Assembly: GCA_016791475.1 (NCBI GenBank) | Contig: JAEUWI010000010.1 | Location: forward strand, 84,352-148,351 | Origin: Candidatus Hydrogenedentota bacterium | GTDB lineage: Bacteria > Hydrogenedentota > Hydrogenedentia > Hydrogenedentales > JAEUWI01 | Reading direction: 5' to 3' | DNA length: 64,000 bases | In this document: positions 1 to 64,000 of the stretch, piece after piece | Numbering within the stretch: the stretch's first letter is position 1 | Layout: the number at the start of each line of letters is the position of its first letter | Translations under genes and position numbers: made by a program | The notes under the pieces: model-generated | Database searches by the model: none | The model's input: only the letters and a program-made list of their open reading frames with translations | Told to the model about the DNA's origin: nothing

Positions 1-168
1 AAGGCTGTGTGCGATTACCTCGTGGAGAACGGCTTCGACACCCTCCTCGGCGCCCGTCCCCTGCGCACACTGTTTGTGGAGAACATCGAAGACGCGGTTT
101 CCGAGCAGTTGCTCAACACCGACAAGGATGGTCCCGCCATAATCAACGTGGAGTCCATCGGCGATTAA
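1..168 (+). CDS. Hsp100/Clp-family AAA+ ATPase, C-terminal fragment (cut by window edge)
   Basis: The first 55 codons are open from base 1 to a TAA at 166-168. They read as the small C-terminal subdomain of the second AAA+ module of ClpB/ClpC/ClpV unfoldases. The clearest sign is GARPLR followed by an I-E-D-A-V-S-E-Q-L-L helix, which corresponds to the sensor-2 arginine region of these proteins. The GARPLR form looks more like ClpB/ClpC than ClpV, whose equivalent is usually GARNID-like, but this short tail cannot settle the paralogue. A strong hairpin follows 27 bases after the stop. The gene lies about 16 kb from the T6SS block, which lacks its own tssH, so ClpV remains possible. Confidence 0.75.
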   Translation, partial: KAVCDYLVENGFDTLLGARPLRTLFVENIEDAVSEQLLNTDKDGPAIINVESIGD

Positions 169-194
169 TTGAGCTGAGCGTAGCTGCGAACTTA

Positions 195-240
195 AATCGG
201 GAGTTCAGCCCGGCCAGGGCTGAACTCCCGATTCGGTTTT
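195..240. terminator. Strong bidirectional intrinsic terminator
   Basis: A perfect 17-bp stem (195-211 pairs with 217-233) closes a 5-base loop and is followed by CGGTTTT. It lies between the end of the Clp gene (+) and the end of the minus-strand acyltransferase gene at 259, so it can stop transcription from both sides. On the minus strand the A bases at 194-196 give only a short U tract. Confidence 0.85.
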
Positions 241-258
241 GAACAAGCGATGCCGTGG

Positions 259-1404
259 CTACACGCGCAGGAAAATCTTCCGCACGTAGAGAAAGCGCGC
301 AAAGGCAAAGACGAGGACAATGGCAACCGCATTTACAAAGAGTGGGCCATAATAGTCCCCGAACAGCGCGGCCACCGGGCCACCGGCGATACGGGGTGCG
401 ATCTTTTCGAACTCGATAAACTCGCTACACATGTAGATCATCAGCGGGTTGGCGCCGATCCAGATCAGGGGCACGCACCAGCGCTGGGCCTTCCAGACAT
501 CGACTACGGCATAAAACACGCCCAGCAGCATGCAACTGTAGCCGCCGGCAACCAGCACGAAGCTGGAGGTCCACATTTTCTTGATGACGGGAAACTGAAG
601 CCCCCACAAGTATCCCAGCGCGACCATCAGCACGCCCGCGCCGATATACACCCCCACGCGCTGCCAGTCGGTCAGGCGCTTCTCGCGAAGCAACAGCGCG
701 GCGAATATGCCCAGAAGCGCGGTGGCGATCGCGGGGAAGGTGCTCAGTAGTCCCTCGGACTCGGCGTATTGCCCTTCCTCCTTCATGGGCAGAAATTTGT
801 AGTCCACCCAGTCTACGATATTTTCCTTGCGGTTGAACGTCGTGCCCTCGGCGCCCAGCTCGGGATGGGGCACGAAGGTCAACAGGGCCCAGTAGGCGAC
901 GAGAATGGCAACGAAGATGGCGGCAATGCCTTTGGTGCGAACATTGAGGAAGATGAGCGACGCGCCGAGATAGCACCAGGCCATGCGTTGGAGAACGCCA
1001 CTGAAAGGACTCTCACCCGCGAGATCCGCGATACCCCCGTCGCGAAAGGCACCCAGCAGAAACAGCAGCACAAAGCGGCGCAGGATGTGGAAGTAGGCGG
1101 CGCGCTTGCCATTCTGCTCGACATATTTGGGCAGAGAGAAGACGGTGGACATCCCCAGCATGAAAACGAACAGGGGAAAGATAAGATCGTAGAACACGAA
1201 GCCATCCCACGAAACGTGCTTGAGCTGGGTGGCGATACCATGGGCAAGGGTGCCTTCGGCGGCGTCCTTGCCAATGGAACGGGCCAGGTGATCCGCACCG
1301 ATAATCCAGAACATGTCGAAGCCGCGAAGGGCATCGACCGAAAGAACACGGGGGCTCGTTGACGGGGGGTGGTCGGGGGCGGTTGCGTACTTTTTCTTTC
1401 CCAT
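259..1404 (-). CDS. Membrane acyltransferase of the HGSNAT / DUF5009 family
   Basis: This is a 381-residue polytopic membrane protein. An N-terminal motif around V-D-A-L-R-G-F-D-M-F-W is the signature of the heparan-alpha-glucosaminide N-acetyltransferase/DUF5009 family, and about ten hydrophobic segments follow. The family moves acetyl groups across the membrane to terminal amino sugars; the bacterial substrates are mostly unknown. The reading frame is open upstream to 1725, but I place the start at 1404 because AGGAGAA sits 8 bases before that ATG and the upstream translation is arginine-rich and unlike protein. It lies about 200 bases downstream of anmK on the same strand. A shared transcript ending at the hairpin at 195-233 is likely, pointing to cell-wall amino-sugar metabolism (inference). 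Confidence 0.8.
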   Translation of the reverse strand: MGKKKYATAPDHPPSTSPRVLSVDALRGFDMFWIIGADHLARSIGKDAAEGTLAHGIATQLKHVSWDGFVFYDLIFPLFVFMLGMSTVFSLPKYVEQNGKRAAYFHILRRFVLLFLLGAFRDGGIADLAGESPFSGVLQRMAWCYLGASLIFLNVRTKGIAAIFVAILVAYWALLTFVPHPELGAEGTTFNRKENIVDWVDYKFLPMKEEGQYAESEGLLSTFPAIATALLGIFAALLLREKRLTDWQRVGVYIGAGVLMVALGYLWGLQFPVIKKMWTSSFVLVAGGYSCMLLGVFYAVVDVWKAQRWCVPLIWIGANPLMIYMCSEFIEFEKIAPRIAGGPVAALFGDYYGPLFVNAVAIVLVFAFARFLYVRKIFLRV

Positions 1405-1600
1405 GGCGGTGTTCTCCTGAGTGGGGCCGCCAAATGATACTGCGCGCTGTCGTAGAACGCAAGCGGCGCGAGGGAAAGATCGGACCGATCGGAGGTTGAG
1501 GCGATGGCGCGGGCGGCCCTGGGGGGAACAGCCACCCTCAACGCACGACGCGATACCACGCTTGCGCGGCGGAGTACTCAGGGCGCGGCAGGCATTCCCC

Positions 1601-2758
1601 CTATGTCGGCGTGATCTTTCCGAGCACCACCCGCTTCTCCGCGCCGGTGGCATGGGGCACATTCGCGGGGGTTCCCATGATGCACTCGTTGCCCAGTATG
1701 GCAAAGGCGATGGCCTCGCGCGCATCCGTCGGGATGCCGTACTGGTCGCTGGTGAAGACCTGACAGTCGTGGAAGCCGTCCTTGAGTTTCTTCAGCAGCG
1801 TCTTGTTGTGGGCGCCGCCTCCGCCGACGATGATGTGCTCGGCGGGATTCTCGGGCCGGATGAAGCGGTCGTAGGCCTGGATGATGCTGCGGGCTACCGC
1901 CTCGGTAATCGTGGCTACCAAATCTTCCGGCGTGTGCTCCGAGCGGCTGGCCAGGGCATCGCGCAGGTAGACGTTCACCCCAAACTCCTCACGGCCCGTG
2001 CTCTTGGGCGGCACTTTGGCGAAGAAAGGGTGATCCAGCAGGTAGTTCAGGAACTCTTCAATGATCATGCCCTTGGACGCCATCTCGCCGTCCTCGTCCA
2101 TTTCCTGAAGGCCGCGGGTGAGAATGCGCACGGCGCCGTCAATAGCCATGTTGCCGGGGCCCGAGTCGAAGGCCCGCACATTGCGAAATTCGGGGGTGAC
2201 GGAGGTGAAGTTCGCGATACCGCCGATATTGAGACAGCATACGGGGCGATTCAGCTTGTGGAAAAGTAGCCAGTCCGCATAGGGCACCAGCGGGGCGCCC
2301 TGGCCACCGGCCGCCATGTCGCGCGGGCGAAAATCGGAAATGACGGGCAGGCCGCACCGCTCCGCAATAACGGCGGACTGGCCAATCTGCAGGGTGCCAT
2401 ACTTGTCATTCGCACGGGGGGGGATATGCGCCACCGTGTGCCCGTGGGAAGCGATGAAGTCCACGGTCACTTCGTCCTCCGGGGCCTCGGCGATGAGTTC
2501 CTGTGCGGCCTCGGCGAGGCGCTCCCCCAACTCAAAATCAAGTACGCAGAGATCCCGCGCCGACAGGTGTTCATCCAGCAGGCGGTTCTTGAAGGAGCCG
2601 GGATACGGAAAGGTCTTATGCGCGATCAGCTTCATCACCAGGCTCTTGCCCGTGCCCTTGATGCGAACCAGCGCGGCATCGACCCCATCGCATGAACTGC
2701 CCGACATAAGCCCGATTCCGAAGCGGGCGGGCTTCTTCTGGATGACGCGTACGTCCAT
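1601..2758 (-). CDS. anmK: Anhydro-N-acetylmuramic acid kinase
   Basis: This 385-residue protein matches AnmK in length and motifs. The N-terminal nucleotide-binding signature G-L-M-S-G-S-S-C-D-G-V-D is at about residues 17-28, a GHTVAHIP-like block is near residue 105, the central NIGGIAN motif is present, and the C-terminal half has VGGGGAHN. AnmK is a cytosolic enzyme that opens the 1,6-anhydro ring and phosphorylates anhydroMurNAc from recycled peptidoglycan, giving MurNAc-6-P. The ATG at 2758 is preceded by AAGGA. The AT-rich stretch at about 2907-2936 may hold its promoter, but I see no well-spaced -35/-10 pair. Its downstream neighbour is the HGSNAT-type acyltransferase, which also suits amino-sugar recycling. 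Confidence 0.93.
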   Translation of the reverse strand: MDVRVIQKKPARFGIGLMSGSSCDGVDAALVRIKGTGKSLVMKLIAHKTFPYPGSFKNRLLDEHLSARDLCVLDFELGERLAEAAQELIAEAPEDEVTVDFIASHGHTVAHIPPRANDKYGTLQIGQSAVIAERCGLPVISDFRPRDMAAGGQGAPLVPYADWLLFHKLNRPVCCLNIGGIANFTSVTPEFRNVRAFDSGPGNMAIDGAVRILTRGLQEMDEDGEMASKGMIIEEFLNYLLDHPFFAKVPPKSTGREEFGVNVYLRDALASRSEHTPEDLVATITEAVARSIIQAYDRFIRPENPAEHIIVGGGGAHNKTLLKKLKDGFHDCQVFTSDQYGIPTDAREAIAFAILGNECIMGTPANVPHATGAEKRVVLGKITPT

Positions 2759-2988
2759 TTCCGTGTCCTTCTTATGTCAGGGCGGGGGCCCGTAGGAACG
2801 ACCCGAGGTCGACGGACACCGCTGAACACTCTCCCAAACGGCCGAGGCGCCATCCATGGCGAAACCGGCCTGCCAGTCGGCGCAAGGCCATCCCTACTCT
2901 GGCAAATCCTATAAACGACTCTATCATACTATTGTGCGCGGAGCAACCCGTTCACCGGCGACTTCCGAAAACGCCTGGCGCGCACGAC

Positions 2989-5900
2989 CTACCCGGCGCG
3001 CTTCGAAGAGCGTCGCTGCCCCAGCAACAAGCCACCCAGCGTCAGCGCCACCACCACGGCATTCCCCCAGGGCCATGTGCCCGCGCTATCCACCGGTCCG
3101 CATCCCAGCCCCTTGGCGGGCATGCCCGTCCCGGAAATCGCCGCAGTCAACAGACCTCCGGGGTCACCCGAAAAGGTGATCGCGGCGGCGTAGGCCGTGT
3201 CGTCCCGGGGCGAGAAGCGCACAAGAAACTGGTGCGTTTCGCCGTGGCCGAGTTTGTAGCTCGCCTCACCGATCAGCGCGAATACGCCGGTCGCGTCGCG
3301 GAGTTCCGCCGTGCCGATCAGGCGTTCGCCGCCCTCGTTGGTAATGGTGATCCGCCGTTCCACCGACTCGTTGACCCGGACCTCGCCCAAGTCGATCGTC
3401 TCGTCGATGGCGGGGCTGCTGGCGAAAATCGGGGGCTTGAGTGACTCCAGCGCCACCACCGTGCCCAGTCGGGAAACGCTTGCGGACAGGGTTCCGGACT
3501 CCGACAGCGCGCCTTCCGTATCGGCCGAGGACCACGAACCGCCCCCGGGTACAACCGTGAGGCCGCTCGTATCGTCCGAAAGGACCGATACGCCGTTAAC
3601 GAAAAAGGTAGCCTGATCCTCCGGAGAGAAATCGAGCCGATTGAGCAACAAAGACACAGGCCGCGCAGCCAGACGGGCCACGCTTACCGGGGCAAACTCG
3701 GGTGCGCCGATATCGCGGACGATAACTTCCACGGCGATCCATGGGGTACCGCTAACCGCGTCCTCGGGGAGATCTTCAATCCCTTCCGCCTGCTGGCGGG
3801 TAAACAACGCCTCGGGACCGCACGCGATGGCGGCAATGAGAATCGCTTCCTCACCGTCCTCAGCCAGGCCATGGGGTACGGTAATGTTGACGCGCTGCTG
3901 CGCGTTGGCTGGGTTTACCAATGTGGCCTCAATATCGCGGCCGGGGATGTTCGCCCCCCGCCACGCGTGGAGCAACACACTGCGGTCACAACCCACGCTG
4001 GTGACTGTGCGTTCCCAGCGCGCCCCGTCGTTGAAGAGCTCCTCGAAGGGGAAGTCGAGGTAACCATTGTCGTCCGCATCCGTGCCGTTGCGGATCTCAA
4101 ATGTGACATCGTCGGATTGCACGGACTGCCCGGTGCTCACGAGGGTGGCGGTCACGCGGACACGGTAGGCCGTATCTACGGGAAGGGTGAAGACCGCCGG
4201 GGCGTTGCCGCGGATCTGCTTGCTGAACTCCGAAGATTCCATCTTCCGGATGGATGGCGCCGAGGCCCGACCAAAGTCATCGGCGTTCTGGAGCTCTTCA
4301 GGGGTGATATCGCCGGAACGATCAACGTCCAGATTATCGAATCGAACTTGGGAGAGTCCGGGCAGCAGATCGCGAAGTTCCGCCAGGTCCAGCGTCACGC
4401 TGCTGTCCGAGTCGAGAGACTGGAAGTTTTCCAGCAGGAAGCCGGGAAGATCCTCTTCTGCCTCAAGCTCGTCGCGGGTAAGCACGCCGTTGCCGTTGAG
4501 GTCGAGCAGGTCGTAACGGAGCTGATCGATGTCGAGCGCGGTGGCCAGGGTCTCGGCGACGGAAAGTCCCGTGCTGTTGTCCGTATTCAGCACCGCGAAA
4601 TCGGCCAGCAGGGCGGAGGCGATATCCGAGAGTATGACGGCGGCTTCGAGTTCCTCCGTGGAAAGCTGGCCATTTCCGTCAAAATCGAGCGTGGTGAACC
4701 GTGCGCTGGTGAGGCCGATACGGCTGGATGCCACTTCCGACTCGCCGAGCGTGCCATTGAAGTCGGCATCCAGCGCATCGAAATTCTGCAGGAAATACTC
4801 GGCCAGATCCGTGATAAGGATGCTCTCCGCGCCGATATCAAAACTGAATTCGATATCGTCGGCGTTGCAGGCGCCCTGAATATTCACGTCCGCCTCGGCA
4901 TTGAAGGTCACGTCGAGCACCGATTCGCCGGGCGGGGCCAGGAGGTCGCCCGTGGGCTGGATCAGGCGGACACCGTCTTCGCGGACGACACAGACAACCT
5001 GAGATTCCAGCTCGCGCCGCGAGAGTCCGGGGTTAAGATCCAGCGCTTCAAACGTCGCAGTCGTCAACGCCGAGAGTGAATCGGGCAGTTCGTCCAGCGT
5101 CAGGCTTCCGCTGTCGTCCTCGTCGAGCGATTCGAAGTTCTCCCGGAGGTAGTCCAGATCGCCCAGGAGGAGAATCGCCGTTTGGAGCTCCGAAGGGGAC
5201 AGCGCCATGGCGGGCTCTAAGTCCATGTAGTCATAGGCCGCCTCGGTCAGTCCGGGCACGCGGGTTCGGGCTTCGGCCAGCGTGAGCAGACCGTCCCCGT
5301 CGCCATCGGCCAGATCGAAATTGTCGAAGAGGGTCTGGGCCGCCGCCGTAAATCCGATGCCCCCCTGTATTTCCGCGAGGGAGATCTCGACCTCGAGATT
5401 GAGCGAATCGAAGCGCTCCGGGGTGAAACCGGGGAGGAGGACGAGGGCCTCGTCCAGGTCGAGGATCCCATCCCGATTCGCATCGATGTTTTCAAAGTTG
5501 TCGAGGAGTACCTCGGCCGCCACCGCATTGTCCTCGTCGTCGGGCTGATCGAGGATCGTGACGCCGAAGGCCCGTTCAAAGGTCTGGCCCTGCGGATCCC
5601 GGCTCCGCACCAGGACGGTGTACTCGCTGCGGGTCTCAAAATCGAAGACCACCCGGCTCACCAACTGATTCGCCACAATGCCGAAGAACTCGTTGTCCAC
5701 AAAATCATCGTCGTCGGTGGACGGATCGTCGGGGACGAGGCTGTAAAGGTGGAGATCGCCGAGATCGGGATCCGCCGTGGAGAAGCGGCCAATTACCGTG
5801 TCCAGCACCTGATTCTCCAGGATCGTGTTGCCGTCCAGAGTAATGCTCGTCGGGGGATCGTTCTCCCGCGCAACATCGATTCGAAGATTCCACACGTTGC

Positions 5901-8900
5901 TGTCGATGTTCCCATCGCGCACCGTCACGGGCACAAAGAGCACGCCATTGAAGTTTCGGTTCGGAATTATGGAATTGCCGTCCCGTGTATAGTTCGCGTC
6001 GGCGGGCAGCGGCTGGAAGGACAGGGTAACCTCGTCCGGGAAGTCCAGAAGGGGCGCGTCAACGATCAGGTTGTCCAGAATAATCGTCACGGGCGTGTCT
6101 TCGTTCGTTGCGACGGGATTCTGCCCCGTGATGCGCGGCGTGCGATTTCCGGTGCCGAAAAGGCTGACCTTGGATACGATGGGCGTGCCCTGACCCTGCT
6201 GGTTCGCCTCGACCCGGAGCGTGCCGACTTTGGCGCCTTCGGTCGACGGGTCGAACACAATACGGACAAGGCGGGACTGAGCCGTCTCCAGGATGTCCTC
6301 GCCCGAGTCCGACAGCATTTCAAAGGCGCACGTTGCGTTGATTTCTTCGGCGGTCAGGCCGCCGCTTGCGTCCGTGTCCAGCGTGGAAAACTGGGAGAGG
6401 AGCGAAACGGCGAGCACGGACTCCACGTTGCCCAGTTCCTGTCTCGAAAGCTCCTCATCGCCGTCTTCATCAATGGCGGCGAAGCGTCCGGGCGTCAACA
6501 GCGGAACGAAAACTTCGATCTCACCGGCGGTCAACGCCTCGTCTCGCGTGGCGTCTAGACCGGTGAAATCCACCTGGAGTTGCGTCGCGAGAAGCGCGAG
6601 TTTCAAACGCTCTTCGAGCTCGATCCGGCTCAGAACACCATCGCCATCGCCATCGAGATCCAGGAACTCCAGTTCGGTAAGGTCGGGAAGGATACTCTGC
6701 GCTTCAGTGAAGTCGAGGCCTTCGGGGAGGCTCGTGTCGAAGTCATCAAAGCTGTTCAGGAGGCTTTCGGCGAAGCCGGCCAGCCGTATGGCGGCGCTCA
6801 ACTCGGCGGCTTCGAGGTCCCCCGAAGAGTCGCCGTCCAGCGCCTCGAATCGCGGGTCGGTCAGGAAGGGGAACTGGCGATCCATCTCCTCGGGACTGAT
6901 GTCCAGCGATGAATCGGCATCGAGGGCGGCGAATCGGCTGATGATCTCTTCGGCGAGATCAAAGAGGTCGATGGCGTCCTCCAATTCACGGCGGAGCCCC
7001 ACCCCCCGGCTCAACGCGCCGTCGCCATTGATATCCAGCTCGTCGAAGCGATCCTGGGTCATTACAGGGAAGATGTCGGGGCCGCAGGCCAGGCTCACAC
7101 TGTCCAGCGTAAGGTCGCCCAGGCCGTCGTTAATGATGCTGACGGACTGGGGGTTGCTGGGTCCCGCGAGAAGATTGCGCTTCCCGAAATCGAGTGAGCC
7201 CGGCGTCACGCGGATGTCGCTGTCCAGCGCGCGCCCGGAGAGGTTTACGTCAAGCGCGCCGTCATCGGGGTCGTCCGATTCCACGCGCAGGCTGGCCCGT
7301 TTGTTGCCGATGGAGCGCGGGTCGAATGCCACGGCGATCAGTCGTGTCTGGCCGGGGGCAAGCGTGGCCTCGTCCGTGTCGCTGACGATGGTGAAATCGC
7401 TCAGAGACGCGCCCTCCAGACCCACAAAGCCAAGCGTCAGATTCGCTGTGGCGGTGGCGATGTTGGTAATCTCCACGATGCGGGTGGCGGTGGGGCCATC
7501 GTCGATATCTTGATCGCCGAAGTCGACGGTGAGGATCTCCGGTTCAATGGCGAGCACCGGAACAGCTCTGACGCTCGTCTGGGTCGCGTCCGCCGCCGTG
7601 TTGATCGTCTCCGGGTCGTCTGACACGACGGGCGCGTGGTTCTCGCCGTCCGCGACGCCCTGATAGCGAATCACGTTCGTGCCGGCGCGCAGGACGGGGT
7701 TGATTTCCACGGTGAAGGTTATGGTGATCGTTGGTCCATTGGTGAAGACCGGATTGCGCCCATTCAGGGAACCCAGGTTAAGCAGGAGTTCCGACCCGTC
7801 GCCTTCGTTGGTCCGCGCATTGCCATTGACCAGGATGGAGTCCTCGTCGAGCGTGACGCGCGCGTCGCCCGTGTCCAGCGCGTTGAACTGCGCCTCGGTC
7901 AACGCGAAAAGAGAGCCGCTCAACTCCGCGCTGGACAGGCCGGCGCTTTCATCCACATCCAGTACCGAGAAGTTACCCAGGAGCGCGGCGGCCGTGTCGC
8001 TCAGGGGATCGCCCCCGTCCACCAGCCCGAGTTCCAGTTCGGAAATCTCGCTGTCCCGGAAAGGCACCCGGTAGAACAGGTTCAGCGCGCCAAGGTTGCC
8101 CCGATTCTCGATGGTGACCGTATACTGGATGGTATCGCCGGGTTGCTTCTCCTCGTTGCGCGTGATGTCGTCACCCTGCCGCACCACCAGCGCCGGCGCC
8201 GCAACGATGGGTGTTACCGTTGGCGCGGGGCGTACAATATTGCCGTCGCCGTCCACTTCGATGATGTCCGATCCTTCGATCACCACGGCCGCCGGGTCGT
8301 CACTGAGAATCGGATCGGCCCCGTCCGGGCGCTCTTCAAAGTCCAGCGAACCCTGGCTGGCCAGAAACGCGGTGCCCGGGGGAAGAGGATTAACAACGGC
8401 GACATCAAAAGTGATCGTGGCCGTGCTGCCGAGGCTCCCCGCTCCCTGGATGCCGCCCAGATTTACAGTGAGCGCGCCCGCTTCGAGAATTACCACGGCT
8501 CCCGGCGTCGAAGCCGTCACGGAGTCTTCCAGGAGACTGCCATTCGCGATCGCCGGTTGCGTATAGGTGACGTTGTTTGCACCGCCGTTGCCGAGGTTGG
8601 ATAGGTCCACCGTATAGCGAATCGTATCGCCGGGGTTGGCCACCCCATCCGCGTTCGCATCAAATCGGAGCGCGTCGGTGTTGATAGCGCTCAGTGCGAT
8701 CTCCGTTGTGATCGCGGTGCAGATGTCCTCATCCGGTGTCGCGTTGGCGAAATTCACCTCGGGATTGTCGGGCTCACCGAAGAAGAGGCCGCGGGTGCAA
8801 ATTTGCTCCCGGCCCTCCGCGGGGAAGGGAGCGTTCACGGAAACCGTATAGCGGATGGTAACGGAGTCGCCCAGCGGCAGCGTTCCCACATTGATCGAAA

Positions 8901-11900
8901 TTCCGCCCGCGCCGCTGCCGACGATGGCGCCCAGCGATGTGGTGACACTTTCGGGAAGCAGCGTGGAGTTTGCGTCGGGCGTATCGCTGAAGAAGACCCC
9001 GCGCGCATCCGAAGGGCCGCTGTTCGTGGCCGTCACGGTGTAGGCGATAAAGTCCCCCGGCTGCGCCGTATCGCGGTCCGCCGTCATGGTAACGGTGAGG
9101 GAAGCTTCGGGCGCCAGGGTTGCACTGTTGGTGCGGGTGTTGCTCGATGCGTCCGTCTCGAAAACCAGCGCGGGGGCAAGCACCGAACCCGACACATTCA
9201 GCGCGCCCGTGGCGGCGGGGTCCACTTCGGCAACCAGCACATACTCGACTGTTTCGCCCGAGGCGAGATCCACGGTTTCATTGATGGCGCCGTTGCCGCT
9301 GGCGCCGCACGCGTCACAGGTCCAGGTTGCGTTCTGGAGCGCCGCGGGCAGCACCGTGGCGACTTCGGCCCCGTCGACCGGGCTCGGACCCAGATTGCGC
9401 ACCTGGAAGGTGTAGGTCACATTTTCGCCGGGAACCACGACGTTGGGGTCCCGGTCGATGAACAACTGCAGGTCGGCCACGGGACGAATTGTGACGCTGT
9501 TGGACTGTACGAGCGCACCACTGACAATACCGTCGCCCGGCGTCACCTGGAAATACCAGACTTCGCCCTCGACCGTCGAGGCGCCGGGAACCTCGGAGAG
9601 GTTGTTGAATGCCGGCTGAATCACATCGTTGCGGAACCACCGGATGAGCGACCCCGATTCAGCGTTCCCGTCCACATCCAAGTAGTTGTAGGTGGCGCTC
9701 AGGTTCTCATTGCGGAGCGGTTCTGCGGGAGAGAGGGTGGCGTTGCTCGCCACGGGCGCGTCATTCACCGGAGTCAGGGTGATCGCGACGGAGGCGGAAT
9801 CGTTGAGGTCGCCGCCCGCTCCGGTGTTGCCCTGATCGCTCACGAGCAGGCTGAGGGTGTCACTGCCGCTGACGTCGGCGTTGCCGCGATACCGCATTCC
9901 GTTCAGGGCCGCGTTCACATCGCTCAGCGATCCCCGGAAGGTTATGGCCGAGTCCCCCGTGCCCGTTGCGGGAGCGTCGATGGTGAGGCCCGCGGTGCCC
10001 GGCAGTGTCAGAAGGCCCTTCGTTACGGCGAGGGACACCTCCAGGGCGCCATCGTTGGTTTCGTCCACATCCACGTCGCTGATAGAGACGTTGCCGCCGA
10101 AGACCAGGTCGGTGTCTTCGTTCACCGTCCTGGCGCCCGGCACGGAAAGCTCCGGGGCGTCGTTTACGGCCAGTATTGTAATCGGCACCGCGCCGGTGAC
10201 ATTTTCGCCACCGCCATTGCCGGTAAATCCTTGATCGTTGACCGTGATGGAAAGGGACTCCGCCCCACCGGACGCTGTGTTGACGTTGGCGTCGGGCTGG
10301 TAGGAAAGCCCGTTCATCGCCGTGTTCAACGCGGAGGCGACCCCGCTGAACGTCACGGAGGTGTCATTGATTCCGCTGCCGCTGACCAGAGAGATGCCAC
10401 TGGTCGTCGCCAGACTGAGGCGACCCCGCGCAACGGAGAGGGTGACGCGGAGTTGCCCCGGCGTTTCGGCCACGTCCGGATCGGAAACCGTCACAGCGTT
10501 GCTGTTGGCGGCGCCGAAGGTCAGGCCGCTTTCTTCGTTGATGGTCTGTGTGCCGGGCAGGCTGAGGCTCGGGTCGTCGTTCAGCGCCGTGATGTTCAGG
10601 GGAACCGTGCCCGTCGCAATCTGGCTACCGCCCTGGCCCGTATTGCCCTGATCGTTCGCGCTGACGCTGAGGGTCTGATTATTGCGGTTGTTCAAAGCCG
10701 ACGTGAAGCGCAGCGAGGGCAGGGTGGTATTCAACTCGCCGAGCGTTCCGGTCAGGGTTATGGCGTTGGTATTGTTGTTCCCGATGGCCAGCGCCTGGAC
10801 ACCGCCCGATATCGTGCCGTCCACCTGAAGCCGCCCGGCGCCCACGCCCAGCGAAACCACCAGCGTGCCACCGCCGGCGTCCACATCGCTCACGGAAATT
10901 CCGGCAATCGAAGCCGTAGCGTCCTCATTGATCGACTGTGCGCCGGGGAGCGCCAGTTGGGGCGCATTGTTCACGGCGTCCACCGTGATATCGACCGTCG
11001 CGCTGTCCGTGGCCGCGCCGCCGCTCCCCGAATTTCCCTGATCGTCCACGGAGATGGAGAGGGTGTCGCTTCCATTAAAGTTCAAGTCGCCACGGTAAAC
11101 GAGGCCGTCCAGCGCCGCTTCGAGCGCGGCCAGCGTACCCGTCATGTTCAGTGTCGCGGTACCGTTGCCGCTGCTCGCAAGCAGGCCCGCGCCATTGGCG
11201 AGGGTGAGTGTGCCGTGCAGCACCGAAATACTGGCAACCAATTCCCCGGGCGCTTCGTCGGCGTCCGGATCATCAATAACAATCGCGTTGCCGTCAGTGG
11301 CGCTGAAGGGAAAGTTGACGTTTTCGTCGGCCGTCTGCGTAGCGGGCACGGTGATCGCCGGCGGGTCATTGACGGCGTTCACGGTCAGTGAAACGCTCTG
11401 AGATATATCGCTGCCCCCGCCCGCTCCGGTATTGCCCAGGTCATTCAGGGTGGCGCTCAGCGTATCGGGCCCGTTGTAGTGCTGGGAACCGCGATAAGTC
11501 AGGCCGTTCAGGGCATTGTTCACGTTGGTCAATGGGCCAACCAGTACGACCGCGGCCGTAGCGTTGCCGGTGACGGAGGTCAGGCCCGACGTTGCCCCCA
11601 GAGTGACAGTACCGCTCCCCACGCCGAGTGATACCCGGACGGTGCCGCCGGGGTTGTTCTCCTGGACGTCCACATCCGCCACGGTGATGCGATTGGCATT
11701 CGCGGCGTTGAAGACCAGGTTCGTGTCTTCATTCACCGACTGCGCGCCGGGGAAATTGCTGAAGGAAGGGTTGTCGTTCTGCGGCGTGATGGTCAGCGTA
11801 ATCGTCTTCGAGTCCGACTGGGCCGCACCGCCGGTGTTGCCATTGTCGTTCGCGCCCACGGTGAGCGTCTGGGTGCTGACCAGGTTGGTGGCCGTAGCAA

Positions 11901-14900
11901 AAGTGACGGTCGGCAGCGTATTGTTCAGTTGGGTCAAGGTTCCCGCGAGCGTTACCGAGCTTGAATTGTTGCCGGTGATATTTCCCGCCGTTACACCGCC
12001 CGAGGCCGCCGTGTTTACGGCGATGCGGCCCTGTGCAACGCCCAGCGTCACCGTCAGGGATCCCCCGCCGGCGTCGGGATCGGCAATACTGATGCCCGAG
12101 ATCCCCGTGGTTGTATCCTCATTCACCGACTGACCGCCCGGCACCGTGACCACGGGCGGATTGTTGGTGGATGCAATGCTCACATCGATGGTGCCACTGT
12201 CGGAGAGGACCCCGCCCGCACCGGTGTTCCCCTTGTCGCTCACGGTCACCGTCAGGGTTTCCGCGCCGTTCAGCAGGGCCGTAGGGGTATAGGTGAGACC
12301 GTTTAAGGCCAGCGTGGCGTTGGCGATGGTGGCGTCAAAGCTTACGCTGGCGCTGCTGTTACCCGTAAGATTGACCAGGCCCGCGGTGGAGGCCAGGGTG
12401 AAAGTGCCCTTCGTCGCCGCAAGGCTCACGTTCACGCCCCCCGTCGGCAGGGCGGTCTCGTCGGCGTCCACATCCGCCACCCCAATGGGATTGCCGCTCG
12501 CCGTACTGAATACAAGTGACGACCCTTCATCCACATTCTGTGTCGCGCCGGGCAGGGTCAAAACAGGGCCGTCGTTCACCGCATTGACCGTCACCGTAAC
12601 GGTGGCGGCGTTTGACGTGGCGGCCCGGTTGTCATTCACCGTGTATTGGAACGTATTCGTGCCGTTGAAGTTCCCGGTGGGCGTATAGGTGATCCGGCCG
12701 TTCGTTGCATTGACCGAAGTCGACCCATTGGCCGGAGCGCTGGTTACCGTGACGCTTGCCGGCGTCAGCGTGCCATCGGTGTCGCTGTCGTTCAGCAATA
12801 CATCGATGGTAACCGCCGCACCTTCGTTGGTGTTGCCGCTGTCCGCGACCGCCGTGGGCCGATCATTGACGGTAACCTGGAACGTATCCTCAACAAAGTC
12901 GCTCCCGCTGTCCGTCGCACGGATCGTGATCGTGCCGGTACCCGGCGTGTTTGCCGGGTACGCGATGGTCAGGTTGCTCCCCGCGATGGTGGGCGTGCCG
13001 TTGAAAATACTGCCTGTCGTGCTCGCGACCGTGTAGGTCAGCCCGCCCGCGCCGTCCTCCGCGTCGTCGAAGCTGGAGAGCAGACTGATGACGCTGTTGG
13101 GAGCGCTCTCGTTGACCAGCACATCGGCAATGGGTGTCGCCACCGTCGGCGTGAGATTGATGATGATATTGAAGGTCGCGTTGGAGGTCGTGGCGTTCTC
13201 GTCGTCCTTGACGTTGAACGTGAAACTGTCGGATTGCGTCGCCGTGCCATCGTGGGTGTACGTCAGCGAATTGGTGTCAATGGCGGCCTGGGTGAACGAA
13301 GCGCCCAGGTTCAGCGTGCCATTCGCGGGACCCGTGACCACGGTATAGGTCAAATTGGCCGCAATATCGTCCGTGTCGCTGTACGACAGCAACGCGCTGG
13401 AAATCGTGGCCGCGTCGCCCTGATTGAGCGTAAGGCTGTTGTTCTGCGCCGAGGTGGGCTTATCATTGTCGGAGGTCACCGTGTGGGCAAGGGTGTTTGT
13501 CGCACCGCTGATTGCCGTGGGCGATCCGTTGGTCGACGTGCTGAACGTAACCCGATTCTCCACACCGCCGGATCGAGACGAGAATCCGCCGCCATGGGTA
13601 TTGTCGAGCACGCGGATACTGATCGAGGTCACCACCCCTCCAAAATTGGCGGTCGGCACGAATCGCAGCCGGGTGGCCGTATCAAGCGCAAGGGATGACG
13701 CCGCGGAAACGCTCCCAATCGGAAACCAGACCGAACCGGCACCCGGATCCGGCGAGTATTGCCAGACCCCTTCCGAGCCGAGCTGCGGATTGGTCACGAC
13801 CGCGATTCCCGAGAAAGTTCCCTCCACATCACTGAAGGAGCCCCCGAACAAAGCGCTGATGGTAGCCCCCGGCGGATTGGAAGTGTCCTCGGCGATATCC
13901 GCCAGCGTCGCGTTCCCCGCCGTCGGGGCGTCGTTCACCGCCGTAATGCTGATGGTGATATTGGAGGCGCTCGAATCGGACACCCCTCCGGGATCCACCA
14001 CGACATAGGGAATCGTCACGGCGGTATCGCGGTTCGCGGCGGGCGTGAAGCGCAGATCCAGGTTGCCACCCGTCAGGGAGAGAATCGTCCCTGAAGCTCC
14101 GAGCACAATCGCGGAACCATCGCCCTGGGCAACCGTGCCGCCCGTGAAAGCCAGCAGGCGGATAGCGTCCGGTGTCTCGCCCGTGTCAACATCGATCAAA
14201 GTCGTCGGCGTCACGCGGATGTTGGCCGCACCGGGTGCCGCCGCATCTTCCGTAATGCTCACCGCGCCGCCGCCGGGCGACGTCGCCGTGATATTGCCGC
14301 CCGCCGTGGGCGCATCGGCGCCGGGCGTGATATTAACGGTTACGGTGGATTGCGCGGAATCGCTGATGCCGCCCGGATCGACCACGACGTAGCTGATGGT
14401 CGCAGCCGTATCCCGGTTGGCCGTCGGGGTGAAGCGAAGATCAAGGTTGCCGGAAGACAGGGCGAGAACCGTTCCCGAAGCCCCCAGCGTGATTCCCCCG
14501 CCGCCGCTCTGGGTTACCGTTCCGCCGGTGACGCTGATCAGCCGGACGGATGTGGGCGTCTGGCCATTGTCCGGATCGCTCAGGGTCGTGGGGGTAACGC
14601 GTATGTTAGCCGCGCCCGGCGCGGAAGCATCTTCCGCTATCGACGTTGCGCCGCCGCCGGGTGCGGTGGCGGTCACGTTGCCCCCTGCGCTCGGCGGGTC
14701 CGCGCTTGCCGTAATATTGACCGTAATGTTGGAGGACGACGAGTCGTTCACACCCGAAGGGTCCACCACGACATAGGGAATGGTGACCGCCGTGTCACGG
14801 TTGGCCGCGGGCGTAAAGCGCAGGTTGACCCCCCCCGAGGACAGGGTAAGGGCCGTGCCACCGGCGCCCAGGGTAATCGCCGCACCGTTCGATTGCGCCA

Positions 14901-15576
14901 CCGTGCCGCCCGTGAACGCCAGAAGACGGATCGCCGTGGGTGGGTCGTCCACCGTATCGGGATCGCTCAGCGTGGCCGGCGTTACCCGAATGTTGGCCGC
15001 GACCGGAGCCGCCGCGTCCTCGCTGATGCTGATCAAGCCACCGCCCGTGTTTGTCGCCGTCACATTCCCACCCGCGTCCGGCGCGTCGTCGTCCGCCGGC
15101 GAAATATCGATGGTAATGGTGGAGGAGGTGGAGTCGGCGCCGCCGCCCTCGTCCACCACCCGGTACTGGATGGTCGCCGCCGTATCCCGGTCGGGGTCCG
15201 GCGTGAAGCGTGCGTCAAAACCACCGGCGGTCAATGCTAGAACCGTGCCGGAAGTGCTTACGGTGATGGCCGACCCGTCCCCCTGGGCAATCGTGCCGCC
15301 GGTGATGGATACCAGGCGGATAGAGTCGGGCGTTTCGCCCATGTCGGCGTCGCTGAGGGTTGTCGGTGTAAAGCGGACGTTCGCGGCGCCGGGCGCCGGG
15401 TCGTCCTCGGTGATCGTCGTCGCTCCTCCGCCGGGAGCCGTGGCCGTAATATCGCCGCCTGGAGAGGGCGGGGCGGCCAGCGCGGGGGAGACGGCCAGAC
15501 ACACGCCAATCCCCAAAGCCAGACAGCAAACCAGGCGCGGTTCAAACAGCCGCCGCCCACCGGGCAATAGAATCAT
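2989..15576 (-). CDS. Giant exported repeat protein: Ig/cadherin-like, DUF11, ASPM-like and EF-hand arrays, C-terminal anchor
   Basis: This gene encodes 4195 residues. A signal peptide covers about residues 1-35. Four similar repeats of about 127 residues follow (about 38-548), then cadherin/VCBS-type domains, then seven repeats that start with a P-G-x-Q-x-V-N-E-D-like motif (about 1005-1935). DUF11 domains begin near 2034 and an ASPM/choice-of-anchor-D domain near 2674. EF-hand-like arrays (D-x-D-x-D/S-G, paired with L-x-x-x-x-F-x-x-L-D) occupy about 2836-3085, 3350-3525 and 3587-3767. A last ASPM-like domain is followed by G-C-G-P, a hydrophobic segment and an R-R-S-S-K-R tail, which looks like a surface-sorting anchor. 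The start is supported by GGAG six bases before the ATG. The role is probably a Ca2+-stabilised surface adhesin or scaffold (inference). Confidence 0.85.
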   Translation of the reverse strand: MILLPGGRRLFEPRLVCCLALGIGVCLAVSPALAAPPSPGGDITATAPGGGATTITEDDPAPGAANVRFTPTTLSDADMGETPDSIRLVSITGGTIAQGDGSAITVSTSGTVLALTAGGFDARFTPDPDRDTAATIQYRVVDEGGGADSTSSTITIDISPADDDAPDAGGNVTATNTGGGLISISEDAAAPVAANIRVTPATLSDPDTVDDPPTAIRLLAFTGGTVAQSNGAAITLGAGGTALTLSSGGVNLRFTPAANRDTAVTIPYVVVDPSGVNDSSSSNITVNITASADPPSAGGNVTATAPGGGATSIAEDASAPGAANIRVTPTTLSDPDNGQTPTSVRLISVTGGTVTQSGGGGITLGASGTVLALSSGNLDLRFTPTANRDTAATISYVVVDPGGISDSAQSTVTVNITPGADAPTAGGNITATSPGGGAVSITEDAAAPGAANIRVTPTTLIDVDTGETPDAIRLLAFTGGTVAQGDGSAIVLGASGTILSLTGGNLDLRFTPAANRDTAVTIPYVVVDPGGVSDSSASNITISITAVNDAPTAGNATLADIAEDTSNPPGATISALFGGSFSDVEGTFSGIAVVTNPQLGSEGVWQYSPDPGAGSVWFPIGSVSAASSLALDTATRLRFVPTANFGGVVTSISIRVLDNTHGGGFSSRSGGVENRVTFSTSTNGSPTAISGATNTLAHTVTSDNDKPTSAQNNSLTLNQGDAATISSALLSYSDTDDIAANLTYTVVTGPANGTLNLGASFTQAAIDTNSLTYTHDGTATQSDSFTFNVKDDENATTSNATFNIIINLTPTVATPIADVLVNESAPNSVISLLSSFDDAEDGAGGLTYTVASTTGSIFNGTPTIAGSNLTIAYPANTPGTGTITIRATDSGSDFVEDTFQVTVNDRPTAVADSGNTNEGAAVTIDVLLNDSDTDGTLTPASVTVTSAPANGSTSVNATNGRITYTPTGNFNGTNTFQYTVNDNRAATSNAATVTVTVNAVNDGPVLTLPGATQNVDEGSSLVFSTASGNPIGVADVDADETALPTGGVNVSLAATKGTFTLASTAGLVNLTGNSSASVSFDATIANATLALNGLTYTPTALLNGAETLTVTVSDKGNTGAGGVLSDSGTIDVSIASTNNPPVVTVPGGQSVNEDTTTGISGISIADPDAGGGSLTVTLGVAQGRIAVNTAASGGVTAGNITGNNSSSVTLAGTLTQLNNTLPTVTFATATNLVSTQTLTVGANDNGNTGGAAQSDSKTITLTITPQNDNPSFSNFPGAQSVNEDTNLVFNAANANRITVADVDVQENNPGGTVRVSLGVGSGTVTLGATSGLTSVTGNATAAVVLVGPLTNVNNALNGLTYRGSQHYNGPDTLSATLNDLGNTGAGGGSDISQSVSLTVNAVNDPPAITVPATQTADENVNFPFSATDGNAIVIDDPDADEAPGELVASISVLHGTLTLANGAGLLASSGNGTATLNMTGTLAALEAALDGLVYRGDLNFNGSDTLSISVDDQGNSGSGGAATDSATVDITVDAVNNAPQLALPGAQSINEDATASIAGISVSDVDAGGGTLVVSLGVGAGRLQVDGTISGGVQALAIGNNNTNAITLTGTLGELNTTLPSLRFTSALNNRNNQTLSVSANDQGNTGQGGSQIATGTVPLNITALNDDPSLSLPGTQTINEESGLTFGAANSNAVTVSDPDVAETPGQLRVTLSVARGRLSLATTSGISLVSGSGINDTSVTFSGVASALNTAMNGLSYQPDANVNTASGGAESLSITVNDQGFTGNGGGENVTGAVPITILAVNDAPELSVPGARTVNEDTDLVFGGNVSISDVDVDETNDGALEVSLAVTKGLLTLPGTAGLTIDAPATGTGDSAITFRGSLSDVNAALNGMRYRGNADVSGSDTLSLLVSDQGNTGAGGDLNDSASVAITLTPVNDAPVASNATLSPAEPLRNENLSATYNYLDVDGNAESGSLIRWFRNDVIQPAFNNLSEVPGASTVEGEVWYFQVTPGDGIVSGALVQSNSVTIRPVADLQLFIDRDPNVVVPGENVTYTFQVRNLGPSPVDGAEVATVLPAALQNATWTCDACGASGNGAINETVDLASGETVEYVLVAEVDPAATGALNVSGSVLAPALVFETDASSNTRTNSATLAPEASLTVTMTADRDTAQPGDFIAYTVTATNSGPSDARGVFFSDTPDANSTLLPESVTTSLGAIVGSGAGGISINVGTLPLGDSVTIRYTVSVNAPFPAEGREQICTRGLFFGEPDNPEVNFANATPDEDICTAITTEIALSAINTDALRFDANADGVANPGDTIRYTVDLSNLGNGGANNVTYTQPAIANGSLLEDSVTASTPGAVVILEAGALTVNLGGIQGAGSLGSTATITFDVAVVNPLPPGTAFLASQGSLDFEERPDGADPILSDDPAAVVIEGSDIIEVDGDGNIVRPAPTVTPIVAAPALVVRQGDDITRNEEKQPGDTIQYTVTIENRGNLGALNLFYRVPFRDSEISELELGLVDGGDPLSDTAAALLGNFSVLDVDESAGLSSAELSGSLFALTEAQFNALDTGDARVTLDEDSILVNGNARTNEGDGSELLLNLGSLNGRNPVFTNGPTITITFTVEINPVLRAGTNVIRYQGVADGENHAPVVSDDPETINTAADATQTSVRAVPVLAIEPEILTVDFGDQDIDDGPTATRIVEITNIATATANLTLGFVGLEGASLSDFTIVSDTDEATLAPGQTRLIAVAFDPRSIGNKRASLRVESDDPDDGALDVNLSGRALDSDIRVTPGSLDFGKRNLLAGPSNPQSVSIINDGLGDLTLDSVSLACGPDIFPVMTQDRFDELDINGDGALSRGVGLRRELEDAIDLFDLAEEIISRFAALDADSSLDISPEEMDRQFPFLTDPRFEALDGDSSGDLEAAELSAAIRLAGFAESLLNSFDDFDTSLPEGLDFTEAQSILPDLTELEFLDLDGDGDGVLSRIELEERLKLALLATQLQVDFTGLDATRDEALTAGEIEVFVPLLTPGRFAAIDEDGDEELSRQELGNVESVLAVSLLSQFSTLDTDASGGLTAEEINATCAFEMLSDSGEDILETAQSRLVRIVFDPSTEGAKVGTLRVEANQQGQGTPIVSKVSLFGTGNRTPRITGQNPVATNEDTPVTIILDNLIVDAPLLDFPDEVTLSFQPLPADANYTRDGNSIIPNRNFNGVLFVPVTVRDGNIDSNVWNLRIDVARENDPPTSITLDGNTILENQVLDTVIGRFSTADPDLGDLHLYSLVPDDPSTDDDDFVDNEFFGIVANQLVSRVVFDFETRSEYTVLVRSRDPQGQTFERAFGVTILDQPDDEDNAVAAEVLLDNFENIDANRDGILDLDEALVLLPGFTPERFDSLNLEVEISLAEIQGGIGFTAAAQTLFDNFDLADGDGDGLLTLAEARTRVPGLTEAAYDYMDLEPAMALSPSELQTAILLLGDLDYLRENFESLDEDDSGSLTLDELPDSLSALTTATFEALDLNPGLSRRELESQVVCVVREDGVRLIQPTGDLLAPPGESVLDVTFNAEADVNIQGACNADDIEFSFDIGAESILITDLAEYFLQNFDALDADFNGTLGESEVASSRIGLTSARFTTLDFDGNGQLSTEELEAAVILSDIASALLADFAVLNTDNSTGLSVAETLATALDIDQLRYDLLDLNGNGVLTRDELEAEEDLPGFLLENFQSLDSDSSVTLDLAELRDLLPGLSQVRFDNLDVDRSGDITPEELQNADDFGRASAPSIRKMESSEFSKQIRGNAPAVFTLPVDTAYRVRVTATLVSTGQSVQSDDVTFEIRNGTDADDNGYLDFPFEELFNDGARWERTVTSVGCDRSVLLHAWRGANIPGRDIEATLVNPANAQQRVNITVPHGLAEDGEEAILIAAIACGPEALFTRQQAEGIEDLPEDAVSGTPWIAVEVIVRDIGAPEFAPVSVARLAARPVSLLLNRLDFSPEDQATFFVNGVSVLSDDTSGLTVVPGGGSWSSADTEGALSESGTLSASVSRLGTVVALESLKPPIFASSPAIDETIDLGEVRVNESVERRITITNEGGERLIGTAELRDATGVFALIGEASYKLGHGETHQFLVRFSPRDDTAYAAAITFSGDPGGLLTAAISGTGMPAKGLGCGPVDSAGTWPWGNAVVVALTLGGLLLGQRRSSKRAG

Positions 15577-16012
15577 TTGAAACTCCAGCTACACGTTGCG
15601 AACAGGGTGGGTAACCCGGGTGTGTGGACGCCAACGCCGCGACGGCCACAGCCTGGCCGTCCCGTATTGGGAATGGGCATGGAGAACGCCCGTACCGGAT
15701 GTTGCGCCATAGGTTCCGGGCACTCGCGACCGCACGATCTCACGCCGCCCACTATACAGGAAGGAGGCGCGCCGATCATGCTCCATTTCGCCGCCACGGT
15801 CACTATGATACCCGCCGGATCAAGCCTTGTCTACCATTCTGAAGCGCGGATACAGCCCGGTTACGTCCGTGGGCCAGCCCGTCAAAATCGATCTTGACTT
15901 GCTTGTGCTTTTCAGGTTTAATCACGTGGTCAACTGTTTACCGACTCCATGCAGCGAGGGATCCCTGTTTGTACGCCGCGTGTGTGTCCCGTTGAGCCTT
16001 GCAGGAGTGCTG
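15577..16012. promoter_or_regulatory. Divergent intergenic region between the giant surface-protein gene and the T6SS operon
   Basis: These 436 bases hold no convincing gene. The T6SS-side promoter is listed separately at 15894. On the minus strand, TATAGT (15756 to 15751) is a possible -10 for the giant gene, but its -35 is poor (3 of 6). An 8-bp hairpin at 15641-15661 would lie in the leader of the giant gene's transcript. Several short open frames occur here, none with a ribosome site plus protein-like composition. Confidence 0.5.
15894..15922 (+). promoter_or_regulatory. Sigma70-type promoter for the T6SS operon
   Basis: TTGACT (15894-15899), a 17-base spacer and TTTAAT (15917-15922) match the sigma70 consensus at 5/6 and 5/6. 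Transcription would start near 15929, giving a leader of about 85 bases before tssA. It is the best promoter-like sequence upstream of the block. Confidence 0.6.
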
Positions 16013-17122
16013 ATGGATTTAGACCAGTTATTAGAGCCCATTCCAGGTGACAATCCGTGCGGAGAGGAAGGTTCCCTGTTCGCTCTGGAAGAAATCGTCA
16101 AGGAACAAGGGGTTGGGGTGATTGCCGGCGCCGAAATTGACGCCGTCGAACCCAATTGGCTCGATCTCAATGAAAAGGCCCTGGAGCACTTCAAATCCTG
16201 CAAGCACCTCCGTACCGCCCTCTTCCTGAGCCTCGCCGCCATGAAACGACAGGGCGTCACCGGCTTTCGCGATGGGCTGCTCTTGACCAGGGGGATGATT
16301 GAGCGATACTGGGACACGATGTACCCCGCCCTCGACCCCGATGAGAGCATGGGCGACCCCGACGGCTGGATGGAGCGGGAAAACATCCTGAATGACATGA
16401 GCGCCCCCCTCAGCACGGCGGGCGACACGATGAAATTCCTCCAGCGCCTGAGAGAAACACCCCTGACCAACTCCCGCCAACTGGGCCGTTTCTCCCTTCG
16501 CGATATTCAGGCCGCCATGGCCGCGGGCGGTGACGAGTCAAGCGACGCCCCCAAGATGTCGCTGATTCTCGGCGCCTTTGAGGACACGCCCCTGGCCGAT
16601 TTGGAGGCCATGTATGGCGCGCTGACCGAGTCCCTGGCCACCTTGGATGGTATCAAGGCCGCGCTGCGCGAAAAACTGACCGAGAGCACCCCGCCCACGT
16701 TCGCAAACCTGGCCGGCATGCTCCTCGATATGAAGAAGCCCGTTCACAATGAGCTCGACCGGCGCGGTCACTTTGCCGATGCGCAGGTCGCCGAATCGCC
16801 CGAAGAAACGGGTGATGGCGAGGGCGCGGCAAACCCGGGAGACGCCCCCGCAAAGCGCGGCGACATGGGGTCGGCCGGGATCAACACCCGGCAGGATGTG
16901 CTCAAGGCCTTCGACCTGATCTACAAGTATTACAACAAGAATGAACCGTCCAGCCCGGTCCCGCTCATCATGAAACGGGCCGAGCGGCTGGTTACGGCGA
17001 ATTTTTTCGATATTATCTCCGACTTGTCGCCCGGCGCGCTTTCGGATATCGAGACCATCACCGGCACGTCCCTCTCGGGTTCCATGAATTCCGGGGGAGG
17101 CTCATCGGAGGATGACAATTAA
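16013..17122 (+). CDS. tssA: T6SS baseplate-associated protein TssA (ImpA N-terminal family)
   Basis: This 369-residue protein begins with the ImpA_N signature: an acidic helix, then P-I-P-G-D-N-P-C-G-E-E near residue 9. It continues with the S/C-K-H-L-R-T-A-L block and R-Y-W-D-T-M-Y-P-A-L-D-P near residue 105. TssA proteins organise baseplate docking and sheath priming at the inner membrane. The frame is open from 15827, but the ATG at 16013 is the start: AGGAG lies five bases upstream and the family motif begins immediately. It is the first gene of the block. The acidic Gly/Asp-rich stretch around residues 265-290 looks like a linker to the C-terminal helical domain. Confidence 0.9.
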   Translation: MDLDQLLEPIPGDNPCGEEGSLFALEEIVKEQGVGVIAGAEIDAVEPNWLDLNEKALEHFKSCKHLRTALFLSLAAMKRQGVTGFRDGLLLTRGMIERYWDTMYPALDPDESMGDPDGWMERENILNDMSAPLSTAGDTMKFLQRLRETPLTNSRQLGRFSLRDIQAAMAAGGDESSDAPKMSLILGAFEDTPLADLEAMYGALTESLATLDGIKAALREKLTESTPPTFANLAGMLLDMKKPVHNELDRRGHFADAQVAESPEETGDGEGAANPGDAPAKRGDMGSAGINTRQDVLKAFDLIYKYYNKNEPSSPVPLIMKRAERLVTANFFDIISDLSPGALSDIETITGTSLSGSMNSGGGSSEDDN

Positions 17123-17221
17123 GGGAACCGGCGAGTCCGGCTGTAGTGAGTCTTAACGGCAGCGGGGCCGTTGCCCGCGCGGGCACCGGAGTCGCTATAC
17201 AGAGAAAGGGCGAGGAGCACC

Positions 17222-17710
17222 ATGGCAAAACAGAGTAGTCAGAAATTTATTGCCCGTAATAAAGCCCCCCGGGTTCAGATCGAGTACGATGTTGAACTGT
17301 ATGGGGCCGAGAAGAAAATTAATCTGCCCTTTGTCATGGGTGTGATGGCGGACCTCTCCGGAAATCCCGCCGAAGCGCTCCCCCCGGTGAGCGACCGCGA
17401 TCTCCTGGAGATTGACGCCGAAAACTTCAACACGCGCCTCAAGGCGATGAAGCCGCGCGTCGCCTTTCAGGTGCCCAATACCCTCACGGGCGAGGGCAAC
17501 CTGAGCGTCGAGATGACTTTCGAATCGATGGACGACTTTTCTCCGGGCAAAGTGGCCGAAAACGTGGAAGAGCTGAACGAGTTGCTAACCGCCCGCCGGG
17601 ACCTTTCCAACCTCCTTTCCTACATGGACGGAAAGAGCGGCGCGGAAAACCTGCTGGGCAAGATCCTGGGTGACAAGGCCGCACTTGAAGCCCTGGGCGG
17701 AGGTGAATAA
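17222..17710 (+). CDS. tssB: T6SS contractile sheath small subunit TssB (VipA)
   Basis: The protein has 162 residues, the usual VipA/ImpB length. It contains the conserved R-V-Q-I-E-Y-D-V-E region, L-P-F-V-M-G-V-M-A-D-L-S-G near residue 36, and the downstream D-R-D-L-L-E-I-D-A-E-N-F motif. TssB and TssC co-assemble into the contractile sheath that drives the Hcp tube outward. I chose the ATG at 17222, with GAGGAG just upstream, over an upstream in-frame start at 17171 that would add non-family residues. tssC follows after two bases, so the two are translated together. Confidence 0.95.
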   Translation: MAKQSSQKFIARNKAPRVQIEYDVELYGAEKKINLPFVMGVMADLSGNPAEALPPVSDRDLLEIDAENFNTRLKAMKPRVAFQVPNTLTGEGNLSVEMTFESMDDFSPGKVAENVEELNELLTARRDLSNLLSYMDGKSGAENLLGKILGDKAALEALGGGE

Positions 17711-17712
17711 TC

Positions 17713-19182
17713 ATGGCTGAAGCACTTGACGAAGGCGCATTGGAAGTAACCCAGATCGACAGCTTGATAGACTCTCAATTCAAGCCGAAGTCTTCCGCCG
17801 CCCGCGAAACCATACAGAAATCGATCAGCACCCTGGCGCGCCAGGCCCTCAAAGAGGGCGAAGTCGATCCCGCGGATCCCACGGCCACGATCAAATTCAT
17901 TATCAAGAGTCTGGATGACAAGCTCTCCGCGCAGGTGAACCAGATCATCCACCATGAGGATTTCCAGCGACTGGAAGGTTCGTGGCGCGGTCTCCAGTAT
18001 ATGGTCGCCAATACCGAGACGGACGAGCAACTGAAGATTCGCGTGCTGAACATCTCCAAGAAGGAAATTGGAAAGGTTCTCAAGAAATACAAAGGCACCG
18101 CCTGGGAACAGAGCCCCCTCTTCAAGAAGATGTACGAAGAAGAATACGGCACCCCCGGCGGCGAGCCCTTCGGCTGTATCGTGGGTGACTATGAATTCGA
18201 TCACAGCGCCCCCGATGTGGAAATTCTCCAGGGCCTTTCCCAGGTCGCGGCCGCGGCCCACACCCCCTTCATCGCCGCCGCCTCGCCAAAGCTGATGAAC
18301 ATGGATAGCTGGCAGGAACTCGCCAACCCGAGCGACATCAACAAGCTCTTCACCTCGCCGGAGTACGCCCCCTGGCGCTCCCTCCGCGAGTCGGAAGACG
18401 CGCGTTATCTGGGGCTTACCCTGCCGCGCTTCCTGTCCCGACTGCCCTACGGCGCCCAGACCAACCCAGTGGACGATTTCGATTTCGAGGAAGTGGTCAA
18501 TAACGACCAGTCCAATTTCACCTGGGCCAACGCGGCCTATGCCATGGGCGCAAACATCACTCGCTCCTTCAAGCTCTATGGCTGGTGTTCCCAGATCCGC
18601 GGCGTGGAAAGCGGCGGCTCCGTCGAGGGACTGCCCTGCTACACCTTTCCGACCGACGACGGCGGCGTCGACATGACCTGCCCGACCGAAATCGCCATCA
18701 CGGACCGCCGTGAAGCCGAGTTGGCCAAGTGCGGCCTGATGCCCCTGTCCTACTTCAAGAATACCGACTACGCCGTCTTCATCGGCGCACAGTCCCTTCA
18801 GAAGCCCCAGGAATACGACGATCCGGATGCGACGGCCAACGCGAACCTCAGCGCGCGCCTGCCCTATCTGTTTTCGACCTGCCGCTTCGCCCACTACCTT
18901 AAGTGCATCGTGCGCGACAAGGTGGGCTCTTTCGCGGAACGATCCGACATGGAAACCTGGCTCAACAACTGGATCCGCCAGTACGTCGAACCCGATCCCG
19001 CAAACGCGTCCAACGAAGCCAAAGCGCGTCGCCCCCTGGCCGCCGCCGAAGTCGTCGTGGCCGATGTGGAAGGCAATCCCGGCTATTACTCCGCCGTGTT
19101 TTACCTGCGCCCCCACTACCAGTTGGAAGGCCTGTCCGCCTCGTTGCGGCTCGTTTCCAAGCTCCCCACGGAAAAGGGCTGA
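17713..19182 (+). CDS. tssC: T6SS contractile sheath large subunit TssC (VipB)
   Basis: This is 489 residues, the standard VipB/ImpC length. Family features include an N-terminal helix ending in I-D-S-L-I-D-S-Q-F, then H-H-E-D-F-Q-R-L-E-G-S-W-R-G-L near residue 80, and L-P-R-F-L-S-R-L-P-Y-G near residue 237. It forms the bulk of the sheath, with TssB. It starts two bases after tssB with an overlapping ribosome site (GGAGG at the tssB end). A GC-rich hairpin lies between this gene and hcp. Confidence 0.96.
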   Translation: MAEALDEGALEVTQIDSLIDSQFKPKSSAARETIQKSISTLARQALKEGEVDPADPTATIKFIIKSLDDKLSAQVNQIIHHEDFQRLEGSWRGLQYMVANTETDEQLKIRVLNISKKEIGKVLKKYKGTAWEQSPLFKKMYEEEYGTPGGEPFGCIVGDYEFDHSAPDVEILQGLSQVAAAAHTPFIAAASPKLMNMDSWQELANPSDINKLFTSPEYAPWRSLRESEDARYLGLTLPRFLSRLPYGAQTNPVDDFDFEEVVNNDQSNFTWANAAYAMGANITRSFKLYGWCSQIRGVESGGSVEGLPCYTFPTDDGGVDMTCPTEIAITDRREAELAKCGLMPLSYFKNTDYAVFIGAQSLQKPQEYDDPDATANANLSARLPYLFSTCRFAHYLKCIVRDKVGSFAERSDMETWLNNWIRQYVEPDPANASNEAKARRPLAAAEVVVADVEGNPGYYSAVFYLRPHYQLEGLSASLRLVSKLPTEKG

Positions 19183-19219
19183 GCGCGACAACGTCCAAGG
19201 TTTTAGTTCAGTTCCGGGG

Positions 19220-19242
19220 CGGGCCGCCCAGGCGGCGGCCCG
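19220..19242 (+). other. GC-rich hairpin between tssC and hcp
   Basis: A 9-bp all-GC stem (19220-19228 with 19234-19242) closes a 5-base loop and has no T tract after it. It sits in the 165-base gap before hcp. It may protect mRNA ends or partly attenuate, giving hcp its own expression level; this is inferred from position. Confidence 0.45.
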
Positions 19243-19347
19243 TTCCGGGTTAAGAAATAAATGCCCATTCAAACTGACCAAAGTGAAACGTGTTGCGTCG
19301 GGGTGGCAATACCGCGCGCAACCTAATCCAACAAGGAGCTATACGGC

Positions 19348-19839
19348 ATGGCAAACGCATTCTTCATGAAGATTGACGGGATCACGGGTGAATCCGAAGA
19401 CGAAAGTCACAAGGGCTGGCTTGAAATCACCGAGTTCGGCCAGGAAATGGCCCACGACATTGAAGGCGGCGGCACGCCCTCCGCAGCCGGCGGCTTCACC
19501 ACCGGCGGCGCCACCCTGGAAGTCATGAGCTTCAACAAGGCCATGGACCGCTCCAGCGTCCAGCTCTTTCAGTACTGTCTGACCGCCAAAGTGATTCCCA
19601 CCATCGTGATCGAGGCCGTCCGCCCCACGGAAAAGGCCGAGGTCTATTTCCGGATCACCCTCACCAACAGCATCATCGCCAGCATCAACACCACCGGCAG
19701 CGATGGTGAACTGCCCACGGAAGAAGGCTCTATCGCCTTCACCACCATCAAGTGGGAATACACCATGGTGAAGCCGGACGGCAAGATGGGCGATACCTTC
19801 AGCTCGACCTGGAACCGCCTGACCAACCGCCAGACCTGA
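19348..19839 (+). CDS. hcp: T6SS inner-tube protein Hcp (TssD)
   Basis: The protein has 163 residues, the normal Hcp length. It opens with A-F-F-M-K-I-D-G-I-T-G-E-S and contains the S-F-N-K-A-M-D-R-S-S-V-Q-L stretch and a C-terminal I-K-W-E-Y region typical of Hcp. Hexamers of Hcp stack into the secreted tube and chaperone some effectors. AAGGAG lies upstream of the ATG. Unlike its tightly packed neighbours, hcp has about 165-170-base gaps on both sides, each with a strong hairpin, as expected for a structural protein needed in high amounts. Confidence 0.95.
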   Translation: MANAFFMKIDGITGESEDESHKGWLEITEFGQEMAHDIEGGGTPSAAGGFTTGGATLEVMSFNKAMDRSSVQLFQYCLTAKVIPTIVIEAVRPTEKAEVYFRITLTNSIIASINTTGSDGELPTEEGSIAFTTIKWEYTMVKPDGKMGDTFSSTWNRLTNRQT

Positions 19840-19870
19840 TTTACAGCGATTTGAACATTCATGACCGCGA

Positions 19871-19896
19871 CCGGGCTTGCCGTGGGGCAAGCCCGG
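19871..19896 (+). other. Hairpin downstream of hcp
   Basis: An 11-bp perfect stem (19871-19881 with 19886-19896) closes a 4-base loop. There is no T tract, so it is a weak terminator at best. It may stabilise the 3' end of an hcp transcript. Confidence 0.5.
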
Positions 19897-20011
19897 CCGC
19901 GTTGCAATTCCACGAAGGGCGTGGTTCGGGACGCTGCGGTCCCGCGCTCGCTCTACCGATCCCCGAATTTAGGCGCTTTCCTGCCTTGCGTTCGAAAATG
20001 AGGTCACTTCG

Positions 20012-20509
20012 TTGTACGTCCGCTACCTGCCATCACTGATGGATCGCCTGACCGACCAGGAGCCGGACCGGCGACTGGAGGCTCCCCGCCCGCAGGTCAT
20101 GAGCTTTCAAGAGTACCGGGCCGGTTTTCAGCGCGATCTCATGCGGCTCCTCTCCTATGGTCTTCAGCCCGATTCAGCCGAGTTTGCAGGTCATCCCGAG
20201 GTCCAGAGTTCCGTCCTCAACTACGGTATGCCCAACCTCCTCGGCATGGCCGACGTGGCCATGAAGCCCCAGTTGGTGGAGCAGGCCATTCGCGAAGCCA
20301 TCGCGCGATTCGAGCCTCGGGTGAATCGCGAAACGCTCCGCGTGCGCGTCTCCCCGGTGGAATCCGCCGGCGACACCGCCATGCGCAATCTGGATATTGA
20401 AATCAACGCCGAGCTGTGGGCAAAGCCCTATTCGGAGAATGTATACATTCTCACCAGCGTCGACATGCATAAGGCCAGCGTGGTCGTGAAGGAGTGGCGC
20501 AATGGATAG
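20012..20509 (+). CDS. tssE: T6SS baseplate protein TssE (gp25-like)
   Basis: This 165-residue protein has the GPW_gp25/TssE fold signature: L-P-S-L-M-D-R-L-T-D at the N-terminus, S-V-L-N-Y-G-M-P-N-L near residue 70, and A-I-A-R-F-E-P-R-V near residue 94. TssE is a lysozyme-like gp25 homologue of the baseplate wedge. The start is TTG at 20012 with GAGG eight bases upstream. The alternative ATG at 20039 would cut off the family-conserved L-P-S-L segment. Its 3' end overlaps tssF by 8 bases. Confidence 0.92.
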   Translation: MYVRYLPSLMDRLTDQEPDRRLEAPRPQVMSFQEYRAGFQRDLMRLLSYGLQPDSAEFAGHPEVQSSVLNYGMPNLLGMADVAMKPQLVEQAIREAIARFEPRVNRETLRVRVSPVESAGDTAMRNLDIEINAELWAKPYSENVYILTSVDMHKASVVVKEWRNG

Positions 20510-22382
20510 GATCTCCAACAGCCGCCGACGCCTGGACTACTACAACGAAGAGTTGCAGTATCTTCGGGAGATGGGGGAGGTCTTCGCACGGGAGAACCCC
20601 AAAGTCGCCGGGCGCCTCGGCCTCGATTCCTTCGAATGCGCCGACCCCTACGTCGAACGGCTGCTCGAAGGCGTCGCTTTTCTGACCGCCCGCGTCCGCA
20701 TGAAGCTGGACGACGAATTCCCCAACTTCACCCAAAGCCTCGTGGAGACGGTCTACCCTCATTACCTTTGCCCCACACCATCCATGACCGTGGTGCAGTT
20801 TCAGCCCGATTTCGCCGAGCCCTCCCTGGCCGAAGGGGTTACCATTCCCCGGGACACGGTGCTCCGCAGCGGTGGCGGCATTGGCGACGACTTCTCCTGC
20901 CAGTACCGCACGGGGCACGACGTGACGCTGTGGCCGATTATACTCACCGAGGCGGAATACTACACCCGGGAAATCAGCTCCCTGGGCCTGCCCGACCGGC
21001 GCGATGTGAGCGCCGGCATCCGGCTCCGACTCAAGACCATGGGGGGGCTGCTCTTCAGCGATATTGACCTGAACAGGCTCACGCTGTTTATTCGCGGCGG
21101 CGGCGATGTCGGCGCCCGGCTCTACGAAGCCATTTTTTCTCACGGCGTCGGCGCGGTCATGCGGCCCACCGGCAGCGCCCCGGCCTGGCAGCGCACGCTC
21201 TCTGCGGAACGGATTCGTCAGGTGGGTTTCGCCGATGAAGAACATCTCCTGCCCTATGGCTCCCGCTCCTTTCAGGGCTATCGTCTGCTCCACGAGTACT
21301 TCGCATTTCCGCAGCGCTACATGTTCTTCGAGATCGGCGGATTAAACAAGTTCATTGGCAGCGCCGTCACCACAGAGCTCGACATTTTTATTCTGCTCAA
21401 GCAGGGCGACCCGCGCCTCGAAAACGAAGTCGCTGCCAATAATTTCGTCCTGAATTGCGCGCCAGCCATCAATCTCTTCCCACTCGAACCGGATCGGGTC
21501 GACGTTTCGGACGCTGTATCGCGCTTCCACGTCGTGGGGGATCGCACCCGCCCACTGGACTTCGAGATCTACCAGATTAACCGAATCACCGGCTACGGAA
21601 CGCACATGGGCGACCGGCAGATTTTCGAGCCCTTCTACGCCGCCAAGGGCTACGATTCCGAAAGTCGCGCCTACTTCTCGACCCACCGGGTTCCCCGCCG
21701 TCTGAGCGAGCGCGAACTGAACCACGGTACCCGCTCGGGTTACGCCGGGAGCGAGGTCTATGTTTCCCTGGTGGACGCGGACGCGGCGCCCTACAACCCA
21801 GAAATCCGCCAGCTTGCCCTCGAAACCCTCTGCACGAACCGGGATCTGCCGCTCCTCATGCAGCCCGGCATGCTGAATTCCGACTTTACCATGGACGCAC
21901 ACGCCCCCGTAGAGGGCGTTCGCATCGTCGCCGGGCCCACATCGCCCCGAAGTTCCCTGGCCGAAGGCGCCTTCACCTGGCGCATTATCAACCACCTCTC
22001 CCTCAACTACCTGTCCCTGATGGACACCGAGGAGGGCGATGCCGCCTCCGCCCTGCGAGAATTGCTCGGGCTCTATGGCGCGGTCTCCGATCCCGGCACT
22101 CGCAAGCAGATCAACAGCCTCCGGCAGGTCCGAAGCGTGCCGATTACGCGCCGCGTTGAAGGACCGGGACAGATCGCCTTCGCCCGGGGCCTCGAAATCC
22201 AGGTGACGATGGAGGAAGAGTCGGTGGAAGGGGCGGGAACCTTCCTCCTCGGCGCGGTCCTCGAACGCTTCTTCGCCAAGCACGTATCGTTGAATTCCTT
22301 CACCGAAACGGTGATTCAAACCCCCGAACAAGGAGAGCTCAAGCGGTGGAAAGCGAGAATGGGACAGCGGAAGCTGGTATAA
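20502..22382 (+). CDS. tssF: T6SS baseplate protein TssF (VasA/ImpG)
   Basis: The protein has 626 residues, the usual TssF size. The N-terminus has Y-Y-N-E-E-L-Q-Y-L-R-E-M-G-E-V-F-A, followed by D-P-Y-V-E-R-L-L-E-G-V-A-F-L-T-A-R near residue 48 and L-V-E-T-V-Y-P-H-Y near residue 82; all three are VasA family landmarks. TssF with TssG and TssE makes the baseplate wedge. It overlaps tssE by 8 bases and tssG by 37 bases. Confidence 0.95.
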   Translation: MDRISNSRRRLDYYNEELQYLREMGEVFARENPKVAGRLGLDSFECADPYVERLLEGVAFLTARVRMKLDDEFPNFTQSLVETVYPHYLCPTPSMTVVQFQPDFAEPSLAEGVTIPRDTVLRSGGGIGDDFSCQYRTGHDVTLWPIILTEAEYYTREISSLGLPDRRDVSAGIRLRLKTMGGLLFSDIDLNRLTLFIRGGGDVGARLYEAIFSHGVGAVMRPTGSAPAWQRTLSAERIRQVGFADEEHLLPYGSRSFQGYRLLHEYFAFPQRYMFFEIGGLNKFIGSAVTTELDIFILLKQGDPRLENEVAANNFVLNCAPAINLFPLEPDRVDVSDAVSRFHVVGDRTRPLDFEIYQINRITGYGTHMGDRQIFEPFYAAKGYDSESRAYFSTHRVPRRLSERELNHGTRSGYAGSEVYVSLVDADAAPYNPEIRQLALETLCTNRDLPLLMQPGMLNSDFTMDAHAPVEGVRIVAGPTSPRSSLAEGAFTWRIINHLSLNYLSLMDTEEGDAASALRELLGLYGAVSDPGTRKQINSLRQVRSVPITRRVEGPGQIAFARGLEIQVTMEEESVEGAGTFLLGAVLERFFAKHVSLNSFTETVIQTPEQGELKRWKARMGQRKLV

Positions 22383-23407
22383 AGAACCGTCTCGCGAAGA
22401 AGCCCGGTTCGGCCAGTTTCTTTCAGGCCATCCGCCGGCTGGAAAGCGAGCGGCCCGGCAAGGCGCGCGTGGGTTATGCGCACCACCTCCACGACGAGGT
22501 CGTGCGCTTCAGTCAGCACATAGGCCTGACCTTCGAGGCGGGCTCCATCGATTCGTTCGAAGAGGGCGAGGGCGGCGCGCCACCCCGCATGAAGGTAAAT
22601 TTTCTCGGCCTTCTCGGGCCCAACGGCCCCATGCCCCTCAACTTCACGGAGTCGATCTACGAGCGCCTCCTTCATGACAAGGACCGGGCCCATCCCGAGT
22701 TCCTGGATGCCTTGCAGAGTCGCATCATTGCCCTGTTCCATCGGAGTTGGGCCGAGTGCCAGATGACCGCGTCCTACGAGCGCACCCGCCATGGCGCATT
22801 CTCCAAATACGTTTCAAGCCTGGTGGGTATCGGCGCGCCGGTCTTCCAGGAGCGTGACTCCATCCGCGACGACGCCAAGCGCTACTACTCCTCGTGGCTC
22901 GCGATGCAGACGCGCAACGCGGAGGGCCTCTGCGCGATACTCGGCGAATACTTCGGAACCCCCGCCGAAGTGGAAGAGTTCATCGGCCAGTGGCTCGACG
23001 TGCCCCATGACTGCCGCTGCCGCCTGGGCGAGACCCGCCTCACCGGAAAGATCGGGCAGAATCTCATCATTGGAAAGCGCTTCTGGGACCGGCAGCAGAA
23101 GTTTCGTATTCGCCTCGGGGCCATGGACTGGCAGCGCTATCTAAGCATGCTGCCTTCCGGCGATCGCCTGGAGCACTTGATCGACTGGGTGCGCAACTAT
23201 GTGGGCGAGGAACTCGAGTGGGACGTCTGCCTGATCCTGCGCCGCGAGGAAGTGCCCCAAATCTGCCTCGGGAGTCAGGGCCAATTGGGCTGGACCACCT
23301 GGCTGAAGGGCAGAAACTATGAGTTTGACCACGATCCCGCGGACTTGCGGATGGATAGAATGACCCTCGTGTCCTGGTTTCGCGAGTCGGCGCGCGCCCG
23401 GGCCTGA
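22346..23407 (+). CDS. tssG: T6SS baseplate protein TssG (VasB/ImpH)
   Basis: This 353-residue protein shows the TssG layout: S-F-F-Q-A-I-R-R-L-E-S near residue 19, F-L-G-L-L-G-P-N-G-P-M-P near residue 87 (the family's conserved G-x-x-G-P-x-G-x-L/M-P block), and a C-terminal half ending in W. It pairs with TssF. The start is a GTG inside the tssF end, with AGGAG about ten bases before it, so its translation probably depends on ribosomes finishing tssF. Confidence 0.94.
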   Translation: MESENGTAEAGIKNRLAKKPGSASFFQAIRRLESERPGKARVGYAHHLHDEVVRFSQHIGLTFEAGSIDSFEEGEGGAPPRMKVNFLGLLGPNGPMPLNFTESIYERLLHDKDRAHPEFLDALQSRIIALFHRSWAECQMTASYERTRHGAFSKYVSSLVGIGAPVFQERDSIRDDAKRYYSSWLAMQTRNAEGLCAILGEYFGTPAEVEEFIGQWLDVPHDCRCRLGETRLTGKIGQNLIIGKRFWDRQQKFRIRLGAMDWQRYLSMLPSGDRLEHLIDWVRNYVGEELEWDVCLILRREEVPQICLGSQGQLGWTTWLKGRNYEFDHDPADLRMDRMTLVSWFRESARARA

Positions 23408-23450
23408 CACACGGGAACGCCCCCAGGAATGAACAGCAGGTAATCCAATC

Positions 23451-25577
23451 ATGCCTAGAACACAAGATACCCGTTGGGCCAGCATCGCCACGCCATTGGG
23501 AAAAGACAAACTGCTCTTCCGGCGCATGGCCGGTGTGGAGGAATTGGGCCGTATCTTCCAGTACGAAGTGGAGCTGTGCAGCGAAGACCCCAACATTACC
23601 TTCGATCAGATTATCGGCCAGAACGTCACCGTCCGCATGAACTATTCGGATTCGGGCGCGCGATATATCAATGGCGTCATCAACCGCTTCGCCCGAACCC
23701 AGGAAGTCGAAGACCTGACCTACTACCAGGCCACCATCGTACCCACGCTCTGGTTCCTAACGCGCACCCGGGATTGCCGCATCTTTCAAAACAAGGACGC
23801 CGTCGCCATCATCAAGGAGATCCTCGGTGAACAGGGCATCTCCGATGTCGAGTACAAGCTGGGCAGCGTCACCTATCCCAAGCGCGAATTCTGCGTCATG
23901 TACCGTGAGTCCTACTTCGACTTCATCAGCCGCCTCATGGAGCAGGAAGGCATCTATTACTACTTCAAGCATGTGGACGGCGTACACACCCTGGTGCTGA
24001 TCAACGCGTCCAGCCTCCACGAGGCCATTCCCGGCTACGAGACCATGAAGTTCGTCCTGAAGGACAAAGGCTCCATCGAACAGAACAGCATCTTCTACTG
24101 GATCGAGATGGGCCAGTTCGAGAGCGGTCGATTTGTCTACGCGGATTTCAACCCCAAGACGCCAAAGAGCGTGCTTAAGGCCCAGTCGGAGATTGCCCGT
24201 GCGAACGCCAAAGCCAATCTGGAGCGCTTCGACTATCCCGGCCAGTTCACGGTGGCGGCGGACGGCACCAATTACGCAAAAAACCGCATCGAAGAGTTTC
24301 AGGCGGATTACCAGACCTTCCGCGGCGAGTGCGTAATTCGCGGCACAGCCTGCGGCGCGCTTTACGCCATGACGGACTACCCGCTGGCGTCCCAGAATAC
24401 CGACTACATTATCACCTCCACAACCATCAACGTGGTGGGGGAGGACTACACCTCCACGCCCATCGAGGGCCAGAAGCTGGACCCCTTCAAGTGCAGCTTC
24501 ACAGCCATCCGGAAAACGGCCCAGTTCCGCAGCCAGAGCCTGACCCCCAAGCCCTTCGTCCATGGACCCCAGACCGCCATTGTCGTGGGTCCAAGCGGCG
24601 AAGAAATCTACACGGACGAGTATGGGCGCATCAAAGTCCAGTTTCACTGGGATCGCTACGGAAAGGCCGACGCCAACAGCTCCTGTTTCATTCGCCTCGC
24701 CCAATCCTGGGCCGGAAAAAACTGGGGCGCCGTCGTCCTGCCCCGCATAGGGCAGGAAGTCGTGGTCGAGTTCCTCGAAGGCGACCCCGACCGTCCCATC
24801 GTTGTCGGAGCGCTGTACAACGAGGAGAACAAACCACCCTACGAACTGCCGACCAATATGACCATGTCGGTCATGAAAAGCAGCTCCAGCAAAGGCGGCG
24901 CGGGCTTCAATGAGATTCGATTCGAAGACAAGAAAGACAGCGAGCAGATCTTCGTTCACGGCCAGAAGAATTTCGACAAGAGAATTCTGAACGATTCCTT
25001 CGCCTGGATCGGCAACGACCACCATCTTCAGGTAATTAACGATCGCAAAGAAAAGGTCGATAACGACAAACACGAGACCGTCGGGCGAGACCACATCGAG
25101 ACCGTCACCCGCGACCACAACCTCACGATTAAGGGCAAGGAAGCGATCAAAGTGACCGGCACCCACAGCCACACCGTCGAAGGTGACGTCATTCAAGTGT
25201 ACAAGGCGAACCAGTCCACCGAAGTAACAGCGGACTACTACCTGAAAGGTGACAACATCGTCATCGAGGCCGCGACCAATATCACGGTCAAGGTGGGAGA
25301 TTCTTACATCGCCATTGAATCCAGTGGCATCACCATCGGCACCACGGGAAAAATCGAGCTCAAGGCCGACGGCGACATCACCATTGAATCCGGCGGAAAC
25401 ACCGAAGTCACGGCCACGGGAGATGCCGCCATCGAGGCGACCGGCAAGGGCTCGTTCAAAGGCACCGGCGGTCTCGCGTTGGAGAGTCCCGCGACCTCCG
25501 AGCTCAAAGGCGCCTCCACGACCGTCAGCGGTGATGGCAGCCTGACCCTCAAAGGCGGTGCCGTGGCAATAAACTAG
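23451..25577 (+). CDS. vgrG: T6SS spike protein VgrG (TssI)
   Basis: The 708 residues form a standard VgrG. The gp27-like base covers about residues 1-370, including V-T-V-R-M near 60 and the Y-R-E-S-Y-F-D-F-I-S-R-L-M-E-Q-E-G region near 150. A gp5-type OB fold spans about 380-460, with D-E-Y-G-R-I-K-V-Q-F-H-W-D-R and the E-V-V-V-E-F-L-E-G-D-P-D-R-P motif. A repetitive beta-prism needle (I-x-I-x-x-G-x-I-like repeats) runs to the end. I see no extra enzymatic domain, so cargo is probably carried non-covalently. The next gene encodes an accessory protein whose Ig-like domain is common in VgrG neighbourhoods. Confidence 0.96.
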   Translation: MPRTQDTRWASIATPLGKDKLLFRRMAGVEELGRIFQYEVELCSEDPNITFDQIIGQNVTVRMNYSDSGARYINGVINRFARTQEVEDLTYYQATIVPTLWFLTRTRDCRIFQNKDAVAIIKEILGEQGISDVEYKLGSVTYPKREFCVMYRESYFDFISRLMEQEGIYYYFKHVDGVHTLVLINASSLHEAIPGYETMKFVLKDKGSIEQNSIFYWIEMGQFESGRFVYADFNPKTPKSVLKAQSEIARANAKANLERFDYPGQFTVAADGTNYAKNRIEEFQADYQTFRGECVIRGTACGALYAMTDYPLASQNTDYIITSTTINVVGEDYTSTPIEGQKLDPFKCSFTAIRKTAQFRSQSLTPKPFVHGPQTAIVVGPSGEEIYTDEYGRIKVQFHWDRYGKADANSSCFIRLAQSWAGKNWGAVVLPRIGQEVVVEFLEGDPDRPIVVGALYNEENKPPYELPTNMTMSVMKSSSSKGGAGFNEIRFEDKKDSEQIFVHGQKNFDKRILNDSFAWIGNDHHLQVINDRKEKVDNDKHETVGRDHIETVTRDHNLTIKGKEAIKVTGTHSHTVEGDVIQVYKANQSTEVTADYYLKGDNIVIEAATNITVKVGDSYIAIESSGITIGTTGKIELKADGDITIESGGNTEVTATGDAAIEATGKGSFKGTGGLALESPATSELKGASTTVSGDGSLTLKGGAVAIN

Positions 25578-25632
25578 CGGAAGCGAGTCGTTCAAAAAAA
25601 TACAAAGCACGCAGGGAAGTGGCAAGCCAGGT

Positions 25633-25726
25633 CCATACGACCCATACGACCCATACGACCCATAAGACCCATAAGACCCATAAGACCCATAAGACCCATA
25701 AGACCCATAAGACCCATAAGACCCAT
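25633..25726. repeat. 9-bp tandem minisatellite (10 units)
   Basis: Three copies of CCATACGAC (25633-25659) are followed by seven copies of CCATAAGAC (25660-25722) and a partial CCAT. It lies in the 193-base gap between vgrG and the accessory gene, ending 44 bases before that gene's start. The unit length is a multiple of three, so open frames run through it on both strands (THK, YGS and VLW repeats), but none has a start context or partner sequence typical of a gene. The two unit types in separate blocks suggest expansion by slippage. Confidence 0.95.
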
Positions 25727-25770
25727 CGATCAGGGTTAGCCCCCTGGCCGCGCCAAAGGAATTCAACACC

Positions 25771-26322
25771 ATGCCCACACCCAAAGACGGAACCGCCGGA
25801 AGCGCGGTAGCCCCGGCCGAGGCCGTGGCCCCCGAACCGGCGGACGAGGCCGATCCGGGAAAAATCCAGGAGGCTAAGGCCGAGCAGATTCAGGCCCAGA
25901 CCGGGAAATACGGCAGCCAGAAGGTGACCCCCTACAAACCGCCCACCGCCGAAGAGCAGGAAGCCGCGGCCAGCCAGGCCGCCCAGCAGGAGCAGCGCCA
26001 GGAGCAGGCCCGACAGCAGGCCGACCAGGAAATTTCCGAAGAGGCCGCCGAGGAAGAGGCCATGCTGGAGCAGGCCGCAATCGTGCAGGAGCAAGCGGTG
26101 CAAAAAAAAGCCGACTGGATTGAAATCGAGCTCGTCGGCATGGATGACAGCCCCATCGCCGGAATGCCCTATGAAATTGTCCTCCCCGACGGAAAAACCG
26201 TGGACAAAGGCACCACGGACTCCAAGGGAAAGGCCCGCCTTACCGGGCTCATGGCCGGGAATTGCCAGATCACATTTCCTTCCCTGGATCAGTCTGCCTG
26301 GGAAGAGATTCAGCCCGGCTGA
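25771..26322 (+). CDS. T6SS VgrG-associated protein with coiled coil and carboxypeptidase-regulatory/Ig-like domain
   Basis: This has 183 residues. The first about 55 are Ala/Pro/Glu-rich and probably disordered. A Gln/Glu/Ala-rich helix follows (about 60-110). The C-terminal domain (about 114-178) starts with D-W-I-E-I-E-L-V and carries G-M-P-Y-E-I-V-L-P-D-G, G-x-x-D-S-K-G-K-A-R and C-Q-I-T-F-P. That pattern is familiar from small Ig-like domains in VgrG, PAAR and effector-linked T6SS proteins. AAAGGA precedes the ATG. It may act as an adaptor or effector-loading factor for the vgrG immediately upstream (inference). A related middle domain occurs in the LysM protein at 39346-40014. Confidence 0.75.
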   Translation: MPTPKDGTAGSAVAPAEAVAPEPADEADPGKIQEAKAEQIQAQTGKYGSQKVTPYKPPTAEEQEAAASQAAQQEQRQEQARQQADQEISEEAAEEEAMLEQAAIVQEQAVQKKADWIEIELVGMDDSPIAGMPYEIVLPDGKTVDKGTTDSKGKARLTGLMAGNCQITFPSLDQSAWEEIQPG

Positions 26323-26349
26323 GAAGGGCGCGAAAGTTGGAGAAATGCC

Positions 26350-26378
26350 TTGACATGGCCTATCGCCCGGTGTGTACC
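26350..26378 (+). promoter_or_regulatory. Possible internal promoter ahead of tssJ
   Basis: A perfect TTGACA (26350-26355) is followed after 17 bases by TGTACC (26373-26378), which matches the -10 consensus only at 3/6. The 199-base gap between the accessory gene and tssJ could hold a second promoter for the membrane-complex genes tssJKLM. Confidence 0.35.
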
Positions 26379-26521
26379 ATGGGGATCGTTCAAGGGCTTG
26401 GGTGACGGGTTGAAACGGGCTTGGGTCCCGATTTCTCCCAGGTGTGGACCGGGTCCGGGGCCAATGCTGCTTAAAGGCACCCGGACGAACGCGGATCGTG
26501 CAGGATAATGCGAAGGAGAAC

Positions 26522-27139
26522 GTGTTGTATCGTTGGGCTCTAGCTGCAAATTCAAAGGCCAGTGTGGCCCCATTTGCCCGGCTGGGCGCGGGAGTTATTC
26601 GCGCGCTGTTGTTGCTCGTCGCGCTGTTCCTTTTAGTGGGTATGCCCGGATGCGCATCAAAAAAACGCGATGCCTTTAACGTGAAATTGACCATGGATGT
26701 CGACACCTTCCGAAACGAAAAAACCGGCGAGCTCCCCTCCATTGACGTGGATGTATTCGCCGCGAACGCCTCGGAAGACGGCATCATGAAGACCATGAAG
26801 GTGGGTGAGTATTTCGATACAAACAATCCCTATCGCCAGGGCGTGGGCGCCTTCAGTTCCCGCTTCACCAATCAGGACTCCTCGCCCAAGAAGCTTTCCC
26901 GACGCAGCAAATATTGGGATGACTGGAAGCGCAAAGGCGCCCGCACCGTATACGTAATCGCAAACCTGCCGCGGAAGCCGGGAGAAAGCCCGGAGTTGGT
27001 GCAGACCCGCTCGGTGCTCGCCCTGCCGCTGGACCGGAGCGCGTGGCCCAATGGATTTTTCACGCCGCGCACGAAAACCCTGAGCGTGTTGATTCAGCCC
27101 AGTGGACTGGTTTGTGAAACCACCCAGCGGCGGCAGTGA
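26522..27139 (+). CDS. tssJ: T6SS outer-membrane lipoprotein TssJ
   Basis: From the GTG at 26522 this is 205 residues. A hydrophobic leader ends in G-M-P-G-C (Cys44), an acceptable lipobox, and the mature part begins with A-S-K-K-R. The body has TssJ-like beta-sandwich features: F-N-V-K-L-T-M-D-V-D near the start of the mature protein and V-Y-V-I-A-N-L-P in the second half. TssJ anchors TssM to the outer membrane. AAGGAG lies three bases before the GTG and six before an alternative TTG at 26525. An upstream ATG at 26444 would give an overlong, charged leader. Confidence 0.82.
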   Translation: MLYRWALAANSKASVAPFARLGAGVIRALLLLVALFLLVGMPGCASKKRDAFNVKLTMDVDTFRNEKTGELPSIDVDVFAANASEDGIMKTMKVGEYFDTNNPYRQGVGAFSSRFTNQDSSPKKLSRRSKYWDDWKRKGARTVYVIANLPRKPGESPELVQTRSVLALPLDRSAWPNGFFTPRTKTLSVLIQPSGLVCETTQRRQ

Positions 27140-27217
27140 GTTCGCGCGCCAAGAACATGCAAGATGACCGGCGGAACGCCCCGAAGGCTCCCCGCGCCCG
27201 GATAGAGAAAGACCACG

Positions 27218-28594
27218 ATGACGCAGCATATCCATTGGCATGAAGGGCTCTTCCTCCAGCCCCACCACATGCAGCAGATGCAACAGAACATCATCACCCA
27301 GATCCGCTCCGAGCGTCGTCTAGGCTTTACCTATCCCTACGGCGTCATAGAATCCGAACTTTCCGAAGACGCCCTCCGCAATCTCCTCGTTCAGTTCAAG
27401 CATCTCCGTGTCGTCATGCCCAGCGGAACCGAGGTGGACTATCCCTCCAGCGCGGATGTGCCCCCCCTGAACCTCCAAAACGTCTTTGACTCCGGCGCGG
27501 AATCCGTGACCGTCATGATCGGCGTCCCGCTCTGGGACCCCAACGGCGCCAACGTCGTCACCGCCGAGGGCAACGAGGGCTGGAAAAGCCGCCGCATCTA
27601 CAAGCTCAACGAAATCGAGCGGCCCGATGAAAATACCGGCGTCCATTCCCATCCCATGCTCGTGCGTCGCATCAATGCCCGCCTGCTCCTCAGCACCGAC
27701 GACATCGGCGGCCTGGAAGTCCTCCCCCTCGTGCGGATCACCCGGTCCACCGCCGACAGCGCGGGCCTGCCGAGCCTCGATCCCCTCTTCATACCGCCGT
27801 GTCTCCTGCTTCATGGTTACGCGCCGCTCATGGCAATCGTTCGCGATCTCTCCAATCAGGTCGATGCTAACCGGCGCGACCTGGTCACGCGCGTCTCCCG
27901 CGGCGGTACTCGTGGCGAGACTTCCCGCGAGTCCAAGTTCCAGTCGGAGCACATCTTCTTTCTCCAGACCCTCAATAAGTTCAGCGGCCGCCTCTCCACA
28001 CTCATCAAGGCGCCCGGCGTCACGCCCTTCGACATGTATCTGGAGCTGCGCGACCTGCTCGGCGAACTGGCCACCCTCGTGCCGGGCTACGACGCCATGG
28101 AAGTGGCGGCCTACGACCACGACCGGCCCGCCGTCGTGTTCCGCGAGTTGAGCGACAAGATTCGCGAACTGCTCGCCCTCATCGCCAACCAGAAATTCCG
28201 CCGCGTAGAATTCCGCGAGGAAGACGAGATCTACGTGGCCGAACTCACGGTCGTGAACCTTACCGAGGCTTCCGTCTGCTATCTCGCCGTGGAGACCGAA
28301 GAAGACCCTCGCACCCTCGTCAAGCTCGTCGAGGCCCAGGACCGCTTCAAGGCCATGGCCAGGAGCAACATTCACCAACGCGTGCGCGGCCTGACCCTGC
28401 GCGAAGAGCGCGAAGTGCCCCTGGATCTCCCCGCGAAGCCCGGCCTGCATTACTTCCGCATCGACCCCGAAGACAACCGCGCCCTCTGGCGCCGCATCAT
28501 CGTGGAAAACACCATGGCCATCCGATTCACCGTGTCGGAGCCCGTGGACTACAAGTTCACCCTCTACACCACCTACAGCGACGTGGGGGAGTAG
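27218..28594 (+). CDS. tssK: T6SS baseplate/membrane-complex linker TssK
   Basis: The protein has 458 residues and the unmistakable TssK N-terminus: H-W-H-E-G-L-F-L-Q-P-H-H-M-Q-Q, close to the start. The rest follows the family, including the L-R-D-L-L-G-E-L-A block near residue 275. TssK trimers connect the baseplate to TssL and TssM. It is followed by tssL after three bases. Confidence 0.96.
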   Translation: MTQHIHWHEGLFLQPHHMQQMQQNIITQIRSERRLGFTYPYGVIESELSEDALRNLLVQFKHLRVVMPSGTEVDYPSSADVPPLNLQNVFDSGAESVTVMIGVPLWDPNGANVVTAEGNEGWKSRRIYKLNEIERPDENTGVHSHPMLVRRINARLLLSTDDIGGLEVLPLVRITRSTADSAGLPSLDPLFIPPCLLLHGYAPLMAIVRDLSNQVDANRRDLVTRVSRGGTRGETSRESKFQSEHIFFLQTLNKFSGRLSTLIKAPGVTPFDMYLELRDLLGELATLVPGYDAMEVAAYDHDRPAVVFRELSDKIRELLALIANQKFRRVEFREEDEIYVAELTVVNLTEASVCYLAVETEEDPRTLVKLVEAQDRFKAMARSNIHQRVRGLTLREEREVPLDLPAKPGLHYFRIDPEDNRALWRRIIVENTMAIRFTVSEPVDYKFTLYTTYSDVGE

Positions 28595-28597
28595 GCC

Positions 28598-29323
28598 ATG
28601 AACCTGGTGCAACTGACCGAGCCCCTTTTCCTCTACGTGGGTTGCCTCACCCGCGCCGCGGAGCACAAGACCGAGTTTGACGTCGAGCAGGTGCGGCGCG
28701 AGATCATCGGCATCTTCGCCGACATCCGCATCAAGGCAGAGGCCCACCCTTCGCTGGCCTACCAGTACGATCGCACCATCAATCTGATTCTCATTTTCTA
28801 CGTCGATTTCATGATCAAGGAAAGCGACCTGAACATCGCCCGGGAATGGGTGGAGCTGGCCTTCGACGAACAGGAACTCGCCGGTGACGAGCAGTTCTTC
28901 GATTTGCTGGAGCAGACCCTTTCTCAGAACACGGAAGTGGCCCTGCAACAACTCACTGTGTTCCGCGAATGCCTCCGCCTCGGCTTCACCGGTTGCTACA
29001 GCGATGACTGGAAATACATCCGCCAGTTGCACAGCGACATCGACGCCAAAGTCTTCGGCGACCGCTTCGAGCTCTCCGCCCAGTTGACCCCCACGGCCTA
29101 CGAGCACATCGACGAACAGCCTCTGGTCACCCGACCCCTGAAGCGCTATAAGCACGTGCGCTGGGCCCTCATCGCCGCGATTCTGGCCGTGCTGGGGACC
29201 AACGTTTACCTTTACTACTCCAGCTCCGGAGAGTTGCGTCGCACCCTGGACAGCATCACCGAATTTGCCGATGGCGAGACCGCCAAGATGCTCAAACCCG
29301 CTGGCGCGGTAGTGCAGGAGTAA
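28598..29323 (+). CDS. tssL: T6SS inner-membrane protein TssL (DotU family, short form)
   Basis: This 241-residue protein has the DotU cytoplasmic helical bundle (E-P-L-F-L-Y-V near the N-terminus, F-Y-V-D-F-M-I-K-E-S near residue 68, E-C-L-R-L-G-F-T-G-C-Y near 126) and a single C-terminal transmembrane segment at about 188-206. A short periplasmic tail follows with no OmpA-like peptidoglycan-binding domain, so wall anchoring must come from another protein. It sits between tssK and tssM, with tssM starting after six bases. Confidence 0.93.
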   Translation: MNLVQLTEPLFLYVGCLTRAAEHKTEFDVEQVRREIIGIFADIRIKAEAHPSLAYQYDRTINLILIFYVDFMIKESDLNIAREWVELAFDEQELAGDEQFFDLLEQTLSQNTEVALQQLTVFRECLRLGFTGCYSDDWKYIRQLHSDIDAKVFGDRFELSAQLTPTAYEHIDEQPLVTRPLKRYKHVRWALIAAILAVLGTNVYLYYSSSGELRRTLDSITEFADGETAKMLKPAGAVVQE

Positions 29324-29329
29324 CCGCGC

Positions 29330-32300
29330 GTGAATCCGATTGGTAAAATATACGGCTTCATGGAAGAAATCGGGGATTGGCAGTTCCTGATTATTCCGGT
29401 AATCGCTATTATCGGATTGGTGACGGACACCTTTTCCTGGTTTCCGGATTGGCTCCAGACGCCACTCATAATCCTCGTCATCCTCGTCGCGATCGGCAGC
29501 CTGATCTACTTTTGTGTCAAGAACTGGCGGCGCTGGCGGGCAAAAAAAGCCGCCGCCGAAGTCCCGACCGATGGCGCCGTGCCGGAAGAGGAAGTTCCCT
29601 CGATCTCCGACGACGAGTTTCGCCGCGAACTCGCCCGCAAGTTCGACAAGGGCGTCGCCGATCTCGCCAGCTTCCGCAAAGATCCCTACAAGCTGCCCCT
29701 CTACCTGGTGGTGGGGGAAAAGGGCTGCGGCAAGTCCGAGGCCATCCGCCGCAGCGGCATAGGCTTCCCCGCAGGCCTCACCGACACAACGCAGGGCGTG
29801 GGCGGCACCCATGTCCTCGACTGGTGGATTACCAACAAGGCCGTGCTCCTCGATCTGCCCGGCGCCCACTTCTTCGGGCGTGGCGGCGCCTCCGAAGCCC
29901 GCGCGTGGAAGCTCCTCCTCAAGCACATCGCCGATTTTCGGCCCGCAAGCCCGCTCAACGGCATCATCCTCGCCATCTCCGCCGAGACGCTGCTGAACGA
30001 CAGCGACGAGGACGTTAACACCAAGTCCGCGCGACTCGTGGAGCATTTCGAGAATGTCCACCGCGCCCTCGGCACCCAGGTGCCCGTCTTCGTCATGGTC
30101 ACCAAGAGTGATCGGCTCTGTGGCTTTCTGGAGTACTTCTCCGACCTGAAAGAAGGCGGCAACCGCGACCAGATCTTCGGCTGGTCCAATCCCGATTCCC
30201 TGGAGACGCCCTTCAGCCCGGAAAAATTCCGCACCGATATCGACGGTGTCTTCAGTCGGCTCCGGGGCCGCCGCGATTCGCTCCTCCAGTATTCCATCGA
30301 ATCCAAGAGCCTGGCGTACAAGCGCCGCGTGCAGGTAAACCATCTCTACGAGTTCCCCCGGAGTTTTCAAGTTACCGCCCGCCGCCTGGGAACCTACCTG
30401 GAACGCATTTTCGAGCCGGACTCCTGGTACTGCGCGCCCTTCTTCCTTCGCGGCGCCTACTACACGTCCGCCATCCAGCGCGATACCGAGCTGGATCCGT
30501 CGCTGGCCAGGGCCCTTTCGAAACCCCTCGCGGAGCTGCCCGCCGCCGAAACGCGCCACACCGAAGACAGCTATTTCCTCAAGGAAATGCTCAACGACAA
30601 GGTCTTCTGCGAGGGCGGCCTGGTCACGTGGAAGCAGGACCCCCGCTATCAGCGCAAGCGCGCCCGCGCCCGGCTCGTCATGGCCTGCCTCGGCCTGCTG
30701 GTCTGCCTCTTTGCCTACATGATGTGGGAGTCCAACCAGTGGCGCAATGACATGGAGCAGATGCGCCAGAATTGGACTGTGGTGAATACCTGGCTGGCCA
30801 AGAGCGACGCCATCGTGACCCCCGGAAGCGGCGTGGACTATGAGTACAATGGCGACCTGAATGTGGATCTCGCGGGACTGAAGCTCCCCGAAGAGTACGC
30901 CTCGGGCGTATTGATGGCCCGGCTGCCGGAAGTCATGGAAAACCACTGGGTGCGGGAAGTCAGCACGCCCTGGGTCTTCAAGCCCTTCGATCTGGTCAAT
31001 CGCCGCCTCCGCACCGACATGCTGGATGCCTACCGCGGCATCTTTGAGTATCGCTACGTGGCGCCCCTCGCCGTCGCGGCTCAGGATCGCATCGTCAAGG
31101 AAGAGCCCGTCTGGCGCGACGAAGCAACATACGCCCTCGGGCAGCTTCTGCGTATCGAAGCCATGACCGAGGACGGATTCGCACCCGACCTCGGCTCCCA
31201 GGGCCGCAAAGTCGAGCTGAATAGCTTCCTCGCCTATGCCGTCGAGGACAAAGCCCAGTACGCGGAGCACGACAAGTTCTACAACGAATACGTCAAAGAC
31301 CTCTACGACCCGCCCACATCCCAGGCCTGGCCGCCGGAGATTTTCTTCGAAGCCGGAGCCAGGGAACGCCTCCATGCGGCGGTAGACAGCGGTACAACAC
31401 AGTTCAAGAAGCACATAGACACCTATGTATCCGAAGGCGCGGCCTTTGCCGATCTTCGTGCGCTGTTCACCGCGCTGACCGATTTCCACGACGCTGAGTC
31501 CCTCCTCTGGAAGAACGCCCAGGAGGGTGGCAACCCCGATAGCGTCCATGAGATCGATGTCATTCTCGCGTCGTGGCGCGAAGACGTTGAGAAGCTGACC
31601 GAGAAGCGCAAAGCACTGGATGAAGTCATCACCCGCCTCTTCACTGATCGCGAAGTAGACATTAAGAAGCTCTGCGAGGACGAGCGGGAAAAAGTCCAGG
31701 ACAAAGTCAACAGCGACTATCGTATTCTCACCCAGGAGCTCGACAAGGTCGTGCCCATCAAGGTGGACGAGACCGGCCTGCACATACAGGATGTGAAAAA
31801 CCGGCTCGCCGCCGACAAGACCTCGACGGATGCCCTCGTGACCCAGTCTGTCGACAAGTTCCTGGCCGATTTCGACGCGCTCCGCGCCGACCGCGAATTT
31901 CTCGCCAAGACCGACTTTCAGGACATGCGCGGCTACCAGTTGCGCAACCACGTCTATGGATTCCTTCAAGAATCGGACTATGTTGTCGGCGAAGATGTGT
32001 ACGATCCCTTCGATTACCTCCTCGACCTCGAAGAGCTCCAGAAGGCCTTCGACGAGAGCGTGCGCAACATCGCCGATTTCGATACGAACTCGGACAGCTT
32101 CAACAGCGGCCGGGAAGCCGCCGAGGCCATGCTTGCGCTGATCTACCGCCAGCAGCGTTTCAAGGTCGTGGCGCAGATCGTGGAAGCGCTCCCGATCAAT
32201 ACCTCCGACTTCGCCCGCCTCGTGGCCTCACGCGTCGAGGCCCAGTGGCTGGAGCGGCCCGAAGTTCCCCTCACGCCGACCGGCGAAATGCAGCAGTTCG

Positions 32301-34624
32301 ACGATGGATTCAACACCGAAGTGGTCTATGACCTCCTGACACTCTGGTCACACATGAAGGAAATTCTGGGCCAGGAAAAGCTTGGAAAAGACGCCCTGCC
32401 CGACATCGAGCGGCTTCAGCGCAGTTTCAAGGAAAAAAATCAGGTCTTTAACAACTACATTACCGAGTATGTGAACTACTGGTCGCGCATGGTCGACCAG
32501 AACACCGAAATGGTCCAGTACGCCACCTGGAAGGAATTCCACGCGGAGCTGAACAATCTGGAGGTGTACAACGTCAACCACAAACTGCGCATGCTCTACG
32601 AGACCGCGCTTTATGCGGTAGATATCGTGCCCGACACCCACCCCGGCCAGACGGACGCCCACTTGGACCTCTCCCTCAAGCTCAAGGGCCTCGGCGAGGA
32701 CTTTGACGCGGAATGCCTGCGCATTCTAAACGCGTGGAAGGCCATCGAGAAAATCGATCGCGATGTGGTGAACAACATCCTCGTCATGAAGGCCGACGCC
32801 TTCAAGAGCGGCTACCTGTCCCTCCTGGACAACAGTGTGAACAAGGCCAACTTCGCCTTCTGGACCAGCCTCTGCACCCAGGCCGTCCGCCTTCTGGCCG
32901 ACGAGGGCGAGCACCTGTCCCGCTACTACCTCGTGAATCTGGCCACGCGCTATAGGGGCTTCCCCCTTATCAACGACACCGCCACGCCGCCCCTGACGCC
33001 GGAGCAGTTCGACGAGGCCGTGGAACTGGTGCGCCATATCAAGCAGCCGCCGAAGCCCGAAAAAGCGGAATCCCTCATGACCGGCGAACGAACCGGCTGG
33101 CCCGACGTGGACAAGGAAATCGATCGACTCCAGGGCGACAAGGTCATCCGCACGGAATACGAGCGCGAATGGTTCGACCAAATCGTGGCCGTGATGGATT
33201 TCATCGGCGGCGACACGCCCCTGACCTGCGAACTGGTGATCCTGCCCCGCGAAATGCAGGAAAAGCGCCCCCCGCGTTTCCCGGAGCCCATGCCCACCAG
33301 CAAGGTCTATGGCGCCGCGCCCTGGGTCTACCGCTACATGCGGATCAACGGCGAAGCCTTCAATACCGAACCCACAACCTATGTGGTGGGCGAGGCGGCC
33401 AAGACCTATCCGCTGGCACCGGTGTCCAACAAGCTCGCGCTGCACTTCTACTACACGTCCGAGGATCTTAATCCCGGGGTGAACAGCTTCGCACGCCCAA
33501 GCGGCGTGGGGGGGCTGGAAATGGACTGGCTTCCCATCGTCGTGCTGCACATGGGCGACTCCGTCGTGCTGGAAGACAAAATGACCTGCGCCGTGCCCTT
33601 CCGCGTGGTGGACAATGCCGAGCACAAGGACAGCGAGTACTACTATTGGCTCGGCTTCAAGTTTAACAAGGAAATCCCCGATCGCAAGGGCTGGCCCTCG
33701 GCCTACAACTGGCCCAGCCTGCGCCGTATGCCCCGTGCTCTGGGCGACTCCTATCCCGAAGAAGCGGAGGGTAGCCAGTTCATCAATCCCGACGCGCCCC
33801 TGCTGCCCCTGGTTCGCGAAGAAGGGATTCCCGAGCCGGTTCAGACCAATGCCACGTCGGTGCAGGTCAGCGACAAGATCAAGGAAGTGATGATAACCGG
33901 TTCGGGCGACACCGCCCCCCCTGCGGCGCCTGCGCCGGCTCCCGAAGTGACGCCGTTGCCCGCCCCGGAGCCCGCGCCAACCGTCGCACCGGCATCCACC
34001 GGAACCGCGCCCATGCCCAATGGCGCCTACAGTTACAAGCCCGCCGCCGAATCGCCCCGCGTGTTTACCCTGGACAATCCAAGCACCCCGGTTCGCGGGG
34101 GAGAAGTGCCACAGACCGTTCCGGTAGAAGCTTCGCCCCAGCCCGATCTGGATGTCGCCCACGCGCCAGCCGTCGAAGCATCTGCGCCCGACTACACGCT
34201 TCCGGGTGAAATCCCGCCAGCAACCCAATCTGAGCCTGCTGTGGCGCGCTCGTTCCAGCAGGCGCCTGCGCCTGCCCCCGCCACGGCCCCGGTTGCGACG
34301 GCACCCGCGCCTCAACCCGCCATGCCCGCCGTGCGCACCGAGCCCATCAAGCGCCCGCCGGCGATTGTGCCCGCACCGGAGCGGCCGCTCTATACCACCG
34401 AGGTGACCTTCACCACGCCCCGCGAACCTGCGAACGGCGCAGCGCCCGAGCCACCGATCATTGGCGCACCCTCCGCTCCCGCCGCGAGCCGCGATGCGGT
34501 CGCCGATCCCTATTCCGAGAGCACCGGTCCGGGCTATGGCGGCAAGAAGAGTAAAAAAAAAACCGATCCGGGCCTGGATCCCCCGCAGGAGCGACGAGTA
34601 AGCCGGGGCCGACCGGACCGGTAA
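29330..34624 (+). CDS. tssM: T6SS inner-membrane NTPase-like protein TssM (IcmF), with long Pro/Ala-rich tail
   Basis: The 1764 residues exceed the usual TssM length of about 1100-1300. Two N-terminal transmembrane segments (about 15-63) precede the cytoplasmic domain, which has a Walker A motif G-E-K-G-C-G-K-S near 127-134. A third transmembrane segment (about 447-466) leads to a large periplasmic region. From about 1525 the protein is Pro/Ala-rich and probably disordered. The start is GTG with AGGAG nine bases upstream. Near the end a run of ten A (34553-34562) is read as K-K-K. After it this frame gives only 21 Arg/Pro-rich residues before its stop, while the -1 frame stays open into three Ig-like domains, so the true product may be longer. 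Confidence 0.93.
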   Translation: MNPIGKIYGFMEEIGDWQFLIIPVIAIIGLVTDTFSWFPDWLQTPLIILVILVAIGSLIYFCVKNWRRWRAKKAAAEVPTDGAVPEEEVPSISDDEFRRELARKFDKGVADLASFRKDPYKLPLYLVVGEKGCGKSEAIRRSGIGFPAGLTDTTQGVGGTHVLDWWITNKAVLLDLPGAHFFGRGGASEARAWKLLLKHIADFRPASPLNGIILAISAETLLNDSDEDVNTKSARLVEHFENVHRALGTQVPVFVMVTKSDRLCGFLEYFSDLKEGGNRDQIFGWSNPDSLETPFSPEKFRTDIDGVFSRLRGRRDSLLQYSIESKSLAYKRRVQVNHLYEFPRSFQVTARRLGTYLERIFEPDSWYCAPFFLRGAYYTSAIQRDTELDPSLARALSKPLAELPAAETRHTEDSYFLKEMLNDKVFCEGGLVTWKQDPRYQRKRARARLVMACLGLLVCLFAYMMWESNQWRNDMEQMRQNWTVVNTWLAKSDAIVTPGSGVDYEYNGDLNVDLAGLKLPEEYASGVLMARLPEVMENHWVREVSTPWVFKPFDLVNRRLRTDMLDAYRGIFEYRYVAPLAVAAQDRIVKEEPVWRDEATYALGQLLRIEAMTEDGFAPDLGSQGRKVELNSFLAYAVEDKAQYAEHDKFYNEYVKDLYDPPTSQAWPPEIFFEAGARERLHAAVDSGTTQFKKHIDTYVSEGAAFADLRALFTALTDFHDAESLLWKNAQEGGNPDSVHEIDVILASWREDVEKLTEKRKALDEVITRLFTDREVDIKKLCEDEREKVQDKVNSDYRILTQELDKVVPIKVDETGLHIQDVKNRLAADKTSTDALVTQSVDKFLADFDALRADREFLAKTDFQDMRGYQLRNHVYGFLQESDYVVGEDVYDPFDYLLDLEELQKAFDESVRNIADFDTNSDSFNSGREAAEAMLALIYRQQRFKVVAQIVEALPINTSDFARLVASRVEAQWLERPEVPLTPTGEMQQFDDGFNTEVVYDLLTLWSHMKEILGQEKLGKDALPDIERLQRSFKEKNQVFNNYITEYVNYWSRMVDQNTEMVQYATWKEFHAELNNLEVYNVNHKLRMLYETALYAVDIVPDTHPGQTDAHLDLSLKLKGLGEDFDAECLRILNAWKAIEKIDRDVVNNILVMKADAFKSGYLSLLDNSVNKANFAFWTSLCTQAVRLLADEGEHLSRYYLVNLATRYRGFPLINDTATPPLTPEQFDEAVELVRHIKQPPKPEKAESLMTGERTGWPDVDKEIDRLQGDKVIRTEYEREWFDQIVAVMDFIGGDTPLTCELVILPREMQEKRPPRFPEPMPTSKVYGAAPWVYRYMRINGEAFNTEPTTYVVGEAAKTYPLAPVSNKLALHFYYTSEDLNPGVNSFARPSGVGGLEMDWLPIVVLHMGDSVVLEDKMTCAVPFRVVDNAEHKDSEYYYWLGFKFNKEIPDRKGWPSAYNWPSLRRMPRALGDSYPEEAEGSQFINPDAPLLPLVREEGIPEPVQTNATSVQVSDKIKEVMITGSGDTAPPAAPAPAPEVTPLPAPEPAPTVAPASTGTAPMPNGAYSYKPAAESPRVFTLDNPSTPVRGGEVPQTVPVEASPQPDLDVAHAPAVEASAPDYTLPGEIPPATQSEPAVARSFQQAPAPAPATAPVATAPAPQPAMPAVRTEPIKRPPAIVPAPERPLYTTEVTFTTPREPANGAAPEPPIIGAPSAPAASRDAVADPYSESTGPGYGGKKSKKKTDPGLDPPQERRVSRGRPDR
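34553..34562 (+). other. A10 homopolymer at the tssM 3' end: frameshift, slippage or sequence-error site
   Basis: Ten consecutive A bases lie inside tssM, read as AGT AAA AAA AAA ACC. A TAA in the -1 frame (34552-34554) abuts the run, and that frame is then open from 34555 to 35700. Runs of nine or more A are known sites of transcriptional slippage in bacteria, and A-AAA-AAA is also a -1 ribosomal slippery sequence. A missing A in the assembly would look the same. Confidence 0.8.
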
Positions 34625-34713
34625 CCGTCGTCGAGACCCGGTCGCCGATCAAGAAAGATGATCGGCGCCTGTCCAATCCCGCCATTCTGAACCAGTATGA
34701 CCGCCCCAAGATT

Positions 34714-35700
34714 GTGGTGCGCCAGGCTCCGGACCAGCCCGATCCGACCAATCAGTTTCCCATCTACTTCGACATCAAAATCGACGAGCCCGTGGTGGAT
34801 TTCCCCACGGGCGCCAACGCTCCCGGCATTGTATTGTCGGGCACGGCTTCTGGCCTGCGCTATAGGGTCGAGGGCGAGCGCGACACCTACCGCGTCGCCA
34901 TCCTTTCCGCCGAGCACGACGGTACTATCGAGGTCAGCGTGCCCGATGGGCTGTGCGCCGACCTCTTCGGCAATCTCAATGTTCCCTCTACGGCCGAAGA
35001 CGCCAGTGTCGTCTTTGATGGATCGCGACCCACCTGTCTCGTCCACAGCGAGGCCGCCGGTGTGGTCAACAACGCCACCATGGAAATCGCGCTGGGCTTT
35101 TCCGAGCCCGTATTCGGACTGAAAGACGAAAGCCTCTCCGTTGGCAACGCCGAGCTCAAGCGCAAGGCAGGGGCCGATGGCGATGCCATCTATCTCTTCT
35201 CCGTTACCCCCGCACAGGACGGTACGATCGCATTCCAGATTCCGGAAGATGTGGCGCACGACGCCGTCGGCAATGGCAACGAGGCATCGCCCGCCTTTTC
35301 GATTGTGGTGGACAGCGCCGGCCCGGTGGTCGCCCTCACGTCCTTCGAGACGCCTGGCGCCAGCAATGCCCGCCTCATTCGCGTGCGCGCGGAGTTCAGC
35401 GAGCCCGTACAGGGATTCGAGCGGGGCGATGTCGCCGTCGCCTATGGGAAAATGATCAATTTCTCCGCCGAGCCGGATGGCAAGACCTTCATCATCGATA
35501 TGCGTCAGGATCGGGGGCCCGTAACCCTGTCCATCCCGGCCGGGGTGGCCACGGACCAGATTGGAAACCCAAACCTCCCTTCGGAACCTTTCCACCGGGA
35601 CTACGGGCCCGCCCGGCGCACGCCCGTGGAGGTGGAGCCCGATGTCTCAGCGCCGCCCCTCATTGGACGTCCCCAGAGTGCCGTCACCCGCAATCCATAA
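34714..35700 (+). CDS. Three tandem bacterial Ig-like (Big_12-type) domains; probable C-terminal extension of TssM
   Basis: The frame is open from 34555 to the stop at 35698-35700 (381 codons), but its first start codon is GTG at 34714, which has no ribosome site. The 53 codons before it read as protein-like sequence and use the same GC-rich third positions. Three repeats contain F-S-E-P-V or I-D-E-P-V, then D-G-T-I/V-x-x-x-V/I-P, then a D-x-x-G-N motif, the pattern of Big_12-type domains often found in surface proteins. There is no signal peptide, yet such domains normally act outside the cytoplasm. Fusion to TssM, whose C-terminal region is periplasmic, would solve this. A stand-alone cytoplasmic protein is the less likely reading. 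Confidence 0.7.
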   Translation: MVRQAPDQPDPTNQFPIYFDIKIDEPVVDFPTGANAPGIVLSGTASGLRYRVEGERDTYRVAILSAEHDGTIEVSVPDGLCADLFGNLNVPSTAEDASVVFDGSRPTCLVHSEAAGVVNNATMEIALGFSEPVFGLKDESLSVGNAELKRKAGADGDAIYLFSVTPAQDGTIAFQIPEDVAHDAVGNGNEASPAFSIVVDSAGPVVALTSFETPGASNARLIRVRAEFSEPVQGFERGDVAVAYGKMINFSAEPDGKTFIIDMRQDRGPVTLSIPAGVATDQIGNPNLPSEPFHRDYGPARRTPVEVEPDVSAPPLIGRPQSAVTRNP

Positions 35701-35724
35701 TCATGTCCGAAAGGATTCATCGCC

Positions 35725-36063
35725 ATGGGTCTAAGACAACGGGCCAGAGAAGCCTTCGAAGCCCGACAGGAAGAGATTCTCGCGGAAAAGATTCGGACAA
35801 CCCGACAGATTCTCCGGGAGCGCTTCGGTGTAAAGGAAGAGGAGATGGACACCTTCGAAGCCGCTTCCATCGGCCTCTGCGGTGCCGATAAGACGATCCG
35901 CATTGAAGATTTGCTCTTTATGGTAGACGACGCCGGCCGGCTTCACGTCCGCGATCAGCGTGCCACCTGGCACACCGACGAACCCTGGAAACCCATAGAG
36001 TCCCTGGCGGATCTGGGCCAGATCGCCGCCCAATCCACCGTCCAGACGACACCGAGAATATGA
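35725..36063 (+). CDS. Small uncharacterised protein at the end of the T6SS block
   Basis: This has 112 residues and I do not recognise its family. The N-terminal about 45 residues are a charged helix (R-Q-R-A-R-E-A-F-E-A region, then L-R-E-R-F-G-V). A compact segment with I-R-I-E-D-L-L-F-M-V-D-D-A-G-R-L-H-V-R follows, which looks like beta strands. No signal peptide or membrane segment is seen. AAAGGA is well placed upstream of the ATG and the gene starts 25 bases after the Ig-like frame stops, so it is probably co-transcribed with tssM. Confidence 0.6.
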   Translation: MGLRQRAREAFEARQEEILAEKIRTTRQILRERFGVKEEEMDTFEAASIGLCGADKTIRIEDLLFMVDDAGRLHVRDQRATWHTDEPWKPIESLADLGQIAAQSTVQTTPRI

Positions 36064-36510
36064 CCAATGGGTGTGCCAACGGTAGCGCCAGGTGCCACCC
36101 ACAGCCGGGTTCCACCAACAGCAACGGGGGGGTGCGGACGAGCGAGGTGAACTTCGTTCAATAAGGGTGATCAAGGTGTTCAATGCAGGGCATCGGCAAT
36201 AGAAATCTCAGTGACGCCGGGAACCGTCAAGAGTGACGTTGGGTGCCACCCACACCCGGAGGAGCGCAGCGGGGGAGGATGTGGGTGCGGAGGAGCGAGG
36301 TGAACTTCGTTCAATAAGAGTTGATCAAGGTGTTCAAAGCAGGACATCGGCAATGGAACTCTCGGTGATGCCGGGAGCCGTCAAAAGTGACGTTGGGTGC
36401 GGACCGAGGGAGGTAAAGATTCGCTCAATCGAAGTTCATGACGAAGCAAAAAGCAGACTATCGACAATGAATTGTCACTCTTGATGCTCAACAACTCCCA
36501 TGGGGCCTTC
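36064..36510 (+). repeat. Degenerate direct repeats and left REP-like element upstream of the RAYT gene
   Basis: Two copies of a segment starting GGTGCGGA (36131 and 36284) are highly similar over about 110 bases. A third, weaker copy starts at 36396. Between the first two lies the left arm of a 59-60-base inverted repeat (36233-36292), itself an imperfect hairpin with CACCCACA and TGTGGGTG ends. No gene is seen here. The region looks like REP-type repeats that spread around a RAYT transposase gene. Confidence 0.75.
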
Positions 36511-37071
36511 ATGGAAGAACCGCCGCACCGAAAGACACGGGAAACGTACAATACGCCGGGCGAGGCTCACGAACTCACCTTTACCTGTTTCAAGTATCGG
36601 AAGTTCCTCAGCAAAGACCGTACTCGCTGGTACGCCATCAATGCCCTTGACCGGTTCCGAAAACAGTACAGCTACGACCTTTGGGCCTTTGTCATCATGC
36701 CGGAGCATATGCACGTAATCGTCTATCCTCGTGATGAGCAATATGACATGTCGGACTTTTTGGGATCGGTCAAACAATCGGTGGCAAAAAAGGCGACGTT
36801 CTATCTCCGCCGATACAATCCAGACGGACTGAAGTATCTCGCGACCGGCATGGAGTGCGCACCGTATGCGTTCTGGATGGATGGTCCCGGCTACGACCGA
36901 AACGTTATCAAGCCAAAAACGCTGGCCCATATGGTTGGATATGTTCACAACAATCCCGTTCGCCGCGGGCTGGTGCAAGATCCGGAAGATTGGTACTGGT
37001 CGAGCGCGCGTGAGTGGTTGGAGCCTGGTTCAGGCCCCTTGAGTCTGGACTTGGATTCCTATCCCTTTTGA
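36511..37071 (+). CDS. REP-associated tyrosine transposase (RAYT, Y1 HUH family)
   Basis: From the ATG at 36511 this is 186 residues, typical for RAYTs. It contains the HUH motif H-M-H-V-I-V preceded by M-P-E, and the family-typical Y-V-H-N-N-P-V-R-R-G-L-V followed by W-Y-W-S-S-A-R. These enzymes cut single-stranded DNA at REP hairpins and are thought to spread REP sequences. An upstream TTG at 36472 would add 13 residues not typical of the family. An inverted repeat flanks it (36233-36292 and 37095-37153). It separates the T6SS block from the minus-strand effector-like pair. Confidence 0.92.
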   Translation: MEEPPHRKTRETYNTPGEAHELTFTCFKYRKFLSKDRTRWYAINALDRFRKQYSYDLWAFVIMPEHMHVIVYPRDEQYDMSDFLGSVKQSVAKKATFYLRRYNPDGLKYLATGMECAPYAFWMDGPGYDRNVIKPKTLAHMVGYVHNNPVRRGLVQDPEDWYWSSAREWLEPGSGPLSLDLDSYPF

Positions 37072-37094
37072 TATGTGGGGCTGGCTGCGCGTGC

Positions 37095-37153
37095 TCCGCA
37101 CCCACATCCTCCCCCGCTGCGCTCCGCCGGGTGTGGGTGGCACCCGGCGTCAC
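37095..37153 (-). repeat. Right REP-like inverted-repeat arm
   Basis: These 59 bases are a near-perfect reverse complement of 36233-36292, with only about three differences in the core. The two arms bracket the RAYT gene in opposite orientation. The hairpin core has CACCCACA/TGTGGGTG ends around a GC-rich interior. Both ends of a RAYT carrying REP elements is the normal arrangement for a still-recognisable REP unit. Confidence 0.85.
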
Positions 37154-37183
37154 TTTTGGTGGCAACCGTGATCCCGTCCCCAA

Positions 37184-39322
37184 TCACTTCGGCGGCTCAA
37201 TCTTCTCGGGGTTGTCGTAAAACTTCTCCAGCGTCTTCCACCACGGGGGCAGCTTGTCAACGGTGCAGCCGTAAGCGTTCACCAGCTTGTCCATACCCGC
37301 ACCGCCGAGACGGGGTTTTATGTTCAAGTACCGAAGGGCATTCTTCGTCGCCCACTGATCCCAGACTTTGGTGCGCTTGACTCGCTCCGCCTCGGGAAGC
37401 TGGCTGAATGTGGCCTTGTCCATCTTGCAGGCCTTTTCCACCAGTCGCCAGAAATCGGCTGGGCTGAGACTCGCCATTTCCGTCATGTACCAGTCCGTGC
37501 CGATCATGCACTTGTCGAAGAGCCGGCCCGCGCCCTTTCGCTGCTCCAGCGCATCCTGAAAGATCGGACCCACGATATCGTTGAAGGAAGAGCCGTTCCC
37601 CGTGATGAACGAGATATCGGTATAGACGTTGTCGTACTCCGTGACCAGCTTGGTGATCTTCGTACTCCAGTCATCGGGATAGGCCGCGGCCCACTTGTTC
37701 AGCCAGTCGTCCCACTCCGTCTTGGGGGCGAGTAGCGTATCCGCGGACTCCTGCGCAAAGTCGTCCTTAATCTTCTTGTCGTAGCGATTCCGCACCGCCC
37801 CCTTCTTGAAATAGTCTTTGAAACTGCGTTCACCCGTGGCGCCCGAAATCATCGGGTTCTTATGCAGCAGCAAGTCGCAATCCGCTTTCGCGGCATCGGA
37901 TTTCACATCATACCGGACGTAGGCGCCCAGCTTGGAGCCGAAGTGGGCAAAGCAAAGACGGAGCTTGGGATATTTCTTCAGAACCGGTTCCCAGCTATAC
38001 GGCGACGTGGTCAACTGGTCGTACAGGCAGTAATAGCCAAAACCGGTCAGTTCAAAGGTCAACTTCTCCAGGGAACGCTCTTTCTTGGAGCGGTTTCTCA
38101 CATACATGTCCGGCTGCGTCCAGTTGCTCGGAGGATATCCCGGAGGCGCCGCGTCGGAGGCGTCCTTCCGGTCTTCCGCCGTGGCTTCCGCCGTCATGCG
38201 CCATGGGAAGACCAGTGCGCCGTCCGGCGGGTGGCCCGTGGGGCTGGTATGGTTCAGAATGGGAATGTCGTTCGCCGTGACATAGGCGTAGAATTCGTCC
38301 AGCCGGTCATCAAGTATCTTGCCGGTCGCCTTGCCATGGAGCGCCGCATTGTTCGTAGGCATCCACCCGCAGCGGGCATACAACTTGACGCCCACGTAGG
38401 CCTGCGTGTCCATGGCCGCCTTCACAATATCGAGGCAATTAGGCCGTCGCGGGTCGTAGGGGCAGAAGGGCATGATCTGGCCGGGCCAGAGTGTGGCCAT
38501 CAGGTGGAGAATCTCCACCTGGTGGCGAAACATCGAGTCGTCCCGTGTGAAAAATCGATGATCCCGCTGCGTCTGTGCCGACTTTGAAAAATAGTAGATT
38601 CCGGTATCCGCCAGCTCCTCCTGCCGCGCCTTCGTCTCATTCATGCTGTTGCCCGAGCCCTTGACCTTGGCCGCCTTACTGGCCACTGAAGTGCCCAGCG
38701 GCGTATAGCCGAAATCCAGCAGCATCGGCGTAATGATGACCGGGTTGCCGATGTCCTGCCGCTCCGTGGCGTCTTGAAAGCTCTGCGTGCTGGTGATGAT
38801 CTTCTTGGCGACCCACGGATCGTCGAGGAAATTCCAGTGTCCCAGTTGCAGCGCCGGGTTCAGCCGCGACTTATACTGCTCTTCCTTCTTCTCGTAGTAC
38901 TCGTTCAGCGACTTCTGGAATGCCTCGCGCTTCTTCGGCGTCTTCAGATCGTTGCCGTGAAACAGGCCGTGTTGCTTGAAGTCCTTCAACGCCGCCTTCG
39001 TCTTGGAAAGGCTCACCCCGTGAATGTGGCAGTGAATATCCACAATCGGCAGCTTCGGCAAAGGCTCGTCCAGCGTGGACGCCGTCGTGCTCGCATCGCT
39101 CGTCGCTCGCGCCACCGACTGGGTCGTCCCCTCGCCCGTAGGATCGACGGGATTGTCGTCGCGCCGGACCGCGTCAATATCCAGCGGGCCGTCGATGAGT
39201 TTCTCCTGGAAAATTTCTTCAGGATCGTCGGGGTTCGTGAGATTGACCAGCTCTTCCGTCTCTTCAACGTTTGACGGTGGCGTTCCGGTATTCGTGTTCG
39301 GGCTGTTGGGGCCGCTATCCAT
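37184..39322 (-). CDS. Amidohydrolase-superfamily protein, candidate T6SS cargo enzyme
   Basis: The 712-residue protein has a disordered, acidic N-terminus (about 1-88) and then an amidohydrolase-like TIM-barrel pattern. I-V-D-I-H-C-H-I-H near residue 95 supplies the first metal-binding H-x-H, I-L-N-H-T near 355 and C-F-A-H-F-G near 453 could give further histidines, and M-I-G-T-D-W near 605 fits the terminal Asp. The closest recognisable pattern is amidohydrolase family 2 (Amidohydro_2), but at almost twice the usual length. There is no signal peptide. AAGAGAA precedes the ATG and the gene follows the LysM protein after 23 bases. Proximity to the T6SS suggests secreted cargo; substrate unknown. 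Confidence 0.72.
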   Translation of the reverse strand: MDSGPNSPNTNTGTPPSNVEETEELVNLTNPDDPEEIFQEKLIDGPLDIDAVRRDDNPVDPTGEGTTQSVARATSDASTTASTLDEPLPKLPIVDIHCHIHGVSLSKTKAALKDFKQHGLFHGNDLKTPKKREAFQKSLNEYYEKKEEQYKSRLNPALQLGHWNFLDDPWVAKKIITSTQSFQDATERQDIGNPVIITPMLLDFGYTPLGTSVASKAAKVKGSGNSMNETKARQEELADTGIYYFSKSAQTQRDHRFFTRDDSMFRHQVEILHLMATLWPGQIMPFCPYDPRRPNCLDIVKAAMDTQAYVGVKLYARCGWMPTNNAALHGKATGKILDDRLDEFYAYVTANDIPILNHTSPTGHPPDGALVFPWRMTAEATAEDRKDASDAAPPGYPPSNWTQPDMYVRNRSKKERSLEKLTFELTGFGYYCLYDQLTTSPYSWEPVLKKYPKLRLCFAHFGSKLGAYVRYDVKSDAAKADCDLLLHKNPMISGATGERSFKDYFKKGAVRNRYDKKIKDDFAQESADTLLAPKTEWDDWLNKWAAAYPDDWSTKITKLVTEYDNVYTDISFITGNGSSFNDIVGPIFQDALEQRKGAGRLFDKCMIGTDWYMTEMASLSPADFWRLVEKACKMDKATFSQLPEAERVKRTKVWDQWATKNALRYLNIKPRLGGAGMDKLVNAYGCTVDKLPPWWKTLEKFYDNPEKIEPPK

Positions 39323-39345
39323 CGGGGTTCTCTTTGCCTTCTTGG

Positions 39346-40014
39346 TTAGGAACGGTGGACTTCAACCAGTTTCTGCCGCGTCGTCTCGTCCGTTTCGCCC
39401 GTCTCCGGCAGCGCATTTTCCTTCTGGAACGCCCGAACCGCATCCTTATAGGCGAGCGTAAGTTCGTCGTCAATAAACCCGCCGTACATGCCGATATTCC
39501 GGAGGCGCTGCTTGACGCCCTTCACGGTCGCCACAGGCAGCGTGTGGCCGAGCTGGAGGGTATACATCTTTTCATCTTCGGGGGGGCCCACCCAGAGCTT
39601 GCCCTTCTTCGCGTTGCACGGGATATAGATGTCCACGAAACCCTGGCTGTCGGTTACGCCCTTCGACAGCTTGCCGTCGATATCCACCCGGTAGGATTCG
39701 TTCGCACGGGGCTCGCCATGCTTCAACAGACGCAAGTGCAACTTCGCGGGAACGCCCTTGCGCCGGAACCGGTAACTGGCGTTCGTCGCTTTTGATACCG
39801 TCTTCTTCGTGATCGGCTTGACCGTCACCCGGTCTCCAGGCAGCAGCACATTCGGATCCTTCCGGATCTCCTTCAGCGTCGCATTCGCCGGGTCGTCCCA
39901 GATCGTCTGCCAGAAATGGCCCGTGGCCTCGGCGATGGAAGACATGCAGTCGTCATCCTTCACCACGTAGTTGCCCGTGCCTACGGGCTTGGATGGATCG
40001 CCACCATTGCTCAT
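39346..40014 (-). CDS. LysM-like / Ig-like / peptidoglycan-binding protein, probable T6SS effector partner
   Basis: This has 222 residues in three parts. A LysM-like segment (about 15-68) has Y-V-V-K-D-D-D-C and L-L-P-G-D-R-V-T-V. A small Ig-like domain (about 85-155) has G-V-T-D-S-Q-G-F-V-D. A PG_binding_1 domain (about 160-218) has V-K-Q-R-L-R-N-I-G-M-Y and D-A-V-R-A-F-Q. It has no signal peptide. This LysM plus PG-binding layout is common next to T6SS effectors, and the middle domain resembles that of the vgrG-linked protein at 25771. It is the first gene of a minus-strand pair with the amidohydrolase. GAGGAAGG lies just before the ATG. Confidence 0.8.
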   Translation of the reverse strand: MSNGGDPSKPVGTGNYVVKDDDCMSSIAEATGHFWQTIWDDPANATLKEIRKDPNVLLPGDRVTVKPITKKTVSKATNASYRFRRKGVPAKLHLRLLKHGEPRANESYRVDIDGKLSKGVTDSQGFVDIYIPCNAKKGKLWVGPPEDEKMYTLQLGHTLPVATVKGVKQRLRNIGMYGGFIDDELTLAYKDAVRAFQKENALPETGETDETTRQKLVEVHRS

Positions 40015-40045
40015 GTAAATACCTTCCTCATTGCGACGCGCGCCA

Positions 40046-41362
40046 TCACCGCGCCTTCGAATCGGGCGCCATACCCAGGCGCCGCGTATTCAGCACCATG
40101 CCCCGAACCGCGGGATTGCTCGCCTGGTTCGAAGCGAAGGTCTCCACGAGGTGCCACTTCCCAAAGGCATCCATCACGCGATATTGAATCGTCTGCTCCG
40201 TCGGCAGCTCGCGCTGCGCACGGGCCAGGTAATCCTGAACCTTGATAATGTCGTCGGCATGTATTCCCTCATAAACGCTCTTGCCGATCATCTCCTTGTC
40301 CGTCAACCCGAAAAAAGCCTCGCAGGCTGGAGATACGTGAATATAGTGCTCCTGACGCGACAAAATCGCCATAAGGTCGAAGGCGTGAAGGACCAGGGCG
40401 TTGTGACGTTCCTCCGCCAGCAGCGCCGATTGTTCCCGCTCACCGCGCTTCACCGTTTCGGACTGGAGCTTCGCCTCTTTGATGGCGTTCTTCAATCCTG
40501 CCTGCTCCGCAAGCGCCGTATCCAATCGGAGTTGAGCGCGATGGAGACCGGCAAAGAAGAGGAAGGCCAGGCTCAGCAACAGCGCGATGGTAAGAACGCC
40601 CAGAAAAGTGGCTGTCCGCTGACGGTGCTCGAATTCGGCGCGTTCGTACAGCGTCACCAAATCGACCGCCCGTCCCGAGAGCGGGGCAGATGCAAGCTTG
40701 ACCAGCACCTCGTCCAGGGCCTTCTTCCGTGAGCGAATGGTCTCACCCTGCCGCACAAAGGCCGACAGGTGCGGCTTGAACGAGGCGCTGACCTCTTCGC
40801 CCGCCTCCGCCGCAAGGGACGAAAGCTCACTCGACAGTTGCGCCTCCACCGCCGCGCCGGGGTGATGGGCAAGCCGCGCCAGATTGCCCGCCGCGCGCGC
40901 CAACAGACCGTCGCCGTGTCCGCCCGCTTCGATACGTTCGTCCAGTGCCGCTTCGATCTTCTCCGGAAGGGCGTCCAGACTCACCTGCAGGGCGGCCAGA
41001 CCCGTCTTGAACTCCTCCACCAGCGCGAGCCGCTCGTTCACCATCACCGCAAGTTGAAGCCGGGCTTCATTGAATGCGGCATCCGAATTGAGATAGCGGG
41101 GGATGTTGTTCAGCGGACCCTCCGCGCGCCGCATCCCATGCACCGCCTCCTTGAGGCCGTCGAAATGGCTTCCCGCGCCAATCTCAAGATATTTCAGCTC
41201 GGCGTCCAAGCTTCGTTCCGCTTCAACAAAGTCCAGGAGCGATTGCTCGTAGGCGTGGCCGGCGGGCCGGGCCGCGGTCGCGAGGCCAAAGCCCACCACG
41301 CCCAGGATCAGTCCGATCAAAAGCAGGATCGCGCCGTGATTCAGGCAGAGTCGAAGCTTCAT
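40046..41362 (-). CDS. Membrane sensor: periplasmic helical domain plus cytoplasmic PAS
   Basis: The protein has 438 residues. Transmembrane segments lie at about 10-30 and 248-268 and bracket an all-helical periplasmic domain resembling DAHL-type ligand-binding regions. After a coiled coil, a PAS domain (about 320-430) has Y-I-H-V-S-P-A-C-E-A-F-F-G-L and the E-M-I-G-K-S-V-Y-E-G-I-H-A-D-D motif. No kinase, cyclase or other output domain follows, so signalling must pass to a partner protein. The ATG overlaps the stop of the peroxidase gene by four bases (ATGA), so the two are translated together. Confidence 0.78.
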   Translation of the reverse strand: MKLRLCLNHGAILLLIGLILGVVGFGLATAARPAGHAYEQSLLDFVEAERSLDAELKYLEIGAGSHFDGLKEAVHGMRRAEGPLNNIPRYLNSDAAFNEARLQLAVMVNERLALVEEFKTGLAALQVSLDALPEKIEAALDERIEAGGHGDGLLARAAGNLARLAHHPGAAVEAQLSSELSSLAAEAGEEVSASFKPHLSAFVRQGETIRSRKKALDEVLVKLASAPLSGRAVDLVTLYERAEFEHRQRTATFLGVLTIALLLSLAFLFFAGLHRAQLRLDTALAEQAGLKNAIKEAKLQSETVKRGEREQSALLAEERHNALVLHAFDLMAILSRQEHYIHVSPACEAFFGLTDKEMIGKSVYEGIHADDIIKVQDYLARAQRELPTEQTIQYRVMDAFGKWHLVETFASNQASNPAVRGMVLNTRRLGMAPDSKAR

Positions 41363-42381
41363 GGTTGGGACCCCGCGGTCGCATCGAGGAGCGCACTCCC
41401 GGTCAGCGACTCCAGGAACGCCACAATCGATTGTACTTCCTCATCCGATATCGACCTGCCGATCTGATGCTGGGCCATCGCGCGCACCGCATCCCCCAGG
41501 CCGGGTACCGATCCATCGTGAAAATAGGGCGAGGTCAGCGCCACGTTCCGCAGGCCGGGAACCTTGAACTGATAGCGGTGCGATTCATCGTTGGTCACAT
41601 TGAACCGCCCCAGGTCGCTGTTGTTGACCTGTGTCCGCGAGGAGAGATACGAACCGAAGGAGGCAAACAGATTACCGCCAACGCCCGCGCCCTGATGGCA
41701 CCGGACGCAGCCCAGTTCCTTGAAAGCTTCATAACCCCGCCGGGCTTCCTCTGTCAATTCGCCCCCCGCGAGCCAGCGGTCAAACGCGGAATTGGGCGTC
41801 GACAGACTGCGCACGTAACTCGCCAACGCATCCTCAACGGAGGATTCCACAAGGCCGGCCTCGGGATAAATCCGTTCGAAGCGGGCAACGTAGTCCGGAT
41901 TCTCGGCAAGTGCCGGAATGATGCTGTCCCAGGAGCCGTCCATGACGTTCTCCGAACGGATGGATGCCTGAATCACCGCTTCCAGACTTTGTGCCCGGCC
42001 ATTCCAGAAGTGAGCAAACTGGTGGGCGGCGTTAAACACCGTGGGGATGTCATAGGGCTCGGCATCGCCGGTCACGGCTCCGGTCGGCGGCCGGCCCGTG
42101 GTGCCACCCTTCTCCAAGGCGTGGCACGTGGCGCAACTCACCCGGCGCGATGCGCCCGAAAGGGCCGTTTCGTGGAAGAGTTGTCTGCCCAGTTCCAGTT
42201 TTTCCGGGGACACGCCGGGGGGCGCGGGAACGGGGAGAATCGGCTCGGCATGCCCCGCGCGCGCGGGCGGTGCTTCAGTACCGGCCTCTGACGCCTCACC
42301 GGGAGCGCTCTCGCGGCCGCACTGACAGCAGCAAAGGGCGATCAGCAACCCGCAACCGGCTCTTCGAATCGTACGCACCAT
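41359..42381 (-). CDS. Di-heme cytochrome c peroxidase-like lipoprotein
   Basis: From the ATG at 42381 this is 340 residues. A short leader ends in a Cys-rich segment (L-C-C-C-Q-C-G), probably a lipoprotein signal. Two c-type heme motifs, C-A-T-C-H near residue 83 and C-V-R-C-H near 223, fit the CCP/MauG family, as do the F-W-N-G-R-A block and the C-terminal Y-F-H-D-G-S motif. The family reduces H2O2 with electrons from small cytochromes in the periplasm, though some members oxidise other substrates. AGGGAAAGAG precedes the start. The frame stays open upstream to 43173, but that stretch is not protein-like. Confidence 0.88.
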   Translation of the reverse strand: MVRTIRRAGCGLLIALCCCQCGRESAPGEASEAGTEAPPARAGHAEPILPVPAPPGVSPEKLELGRQLFHETALSGASRRVSCATCHALEKGGTTGRPPTGAVTGDAEPYDIPTVFNAAHQFAHFWNGRAQSLEAVIQASIRSENVMDGSWDSIIPALAENPDYVARFERIYPEAGLVESSVEDALASYVRSLSTPNSAFDRWLAGGELTEEARRGYEAFKELGCVRCHQGAGVGGNLFASFGSYLSSRTQVNNSDLGRFNVTNDESHRYQFKVPGLRNVALTSPYFHDGSVPGLGDAVRAMAQHQIGRSISDEEVQSIVAFLESLTGSALLDATAGSQP

Positions 42382-42810
42382 GCTCTTTCCCTGGGTCCCT
42401 GCATTGGAAGTGCGCGCATGCCGCCGCGCCCGGGGTTGTCGGTTGAGTTTTGGAACCGAAATCCGGTGCCCAGTGTGCTTCCCGAACCGTTCAAACCAGA
42501 GATTAAGATACAGGGTTGACTGAAGAATTGCAAAGACTTCGCCGTGGTCGGCGCAACGCGTTTCGCCGCGTAAATCAACCGTGGGATTGCGGTTGACAAG
42601 CATGCTGGTGACAAGATAAGGTTCCCCTGAGCCGGTGTGCCCCAGCCCCCCTTTGGACCGCTTCAACAGCCGATTCCCATGGGCGCGCGGCCCTCCACCC
42701 GATGCAAGAGCCGGTGGAGGGGAGGGCGGGCCGGACCAGGCGAGTGAAACACGTTGCGGTACAACGATCGAGGGCCACAGGCCGGGTCCTGAATTCCGAA
42801 AGGGAAGGTA
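42382..42810. promoter_or_regulatory. Divergent intergenic region between the peroxidase and PKD genes
   Basis: These 429 bases contain no convincing gene. On the plus strand TTGACA (42593-42598), a 16-base spacer and GATAAG (42615-42620, 4/6) form a reasonable promoter for the PKD lipoprotein, about 190 bases before its start. I see no equally good promoter for the peroxidase operon on the minus strand. Confidence 0.4.
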
Positions 42811-45800
42811 ATGCGCGAGAAACTGGTAGCCGGGGTTATCTGTCTGGCCCTGTCCGTGACGCTGATGGGCTGTCCCCTCTTCGAGAGCCCCGAATCGGCG
42901 TTCACCGCGACCCCCACCGAAGGTAACGCGCCCCTCACCGTTCTCTTTGTCGATCAATCCCAGCCCGGCTCCACCGATCTCACCAACTGGCTCTGGGATT
43001 TCGGCGACGGACTCAGCAGCACCGCGCAGAATCCCAGCCACGTCTACAGCGCGCCCGGCGTCTACCGCGTCACCCTCACCGTCACCAGCCGCCTGGGAAA
43101 TGATACCGAAACCAAGATCGACTATATCACCGTTCGAAAACTGCCCGAAGCCGACTTTACCGCCTCCCCACAAGCCGGCGAAGGACCGCTGCAGGTAACC
43201 TTTACCGACGCCTCCATCGCGGGCGCCGCACCCATTACGCTATACGAGTGGGACTTCGGCGACGGCAATACCAGTGAAGACGTAAACCCCGTTCACATCT
43301 ACGAAGATCCCGGCACCTATACTGTCAAACTCAAAGTTACCACCGCGATTGGCGATAACACCGAGACCAAGGCCAATCTCATCAACGTGCAGGAGCGGGC
43401 CACCGCCTCTTTCACGGCATCCCCACGCGCGGGTGCCTCGCCCCTGGCCGTGCAATTCACGGACACCTCCGATCCCGGCTCTTCACCGATTACCCAGTGG
43501 TTCTGGGACTTTGGCGATGGCACCTCGGACACCCGTCAAAATCCCCAGCACACCTACACCGCCGCGGGCGCTTATACCGTATCGCTTTCCGTCACCACCG
43601 CCGTCGGCCAGAGCCCCATCGCCTCCCAGTTAAACTTTATCGAGGTCGAGGAACTGCCCAGGGCAAATTTCAGCGCTTCGCCCACTTCAGGGCCAGCGCC
43701 CCTCAACGTCAACTTTACCGATCTCTCCTCCGGCGGTTCTGACGTGATCACCGAATGGCTCTGGGATTTCGGCGACAGCACGAGCAGCACCCTGCCCAGC
43801 CCCAGTCACCGATATGCCAGCGACGGCGTCTACGACGTATCCCTCACCGTGACCACCTCCTCCGGAAAATCCCACACGCTGACCAAGGCAGGGTTCATCA
43901 CCGCTCAGCAATCGCCCGATGCCGCCTTCAGCGCAACGCCTCGCAATGGCGAGGCGCCCCTGACTGTGCAGTTCACCGATCTGAGTGACCCTGGCTCGGC
44001 ACCGATCACCAGTTGGCAATGGGACTTCGGCGATGGCAGCACCAGCGTCGATCGCAATCCCTTCCACTCATACACCCGGCCTGGACGCTACACCGTGACC
44101 CTCGGTGTCTCCACCGCGGTGGGCAGCGACACCGCCACGCAGGTGAATTACATCACCGTGGAGCAAAAGCCCGTCGCCGCCTTCACCGCGACGCCCACGA
44201 GCGGGGCCGCCCCCTTGACCATCGTCTTTGCCGATCAGTCCACACCGGGCTCCTCCGAGATAACCACCTGGGCCTGGGACTTTGGCGACGGCACAAGCAG
44301 TTCCCAGCAGAATCCGTCCAAGACCTACGCCCAGCCCGGCGTGTATACGGTTAAACTGACCGTAACCTCCGCCGCAGGCACCGGCACCATAACCAAGGCC
44401 AACCACATCACCGTCCGCCAGTTGCCGTCCACCGACTTCACATCAAACGTCACCACCGGCTCCGCGCCCTTGACCGTGCTCTTCGCGGACGAGAGCACCA
44501 GCGGTAGCGAGGCCCTCACCGGATGGCAGTGGGACTTTGGCGACGGCACCACGAGCGGCCTCCAGAACCCGAGCAAGGTCTACGCAACCCCGGGCATCTA
44601 CACCGTGTCTCTGACCGCCTCCTCCAGTGTTGGCAGCGATACCGAGACCAAGTCCGCCTACCTTACGGTTCGACCCGCGGTCAACTTCACCGCCACGCCC
44701 ACCACCGGCGCGGGAAGTCTCTCCGTTTCCTTCGCAGATACGACACCCCTCGGCGCGTTGAATGTTACCTCCCGTTCCTGGAACTTTGGCGACGGCGCCG
44801 CCGCCAGCACCGAGGCCAGTCCCGTACACATTTACAGCGAGCCCGGCATCTACGATGTGACCCTCACCCTCCAGACCAGTCTCGACGGTCAGGCCGATAC
44901 CCGGACCAAGTCGGGCCTGATTATCGTTCGTCCCCAACCCGCCTTCAGCGCCAATGTCCTGCAGGGCGACGGCACCCTGCAAGTCAATTTTACGGACGAG
45001 ACCGAATTGGGCTCCCTCGACGCCATCGGCGTCCTCTGGAACTTCGGCGACGGCACCACCAGCCAGACCGCCAATCCGTCCCATACCTACACCGAACCGG
45101 GCACCTACACCGTTAGCCTCACCGTGACGACCGCGGCCGGCTCGCAGACCGCGACCCAGTCCAATCTCATCGTGGTGCGTCCCATACCGGCCTTCTCCGC
45201 GAATCTTACCGCCGGACCGCCGACCCTGACGACCGCGTTCACGAACCTCACCGAACTGGGTGGCCTGACCATAACTGGTCGCCTCTGGGACTTCGGCGAT
45301 GGCACCACCAGCGAAGCCGCAAGTCCGATTCACGCCTATACCGAGCCTGGAAACTACGATGTCACGCTCACGCTGACGACCAGTCAAGGCGTGGTGACCA
45401 CCACCGTCGCCGACTATATTCAGGTCGCGCCCGTCGTCGCCTTCACCTCCGATGTCAGCAGCGGCGCAGCGCCACTTTCGGTCCAGTTCACCGATGCGAC
45501 CGACCCCGGTTCCCTGACCATAACCGGGTATTCCTGGGACTTCGGCGATGGCACGGCGACCTCAACCGACCAGAATCCATTCCATACGTACACCACCGGC
45601 GGCAGTTTTGATGTGAGCCTGACCGTGACCACGGCCCAGGGCAACAGGACCTTCGTCGATCAGGACGCCATCGTCGTCACGCCGATCATTAAGATCCTGG
45701 CCAGCGTCGTGGATGGTAAGGGCGGTGAAAACGGCGCGGTTAGCTTCCTCGATGCAACCGATGTGGGCGACGCGACCGTGCTCGGTCGCCGCTGGAGCTT

Positions 45801-46815
45801 CGGTGATGGCTCGGAGAGCAGCGAGGAAGCAAACCCTGTCCACGTCTATCGCGCGCCGGGTACCTATGACGTCGGCCTGGATCTCCTCACCACCCTGGGC
45901 TCCCTTTCCGGTACCGTGGAAAGCCTCGTGGAAGTGCCACCCGTGCCGACCTTCACCGTCGACCAATCCGAGGGGATCGCTCCACTCACCCTGTCCTTCA
46001 CCGATACCACGGAAATGGGGACCTTGTCGCTCCTTGGAAGGACTTGGAATTACGGTGATGGGACCTCGGACAGTACCGGTGCTCACACCTACCAGGGGCC
46101 CGGTACCTACGAAGTAACCCTGCAAATCGCCACGGAACTGGGCTCCGCCCGCAGTAACCCCACCACCATCAAGGTCGGCATCAACCCCCTGGCGGCCTGG
46201 TTCGACGGTCGCGAAAACGAAACGGGCCATGCCTGGATCCCCGTCTCCGGCGGCTATATGCTCGTGGGCACCGCGTCCACCGGTGAAGAAAATGGGCTCG
46301 ATGTGGTTCTCGTCGCCACCGACGGAGAAGCACAGGCGCTGCCCGGATGGCCCCGCTATATTGGTGGCGCGGGCGACCAGCAGGGTTTCAGCCTGGCGGC
46401 GACCCGGGACGGCGGCTATGTCATCGCAGGCGAAACCATCCCGGAGGGCGGACAGGATGCCAACGCCATGTTGCTCAAGGTCGACGGCGACGGCCAACTG
46501 CTCTGGAACCGCGAATTCGGTGGCCCGGGCGACGACCGCGCGAATGCTGTTATTGAGTTGCGTTCGGGCCGACTCGTTATCGCGGGCGCGAGCAGTTCCC
46601 CAGGATCCAACGGCGGCTTCGACGCCCTCGTGGTTAACACGGACGCCGCTGGCGAGAATGCGCTCCTCACGTGGCATGGCGCTCCACAAGATGAAGAGGC
46701 CGTTGCTGTCGAGGAGCGTTCCGATGGAATCTTGCTTGTTAGCGTCGAATCCGGCGGAAAGACCGAGGGGCTTGGCTACCAGCTACGACTCAATCCGGAC
46801 CTCAGCGTGCCATGA
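42811..46815 (+). CDS. Surface lipoprotein with 13 PKD domains and a propeller-like C-terminus
   Basis: The protein has 1334 residues. A leader ends in L-M-G-C with Cys21 as the lipidation site. Thirteen tandem PKD domains of about 85 residues follow (about 30-1135); most carry W-D/N-F-G-D-G, and H-x-Y then G-x-Y-x-V-x-L. The last about 200 residues contain G-G-A-G-D-Q-Q-G, D-G-G-Y-V-I-A-G-E-T and G-G-P-G-D-D blocks, repeats usually seen in beta-propeller-like secreted proteins. PKD arrays act as spacers or binding modules at the cell surface. GGAAGG precedes the ATG. The next gene, also exported, follows after 31 bases. Confidence 0.9.
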   Translation: MREKLVAGVICLALSVTLMGCPLFESPESAFTATPTEGNAPLTVLFVDQSQPGSTDLTNWLWDFGDGLSSTAQNPSHVYSAPGVYRVTLTVTSRLGNDTETKIDYITVRKLPEADFTASPQAGEGPLQVTFTDASIAGAAPITLYEWDFGDGNTSEDVNPVHIYEDPGTYTVKLKVTTAIGDNTETKANLINVQERATASFTASPRAGASPLAVQFTDTSDPGSSPITQWFWDFGDGTSDTRQNPQHTYTAAGAYTVSLSVTTAVGQSPIASQLNFIEVEELPRANFSASPTSGPAPLNVNFTDLSSGGSDVITEWLWDFGDSTSSTLPSPSHRYASDGVYDVSLTVTTSSGKSHTLTKAGFITAQQSPDAAFSATPRNGEAPLTVQFTDLSDPGSAPITSWQWDFGDGSTSVDRNPFHSYTRPGRYTVTLGVSTAVGSDTATQVNYITVEQKPVAAFTATPTSGAAPLTIVFADQSTPGSSEITTWAWDFGDGTSSSQQNPSKTYAQPGVYTVKLTVTSAAGTGTITKANHITVRQLPSTDFTSNVTTGSAPLTVLFADESTSGSEALTGWQWDFGDGTTSGLQNPSKVYATPGIYTVSLTASSSVGSDTETKSAYLTVRPAVNFTATPTTGAGSLSVSFADTTPLGALNVTSRSWNFGDGAAASTEASPVHIYSEPGIYDVTLTLQTSLDGQADTRTKSGLIIVRPQPAFSANVLQGDGTLQVNFTDETELGSLDAIGVLWNFGDGTTSQTANPSHTYTEPGTYTVSLTVTTAAGSQTATQSNLIVVRPIPAFSANLTAGPPTLTTAFTNLTELGGLTITGRLWDFGDGTTSEAASPIHAYTEPGNYDVTLTLTTSQGVVTTTVADYIQVAPVVAFTSDVSSGAAPLSVQFTDATDPGSLTITGYSWDFGDGTATSTDQNPFHTYTTGGSFDVSLTVTTAQGNRTFVDQDAIVVTPIIKILASVVDGKGGENGAVSFLDATDVGDATVLGRRWSFGDGSESSEEANPVHVYRAPGTYDVGLDLLTTLGSLSGTVESLVEVPPVPTFTVDQSEGIAPLTLSFTDTTEMGTLSLLGRTWNYGDGTSDSTGAHTYQGPGTYEVTLQIATELGSARSNPTTIKVGINPLAAWFDGRENETGHAWIPVSGGYMLVGTASTGEENGLDVVLVATDGEAQALPGWPRYIGGAGDQQGFSLAATRDGGYVIAGETIPEGGQDANAMLLKVDGDGQLLWNREFGGPGDDRANAVIELRSGRLVIAGASSSPGSNGGFDALVVNTDAAGENALLTWHGAPQDEEAVAVEERSDGILLVSVESGGKTEGLGYQLRLNPDLSVP

Positions 46816-46846
46816 ATCACGCCCACCAAACCTGAGCAGGCGATAA

Positions 46847-48487
46847 ATGATACCCTTCGAAAGATATAGGCCCAAATTCGGGGTTCTGATTCTTACAGTC
46901 GGCATGTTGCTCTACGCGACGCTGGCCGACGCCCAGGCGCGCTTCGGCCACATTGAGGTTCGTTGCGAAGCCGAAATCAAAGTCTTTCTCGACAACAAAT
47001 TCGTTGGCGTGTCCGATGTAAACGGTCTGTTTCTTCGTCAGGTGCCCGTCGGCCCCCACGTGGTCCGAATTGAGAAGGACGGATATCAACCCCAGAACAG
47101 CGACACCTTTCTCCTCGAAGCCGATCAGGTCTATCTCTTCGAAGCCGGCAAAATGGAAGCCGCGCTGGAACCCGAGTCCGATGAGAACGAGGAAGTCGCC
47201 CGCGGCACCGGCAGCCTCGTCATACAGACTATTCCCGTCGAGTGCCTCGTGACGCTTTTCGGCGTCGGGCTCACCGGTAACGACGAGGAAATCGTCAAGA
47301 CCCAGGACCGGTGGACCGCCAACGGCGTCCGTGCCGGGCGCTACCTGGCCACCTTCTCCGCCATGGGGGTGGAGCACAAGGAAATAATAAGCATTCAGCC
47401 CAACCAGACCACCCACATCATGGTGGATATCCAGCGCGGTGAAATGACCGATATTGGCCTGCGAACCATCCGCGAAATGCAGTCCGAGGGTTGGCGCGAG
47501 AAAGCCGAGTCAGAAAGGGAAGCCGCCCGGCAGGACAATATGGCTCTGCTGAAAACCCGCGCGACGGAAAATATCCGCAAGGAAGACTACCAGAAGCGGG
47601 GTCTCGAGCTTCTCCTTCATCAGGGCGAAAAGCAGTACGAATCCGCCCAGTACACCCGCTGCCTCTACACCATGCTTCAGGCCCTCTACCTCGACCCGAA
47701 AAATGAAATCGCCCTCTATTACTACAAGAATGCCCATGCCCGCCAGGGCGATGAAGATCGGGCCATCAAACTCGCCGGTGAGTACCGCCAGTTCATCTAC
47801 GGCGAGGACGGCGAGCTCGGCTTCGATCTGGTAAACACCGACGGCAAATGGACCTTGCGCGTGTATTCCGGCGAGAAGGAACTGGAAATCGTCGATGCCT
47901 CGGTCCACGACTTCACACTTAAGTTCTCCCGCCGCTACACCCTGTCCGCGCTACAGATGTTCTCGCGCAAAAAGGGCAGTATCATTCCAACCTTTCACAC
48001 GGACAAGGACTCCAAATTCGCCTACGAGGACTATGAACTCACCCTCGACGGTCGCGACGCCCAGGGCCGACGGCGCTGGCGCCACGCCCGCCCCAAAGTA
48101 AATGGCGTCCCCACCGACGAATGGTTCCCCGTCACCTTCCGCAAGCAGGGCGGTGATCGCGCGCCCCAGGGCTACCTCGGCATCTATCACGACGATCCCT
48201 CACACGTCGCCCAGTTGGAAGGCGATCCGACCGAGGCCGCGCTACGCATCGCCAAGGGCTGGCCGGAACAATACGGAGCCGTTGTTCTTTCCTGTTACAA
48301 GGACTCCCCGGCCCAGCAGTCCGGGCTCCAGCAGGGCGACTTTATCTACAAGTTCGACGGGGCCGACGTTCTCAACAGCCAGGATCTCGACCAACTGATC
48401 GAAACAAACCCCTTCGAGACCGTTGTGCTCAGCGTATATCGCGATGGGCAGCGGAAGCAGTTCCGCGTGACCCTCCAGGGCGGCTGA
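46847..48487 (+). CDS. Exported PEGA / TPR / PDZ protein
   Basis: This has 546 residues. A signal peptide (about 1-30) ends near A-D-A-Q. A PEGA-like domain covers about 34-110, with V-F-L-D-N-K-F-V-G and V-P-V-G-P-H-V-V-R-I. Its second half resembles another PEGA unit (about 120-195). A charged coiled coil and TPR-like helices follow (about 215-310). A PDZ domain closes the protein (about 465-546) with S-P-A-Q-Q-S-G-L-Q-Q-G-D. No protease triad is seen. It is probably co-expressed with the PKD lipoprotein and may be its periplasmic partner (inference). The ribosome site is weak. Confidence 0.8.
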   Translation: MIPFERYRPKFGVLILTVGMLLYATLADAQARFGHIEVRCEAEIKVFLDNKFVGVSDVNGLFLRQVPVGPHVVRIEKDGYQPQNSDTFLLEADQVYLFEAGKMEAALEPESDENEEVARGTGSLVIQTIPVECLVTLFGVGLTGNDEEIVKTQDRWTANGVRAGRYLATFSAMGVEHKEIISIQPNQTTHIMVDIQRGEMTDIGLRTIREMQSEGWREKAESEREAARQDNMALLKTRATENIRKEDYQKRGLELLLHQGEKQYESAQYTRCLYTMLQALYLDPKNEIALYYYKNAHARQGDEDRAIKLAGEYRQFIYGEDGELGFDLVNTDGKWTLRVYSGEKELEIVDASVHDFTLKFSRRYTLSALQMFSRKKGSIIPTFHTDKDSKFAYEDYELTLDGRDAQGRRRWRHARPKVNGVPTDEWFPVTFRKQGGDRAPQGYLGIYHDDPSHVAQLEGDPTEAALRIAKGWPEQYGAVVLSCYKDSPAQQSGLQQGDFIYKFDGADVLNSQDLDQLIETNPFETVVLSVYRDGQRKQFRVTLQGG

Positions 48488-48627
48488 GGGACGTACCGCC
48501 GCAGGGGCGCCCCACACAAAGCGAGGAACTTCAAGCACCGCCGCGAAGCCGTCAGGCAAAGCGCACGCTGGCGCGGCGGAATGTCCCGATGGATGATGGC
48601 CTGAGATTTTCAGCCTCACATGAGTTG

Positions 48628-49761
48628 CTACAAGCCAATCCGCACCGTATTCCGGCTCGGTGGCGGCGGCGCCGGCGGGCTCGGAGCAAAAGCCTCCAGT
48701 GAGGCCACCTCATGCGTCAATCCCCAATCGACCGCGCACGCGGCAATGGCCTCCAGAACGATCTCGCGCAGCAACGCCGGGTCCGCCTCAGCGCGAAGAT
48801 TCAACACCAGGCTCCCGTCCACGAGCGTTTCATCCAGCCGGCGGACCACTTCGCAGCCGTGAAGATTGCTGGTGGCATGGATCCCAGCCTCCCGCGCGCC
48901 ATCGATCAGCCGCATTTTGAAATGGGCGACTTCCGCACCGGCGGCCACCAGGGATTCGTGAACCCGCCTCGCAAGCGACTCCAGTGCCTCATCCCCGTTC
49001 CACGAGCGCTTCCCCGTCAATTTCACCCGTGCATTCAACCAGCCCAGCGCCGCTTCGCCCGCGGTGTAGAGCGCGTAGTCCACGGCCACCGGGTGTTGCC
49101 CGGTCCCGCCATGGCCTTCAATCCGCGCCATCAGCGCGTCGAAGCCTTCCCCCGTCCGCGCGGAAACCGCCAGATGCTCCGCCCTCGGAAAATTCTGGCG
49201 CACCAGCCGCATCACCCTGTCCAGCGCTGCCGGGGGCATCCGGTCGACTTTGTTCACGGCGATAATATCCGCCTCGTTTTGCTGCATCTTATAAATGTAA
49301 GTAACCTTGCTCGAAAAGCCCAGTGCCCCCCGGCCCGTCAGCGCGTCCAGCGCGCGCTCCGGATCCAGCAGCACCGCGTAGGGAGCGACGGAAAAACGCT
49401 CCGTGTAGAGCTTGCGCAGCGGCGTGATGACCGCGTTGACCAGATCCGTGCAACTCCCTACGGGCTCCGCCAGAATCACATCCGGGTCCAGCCCGTCCGC
49501 CAGGCGACCGGATGCTTCCAGCAGCTTTTCGAAGTGGCAACAGAAGCAGCCCGATGGGATCTCCTCCGTGGCGAGCCCGGCCCCCCGAAAGGTCAGCGTG
49601 TCCACCAGACCCTCCGCCTGATCGTTGGTGATGACTCCCACCCGCAGGCCCCGGCCCGCATAGTGCCGGGCCAGGCGGAGCAGCGCCGTGGTTTTTCCCG
49701 CACCCAGAAATCCCCCAAGCATGACGAAGCGAATGGGCCGTTTGGATGGGCTAATTTTCAA
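48628..49761 (-). CDS. CobW/P47K-type G3E GTPase (metallochaperone)
   Basis: From TTG at 49761 this is 377 residues. The G-x-x-G-A-G-K-T-T Walker A motif is near residue 17, G-C-F-C-C (the CxCC metal site of COG0523 proteins) near 70, and N-K-V-D-R near 165. COG0523 GTPases deliver Zn, Co or other metals; CobW itself serves cobalamin synthesis. AAGGAGG sits eight to nine bases before the TTG; the upstream open frame (to 49983) is not protein-like. The C-terminal half lacks a clear CobW_C domain and resembles P47K-like proteins found near corrinoid methyltransferases. It is divergent from the B12-binding fusion gene. Confidence 0.85.
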   Translation of the reverse strand: MKISPSKRPIRFVMLGGFLGAGKTTALLRLARHYAGRGLRVGVITNDQAEGLVDTLTFRGAGLATEEIPSGCFCCHFEKLLEASGRLADGLDPDVILAEPVGSCTDLVNAVITPLRKLYTERFSVAPYAVLLDPERALDALTGRGALGFSSKVTYIYKMQQNEADIIAVNKVDRMPPAALDRVMRLVRQNFPRAEHLAVSARTGEGFDALMARIEGHGGTGQHPVAVDYALYTAGEAALGWLNARVKLTGKRSWNGDEALESLARRVHESLVAAGAEVAHFKMRLIDGAREAGIHATSNLHGCEVVRRLDETLVDGSLVLNLRAEADPALLREIVLEAIAACAVDWGLTHEVASLEAFAPSPPAPPPPSRNTVRIGL

Positions 49762-49830
49762 GGGGAAAACCCTCCTTTTGCGGCGCCGCCACGGCGCGTC
49801 CGGGCGCATGCTACCCGAACAGAAAGGCCA

Positions 49831-49859
49831 TTGCAAAGTCGAGGTATTAGTGTTATATT
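49831..49859 (+). promoter_or_regulatory. Promoter for the MCP-B12 fusion and UroD-like pair
   Basis: TTGCAA (49831-49836, 4/6), a 17-base spacer and TATATT (49854-49859, 5/6) would start transcription near 49866, giving a leader of about 48 bases before the GTG at 49914. Confidence 0.5.
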
Positions 49860-49913
49860 GCAGATCGGTCAAGCACCTCTGCCCATCGGGCTTCGGAAGG
49901 AGGATGAGATACG

Positions 49914-51470
49914 GTGTCACGTTCGATCCAGGCCCAGCACCTTGCGCCAGGGGACGACTCAACCCTCGCCGAAACCTTCTCAAGGCTGTCTCACCGGGTG
50001 CACCAGCACCTTGCCCTCGCCCGCGACGCCCAGGCGTCCAACAGCGCGCTGGGCGACCTCCTGCGGCAGGCCAGGGCCGCCTCCGGAGCCAGCGGCTTCG
50101 CCGGTGTAACCCAGCAGCTCGTCGTCACCAACAAGAATCTCCAGGAGTACACCCAGGCGGTGGGCGAGGCTATCGGTACCGCCGTGGCCGCCTTTCAAGA
50201 CCTCGAAACTACGGTAAATCAATTCGAACAGGAGTTCGTCCTGCTCCGGGAAAGGATCGACGCAATTCGCGACTCCGCCCGGCAGGTCTATGAGATTGCG
50301 ATGCAGTCCCGAATGGTCGCCATCAACGCATCCATACAGGCGGCGCACATTGGCGCGGCGGGCGCGGGTTTTGCCGTGGTCGCGAGTGAAGTCCGCGATC
50401 TCTCCAACCGGACCGGAAAAATCAGCGACACGGTACAAGACGAACTCGTCGCGGTGGAGGACCCACTGCGGCACACCACCCAGCGCTTCGAGGAAAACCA
50501 CAAAACACTCCTGCGGGCCAAGTCCGCCGTAGAGGGGCTGGAGGCCACGGCCGAGGCCATGCTGGGAGAGGCACACGCCCTGTCCCGCGCCACCGACAGC
50601 GTAGAAGCCATCGCGTTCAAACAGGTGGAGATTCAGGACCATCTGGATGGCATGGATCGCCATGCTCAGTGGGTGGCCCAGGCGGCGGACGCGCTCGTCC
50701 CCGAGCTGGCGGGCACCTCCGCCGCGGTGGATAGTCTTTGGGACACCGCGCTGCCCCCCGAGGATCGCACCGCCATCGCGAGTCTTCAGCATTTCGAATC
50801 GGAACTTCACCTCGCACTCCGCAACGACGAGCCCCACCGCGCAAGACGGGCGGTGGAAGTAGCCGTTCACGCCCACCTTGATCACGATGAGATGCTCAAC
50901 CGCGTCAGCCGCGCCGCCATGTCACTGCACCTCGAGCAGCTCGGACGCGCGCTACCCACCGAAACCGTATTCCGCAACGGCCGGATACTTGAAGACACGC
51001 TCAGTGCCATGGAGGCCCAACAGCCCGCACCGCTTTCCCGAACGGAAACGGGATCCGAGTTCGCTCCTTCCGTCCCCGTCGTCATATTGGGAAATGCCTT
51101 TGAAGACTATCACGACCTCGGAAGACGCCTGGTGGCCATGCGCATGCGAAGCGCGGGATTTCACGTCATCGACCTCGGTCTCAGCGTAACCAACGAAGCC
51201 TTCGTCGAGGCCGCCAGAAAACATAACGCCGACGTGATCGGCGTCTCCGCACTCCTGCTACACACGGCGGTCTGGATTCCCAAATTAAAGCAGGCCCTCC
51301 AGAAAGCCGGCCTGGGCAGGATTAAGGTGATCGCGGGCGGCGCGCCTTTTCTCGTGGACCCCCTGCTGCGCGATGAATTCGGAGCCGATGGCGTCGCCGG
51401 TAACCCCAACGAGGCCGTACGCCTCGTTTCCGCCCTCGTCCACCGCTCCCGCGCGGGAGCAGTCTCATGA
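49914..51470 (+). CDS. Fusion of a chemoreceptor (MCP) signalling region with a cobalamin-binding domain
   Basis: This soluble 518-residue protein has no transmembrane segment. The N-terminal half is helical, and residues about 126-170 resemble the MCP hairpin tip (I-A-M-Q-S-R-M-V-A-I-N-A-S-I-Q-A-A, then F-A-V-V-A-S-E-V-R-D-L-S). The C-terminal domain (about 387-490) is a B12-binding fold: D-Y-H-D-L-G supplies the D-x-H-x-x-G cobalt-ligand histidine, and G-V-S-A-L-L and G-G-A-P-F follow at the expected positions. Such domains carry methyl-corrinoid or sense B12. GTG start, AAGGAGG ten bases upstream. It overlaps the UroD-like gene by four bases (ATGA). It could be a B12-dependent sensor or a corrinoid protein with a signalling front end. 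Confidence 0.82.
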   Translation: MSRSIQAQHLAPGDDSTLAETFSRLSHRVHQHLALARDAQASNSALGDLLRQARAASGASGFAGVTQQLVVTNKNLQEYTQAVGEAIGTAVAAFQDLETTVNQFEQEFVLLRERIDAIRDSARQVYEIAMQSRMVAINASIQAAHIGAAGAGFAVVASEVRDLSNRTGKISDTVQDELVAVEDPLRHTTQRFEENHKTLLRAKSAVEGLEATAEAMLGEAHALSRATDSVEAIAFKQVEIQDHLDGMDRHAQWVAQAADALVPELAGTSAAVDSLWDTALPPEDRTAIASLQHFESELHLALRNDEPHRARRAVEVAVHAHLDHDEMLNRVSRAAMSLHLEQLGRALPTETVFRNGRILEDTLSAMEAQQPAPLSRTETGSEFAPSVPVVILGNAFEDYHDLGRRLVAMRMRSAGFHVIDLGLSVTNEAFVEAARKHNADVIGVSALLLHTAVWIPKLKQALQKAGLGRIKVIAGGAPFLVDPLLRDEFGADGVAGNPNEAVRLVSALVHRSRAGAVS

Positions 51471-52492
51471 CGCCCGTCGAACGTATCCTCGCCGCCGCGT
51501 CGCTTCAGCCGCTGGATCGCCCGCCCGTGCTACCCGTGTTGCTTCAGCAGGGCGCCCGCATGCTGAACATCCCCCTGACCTCCTATTTCGGCGAGCCGAC
51601 CCGACTCCTGGAAGGACAGTGTCGCCTGGTGGACCGCTTCGAACATGATGCCGTATTCGCCTTTCCCCATGTGGTGCAGGATACCCTGCCCTGGGGCGCC
51701 GGCATTGACCTCCATGAAGACGGCCCCCCTTCGGTGAACAAGATGGTCATCCAGCGCTACGAAGAAATTTCTCAATTGCGCGCGCCGGATCCCTGCGCCA
51801 ATCCCTATCTGCTCCACACCCTGAAAACGGCCGCCGAACTCGCGCGGCGCTACAAAGGCGATCGTCTCATCGTCGGAGCCGTCATCGGCCCTTTTTCCCT
51901 GCCCTCCATGCTCATGGGCATGGGCAAGGTCCTGGATCTCATTTTCCACCAGGAGACCCTCCGCCGCGCCTGTTTCGCGCCCTTGATGGACCAGATGATG
52001 AACTACACCCGGCGCTGGGCCCAGGCTCAGCTCGATGCCGGGTGCGATATCGTCGTCATGGCCGAGGGCATGGCCTCCGCCTCACTGCTCACGGAGAAAA
52101 CCTTCGTCGAATTCGCCCTGCCCGTCTTGCGGGAATCACTCGCCGGTATCAAAGGACTCGTGGGCCTCGAACTCGTCGGTGACGCACTGCCCTTCATGAA
52201 GCACCTGCGCGATCTGCCCTGCGCCGCCCTCCTCGTAGGCAGTACCGACCGCCTCCGGGACACCCGCGCCATTCTCGGCAAACAAAAGCTGCTCATTGGC
52301 AACATTAACAACCTCAAGTTGCTCCACTGGGATCCGGAGCGGGTGGAATTCGAGGCGCGACGGGCCATCCGCGAAGCCGGCCTGGGCTTCGCCCTGTGCA
52401 ACCAGGGCCCGGAAATACCCTGGCACGTCTCCGATGCCAACATAGACGCCCTCGTCCGCGCCGCCCACCGCTCACGCATGTACGCCGCCTGA
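51467..52492 (+). CDS. Uroporphyrinogen-decarboxylase-family (MtaA/MtbA-like) protein
   Basis: The protein has 341 residues, normal for UroD/MtaA proteins. It begins with P-V-E-R-I-L-A-A-A, then R-P-P-V-L-P-V, and has G-P-F-S-L-P-S-M-L-M-G near residue 144, all family landmarks. MtaA-type members move methyl groups between corrinoid proteins and thiols using a Zn site. Here the usual H-x-C-G motif is replaced by E-L-V-G near residue 236, so the classical Zn ligands are not obvious, although a late Cys (in L-C-N-Q-G) remains. It overlaps the B12-binding fusion by four bases and is probably its enzymatic partner. True HemE function is unlikely. Confidence 0.82.
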   Translation: MTPVERILAAASLQPLDRPPVLPVLLQQGARMLNIPLTSYFGEPTRLLEGQCRLVDRFEHDAVFAFPHVVQDTLPWGAGIDLHEDGPPSVNKMVIQRYEEISQLRAPDPCANPYLLHTLKTAAELARRYKGDRLIVGAVIGPFSLPSMLMGMGKVLDLIFHQETLRRACFAPLMDQMMNYTRRWAQAQLDAGCDIVVMAEGMASASLLTEKTFVEFALPVLRESLAGIKGLVGLELVGDALPFMKHLRDLPCAALLVGSTDRLRDTRAILGKQKLLIGNINNLKLLHWDPERVEFEARRAIREAGLGFALCNQGPEIPWHVSDANIDALVRAAHRSRMYAA

Positions 52493-52499
52493 ACGCCCC

Positions 52500-52528
52500 T
52501 TGTTCCGCGCGAAAGGCTTCCGTATACT
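52500..52528 (+). promoter_or_regulatory. Promoter for the DUF4280 gene
   Basis: TTGTTC (52500-52505, 3/6), a 17-base spacer and TATACT (52523-52528, 5/6) lie just after the UroD-like gene, giving a start near 52535 and a leader of about 29 bases. Confidence 0.4.
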
Positions 52529-52563
52529 GCTGCGAGGTCCGAAACCCAGAGGAGACTTCCGCC

Positions 52564-52953
<390 letters not shown>

Positions 52954-53036
52954 GCGTTGGTCGATGGCGTAGTTCGGCTCCCCGGTAAGCCGTTTCAGCA
53001 TCCTGCTCGTCGAAACTCATGGGTATCAAAGTGCGC

Positions 53037-54581
53037 TCAGGTCAGGGGACTGACCTCAGCGTCCATCGGCAGTACACGGCGCACCAGCGGCGCAAGATCT
53101 TCCGCGTCCACCATATCCACGGGCTTTTCGATGCCGAACAGCGCCGGCAGGTGCGCCCGCAGGGCGCAATCGAGCGCGCCGGCGGGCTCTGCGTCATCCC
53201 CAAAGTCCACCAAGAGCGTCACGCTGTTCATCTGCGCGTCCAGATCCCGCTCGACCGCGCCCGCCCGCGCCGCCAGCGCACGTGCGGCCCGGAGCACGCC
53301 CAACTCTTCAGCCTTGACGTCGATAGACGCGATCAATCGGGCGACTCCCTGAGACAGGGCAATTTCCCCCATGGTTTTTCGCGCCCGCAGCGCCAGCCCT
53401 TCCACGTCCGGCACCAGTTTGTGCAGGTGCCGATAAAAATAGCGATTGCGTGGGAGCGCGCGGGCGCTAAACTCGGCACAACGAGTTTGAAGCACCTCCA
53501 GGGCTCCGATTCGCTCTCGATAGGACGTGGGGGCCAAGTCCTCGTAGGCAACCAGGGCCGAATCGATTTCCACCGTAAATGGGGACGCCCGCCAGCCCCG
53601 CTTCAGCGTTTCGCCGGGGCGATAGCGCGCGCAGCAGGCCCGCAGCCGCTCCAGGTGCTCCAGACGCTCCGACAGATCGCCATCACGGGCCTCGTGGCAA
53701 ATTCGGATCCCGCCTTCAATCTCCGCCTTCTCCGCAGGGTATTCGCCGTGACCAATGGCCGTGTCCCGCGCCCACGCCTCGCCGACCTCGCCCTCAAGCT
53801 CCAGGAAGGCGCGCGCTCCAGTCCGGATTTCCCGGATACGCGCTATTCGTTCCGAAAGACCGAGGGCATTGCACGTGTGATACTGGTCTATTCGATCCCG
53901 GAGATTCTGAATCGTGATTCTTGATCGGGCGCCAACCGGCACATCCAATACAAAGGCCGCGCCCGTGCCGAGTTCGGCCTGTCCTGCCTCCGTCTTCCAG
54001 CGGGTCATCGGTACCGCCGCCCTGGAGAGCTGGATCAGACAAGCCACGGGGGCAGTCTCCGTCCTTTCCTGCGCGATGGGTCCGGCAAAGGGGCCAACGC
54101 AAGACTCTCCAAGGTCAATCGAAATGGTCGGCAGGAAATGGATCGGGCAGCGCGAGAATTCCCAGGGACCACCCGGGACCGAGTCCGAGGTCTTGCCTCG
54201 GGTCAACCAGCGTCCATTCAATGCGTCCACAACATTTCGCACCGTCCCCCGTATCCGTGTCCGCAGTTCGTCAGCATCGTTGCCGCCAAGCCAGGGAGGC
54301 ATGTGGATCGACAGTGCGACACAGACGATCATCAATCCATCAAACCTGTTGTCTCGGAGCCCAGATCCAGAAGGAACCGCATCCGTCATTCCCAACTCAT
54401 CGCCGCCACGGGAAAACACATAGATATCTTCCAGTCCAGCGCGTCGGCTGGGTGGGGAGGCGGGAAGGGACTGATAGGCCACCCGCAATGCGACGGTGGC
54501 GTCACCAAGACCATGCGCCGCCAGTATGCCTGCGACTTCGTTCAAGGAATCCGCCGGGAGATCGGGAGGGGGGTAAGACAA
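53037..54581 (-). CDS. Uncharacterised 514-residue protein, possible partner of the DUF4280 gene
   Basis: I do not recognise the family. The start is TTG at 54581 with AGGAAG eight bases upstream. No signal peptide or transmembrane segment is seen. The first about 230 residues look like mixed alpha/beta with a Pro/Gly-rich middle; the rest is Arg/Glu-rich and mostly helical (I-R-E-I-R-T-G-A-R-A-F-L-E-L-E-G, L-E-H-L-E-R-L-R-A-C-C-A). Its only visible context is the convergent PAAR-like gene 84 bases away. An effector or immunity role would be speculation. Confidence 0.65.
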   Translation of the reverse strand: MSYPPPDLPADSLNEVAGILAAHGLGDATVALRVAYQSLPASPPSRRAGLEDIYVFSRGGDELGMTDAVPSGSGLRDNRFDGLMIVCVALSIHMPPWLGGNDADELRTRIRGTVRNVVDALNGRWLTRGKTSDSVPGGPWEFSRCPIHFLPTISIDLGESCVGPFAGPIAQERTETAPVACLIQLSRAAVPMTRWKTEAGQAELGTGAAFVLDVPVGARSRITIQNLRDRIDQYHTCNALGLSERIARIREIRTGARAFLELEGEVGEAWARDTAIGHGEYPAEKAEIEGGIRICHEARDGDLSERLEHLERLRACCARYRPGETLKRGWRASPFTVEIDSALVAYEDLAPTSYRERIGALEVLQTRCAEFSARALPRNRYFYRHLHKLVPDVEGLALRARKTMGEIALSQGVARLIASIDVKAEELGVLRAARALAARAGAVERDLDAQMNSVTLLVDFGDDAEPAGALDCALRAHLPALFGIEKPVDMVDAEDLAPLVRRVLPMDAEVSPLT

Positions 54582-54690
54582 GATTCAAACTTCCTGTTCA
54601 AGCAGAAGGACTTTCGCGTCATTCACAAACGCCGCTGCACGATTGTAAGCGTCGAGACTTCCGGCTGCAAGGGGGGAGTGGAGCGACGGG

Positions 54691-56382
54691 TCAAGGTACG
54701 GCGGGGGAGATCTCATAGGCTCCAATATCCGGACCGTCCCCGGCGGGTCTTCGATTGCGATCAAAATCCAGCACTACTTCGGTTTCGACCCCGCGGTCAA
54801 TGCAAGGACTTGTCGCACCAGGACGCAAGTCGCCATCCACCATCGGGTCGGCGGTCAAATCGCCATCGGCCAATGTCAGACCCGCAACCGGCCCGGCGCC
54901 ATTGCCGAAATAGGCATTGTTGAGAAAACTCGAGTCCGCCGCCTCACTGCGGAGGCCCACGCCCCGATTGCCCACCAACAGGTTGTTGGCGACCAGCGAA
55001 GTCGAAGCGCCGAAGCCGACCACAATACCATCGTCAACGCCGCGCACCGCATTGTGAACGATTTGCAGTCCCCCCGCCTCCTGAATGCCAATACCGGCGT
55101 GGGGGAGTCGGCCCTGAAACGTACCCGTAATCACGTTGCACGCCACTACAACCGAGGCCAGGGTTCCGGTGAATCCGCGCGCCGCGATCGCATCGTGCTG
55201 GGCGGTGTCCCTCAGGCACGCGCCATGGATGCGGTTTCGCTGAACGGTGACCGAAAGCGCTCCGCCATAGTTTTCCAACTCCTCCAGTACTAACGCGCGC
55301 CCCCCCAGACCTTCAAACTGGTTGTCCTCTATCAACAGCGAACTCGCCGCCCCGCTCGGTCGCCAGACACTCACCCCATCGCCCGCGAGGTTGCCGCCAC
55401 CGCCCGAAAAGCGGCACGCGCGGACCACTCGAATCCAGGCCTTGTCATCGCTCCGTATCGCCGAGTGGTCTTCGCCCGCACCCCGATGGGTCGCATTGAA
55501 ATGGCAACCTTCCACATCCGTCGGGCCGCTGCCCGCCTCCACCGCCTGAATGGCATAGCCCCGCCCCCGAGCCAGATTCCAGTCGTCAAAGGTGCACGCC
55601 GCGATACTCGCATAATTGGCCCCCTGGCCAATCTGGCAATGGGTGCCGCCACTTTGCGTGAACGCGCAATCCGCGATTTCCACGTGGTCGGCCTCCCACA
55701 GCAGCAGCGTAGTCTTGATCGCATGGCGGAAATCAAGACCCTCCAACCGCAGGTGACTCATGCTCAGGGGCCCCGCCACAAAATCCCGCACCGGGACCTC
55801 GATGGACTGGGCCACCGCGGCCGGATTGCTGTCCTGGCGCACGTAGAGGCGTCGGGAAACATCGTCGTACCAGAAATCCCATGGATCGGCCAGCGAGTCC
55901 TTGTCACGGCGGGGCGTGGCCACCTTGTCATCGTAATAGAACACGCCCGGGTCGTTCCGGATATCGTCCAGATACCAAATTCCGTCGCCCTCGTAGCGCC
56001 ACAGGCCGGGGGCTCCGAAAACATCCGAGCCGCGCACGCTTGGCGGAGCGCCCTCGCCATAGGCCCCGACGCGAATGGGGGCTTCCGCCGTGCCCGACGC
56101 GTCCACAATTAGCGACTCCCGCCAGACACCGCCGCGCCGCAGCAGGATCGCGCTTCCCGGCGCCTGGTATGTCTGAAGCAGGCGTCCCAAGGATTTCCAG
56201 GCCGAAGACTCCGTTCGCCCGTCTGCTTCGTCATTTCCGCCCACGGCATCGATGTAGTAGCTCGTCGCACTTTCCCCACGGGGTCGGACCGGCGGGGGAT
56301 CGGGCGACGCCCCCCGGCCCGCCGCCCATAACAGGGTCAGGGCGGCAATCGCGAGGAAGAAAAAGAGCAGGGCATAGCGCAT
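54691..56382 (-). CDS. Exported right-handed parallel beta-helix protein
   Basis: From the ATG at 56382 this is 563 residues. A hydrophobic leader (about 1-20) is followed by the Y-Y-I-D-A-V-G-G-N-D block common to secreted beta-helix proteins of environmental bacteria. The middle has repeated short N-x-I/V and A-G-I-G-I-type rungs. The end carries S-P-C-I-D-R-G and G-P-D-I-G-A-Y-E, the usual terminus of such proteins. Relatives include polysaccharide lyases and adhesins; no catalytic set is clear. The ribosome site is weak and the next gene is divergent. Confidence 0.82.
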   Translation of the reverse strand: MRYALLFFFLAIAALTLLWAAGRGASPDPPPVRPRGESATSYYIDAVGGNDEADGRTESSAWKSLGRLLQTYQAPGSAILLRRGGVWRESLIVDASGTAEAPIRVGAYGEGAPPSVRGSDVFGAPGLWRYEGDGIWYLDDIRNDPGVFYYDDKVATPRRDKDSLADPWDFWYDDVSRRLYVRQDSNPAAVAQSIEVPVRDFVAGPLSMSHLRLEGLDFRHAIKTTLLLWEADHVEIADCAFTQSGGTHCQIGQGANYASIAACTFDDWNLARGRGYAIQAVEAGSGPTDVEGCHFNATHRGAGEDHSAIRSDDKAWIRVVRACRFSGGGGNLAGDGVSVWRPSGAASSLLIEDNQFEGLGGRALVLEELENYGGALSVTVQRNRIHGACLRDTAQHDAIAARGFTGTLASVVVACNVITGTFQGRLPHAGIGIQEAGGLQIVHNAVRGVDDGIVVGFGASTSLVANNLLVGNRGVGLRSEAADSSFLNNAYFGNGAGPVAGLTLADGDLTADPMVDGDLRPGATSPCIDRGVETEVVLDFDRNRRPAGDGPDIGAYEISPAVP

Positions 56383-56631
56383 TTGAAATCTCAGAGCATA
56401 GAAATACAGGAGACAAACAACTCGATTCGAACTATCTCGCCATTCAACGATAAGGGGGCGGGAAAGACTCCACGCTCCGATCATACCCACACCACCTCGG
56501 CGGATCTACCCGCGCGCGACCCATGACATAAGTATTGTGGACCGCCCGAATATACTTCGACGCGCAGGATGAAGCGCCCCGGCCCGTTCCAGTAAAATGC
56601 CCCTGCAATTCCGCACAACAAGGAACCCCCC

Positions 56632-57555
56632 ATGAACAAGTTCACGACAACCATGCTGCTGGGTCTGACCACCGCCCTTGCGCCTTTTGCCCACGCCCTC
56701 GAAGTGGGGGGGCCAGCTCCGGACCTGGCTGTTTCCAAAGTGGTAAAAGGCGAAGAAATTGCCGCCTCCCTGAAAGACTCGGGGAAGATCACCGTGGTCG
56801 AATTCTGGGCCACCTGGTGCGGGCCCTGCCGCCAGAGCATTCCCCATCTCACCGAGCTGCAGAAGAAGTACAAAGATAAGAACGTCCGGATTATCGGTAT
56901 TTCCGATGAAACCGAGGAGCAGGTCAAGCCATTCGTTGAGACCCAGGGCGAGGCGATGGACTACACCGTCGCACTCGATCAGGAGAAAAAAACCTGGGCG
57001 GCCTTTGCGGAGCCCTTCGGACTTACCGGAATTCCCCACGCGTTCGTGGTCGATGCCGCCGGCACGCTGGTCTGGCACGGACACCCCATGGATGGTATGG
57101 ATCAGGTCATCGAAAAGCTGGTGGAAGGCAAGTTCAATCCCCAGGAAGCCAAAATTCGGGAAGAACTGGGCGAACTTTCCATGGTGTGGGCCCAGGAGTA
57201 TCTCATCCTCGCGAAGTACGGCAGGGACAAGGAAGGCGCCGACAAAGTCGGGCGGAAGCTCCTTGACAGTGGATACGACGACGCCGAATTCTTTGGCCAA
57301 GTCGCCTGGACACTCCTGACCGACGACAGCCTCACCTACAAGAACCTCCCCTTCGCCCTTGAAGTGGCGACCTTCGCCAACACCCTGGCGGACGGCAAGT
57401 CCGCGAATGTGCTGGACACCCTCGCCTTCGCCCAGTTCAAGTCGGGTGATATCCCCAAAGCGGTGGAAACCCAGAAGAAGGCCATCGAAATCTGCGACAA
57501 TGAAGACCTGCTCACCCAGTTGAGGCAGCGACTTGCCGAGTACGAGAAAATCTGA
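56632..57555 (+). CDS. Exported TlpA/ResA-like thioredoxin with C-terminal helical domain
   Basis: The protein has 307 residues. A signal peptide (about 1-22) ends at A-H-A. The thioredoxin domain (about 25-160) has F-W-A-T-W-C-G-P-C near residue 60, so a W-C-G-P-C active site, and a cis-Pro in T-G-I-P-H-A. The C-terminal about 140 residues are helical and TPR-like, which is often seen in TlpA-type proteins of this kind of organism. It probably acts as a periplasmic disulfide reductase. AAGGA precedes the ATG, and a terminator follows. Confidence 0.9.
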   Translation: MNKFTTTMLLGLTTALAPFAHALEVGGPAPDLAVSKVVKGEEIAASLKDSGKITVVEFWATWCGPCRQSIPHLTELQKKYKDKNVRIIGISDETEEQVKPFVETQGEAMDYTVALDQEKKTWAAFAEPFGLTGIPHAFVVDAAGTLVWHGHPMDGMDQVIEKLVEGKFNPQEAKIREELGELSMVWAQEYLILAKYGRDKEGADKVGRKLLDSGYDDAEFFGQVAWTLLTDDSLTYKNLPFALEVATFANTLADGKSANVLDTLAFAQFKSGDIPKAVETQKKAIEICDNEDLLTQLRQRLAEYEKI

Positions 57556-57580
57556 TCCCGGCAACCCAAGTCACGTGTTC

Positions 57581-57616
57581 GTCCCCGCCGCAATGACGTG
57601 GCGGGGACGTTTTCTT
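57581..57616 (+). terminator. Intrinsic terminator after the thioredoxin gene
   Basis: A 9-bp GC-rich stem (57581-57589 with 57600-57608) with a 10-base loop is followed by GTTTTCTT. It separates the thioredoxin gene from the metal-transport operon. Confidence 0.75.
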
Positions 57617-57693
57617 CAGGCGTCGGCGTGCCGGTGCCGCCCGAACAGGTGCGCATCCATGCAAACATGATAGTATTAGCCCGTCATCTCAGG

Positions 57694-57729
57694 GGGCGGA
57701 TGCGGCAGCGCTTCTGCCCCGATCCGCCC
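57694..57729 (+). other. Leader hairpin upstream of cbiM/nikM
   Basis: An outer 8-bp stem (57694-57701 with 57722-57729) encloses an inner 5-bp stem (57704-57708 with 57714-57718) with a 5-base loop. It ends about 39 bases before the cbiM start and has no T tract. The leader is too short for a cobalamin riboswitch; a simple regulatory hairpin is possible. Confidence 0.45.
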
Positions 57730-57768
57730 AGCCGGGCCCCATCGTTACCGATACCAGTCAGGAGTACC

Positions 57769-58413
57769 ATGCACTTAGCCGAAGGAGTCATAACGTCGCC
57801 CCTCGTTTGGGGCGGTGGCTATGTGGTGGCTGGCGCCGGGGTCGCCATCGGATTGCGCAAGCTGGACGAGACGCAGGCCATGCGCGCCGCCGTTATGGCC
57901 TCCAGCTTTTTTGTCGCCTCCCTCGTCCACATTCCCCTCTTCGGCGTACCGGTCCATCTCTCACTCACCGGACTGCTCGGGATTGTCCTCGGCTGGGCCG
58001 CGTTTCCGGCCGTCTTTGTCGCCCTCATCCTGCAGACCGTCCTCTTTGGCTTTGGCGGCATCACGACCCTCGGCATCAACACCTGCATCATGGCCCTGCC
58101 CGCCGTCGTTGCCTGGTACGTTTTCCGACTCCTGCGATTGGATCACCGCAGGCGTCGCTTGCCGGCCGCAAGCGGTATTCTGGGCACCCTCGCCGTTACC
58201 CTGGCCTCGCTCATGCTCGCCCTCGTACTCGCCACCGCCGGTGAAGCACTGATTCCCGTCGCGTGGTCGGTCCTCGTGGCCCAACTGCCGGTCATCGTCA
58301 TTGAAGGACTCGTCACCGCTTCCGTCGTGGCTTTCCTGCAAAAAGTCAGCCCGGAGCTTCTGGCGGGCGCCGCCCTGCGCGGGGCGACGGAAGCAGGAGA
58401 CGTCGGCCCGTGA
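57769..58413 (+). CDS. cbiM: ECF-type nickel/cobalt transporter, substrate-binding membrane component CbiM/NikM
   Basis: From the ATG at 57769 this is 214 residues with about six to seven transmembrane segments. It begins M-H-L-A-E-G, which keeps the His2 that helps coordinate Ni2+/Co2+ in CbiM/NikM, and has H-I-P-L-F-G-V-P-V-H near residue 46. AGGAG lies four bases upstream. Which metal is carried cannot be told from sequence. It heads an overlapping operon with cbiL/nikL, cbiQ and cbiO. Confidence 0.88.
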   Translation: MHLAEGVITSPLVWGGGYVVAGAGVAIGLRKLDETQAMRAAVMASSFFVASLVHIPLFGVPVHLSLTGLLGIVLGWAAFPAVFVALILQTVLFGFGGITTLGINTCIMALPAVVAWYVFRLLRLDHRRRRLPAASGILGTLAVTLASLMLALVLATAGEALIPVAWSVLVAQLPVIVIEGLVTASVVAFLQKVSPELLAGAALRGATEAGDVGP

Positions 58414-59030
58414 TGATTCCTAAGCCAGTCTGCACCCGCATCGCCCCGCGTCTCCTGACCGCCGCGCTGCTCCTCGCGCTCGCGCCACTGGTCCGCGCCC
58501 ACGGCATCAATCTGTTTGCCACGGTCGAGGGCGCCACGATTCAGGGGACCCTGCGCTACGCCGACGGCTCCCCCGCGACAAGCGCGCCCGTGACGGCCTT
58601 CGCACCCGACGGATCGAAGATCGCCGAAGCAATGACCGACGAGACGGGCCGTTTCTCATTTCAAGCCCGTGTCCGCTGTCGCTACCGCCTCGTGGGCGAC
58701 GCGGGCCAGGGCCACCGTGGCCTGTTCACAATCCAGGAAAAGGAACTGCCCGAGTCGCTTCCCGCGCCCGGCGAAGAGGCGCCTTCCGCTTCCGCACCCG
58801 CAGTGGCTGCGCCACCGGCGCCGAATGCCGCGCTTCAGACCCTGCCCGCCGATTTCGATGAACGGGTCGGGGCCGCCGTCGCGCGCCAGGTCAATCCGCT
58901 GCGCGAACAAATCGACGGCTACGAAAACCAGATCCGCATTCGCGACGTTATGGGCGGTATAGGCTATCTATTCGGCCTCTTCGCCATCATCGTTCTCGTG
59001 AAGCACCGCAACACCCGCCGGGCGGACTGA
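58410..59030 (+). CDS. Ni/Co ECF transporter accessory component CbiL/NikL-like
   Basis: The protein has 206 residues: a signal peptide, a carboxypeptidase-regulatory-like domain (H-G-I-N-L-F-A-T-V-E-G, then T-D-E-T-G-R-F-S-F), a Pro/Ala linker and coiled coil, and one C-terminal transmembrane segment after V-M-G-G-I-G-Y-L-F-G-L-F. This layout is that of NikL/CbiL, which replaces CbiN in some systems. It begins with GTG (58410) or ATG (58413), overlapping the cbiM stop. It overlaps cbiQ by one base. Confidence 0.82.
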   Translation: MMIPKPVCTRIAPRLLTAALLLALAPLVRAHGINLFATVEGATIQGTLRYADGSPATSAPVTAFAPDGSKIAEAMTDETGRFSFQARVRCRYRLVGDAGQGHRGLFTIQEKELPESLPAPGEEAPSASAPAVAAPPAPNAALQTLPADFDERVGAAVARQVNPLREQIDGYENQIRIRDVMGGIGYLFGLFAIIVLVKHRNTRRAD

Positions 59031-59779
59031 TGGATATCATCATCTACAGCGACAAGCGCTCCCGCGTGCATCGATTGGATCCCCGCGCCCGGATAATCGC
59101 CGCGGTCCTCTCCAGCATGGCTATTTCAATCTGCCACGAACCCCGCGCCCTCGCCTTTGCCCTCATCGCGGGCGTGCTGGCCGTTTCAGTCGCACAAGTA
59201 CCGATTGCCGCCATCCTGCAGCGCCTCGTACCCCTGAATGGGCTGCTCCTGCTCCTGTCGCTCTCCCTGCTCTTCTTTACCCCCGGTGAAACCATCTTCA
59301 CCATAGGCGCACTCGAAGCCACCATGGAGGGTTTCCGACAGGCCGTGATTACCGGACTGAAGGCGAATGCCATCGTGCTCCTACTGGCCGCCCTCCTCGG
59401 CACCATCGAACTCGTCGATCTGGGCCATGCCATGAGCCGGCTCAAGGTGCCCCCCGTGCTCACCCACATATTTCTCTTCACCATTCGCTACATGAGCCTC
59501 ATGCTCGCCGAGTTCGAGCGCCTCTCCCGCGCGGCACAGTTGCGCGGCTTCCGGCCCGGCGCAAACCGGCACACCCTTCGCACCACCGGGTATCTCGTCG
59601 GAATGCTCCTCGTACGAAGCTATGCCCGGGGCGAGCGCATCTTGAACGCCATGCGTCTCCGCGGGTACACCGGTACCCTCGCCTTTGACGGCGAACTCGC
59701 CTATGCGCGGCGCGACGCCGTGTTTGCGCTCCTTGCGCTGGCCGCCCTCGGGGCACTCCTCGGATTGGAATCGAAATGA
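59030..59779 (+). CDS. cbiQ: ECF transporter T component CbiQ/NikQ
   Basis: The 249 residues form a polytopic protein with both conserved coupling-helix motifs of the family, A-A-Q-L-R-G-F near residue 178 and A-M-R-L-R-G-Y near residue 207. CbiQ transmits ATPase motions to CbiM. The ATG overlaps the previous stop by one base, and the end overlaps cbiO by four bases (ATGA). Confidence 0.92.
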   Translation: MDIIIYSDKRSRVHRLDPRARIIAAVLSSMAISICHEPRALAFALIAGVLAVSVAQVPIAAILQRLVPLNGLLLLLSLSLLFFTPGETIFTIGALEATMEGFRQAVITGLKANAIVLLLAALLGTIELVDLGHAMSRLKVPPVLTHIFLFTIRYMSLMLAEFERLSRAAQLRGFRPGANRHTLRTTGYLVGMLLVRSYARGERILNAMRLRGYTGTLAFDGELAYARRDAVFALLALAALGALLGLESK

Positions 59780-60462
59780 GCGGTCCCCTCATTCGTCTCA
59801 CGGACATCACCTTCGGCTACCTCGCCGACAAGCCCCTCTTCAGCGATCTCAACTTTTCACTCGACGCGGGCCAGCGCATCGGACTGACCGGGGCCAATGG
59901 GCGTGGAAAGAGCACCATGCTCCACCTGATCACCGGCCTGCTGCGCCCCCAGGCCGGTATCATCGAGGCCTTCGGCCGGGTGCGTCGTTCGCCCAACGAT
60001 TTCCACGAAGTCCGGCGTCAGGCCGGCTACCTCCTTCAGGACTCCGAAGATCAGCTTTTCTGCCCCACCGTGCTGGAAGACGTCATGTTCGGCCCCCTCA
60101 ATTTCGGGGAGGGAAGGGAGGAGGCGCGGCGGGTCGCCATGGAGACCCTCGAAACCCTCGGCTGCGGAAACTACGCCCACCGCGTAACCTACAAGCTATC
60201 CGGGGGGGAAAAACGCCTGATTGCCCTCGCCGCCGTGCTCGCCATGCGACCTCGCGTACTGCTCCTCGACGAGCCCACCGCGGGACTCGATGCCGACACC
60301 GAAGAACGGCTCGCCGCCATCCTCGAAGCGCTGGATCAGGAGATTATCCTCATCTCACACAACCGCCCCTTCCTCGAGCGAATCACCAACACCGTATACA
60401 CCCTCGATCACCACGTGCTTGTCGAAGCGGACCCGGTGGGACTGTCCAGGAACGATGCCTGA
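59776..60462 (+). CDS. cbiO: ECF transporter ATPase CbiO/NikO
   Basis: The protein has 228 residues. It has Walker A G-A-N-G-R-G-K-S-T near residue 38, a Q-loop (L-L-Q-D-S-E-D-Q-L-F) near residue 90, signature K-L-S-G-G-E-K-R, and Walker B L-L-L-D-E-P-T-A-G-L-D. The D-Q-L-F-C/S Q-loop is typical of ECF CbiO-type ATPases. It ends the operon and converges with the zur-type gene. Confidence 0.92.
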   Translation: MSGPLIRLTDITFGYLADKPLFSDLNFSLDAGQRIGLTGANGRGKSTMLHLITGLLRPQAGIIEAFGRVRRSPNDFHEVRRQAGYLLQDSEDQLFCPTVLEDVMFGPLNFGEGREEARRVAMETLETLGCGNYAHRVTYKLSGGEKRLIALAAVLAMRPRVLLLDEPTAGLDADTEERLAAILEALDQEIILISHNRPFLERITNTVYTLDHHVLVEADPVGLSRNDA

Positions 60463-60564
60463 ACTGGGCAAGTGACATATCAATAGACGGAGGGTCTGAA
60501 AGGGTTGAAGCAACGCCGGATAGGAATGTCCCACGCCCTTTGTGCGCGGGACGGTCCCCCGGCG

Positions 60565-60942
60565 TCACCGCGCCGGTCCGCATTCCCGACAGCGACCATA
60601 GATAAACACTTCATGATCTTCCATCACAAAACCACGTGGAACCAGATTCTGCAAATCGCCCGGACAACCGTCCATCTCAAACATGCGCCCACAGGAACGG
60701 CAACTGAAGTGGTGGTGATGGCCCTTGCCCGACAACTCATAGCGCTGCGGCTCGCCCGGCACATCCACGACACTGAGGTCATGACTTTCCGTGAGGCTTT
60801 TCAAGGTCCGGTAGACCGTCGCCAGACCCATGCGCGGAACCAACTGCTGCGCCGAGTCCAGGATTTCTTGCGGGGTGAGGGGGCGATTCTGCGCGCTGAA
60901 TACCTTGCGAATGGCCCGTCGTTGCGCGGTGTCACGTTGCAC
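60565..60942 (-). CDS. zur: Fur-family regulator, probable zinc sensor Zur
   Basis: The protein has 125 residues, short for the family. The winged-helix DNA-binding half has M-G-L-A-T-V-Y-R-T-L-K-S-L near residue 38. The metal-binding half has H-H-H-H-F-S-C-R-S-C and C-R-E-C, giving two CxxC structural zinc pairs. It is divergent from znuACB and shares an operator-like palindrome with it, which points to Zur rather than Fur or PerR. Ni-sensing (Nur) cannot be excluded because a Ni/Co importer converges on it. Confidence 0.85.
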   Translation of the reverse strand: MQRDTAQRRAIRKVFSAQNRPLTPQEILDSAQQLVPRMGLATVYRTLKSLTESHDLSVVDVPGEPQRYELSGKGHHHHFSCRSCGRMFEMDGCPGDLQNLVPRGFVMEDHEVFIYGRCRECGPAR

Positions 60943-60965
60943 AGTGCTGAGTTCCTTGCATCATT

Positions 60966-60987
60966 TAATGATACGTTGTTATCATTA
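60966..60987. promoter_or_regulatory. Zur/Fur-type operator between zur and znuA
   Basis: An 8-bp perfect inverted repeat, TAATGATA and TATCATTA, is separated by 6 bases. It is an AT-rich island in a GC-rich window and overlaps a possible znuA -10 (TATCAT, 60980-60985, with TTGCAT at 60956-60961). The same palindrome supplies TATCAT on the minus strand for zur. Binding of Zn-loaded Zur would repress both. Confidence 0.75.
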
Positions 60988-61058
60988 CATTCAGAGGCTG
61001 TGTTTCAGGTGCACTATACCAGAGCGCCGCGGTGTCTATAAAGGTTTTGGGTGGTTTA

Positions 61059-61973
61059 ATGACGCGTCTGTCTGCGATTTGGGGGTGCTGCCGCGCCATC
61101 GTGCTCGGGAGCGTCGTATGCCTCCTCCACGCCTGCGCACCCTCGCCCCTGGCGCAGGCCGACTTCGTCGTCACCATTCCGCCCCTCCAGTTTATCGTGC
61201 AGGAACTTACGGGGGATGCCGCAACCGTGGCGTCCATTCTTCCCCCGGGATCTTCACCCCACACCTATGAACTTCGTCCCTCCACGGCGCGCCTCCTCGA
61301 AAACGCCCGGGCTGTCTTCTATGTGGACGACAGCATCGACGGGTGGGCGGCCCGCCTTGCTCCCGGTAAGATCCACGCGGTCTTCGATCTGGTGCCCGAA
61401 GACCTCCGTCGCGAGTTCCACGTAGCGCACGATCACGGCGAAACCGAGTCGGCTGCCGAACCCCATACAATCAACGCCCATTTCTGGTCCGACCCGGTGG
61501 TGGTTAAGGCGATAGTCCCCCGGCTCGTGGATACCCTTTCCCAATCGGACCCGGACAATGCCGACATCTACGCCACCAACGCCACCCGATTCATAGGCGA
61601 ACTGGACGAACTGGATGCGGAGTTCAAGGCGGCGCCCGCCCCGGTCGGGGGCTATGCCCTGGTGGCCTTCCATCCTTCCTGGTGCTACTTTTTCGAACGC
61701 TATGGCATCAAGGTGGGCGCTTATGTGGAGCCCTTTCCCGGCAAAGAACCCACCCCCCAGACCATCCAGCAGCTCAAGCAGGATCTGACGGGCGCAAAGC
61801 GCTGTATTGTCCTTTCCGAAGTTCAATTGCCCGCCAAATCGGCCGAGGTACTTGCCGAAACGCTCGGGGCTCAAGTCGCGGTGATAGACCCCCTCGGAGG
61901 ACAAGGTGACCGAACCACCTACGCCGGGCTGCTGCGATACAACGCCGCCCGCATTCGGGAGTCGCTCCAGTGA
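61059..61973 (+). CDS. znuA: Zinc-binding lipoprotein of the ZnuABC importer
   Basis: From the ATG at 61059 this is 304 residues. The leader ends L-L-H-A-C, with Cys26 as the probable lipidation site. Zn ligands fit the ZnuA/TroA family: His in P-P-G-S-S-P-H-T-Y-E near residue 68, His in N-A-H-F-W-S-D near residue 140, His in A-F-H-P-S-W near residue 198, and a C-terminal Asp before P-L-G-G. A short His/Asp/Glu stretch (V-A-H-D-H-G-E-T-E) resembles the Zn-collecting loop. The frame is open from GTG at 61032, but the ATG has a better context. Confidence 0.9.
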   Translation: MTRLSAIWGCCRAIVLGSVVCLLHACAPSPLAQADFVVTIPPLQFIVQELTGDAATVASILPPGSSPHTYELRPSTARLLENARAVFYVDDSIDGWAARLAPGKIHAVFDLVPEDLRREFHVAHDHGETESAAEPHTINAHFWSDPVVVKAIVPRLVDTLSQSDPDNADIYATNATRFIGELDELDAEFKAAPAPVGGYALVAFHPSWCYFFERYGIKVGAYVEPFPGKEPTPQTIQQLKQDLTGAKRCIVLSEVQLPAKSAEVLAETLGAQVAVIDPLGGQGDRTTYAGLLRYNAARIRESLQ

Positions 61974-62722
61974 AGCCCACCGCCGTCGAAGTGCAACATG
62001 TGAGCGTTTCCTTCGGGGATTTCGTCGCCCTGTCCGACGTAACGTTCTCCGTTCCGGAATCCGCTTTTCTTGCCATCATCGGTCCCAATGGTGCGGGCAA
62101 GAGCACCCTCCTCAATGTGCTCCTCGGTCTCCTTCCCGCCGATCACGGCTCGGTGTCGGTTCTCGGCCGTTCCCCCGGCACCCTGGCCGGTATGCGCGTG
62201 GCCTATGTCCCCCAGAAAAAAACTTTCGCCCAGCAGTTCCCCGCCACGGTCTTGGAGCTGGTCGTCAGCGGCATGCTCGGCACCTGGCCCTGGCGCGTGA
62301 CCAAACCCCAGCGCGAAGTGGCTCTTGCCATGATGGAGAAAACCGGGGTGCGCCACCTGGCGGACCAGTCCGTGCACCGCGTTTCGGGTGGTGAACTCCA
62401 GCGCGCATTCCTCGCCCGAAGCCTCGCCAACAGCCCCGACCTGCTGATCCTGGACGAACCCGCCGCCGGTATGGATCTCAAGGGCGAGGCCGCCATGTAC
62501 CACATTCTTTGCGACTACCAGGCGGAATCCGGCGCCACCGTTGTCATGATCACACACGACTGGGAGGGCGCCCGCTGCCACGCCGATCTCGTATTGCTCC
62601 TCGATCGCGCCGTCGTCGACTTCGGCCCGTCGCGAGAGGTGGCTTCCGAGGCGCGGCTCCTTTCCCTCTTCGGCCATCGGGGCCATGTGCACGAAACCCA
62701 CCCCGAGACCGCCCATGCTTGA
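61970..62722 (+). CDS. znuC: Zinc ABC transporter ATPase ZnuC
   Basis: The 250 residues carry Walker A G-P-N-G-A-G-K-S-T near residue 40, signature V-S-G-G-E-L-Q-R-A, and Walker B L-L-I-L-D-E-P, with the family's G-M-D-L-K-G variant after it. The start overlaps the znuA stop by four bases (GTGA) and the end overlaps znuB by eight. It powers Zn uptake with ZnuA and ZnuB. Confidence 0.92.
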   Translation: MKPTAVEVQHVSVSFGDFVALSDVTFSVPESAFLAIIGPNGAGKSTLLNVLLGLLPADHGSVSVLGRSPGTLAGMRVAYVPQKKTFAQQFPATVLELVVSGMLGTWPWRVTKPQREVALAMMEKTGVRHLADQSVHRVSGGELQRAFLARSLANSPDLLILDEPAAGMDLKGEAAMYHILCDYQAESGATVVMITHDWEGARCHADLVLLLDRAVVDFGPSREVASEARLLSLFGHRGHVHETHPETAHA

Positions 62723-63524
62723 ACTGCTCCAGTACCCCTTTATGCAGCGCGCGCTTGTGGGTGGAATTCTCGTGGCGATTGTCGCCAGCTTTTACGGCCC
62801 CTTCATTGTGCAGCGCCAGCTTGCCTTCCTCGGTAGCGGCCTCGCCCACGCGGCCTTCGGTGGCATCGCACTGGGGCTGTTGATGGGACAGGACCCCCTC
62901 TGGGTCGCGATTCCATTCACGGCCATCGTCGCCGCCGGCATCGTGTGGGTCCGCAACCACACCGGACTAGCGGCCGACACCGCCGTGGGCATCTTCTTTT
63001 CCCTCGCCATGGCCCTCGGCGTCATATTTCTCTTCTTGAGAGATACCAATTCAAGCGACGCCTTCACCTACCTTTTCGGTTCCATACTCGCCCTGAACCA
63101 GACCGACCTCTACCTTTGCGGGGCCGTGCTCGTGGCCAATCTGGCCATGCTTCCCCTGTGGGGGCGATGGGCCTACGCCACCTTTGATCGGAATCTCGCC
63201 GTCGTGGACGGCCATCCCGTACTGCGCGACGAGTACCTCCTTTCCATCGCCGTCGCCATCGTCACCGTCGTCTCCATCAAGGTCGTGGGCATACTCCTCA
63301 TGTCGGCCTTCCTCGTGATTCCCGCCGCAAGCGCCCGCCTCGTTTCGAGGCGCTTTATCCATATGATGCTCGCCACCCTCGCGCTCAACGTCGCCGGTGT
63401 GGTCGCGGGCCTCGCCGCCTCCTATTACAGCGACCTGCCCAGCGGCCCGGCAATCATTATTGTGCAGACCATCCTCTTCGTCGCGATGTACCTGCTTTCG
63501 CGCCAGTTCAAACTCGCCGCCTGA
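62715..63524 (+). CDS. znuB: Zinc ABC transporter permease ZnuB
   Basis: From the ATG at 62715 this is 269 residues with about eight transmembrane segments. The N-terminus (M-L-E-L-L-Q-Y-P-F-M-Q-R-A-L-V-G) and the S-G-L-A-H-A-A-F-G-G block near residue 44 are typical of ZnuB/MntB permeases (ABC-3 family). An upstream in-frame start (62685) would overlap znuC by 38 bases and add atypical residues. It ends six bases before a convergent gene. Confidence 0.92.
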   Translation: MLELLQYPFMQRALVGGILVAIVASFYGPFIVQRQLAFLGSGLAHAAFGGIALGLLMGQDPLWVAIPFTAIVAAGIVWVRNHTGLAADTAVGIFFSLAMALGVIFLFLRDTNSSDAFTYLFGSILALNQTDLYLCGAVLVANLAMLPLWGRWAYATFDRNLAVVDGHPVLRDEYLLSIAVAIVTVVSIKVVGILLMSAFLVIPAASARLVSRRFIHMMLATLALNVAGVVAGLAASYYSDLPSGPAIIIVQTILFVAMYLLSRQFKLAA

Positions 63525-63530
63525 GTCGAA

Positions 63531-64000
63531 TCAGGAAACCGGATCCTGGGCCGTCGTATCCCGCAGAACCTTGCGGATGTGCTCCGCAATCGTTCGGGGC
63601 GACGCCGGCTTCAACAGAAACTGGCGGACCCCCGCGTCCAGCGCGATCTGCTCGTTGACCGTGTCGCTGAAGCCCGTGGCGAGGATCACTGGAAATTCCG
63701 GGCGGAGCTGCATCGCGTGGCGCGCCAGTTCCAGGCCCGTCAACCGGGGCATCGTCTGGTCGCTGATCAGAATGTCGTACTCATCCGGACGCGCCCGCAG
63801 CGCGGCGAGGGCTTTCACGCTGTCCGTGTGGCCCTCCACACGATACCCCATCGACTGGAGCCCGCGGGTCAGCATGGACACTATCGCGGGCTCGTCGTCC
63901 ACCAGCAGTATCCGCTCCGTACCGTGCCAGGCCCGGGTGCGGGGGAGGGCGTCCCGGTTCAACTCATCGATCGGCGTGGCCATCGGGATAAATACGTTGA
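63531..64000 (-). CDS. Hybrid sensor histidine kinase, C-terminal receiver domain (cut by window edge)
   Basis: A receiver domain has I-L-L-V-D-D-E near residue 25 of the visible part, the phospho-acceptor Asp in I-S-D-Q-T-M-P near residue 75, the A-T-G-F-S-D motif and the K-P switch lysine. An in-frame ATG at 63983 would give a 150-residue stand-alone receiver. However, the frame stays open to the window end and reads N-V-F-I-P before that ATG, which is how histidine-kinase ATPase domains end, and G-T-E-R-I-L-L-V-D-D-E follows after a short linker as in hybrid kinases. I therefore read it as the 3' end of a larger hybrid kinase gene. Confidence 0.8.
   Translation of the reverse strand, partial: NVFIPMATPIDELNRDALPRTRAWHGTERILLVDDEPAIVSMLTRGLQSMGYRVEGHTDSVKALAALRARPDEYDILISDQTMPRLTGLELARHAMQLRPEFPVILATGFSDTVNEQIALDAGVRQFLLKPASPRTIAEHIRKVLRDTTAQDPVS

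Follow-up and report, generated by a model that had tools for sequence, protein, structure and literature searches.

The window analysed here is a stretch of 64,000 nucleotides from a Candidatus Hydrogenedentota genome (contig JAEUWI010000010.1), and on its reverse strand, at 2989-15576, it carries a real, intact and single open reading frame of 4195 residues. This giant gene is adjoined by a gene for an AnmK kinase (anhydro-N-acetylmuramic acid; 1601-2758) and by type VI secretion genes (VipB sheath, TssF, IcmF-related; 17713-34624), and at 42811-46815 lies the gene for a protein of 1334 aa that has 13 PKD domains. Searches of the 4195-residue protein against Pfam and NCBIfam returned tandem cadherin/Big_9 domains, DUF11 repeats, ASH/choice-of-anchor-D domains and EF-hands, an architecture that appears to be that of a classic large surface protein. 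The EF-hands are no chance resemblance, since Pfam matches EF-hand_6 (E 1.7e-22) and EF-hand_7 (E 2.2e-17) beside the ASH, DUF11 and cadherin-like domains. The C-terminus had no match to any NCBIfam CTERM model, and it is the C-terminal tail together with the domain content that suggests a surface location. Along the protein, the features are as follows:

2989-15576, minus strand: coding sequence of the 4195-aa putative surface protein, with a signal-like N-terminus, cadherin/Big_9 tandem repeats, DUF11, ASH, EF arrays and a C-terminal membrane tail
7612-8214, minus strand: DUF11-type domain probably hosting one EF pair, residues 2455-2655
7840-8010, minus strand: EF pair, residues 2523-2579, probably nested in the DUF11-type domain; its first loop is canonical and its second degenerate
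7219-7563, minus strand: uninterrupted neighbouring ASH/choice-of-anchor-D domain, residues 2672-2786, serving as internal control
7072-7218, minus strand: ASH domain split by array 1, N-terminal portion, residues 2787-2835, containing C2831
6331-7071, minus strand: EF array 1, residues 2836-3082; a second-EF half, three pairs and a first-EF half, 8 EF-hands
6148-6330, minus strand: ASH domain split by array 1, C-terminal portion, residues 3083-3143, containing C3083
5533-5859, minus strand: cadherin-like domain that precedes array 2, residues 3240-3348; its sequence pattern is that of a complete domain
5002-5523, minus strand: EF array 2, residues 3352-3525; lies between domains and comprises three pairs
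4804-5001, minus strand: Ig-like domain split by array 3, N-terminal portion, residues 3526-3591
4273-4803, minus strand: EF array 3, residues 3592-3768; interrupts the Ig-like domain with three pairs at a beta-hairpin turn
4081-4272, minus strand: linker followed by the C-terminal portion of the Ig-like domain that array 3 splits, residues 3769-3832
2992-3114, minus strand: C-terminal tail, residues 4155-4195, with 'GLGCG', a hydrophobic helix and a basic end; surface-sorting-like as read from the sequence

The repeating unit is a 55-residue EF pair with the consensus 'xxAxxLLxxFxxADxxxDGxLSxxEAxxxxPxLTxxxFDxLDxNxDGxLSRxEL' (profile A1), referred to below as the cassette. No curated family names it, the best NCBIfam match lying far below its cut-off, and the Pfam model EF-hand_6 used alone gave no matches genome-wide, whereas the pair profile A1 did find cassettes. 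In the window protein the cassette occupies four places, three of them inside beta-domains (ASH, Ig-like and, probably, DUF11) and the fourth between domains. At array 1, an earlier note on this DNA had described about 250 residues of paired EF-hand units; content and extent were as described, but the register was not, because the array runs as a half-cassette, three pairs and another half. These two half-cassettes may pair with each other across the neck of the insertion.

The same note had proposed that array 1 breaks a beta-sandwich in mid-domain, between 'LACGPDIF' and 'CAFEMLSDSG', and this was borne out. Joining the flanks gave a match to the ASH-type model PF22073 over profile positions 19-111 of 112; left unjoined, the stretch matched only the second half of that model. 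The joined flanks are also 35% identical to the neighbouring uninterrupted ASH domain. Structure prediction pointed the same way. An AlphaFold2 (AF2) model of the site, built from an eight-row alignment (A4) and weak by its mean pLDDT of 57.7, placed beta-strands at model residues 2-47 and 301-358 on either side of helical EF units. With VIA-align, around 100 residues spread over model residues 8-362 matched single ASH/PapD-like domains, among them CEP192 (7ptb; Z 8.8, 2.8 A, 102 aligned) and VesB (4lk4; Z 8.8, 2.8 A, 99 aligned). With Foldseek alone, nothing matched at E 0.001, and the ASH/PapD-like matches thus come from VIA-align. From the profile match and the model we conclude with moderate, not strong, confidence that the flanks of array 1 would form one PapD/ASH-like host fold. 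The array is bracketed by C2831 and C3083, which are invariant across three orthologues and missing from the neighbouring ASH domain; that they might form a disulphide at the neck of array 1 is a guess.

A short EF unit within a DUF11 domain, likewise claimed before, found support from profiles. The joined flanks matched DUF7927 over 14-122 of 132 positions (E 7.6e-4, which is below the curated cut-off in strength), and with the pair left in the match shrank to 14-33. The AF2 model of this site (mean pLDDT 49.9) has flanks mostly under pLDDT 50 and is uninformative on them.

Two further arrays had been said to interrupt domains, and this proved correct for array 3 only. Array 3 sits in the Ig-like domain, as direct comparison shows. 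Proteins homologous to the C-terminal part of the window protein occur throughout the order. In about 17 of them, which have the Ig domain upstream, lack EF-hands and come from other Hydrogenedentota genera of several families, this domain is uninterrupted. In ten of these that were aligned, a short hairpin turn ('DG' or similar) takes the place of the three EF pairs; four copies from the same genus as the window have EF-hands at the site. By these empty-site comparisons, array 3 is nested inside the Ig-like domain. The linker that follows it (4225-4272, residues 3769-3784) is only about 6% identical between G000 and the orthologues, against 60-70% in its surroundings. Array 2, in contrast, stands between the cadherin-like domain and the Ig domain that follows, ahead of the latter's first strand. 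That cadherin-like domain (residues 3240-3348) had no Pfam match at E 0.001, the Cadherin_5 match being confined to the domain that precedes it (residues 3144-3234).

These data also bear on the possibility that nesting is only apparent and that complete, separate domains lie on both sides of every EF block, the arrangement against which the original proposal had been set. Array 2, by sequence pattern, does separate whole domains. At the Ig site, however, the empty-site homologues speak against such an arrangement, as do, at the ASH site, the nearly full-length match of the joined flanks to ASH-type profiles and the single sandwich of the model; for the protein as a whole we regard it as very improbable.

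The cassette recurs in many other proteins and genomes. Profile A1 matched 56 times in the window's genome, and 56 of the 68 genomes searched over the phylum Hydrogenedentota had matches; at a looser threshold the cassette was found in 39 of 40 near relatives. Some 40 copies in this genome lie outside the window, and about 30 of them are C-terminal, standing before a GC...TM...RR tail that is often preceded by a (GE)n spacer, an arrangement also seen in other genomes. The EF pair thus appears to be an abundant lineage module of Hydrogenedentota surface proteins; in the literature searched, no paper was found that treats Hydrogenedentota and EF-hand together. Some proteins carry the cassette in larger numbers or other settings: L080 (G003:C474) strings together about 20 EF pairs, with a GCC...TM tail behind them, and in the 1811-aa lipoprotein-like L077 (G005:C87) EF pairs alternate with a non-EF repeat of about 130 residues that looks CHRD-like by eye. 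Genome G000 also contains four loci for CPBP-family proteases (L202, L203, L204 and L205), and it is only a suggestion that such proteases could be the sorting enzymes for GC...TM...RR tails.

Dockerins are Ca2+-binding, EF-derived pairs appended to secreted proteins. The EF pairs described here could similarly be dockerin-like or calmodulin-like docking modules that bring a partner to the cell surface, and Dockerin_1 matches are indeed present elsewhere in this genome. Yet these matches (PF00404) are restricted to three other loci, and the genome and Pfam searches returned none in the window protein, so an identity as dockerin type I was rejected. The cassette, moreover, consists of full helix-loop-helix hands that match EF-hand_5/6/7 and calmodulin chains, and no partner was identified. 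We consider a docking role quite unlikely.

Among the 22 EF loops of the window protein, 14 are canonical (12 residues, with ligands at positions 1, 3, 5 and 12), one is near-canonical and seven are degenerate or shortened. Since these seven lack the full ligand set, not every EF-hand would bind Ca2+, and some hands of array 2 have probably long been dead, because two of its loops are cut to 10 residues in all three orthologues. Across these orthologues, loop positions 1 and 12 are conserved at 100% and 97%, respectively, while the non-ligand positions 2, 4, 7, 9, 10 and 11 are conserved at 33-52%. This conservation of ligands strongly implies that the arrays bind Ca2+.

The three orthologues have diverged considerably (dN 0.22-0.40, dS near-saturated), and arrays 2 and 3 nonetheless align without a gap, while array 1 differs in length by one codon. 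The arrays are under purifying selection, which is weaker on arrays 1 and 2 than on the ASH and cadherin-like host domains. Arrays 1 and 2 also evolve faster than the surrounding domains, and a weakly constrained spacer would fit this as well. The arrays might be near-neutral passengers, a common acidic helical module taken up by insertion-tolerant beta-domain loops and kept without a specific role. The degenerate or shortened loops, the fast divergence of arrays 1 and 2 relative to their host domains and the 6% identity of the linker after array 3 between G000 and the orthologues are all in line with that account. It is, however, at odds with ligand positions that are nearly invariant while non-ligand positions vary, and with some 600 array residues that have hardly changed in length despite near-saturated synonymous sites, and we hold it to be rather unlikely.

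The cassette had also been proposed to behave as a mobile protein module that enters the loops of beta domains. Its recurrence, its entry into loops, the empty sites and an insert found in G002 only (see below) are in favour of this, but movement at the present time is not. Nearly every internal cassette of the window protein most resembles the orthologous cassette at its own position (0.51-0.76 identity), in contrast to 0.37-0.48 identity with its neighbours in the same protein, and no DNA tandem repeats were found. With no near-identical copies, no tandem repeats and stable array lengths, an active mobile DNA element was rejected for the window protein. The cassette appears instead to be a module shuffled in evolution, that is, by domain shuffling.

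Nesting is seen in other proteins as well. An EF array splits another region of two proteins that we call PhoPQ-related-like (L063 and L161, from G021 and G026), a label taken from their sequence with no profile match behind it. A beta-helix protein has an old, degenerate EF pair common to G000, G001, G002 and the outgroup G005. In G002 only, a second, two-pair array lies in a loop of the beta-helix, which is uninterrupted in the two congeners G000 and G001 and in the outgroup. By parsimony, this array would be a gain in G002. The insert (L177, G002:C76) is flanked by an in-frame direct repeat of 8 nt, GGCACCGA, with the copies 411 nt apart. A target duplication was rejected as its origin, since among pairs of short segments drawn at random from the gene 4% match equally well, and so was a donor copy within G002, where the best match is only 42% identical. 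In a more dynamic version of events, EF-pair cassettes would still be placed in frame into the loops of Hydrogenedentota surface proteins, their presence differing among congeneric species, and specific recombination with short target duplications could underlie the process; we judge this unlikely.

The reading that we favour, with a probability of roughly 0.72, is that the EF pair is a lineage-typical, probably Ca2+-binding extracellular block which was inserted by domain shuffling into beta-domain loops and kept under selection as a branch or spacer of a stalk. The data show directly that arrays lie within domains, that relatives have empty sites, that different folds were entered repeatedly, that one insertion is lineage-specific and that the ligands are conserved. 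Ca2+ binding itself, rigidity and surface location are what we infer. Usually, the cassette would contribute to the stalk from a position beside a membrane-anchoring or sorting tail. A few large proteins would have received copies or whole arrays in frame, by ordinary domain shuffling, in the surface loops of their beta domains. The host fold would survive this as the two strands flanking the loop are spatially close, and beta-domain loops may tolerate EF pairs because the host fold already holds these strands together. After insertion, array length would become fixed and the Ca2+ ligands would come under selection. Most likely, the arrays would fold upon meeting extracellular Ca2+, and the folded arrays would most likely act as compact elements, rigid and acidic, that branch off sideways from the stalk or serve as spacers on it.

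Accounts of how a domain becomes nested within another, and persists there, are usually guesswork based on deep homologies. In the present case a single small module occurs in several folds, with filled and empty versions within one order and even within one genus. The inserted unit should allow simple assays of Ca2+ binding and stability, so that direct tests of how nested domains arise and become fixed would be feasible. In addition, the results describe a surface-protein module not characterised before, in a phylum about which little is known.

Several known systems resemble parts of this picture. The tails that follow cassettes often read GCGC...TM...RR and resemble the tripartite MYXO-CTERM (PMC11980579); GlyGly-CTERM was compared too (PMC3237569). 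The resemblance is one of pattern alone, as four C-terminal cassette tails had no match to an NCBIfam CTERM model. The cassette itself is like the EF-hand pair domain (EF-hand_7/EF-hand_5/EF-hand_6; calmodulin-type) in being a helix-loop-helix pair with canonical DxDxDG...E loops, and a profile search with it finds calmodulin chains. It differs in sitting inside the loops of extracellular beta domains and before a sorting-like tail. The Dx[DN]xDG calcium loop, according to the available text of PMC3123361, occurs in many folds, mostly extracellular, and the same text recalls that a Ca2+ loop put between two beta-strands of CD2 created a new Ca2+ site. For PERCAL, the available text of PMC3396595 describes variable numbers of Ca2+-binding insertions in bacterial animal-peroxidase domains, and homologues without them exist. 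In neither paper does the available text describe a lineage with whole EF pairs nested in several of its folds. PERCAL and the cassette share Ca2+-binding insertions within a conserved domain and insert-free homologues, and the Dx[DN]xDG loops share the ligand loop. As far as these texts go, however, the Dx[DN]xDG loop is bare in each fold and PERCAL is an 11-residue Gly/Asp motif of one domain family, whereas the cassette is a complete helix-loop-helix pair that enters several folds as whole EF pairs or arrays.

What the first reader, a model, noticed from the sequence alone, without database searches (positions are those of the whole stretch)
34540..35700. tssM appears joined to three Ig-like domains through an A10 slippage or frameshift site
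Seen: ten A at 34553-34562 inside tssM. After it the annotated frame gives only 21 Arg/Pro-rich residues, while the -1 frame is open at once and runs 381 codons into three Big_12-type repeats. That frame has no ATG, and its first GTG (34714) has no ribosome site and would discard 53 protein-like codons. It has no signal peptide. Known: long A runs cause transcriptional slippage in bacteria, and TssM's C-terminus is periplasmic. Inference: two TssM forms, with and without an Ig-like extension that could reach peptidoglycan or TssJ, which would help because TssL here lacks a wall-binding domain. A one-base assembly error is the plain alternative.
Basis: partly seen in the sequence, partly recalled or inferred. 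Interest (0 to 1): 0.8.

Follow-up and report, generated by a model that had tools for sequence, protein, structure and literature searches.

The report
Conserved poly-A frameshift in tssM
In one genus of uncultured Hydrogenedentota bacteria, a run of nine or ten As near the end of a type VI secretion gene (tssM) sits out of frame with an Ig-like extension in all four known species, so slippage at the run probably makes two versions of the protein from one gene, a trick previously shown for tssM only in Citrobacter and Yersinia.

Summary
A10 lies at 34553-34562 inside tssM; the 0 frame ends 20 codons later and the -1 frame runs 381 codons into Ig-like (Big_12) domains. It is not an assembly error: all three other species of the genus (TssM was found in no other genome of the phylum, 4 of 68) carry A9 or A10 at the same spot with the Ig ORF again in the -1 frame, although tssM is only 65-68% and the Ig part 51-62% identical. 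Codons between the run and the first possible start evolve as -1-frame protein; in one species the ORF has no start codon in its first 80 codons. No conserved RNA structure accompanies the run. Best reading: RNA-polymerase slippage gives a short TssM and a minority TssM-Ig form, as shown for Citrobacter rodentium and Yersinia pseudotuberculosis tssM (PMC4256274), but here appending an accessory module rather than restoring the core. A second gene of the genus (a TPR protein) has the same kind of A9/A10 junction in 4/4 species, while 50 other genomes of the order encode it unbroken. No RNA or protein data exist; ribosomal -1 shifting and tract phase variation are not excluded.

The parts
29330..34624 (+). 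tssM, 0 frame: short form, 1764 aa
   Evidence: PF14331 160 bits over cut-off 25; orthologues in G001-G003
34553..34562 (+). A10 slippage tract (A9 or A10 in all four species)
34552..34554 (+). TAA that closes the -1 frame immediately upstream, made of the T before the run and its first two As; the T is present in all four species
34562..34624 (+). 0-frame tail after the run, 20 Arg/Pro-rich residues and stop; overlaps the -1 frame
34555..35700 (+). -1 frame ORF, 381 codons, the Ig-like extension (TssM-Ig long form)
34705..35600 (+). Ig-like region: first module (no Pfam hit, predicted beta domain) followed by two Big_12 stretches; limits approximate
28598..29323 (+). tssL, short DotU-only form without a wall-binding domain
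   Evidence: PF09850
27218..28594 (+). tssK
   Evidence: PF05936
26444..27139 (+). probable lipoprotein in the tssJ position (GMPGC lipobox by inspection, no family hit)
15827..25577 (+). rest of the T6SS cluster: tssA (15827-17122), tssB (17171-17710), tssC (17713-19182), hcp (19348-19839), tssE-like (20012-20509), tssF (20502-22382), tssG (22346-23407), vgrG (23451-25577)
   Evidence: Pfam hits
35725..36063 (+). small gene directly downstream of the Ig ORF in all four species

Best explanation
The A10 tract is a programmed transcriptional slippage site in the tssM of a Hydrogenedentota type VI secretion system. Most transcripts keep ten As and give a TssM that ends 20 residues after the run in a basic tail. 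A minority gain one A (or lose two) and give one long protein in which TssM continues through a linker into three (in two sister species about four) Ig-like domains. TssM carries the extension to the periplasm, since the Ig part has no signal peptide of its own. The mixture of plain and Ig-armed TssM is then set by the slippage rate. Shown by sequence: the tract, the frame offset, its conservation, protein-level selection on the -1 frame up to the overlap, and the lack of an own start. Inferred: slippage itself, that RNA polymerase rather than the ribosome slips, the ratio of forms, and a tethering or stabilising role of the Ig part in the envelope.
For: Four of four species keep A9/A10 at the same place with the Ig ORF in the -1 frame at 65-68% tssM and 51-62% Ig protein identity and near-saturated synonymous sites. 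T plus nine A is the longest invariant block of the junction alignment; about 1 of 30 invariant Lys columns outside the run is AAA in all four species, against 3 of 3 in the run. The -1 codons before the first possible start have pN/pS 0.40 against 1.4 in the other frames; G001 has no start codon in its first 80 codons. No stable downstream structure. A second gene of the genus has A9/A10 junctions in 4/4 species but is one unbroken frame in 50 other genomes of the order, and there G003 has changed to the +1 offset, which fits RNA-polymerase slippage. Published precedent in tssM itself (PMC4256274).
Against: No transcript, read or peptide data. A AAA AAA is also a ribosomal slippery heptamer. 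G001 has A9, shorter than the A11 of C. rodentium. The tract could also vary at the DNA level (phase variation). The function of the Ig extension is untested, and the TssM C-terminus has no detectable homologue, so its completeness before the run is not shown.
Confidence: 0.72

Rival explanations
1. Programmed -1 ribosomal frameshifting on A AAA AAA within the run gives the same two proteins from one uniform mRNA.
For: The heptamer is present in frame in all four species and the shift is always -1 at tssM.
Against: Downstream RNA folds no better than shuffles in three species and only slightly in the fourth; no conserved Shine-Dalgarno-like element upstream (by eye); the run is longer than a heptamer needs; in the sister TPR gene G003 needs +1, not -1.
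Confidence: 0.13
2. Phase variation: the tract changes length in the DNA by replication slippage, so cells switch between TssM and TssM-Ig.
For: Homopolymer tracts are mutable; A9 and A10 both occur among the species.
Against: All four tssM and all four TPR assemblies show an out-of-frame state; if one length in three were in frame, about 4% chance of none in eight. tssM has the same -1 offset in all four species.
Confidence: 0.07
3. The Ig ORF is a separate gene translated from its own start, or by re-initiation after tssM.
For: G002 and G003 have GTG and ATG codons near the tssM stop.
Against: No start codon in the first 80 codons of G001 and none before codon 54 in the window; codons before that are under -1-frame protein selection; no signal peptide; the A run would have no reason to be conserved.
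Confidence: 0.04
4. Tolerated accident: a frameshift in the genus ancestor that low-level slippage happens to rescue, without value in having two forms.
For: Rescue of frameshifts at poly-A tracts is known from AT-rich endosymbionts (own knowledge, not tested here). The TPR gene looks like an ancestrally unbroken gene interrupted in this genus.
Against: The genome is large and GC-rich, and the out-of-frame state was kept through near-saturated synonymous divergence although single-base tract changes could restore a continuous frame.
Confidence: 0.03
5. Assembly or sequencing error of one base; tssM and the Ig part are one ordinary frame.
For: Homopolymers are error-prone and all four genomes are draft assemblies of many contigs.
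Against: The same offset in four species, two of them public MAGs whose contig names point to different assemblers.
Confidence: 0.01

Closest known systems
Citrobacter rodentium CTS1 tssM1 transcriptional frameshifting (PMC4256274)
   Same: Poly-A tract inside tssM close before the 0-frame stop; two TssM lengths expected from one gene; both forms and their ratio shown necessary there.
   Different: There A11 lies before the TssJ-binding C-terminal domain and slippage restores the canonical protein; here A9/A10 lies after a Pro-rich linker at the far C-terminus and slippage adds Ig-like domains. Different phylum; conserved across four species; not yet tested at the bench.
Yersinia pseudotuberculosis T6SS-3 tssM3 slippage (PMC4256274)
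   Same: Poly-A tract in tssM giving two length variants.
   Different: There the unslipped frame encodes the long form and slippage shortens it; here the unslipped frame encodes the short form.
Thermus thermophilus dnaX A9 slippage and IS-element A9 fusions (PMC1088944)
   Same: Tracts of nine As used in transcription to make two products or to fuse two ORFs.
   Different: Different genes; here the extension is an Ig-like module on a secretion-system membrane protein.

Membership tests
Programmed transcriptional slippage gene | Homopolymer of about nine or more A or T inside a coding sequence | tested here: met
   A10 in the window, A9/A10 in three relatives
Programmed transcriptional slippage gene | Conserved out-of-frame continuation that a gain or loss of As restores | tested here: met
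   -1 Ig ORF in 4/4 species, purifying selection
Programmed transcriptional slippage gene | mRNA with heterogeneous tract length; two protein products | not testable with these tools
   no RNA or protein data available
Ribosomal -1 programmed frameshift site | Slippery heptamer in frame | tested here: met
   A AAA AAA within the run
Ribosomal -1 programmed frameshift site | Stimulatory downstream structure | tested here: not met
   z -0.08, 0.77, -0.06, -1.53 in the four species
TssM (type VI secretion membrane subunit) | IcmF-related N-terminal domain over the curated cut-off | tested here: met
   PF14331 160 bits, cut-off 25
TssM (type VI secretion membrane subunit) | Position next to tssK and tssL in a T6SS cluster | tested here: met
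TssM (type VI secretion membrane subunit) | Full-length NCBIfam equivalog TIGR03348 over cut-off, canonical C-terminal domain | tested here: not met
   243 bits against 388, match only to profile positions 34-470; no C-terminal homology in Pfam or solved structures. It is therefore called TssM by its N-terminal domain and locus only
Big_12 bacterial Ig-like domain (PF19078) | Profile match over the curated cut-off | tested here: met
   63.3 bits (2 stretches) in the window, 151 bits (3 stretches) in G002, cut-off 27

The most novel reading that the evidence does not exclude
This genus has taken up poly-A slippage as a recurrent device: it tunes the share of Ig-armed TssM in its type VI membrane complex and, separately, has divided an order-wide conserved TPR/zinc-ribbon/membrane protein into a soluble short form and a slippage-made membrane-anchored long form. 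That would be lineage-level use of transcriptional slippage to add or drop C-terminal envelope modules in an uncultured GC-rich phylum.
Probability: 0.45. Interest if true: 0.72.

Novelty: new variant of a known kind. Interest (0 to 1): 0.64.

Why it matters
tssM slippage was reported as uncommon: two Enterobacterales cases, and the authors' survey of tssM genes added only the Yersinia one (PMC4256274). A genus-wide conserved case in another phylum, where slippage adds an accessory module instead of repairing the core, suggests that making two TssM lengths is useful in itself and gives a comparative system for asking why. The second A9/A10 gene, unbroken in the rest of the order, is a natural before-and-after case of how slippage genes arise.

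Tried and rejected
Assembly error: rejected by three relatives in separate assemblies. Own start for the Ig gene: rejected. RNA stimulators for ribosomal shifting: none found. Other A9+ tracts of G000 as further junctions: all 22 sites looked at by open frames; apart from tssM and the TPR gene none clearly joins two coding frames. Other A10+ tracts of G001 and G003: not junctions by their open frames or translations. TssM elsewhere in the phylum: none in 64 further genomes, so there is no in-frame TssM-Ig outgroup there; other phyla were not surveyed. Solved-structure searches by sequence: nothing useful. AlphaFold of the TssM C-terminus: mean pLDDT 33, unusable. Foldseek with the Ig model: weak matches only, led by invasin-like Ig adhesins and antibody chains, none below E 0.001. 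Papers on TssM with Ig-like domains: none relevant. In one search the tssM ends of three species were cut a few bases short; the Lys-column count was read together.

Full report
The site. The window lies in contig C10 of a 7.7 Mb genome of 529 contigs; its nearest named relatives are Candidatus Hydrogenedentota MAGs. Ten As stand at 34553-34562. The tssM frame (29330-34624) reads AAA AAA AAA and then TDPGLDPPQERRVSRGRPDR and a stop. The -1 frame is closed by the TAA formed by the T before the run and its first two As, and from there is open for 381 codons to 35700. Pfam gives two Big_12 Ig-like stretches, 63.3 bits against a cut-off of 27. The first module has no hit, but its model is a beta domain with block pLDDT mostly 64-86.

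Not an error. A protein search with the -1 product over 60 related genomes found orthologues in exactly the three other genomes of the genus, with open frames of 385, 464 and 466 aa, far too short to be fused to tssM; more distant hits are other Ig-like proteins. Reading the junctions: all four have NNT followed by A9 (G001) or A10 (G000, G002, G003), tssM reads KKK and stops 15 to 23 codons later, and the Ig frame is -1 in all four. Two of these genomes are public records (JAJRPE010000012.1, JAUIMA010000028.1) from different isolates, with contig names k141_ and NODE_. tssM is 65-68% identical to the window's and the Ig part 51-62%. Synonymous sites are near saturation (pS 0.52-0.71 in tssM), so the run has not been kept merely by recent descent. 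The block T plus nine A is the longest invariant block of the junction alignment. Of about 30 invariant Lys columns of tssM outside the run, one is AAA in all four species; all three in the run are.

The -1 frame is translated from the run onward. The stretch after the overlap and before the first start codon of the window has pN/pS 0.40 in the -1 frame and 1.4 in the other two, like the Ig part (0.43 against about 1.5). In the overlap with the tssM tail synonymous change is lower and the ratio rises to 0.88, as expected where two frames are coding. In G001 there is no ATG, GTG or TTG in the first 80 codons. By inspection there is no signal peptide, so fusion to TssM is the simplest route out of the cytoplasm (inference from the TssM topology known in model systems).

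Which machine slips. A AAA AAA could also serve ribosomal -1 shifting. The 100 nt downstream fold no better than shuffles in three species (z -0.08, 0.77, -0.06) and slightly better in one (-1.53), and no Shine-Dalgarno-like element is conserved upstream (by eye). A tract of nine or ten As fits transcriptional slippage: nine is the length at which selection against runs becomes evident in many bacterial genomes (PMC1088944).

A second gene. I looked at every A9+ tract of G000 (22 sites); only four are A10 or longer. One of the other three lies at the end of a small TPR protein (MADIWDIARYVE...KKKTV and stop) whose -1 frame continues for 368 codons with a CxxC...CxxC motif and hydrophobic segments. 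The orthologue has A10 in G001 and G002 and A9 in G003. Its extension is in the -1 frame in three and in the +1 frame in G003. In 50 other genomes of the order the protein lies in one open frame of 456-604 aa, and in two more it is cut by a contig end; where I read the sequence (L096, L102, L103, L109, L111) it runs straight from TPR into the CxxC motif without an A9+ run. So this genus interrupts an otherwise unbroken protein at a poly-A tract in 4/4 species. The extension is more loosely constrained than the TPR part (pN/pS about 0.74). G002 has exactly two A10 tracts in its genome: these two junctions. The change of offset in G003 is easy for RNA-polymerase slippage, which both adds and drops As, and hard for a fixed ribosomal -1 site.

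Setting. The T6SS cluster has TssA, TssB, TssC, Hcp, a TssE-like gp25 protein, TssF, TssG, VgrG, a lipoprotein in the TssJ position, TssK and TssL. TssM (PF14331) occurs in 4 of 68 genomes of the phylum, all in this genus. The TssM C-terminal half has no detectable relative in Pfam, NCBIfam or solved structures. That the TssJ-binding domain is complete before the run is plausible, because the conserved block ends near residue 1520 and is followed by a Pro-rich linker, but it is not shown.

Known parallels. Gueguen et al. 2014 (PMC4256274) showed that an A11 tract in Citrobacter rodentium tssM1 slips in transcription (10-15 As in cDNA, 20-25% frameshifting), that both TssM forms and their ratio are needed, and that Y. 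pseudotuberculosis tssM3 does likewise; their survey of tssM genes found no further case. The present case is the same kind of event at a different point of the protein, with a different outcome (addition of Ig-like domains), in another phylum, and conserved across a genus. I rate it a new variant of a known kind.

What is inferred. That slippage occurs, its rate, that RNA polymerase is responsible, and the function of the extension are not shown. My preferred picture is a majority of plain TssM and a minority of TssM carrying an Ig-like arm of three or four domains that reaches further into the envelope, tuned by the tract.

Noticed in passing
G000:C21:79882-79891 (L005, L090); G001:C19:12522 (L092); G002:C199:12864 (L091); G003:C156 (L093): A second poly-A frame junction in this genus: a TPR protein (MADIWDIARY...) whose CxxC/membrane extension lies out of frame after A10 or A9 in 4/4 species, but in frame without a run in 50 other genomes of the order.
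   Followed up: partly
35725-36063: Small gene directly downstream of the Ig ORF, conserved in all four species; only a weak, far sub-cut-off NCBIfam match (19.6 bits against 200) to the C-terminus of the HopBF1 kinase family.
   Followed up: no
34592-34610 and orthologues: The 0-frame tails share RR-V/M-x-RGR and the -1 frame shares PGP over the same invariant CCGGGGCCG, so both frames may be constrained after the run.
   Followed up: partly
G003:C296:8833-8842 (L133): An A10 tract in frame inside an open frame of at least 760 codons; slippage there would truncate part of the product.
   Followed up: no
2989-15576, minus strand: A 4195-codon open frame beginning at ATG, next to the T6SS cluster; not examined.
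   Followed up: no
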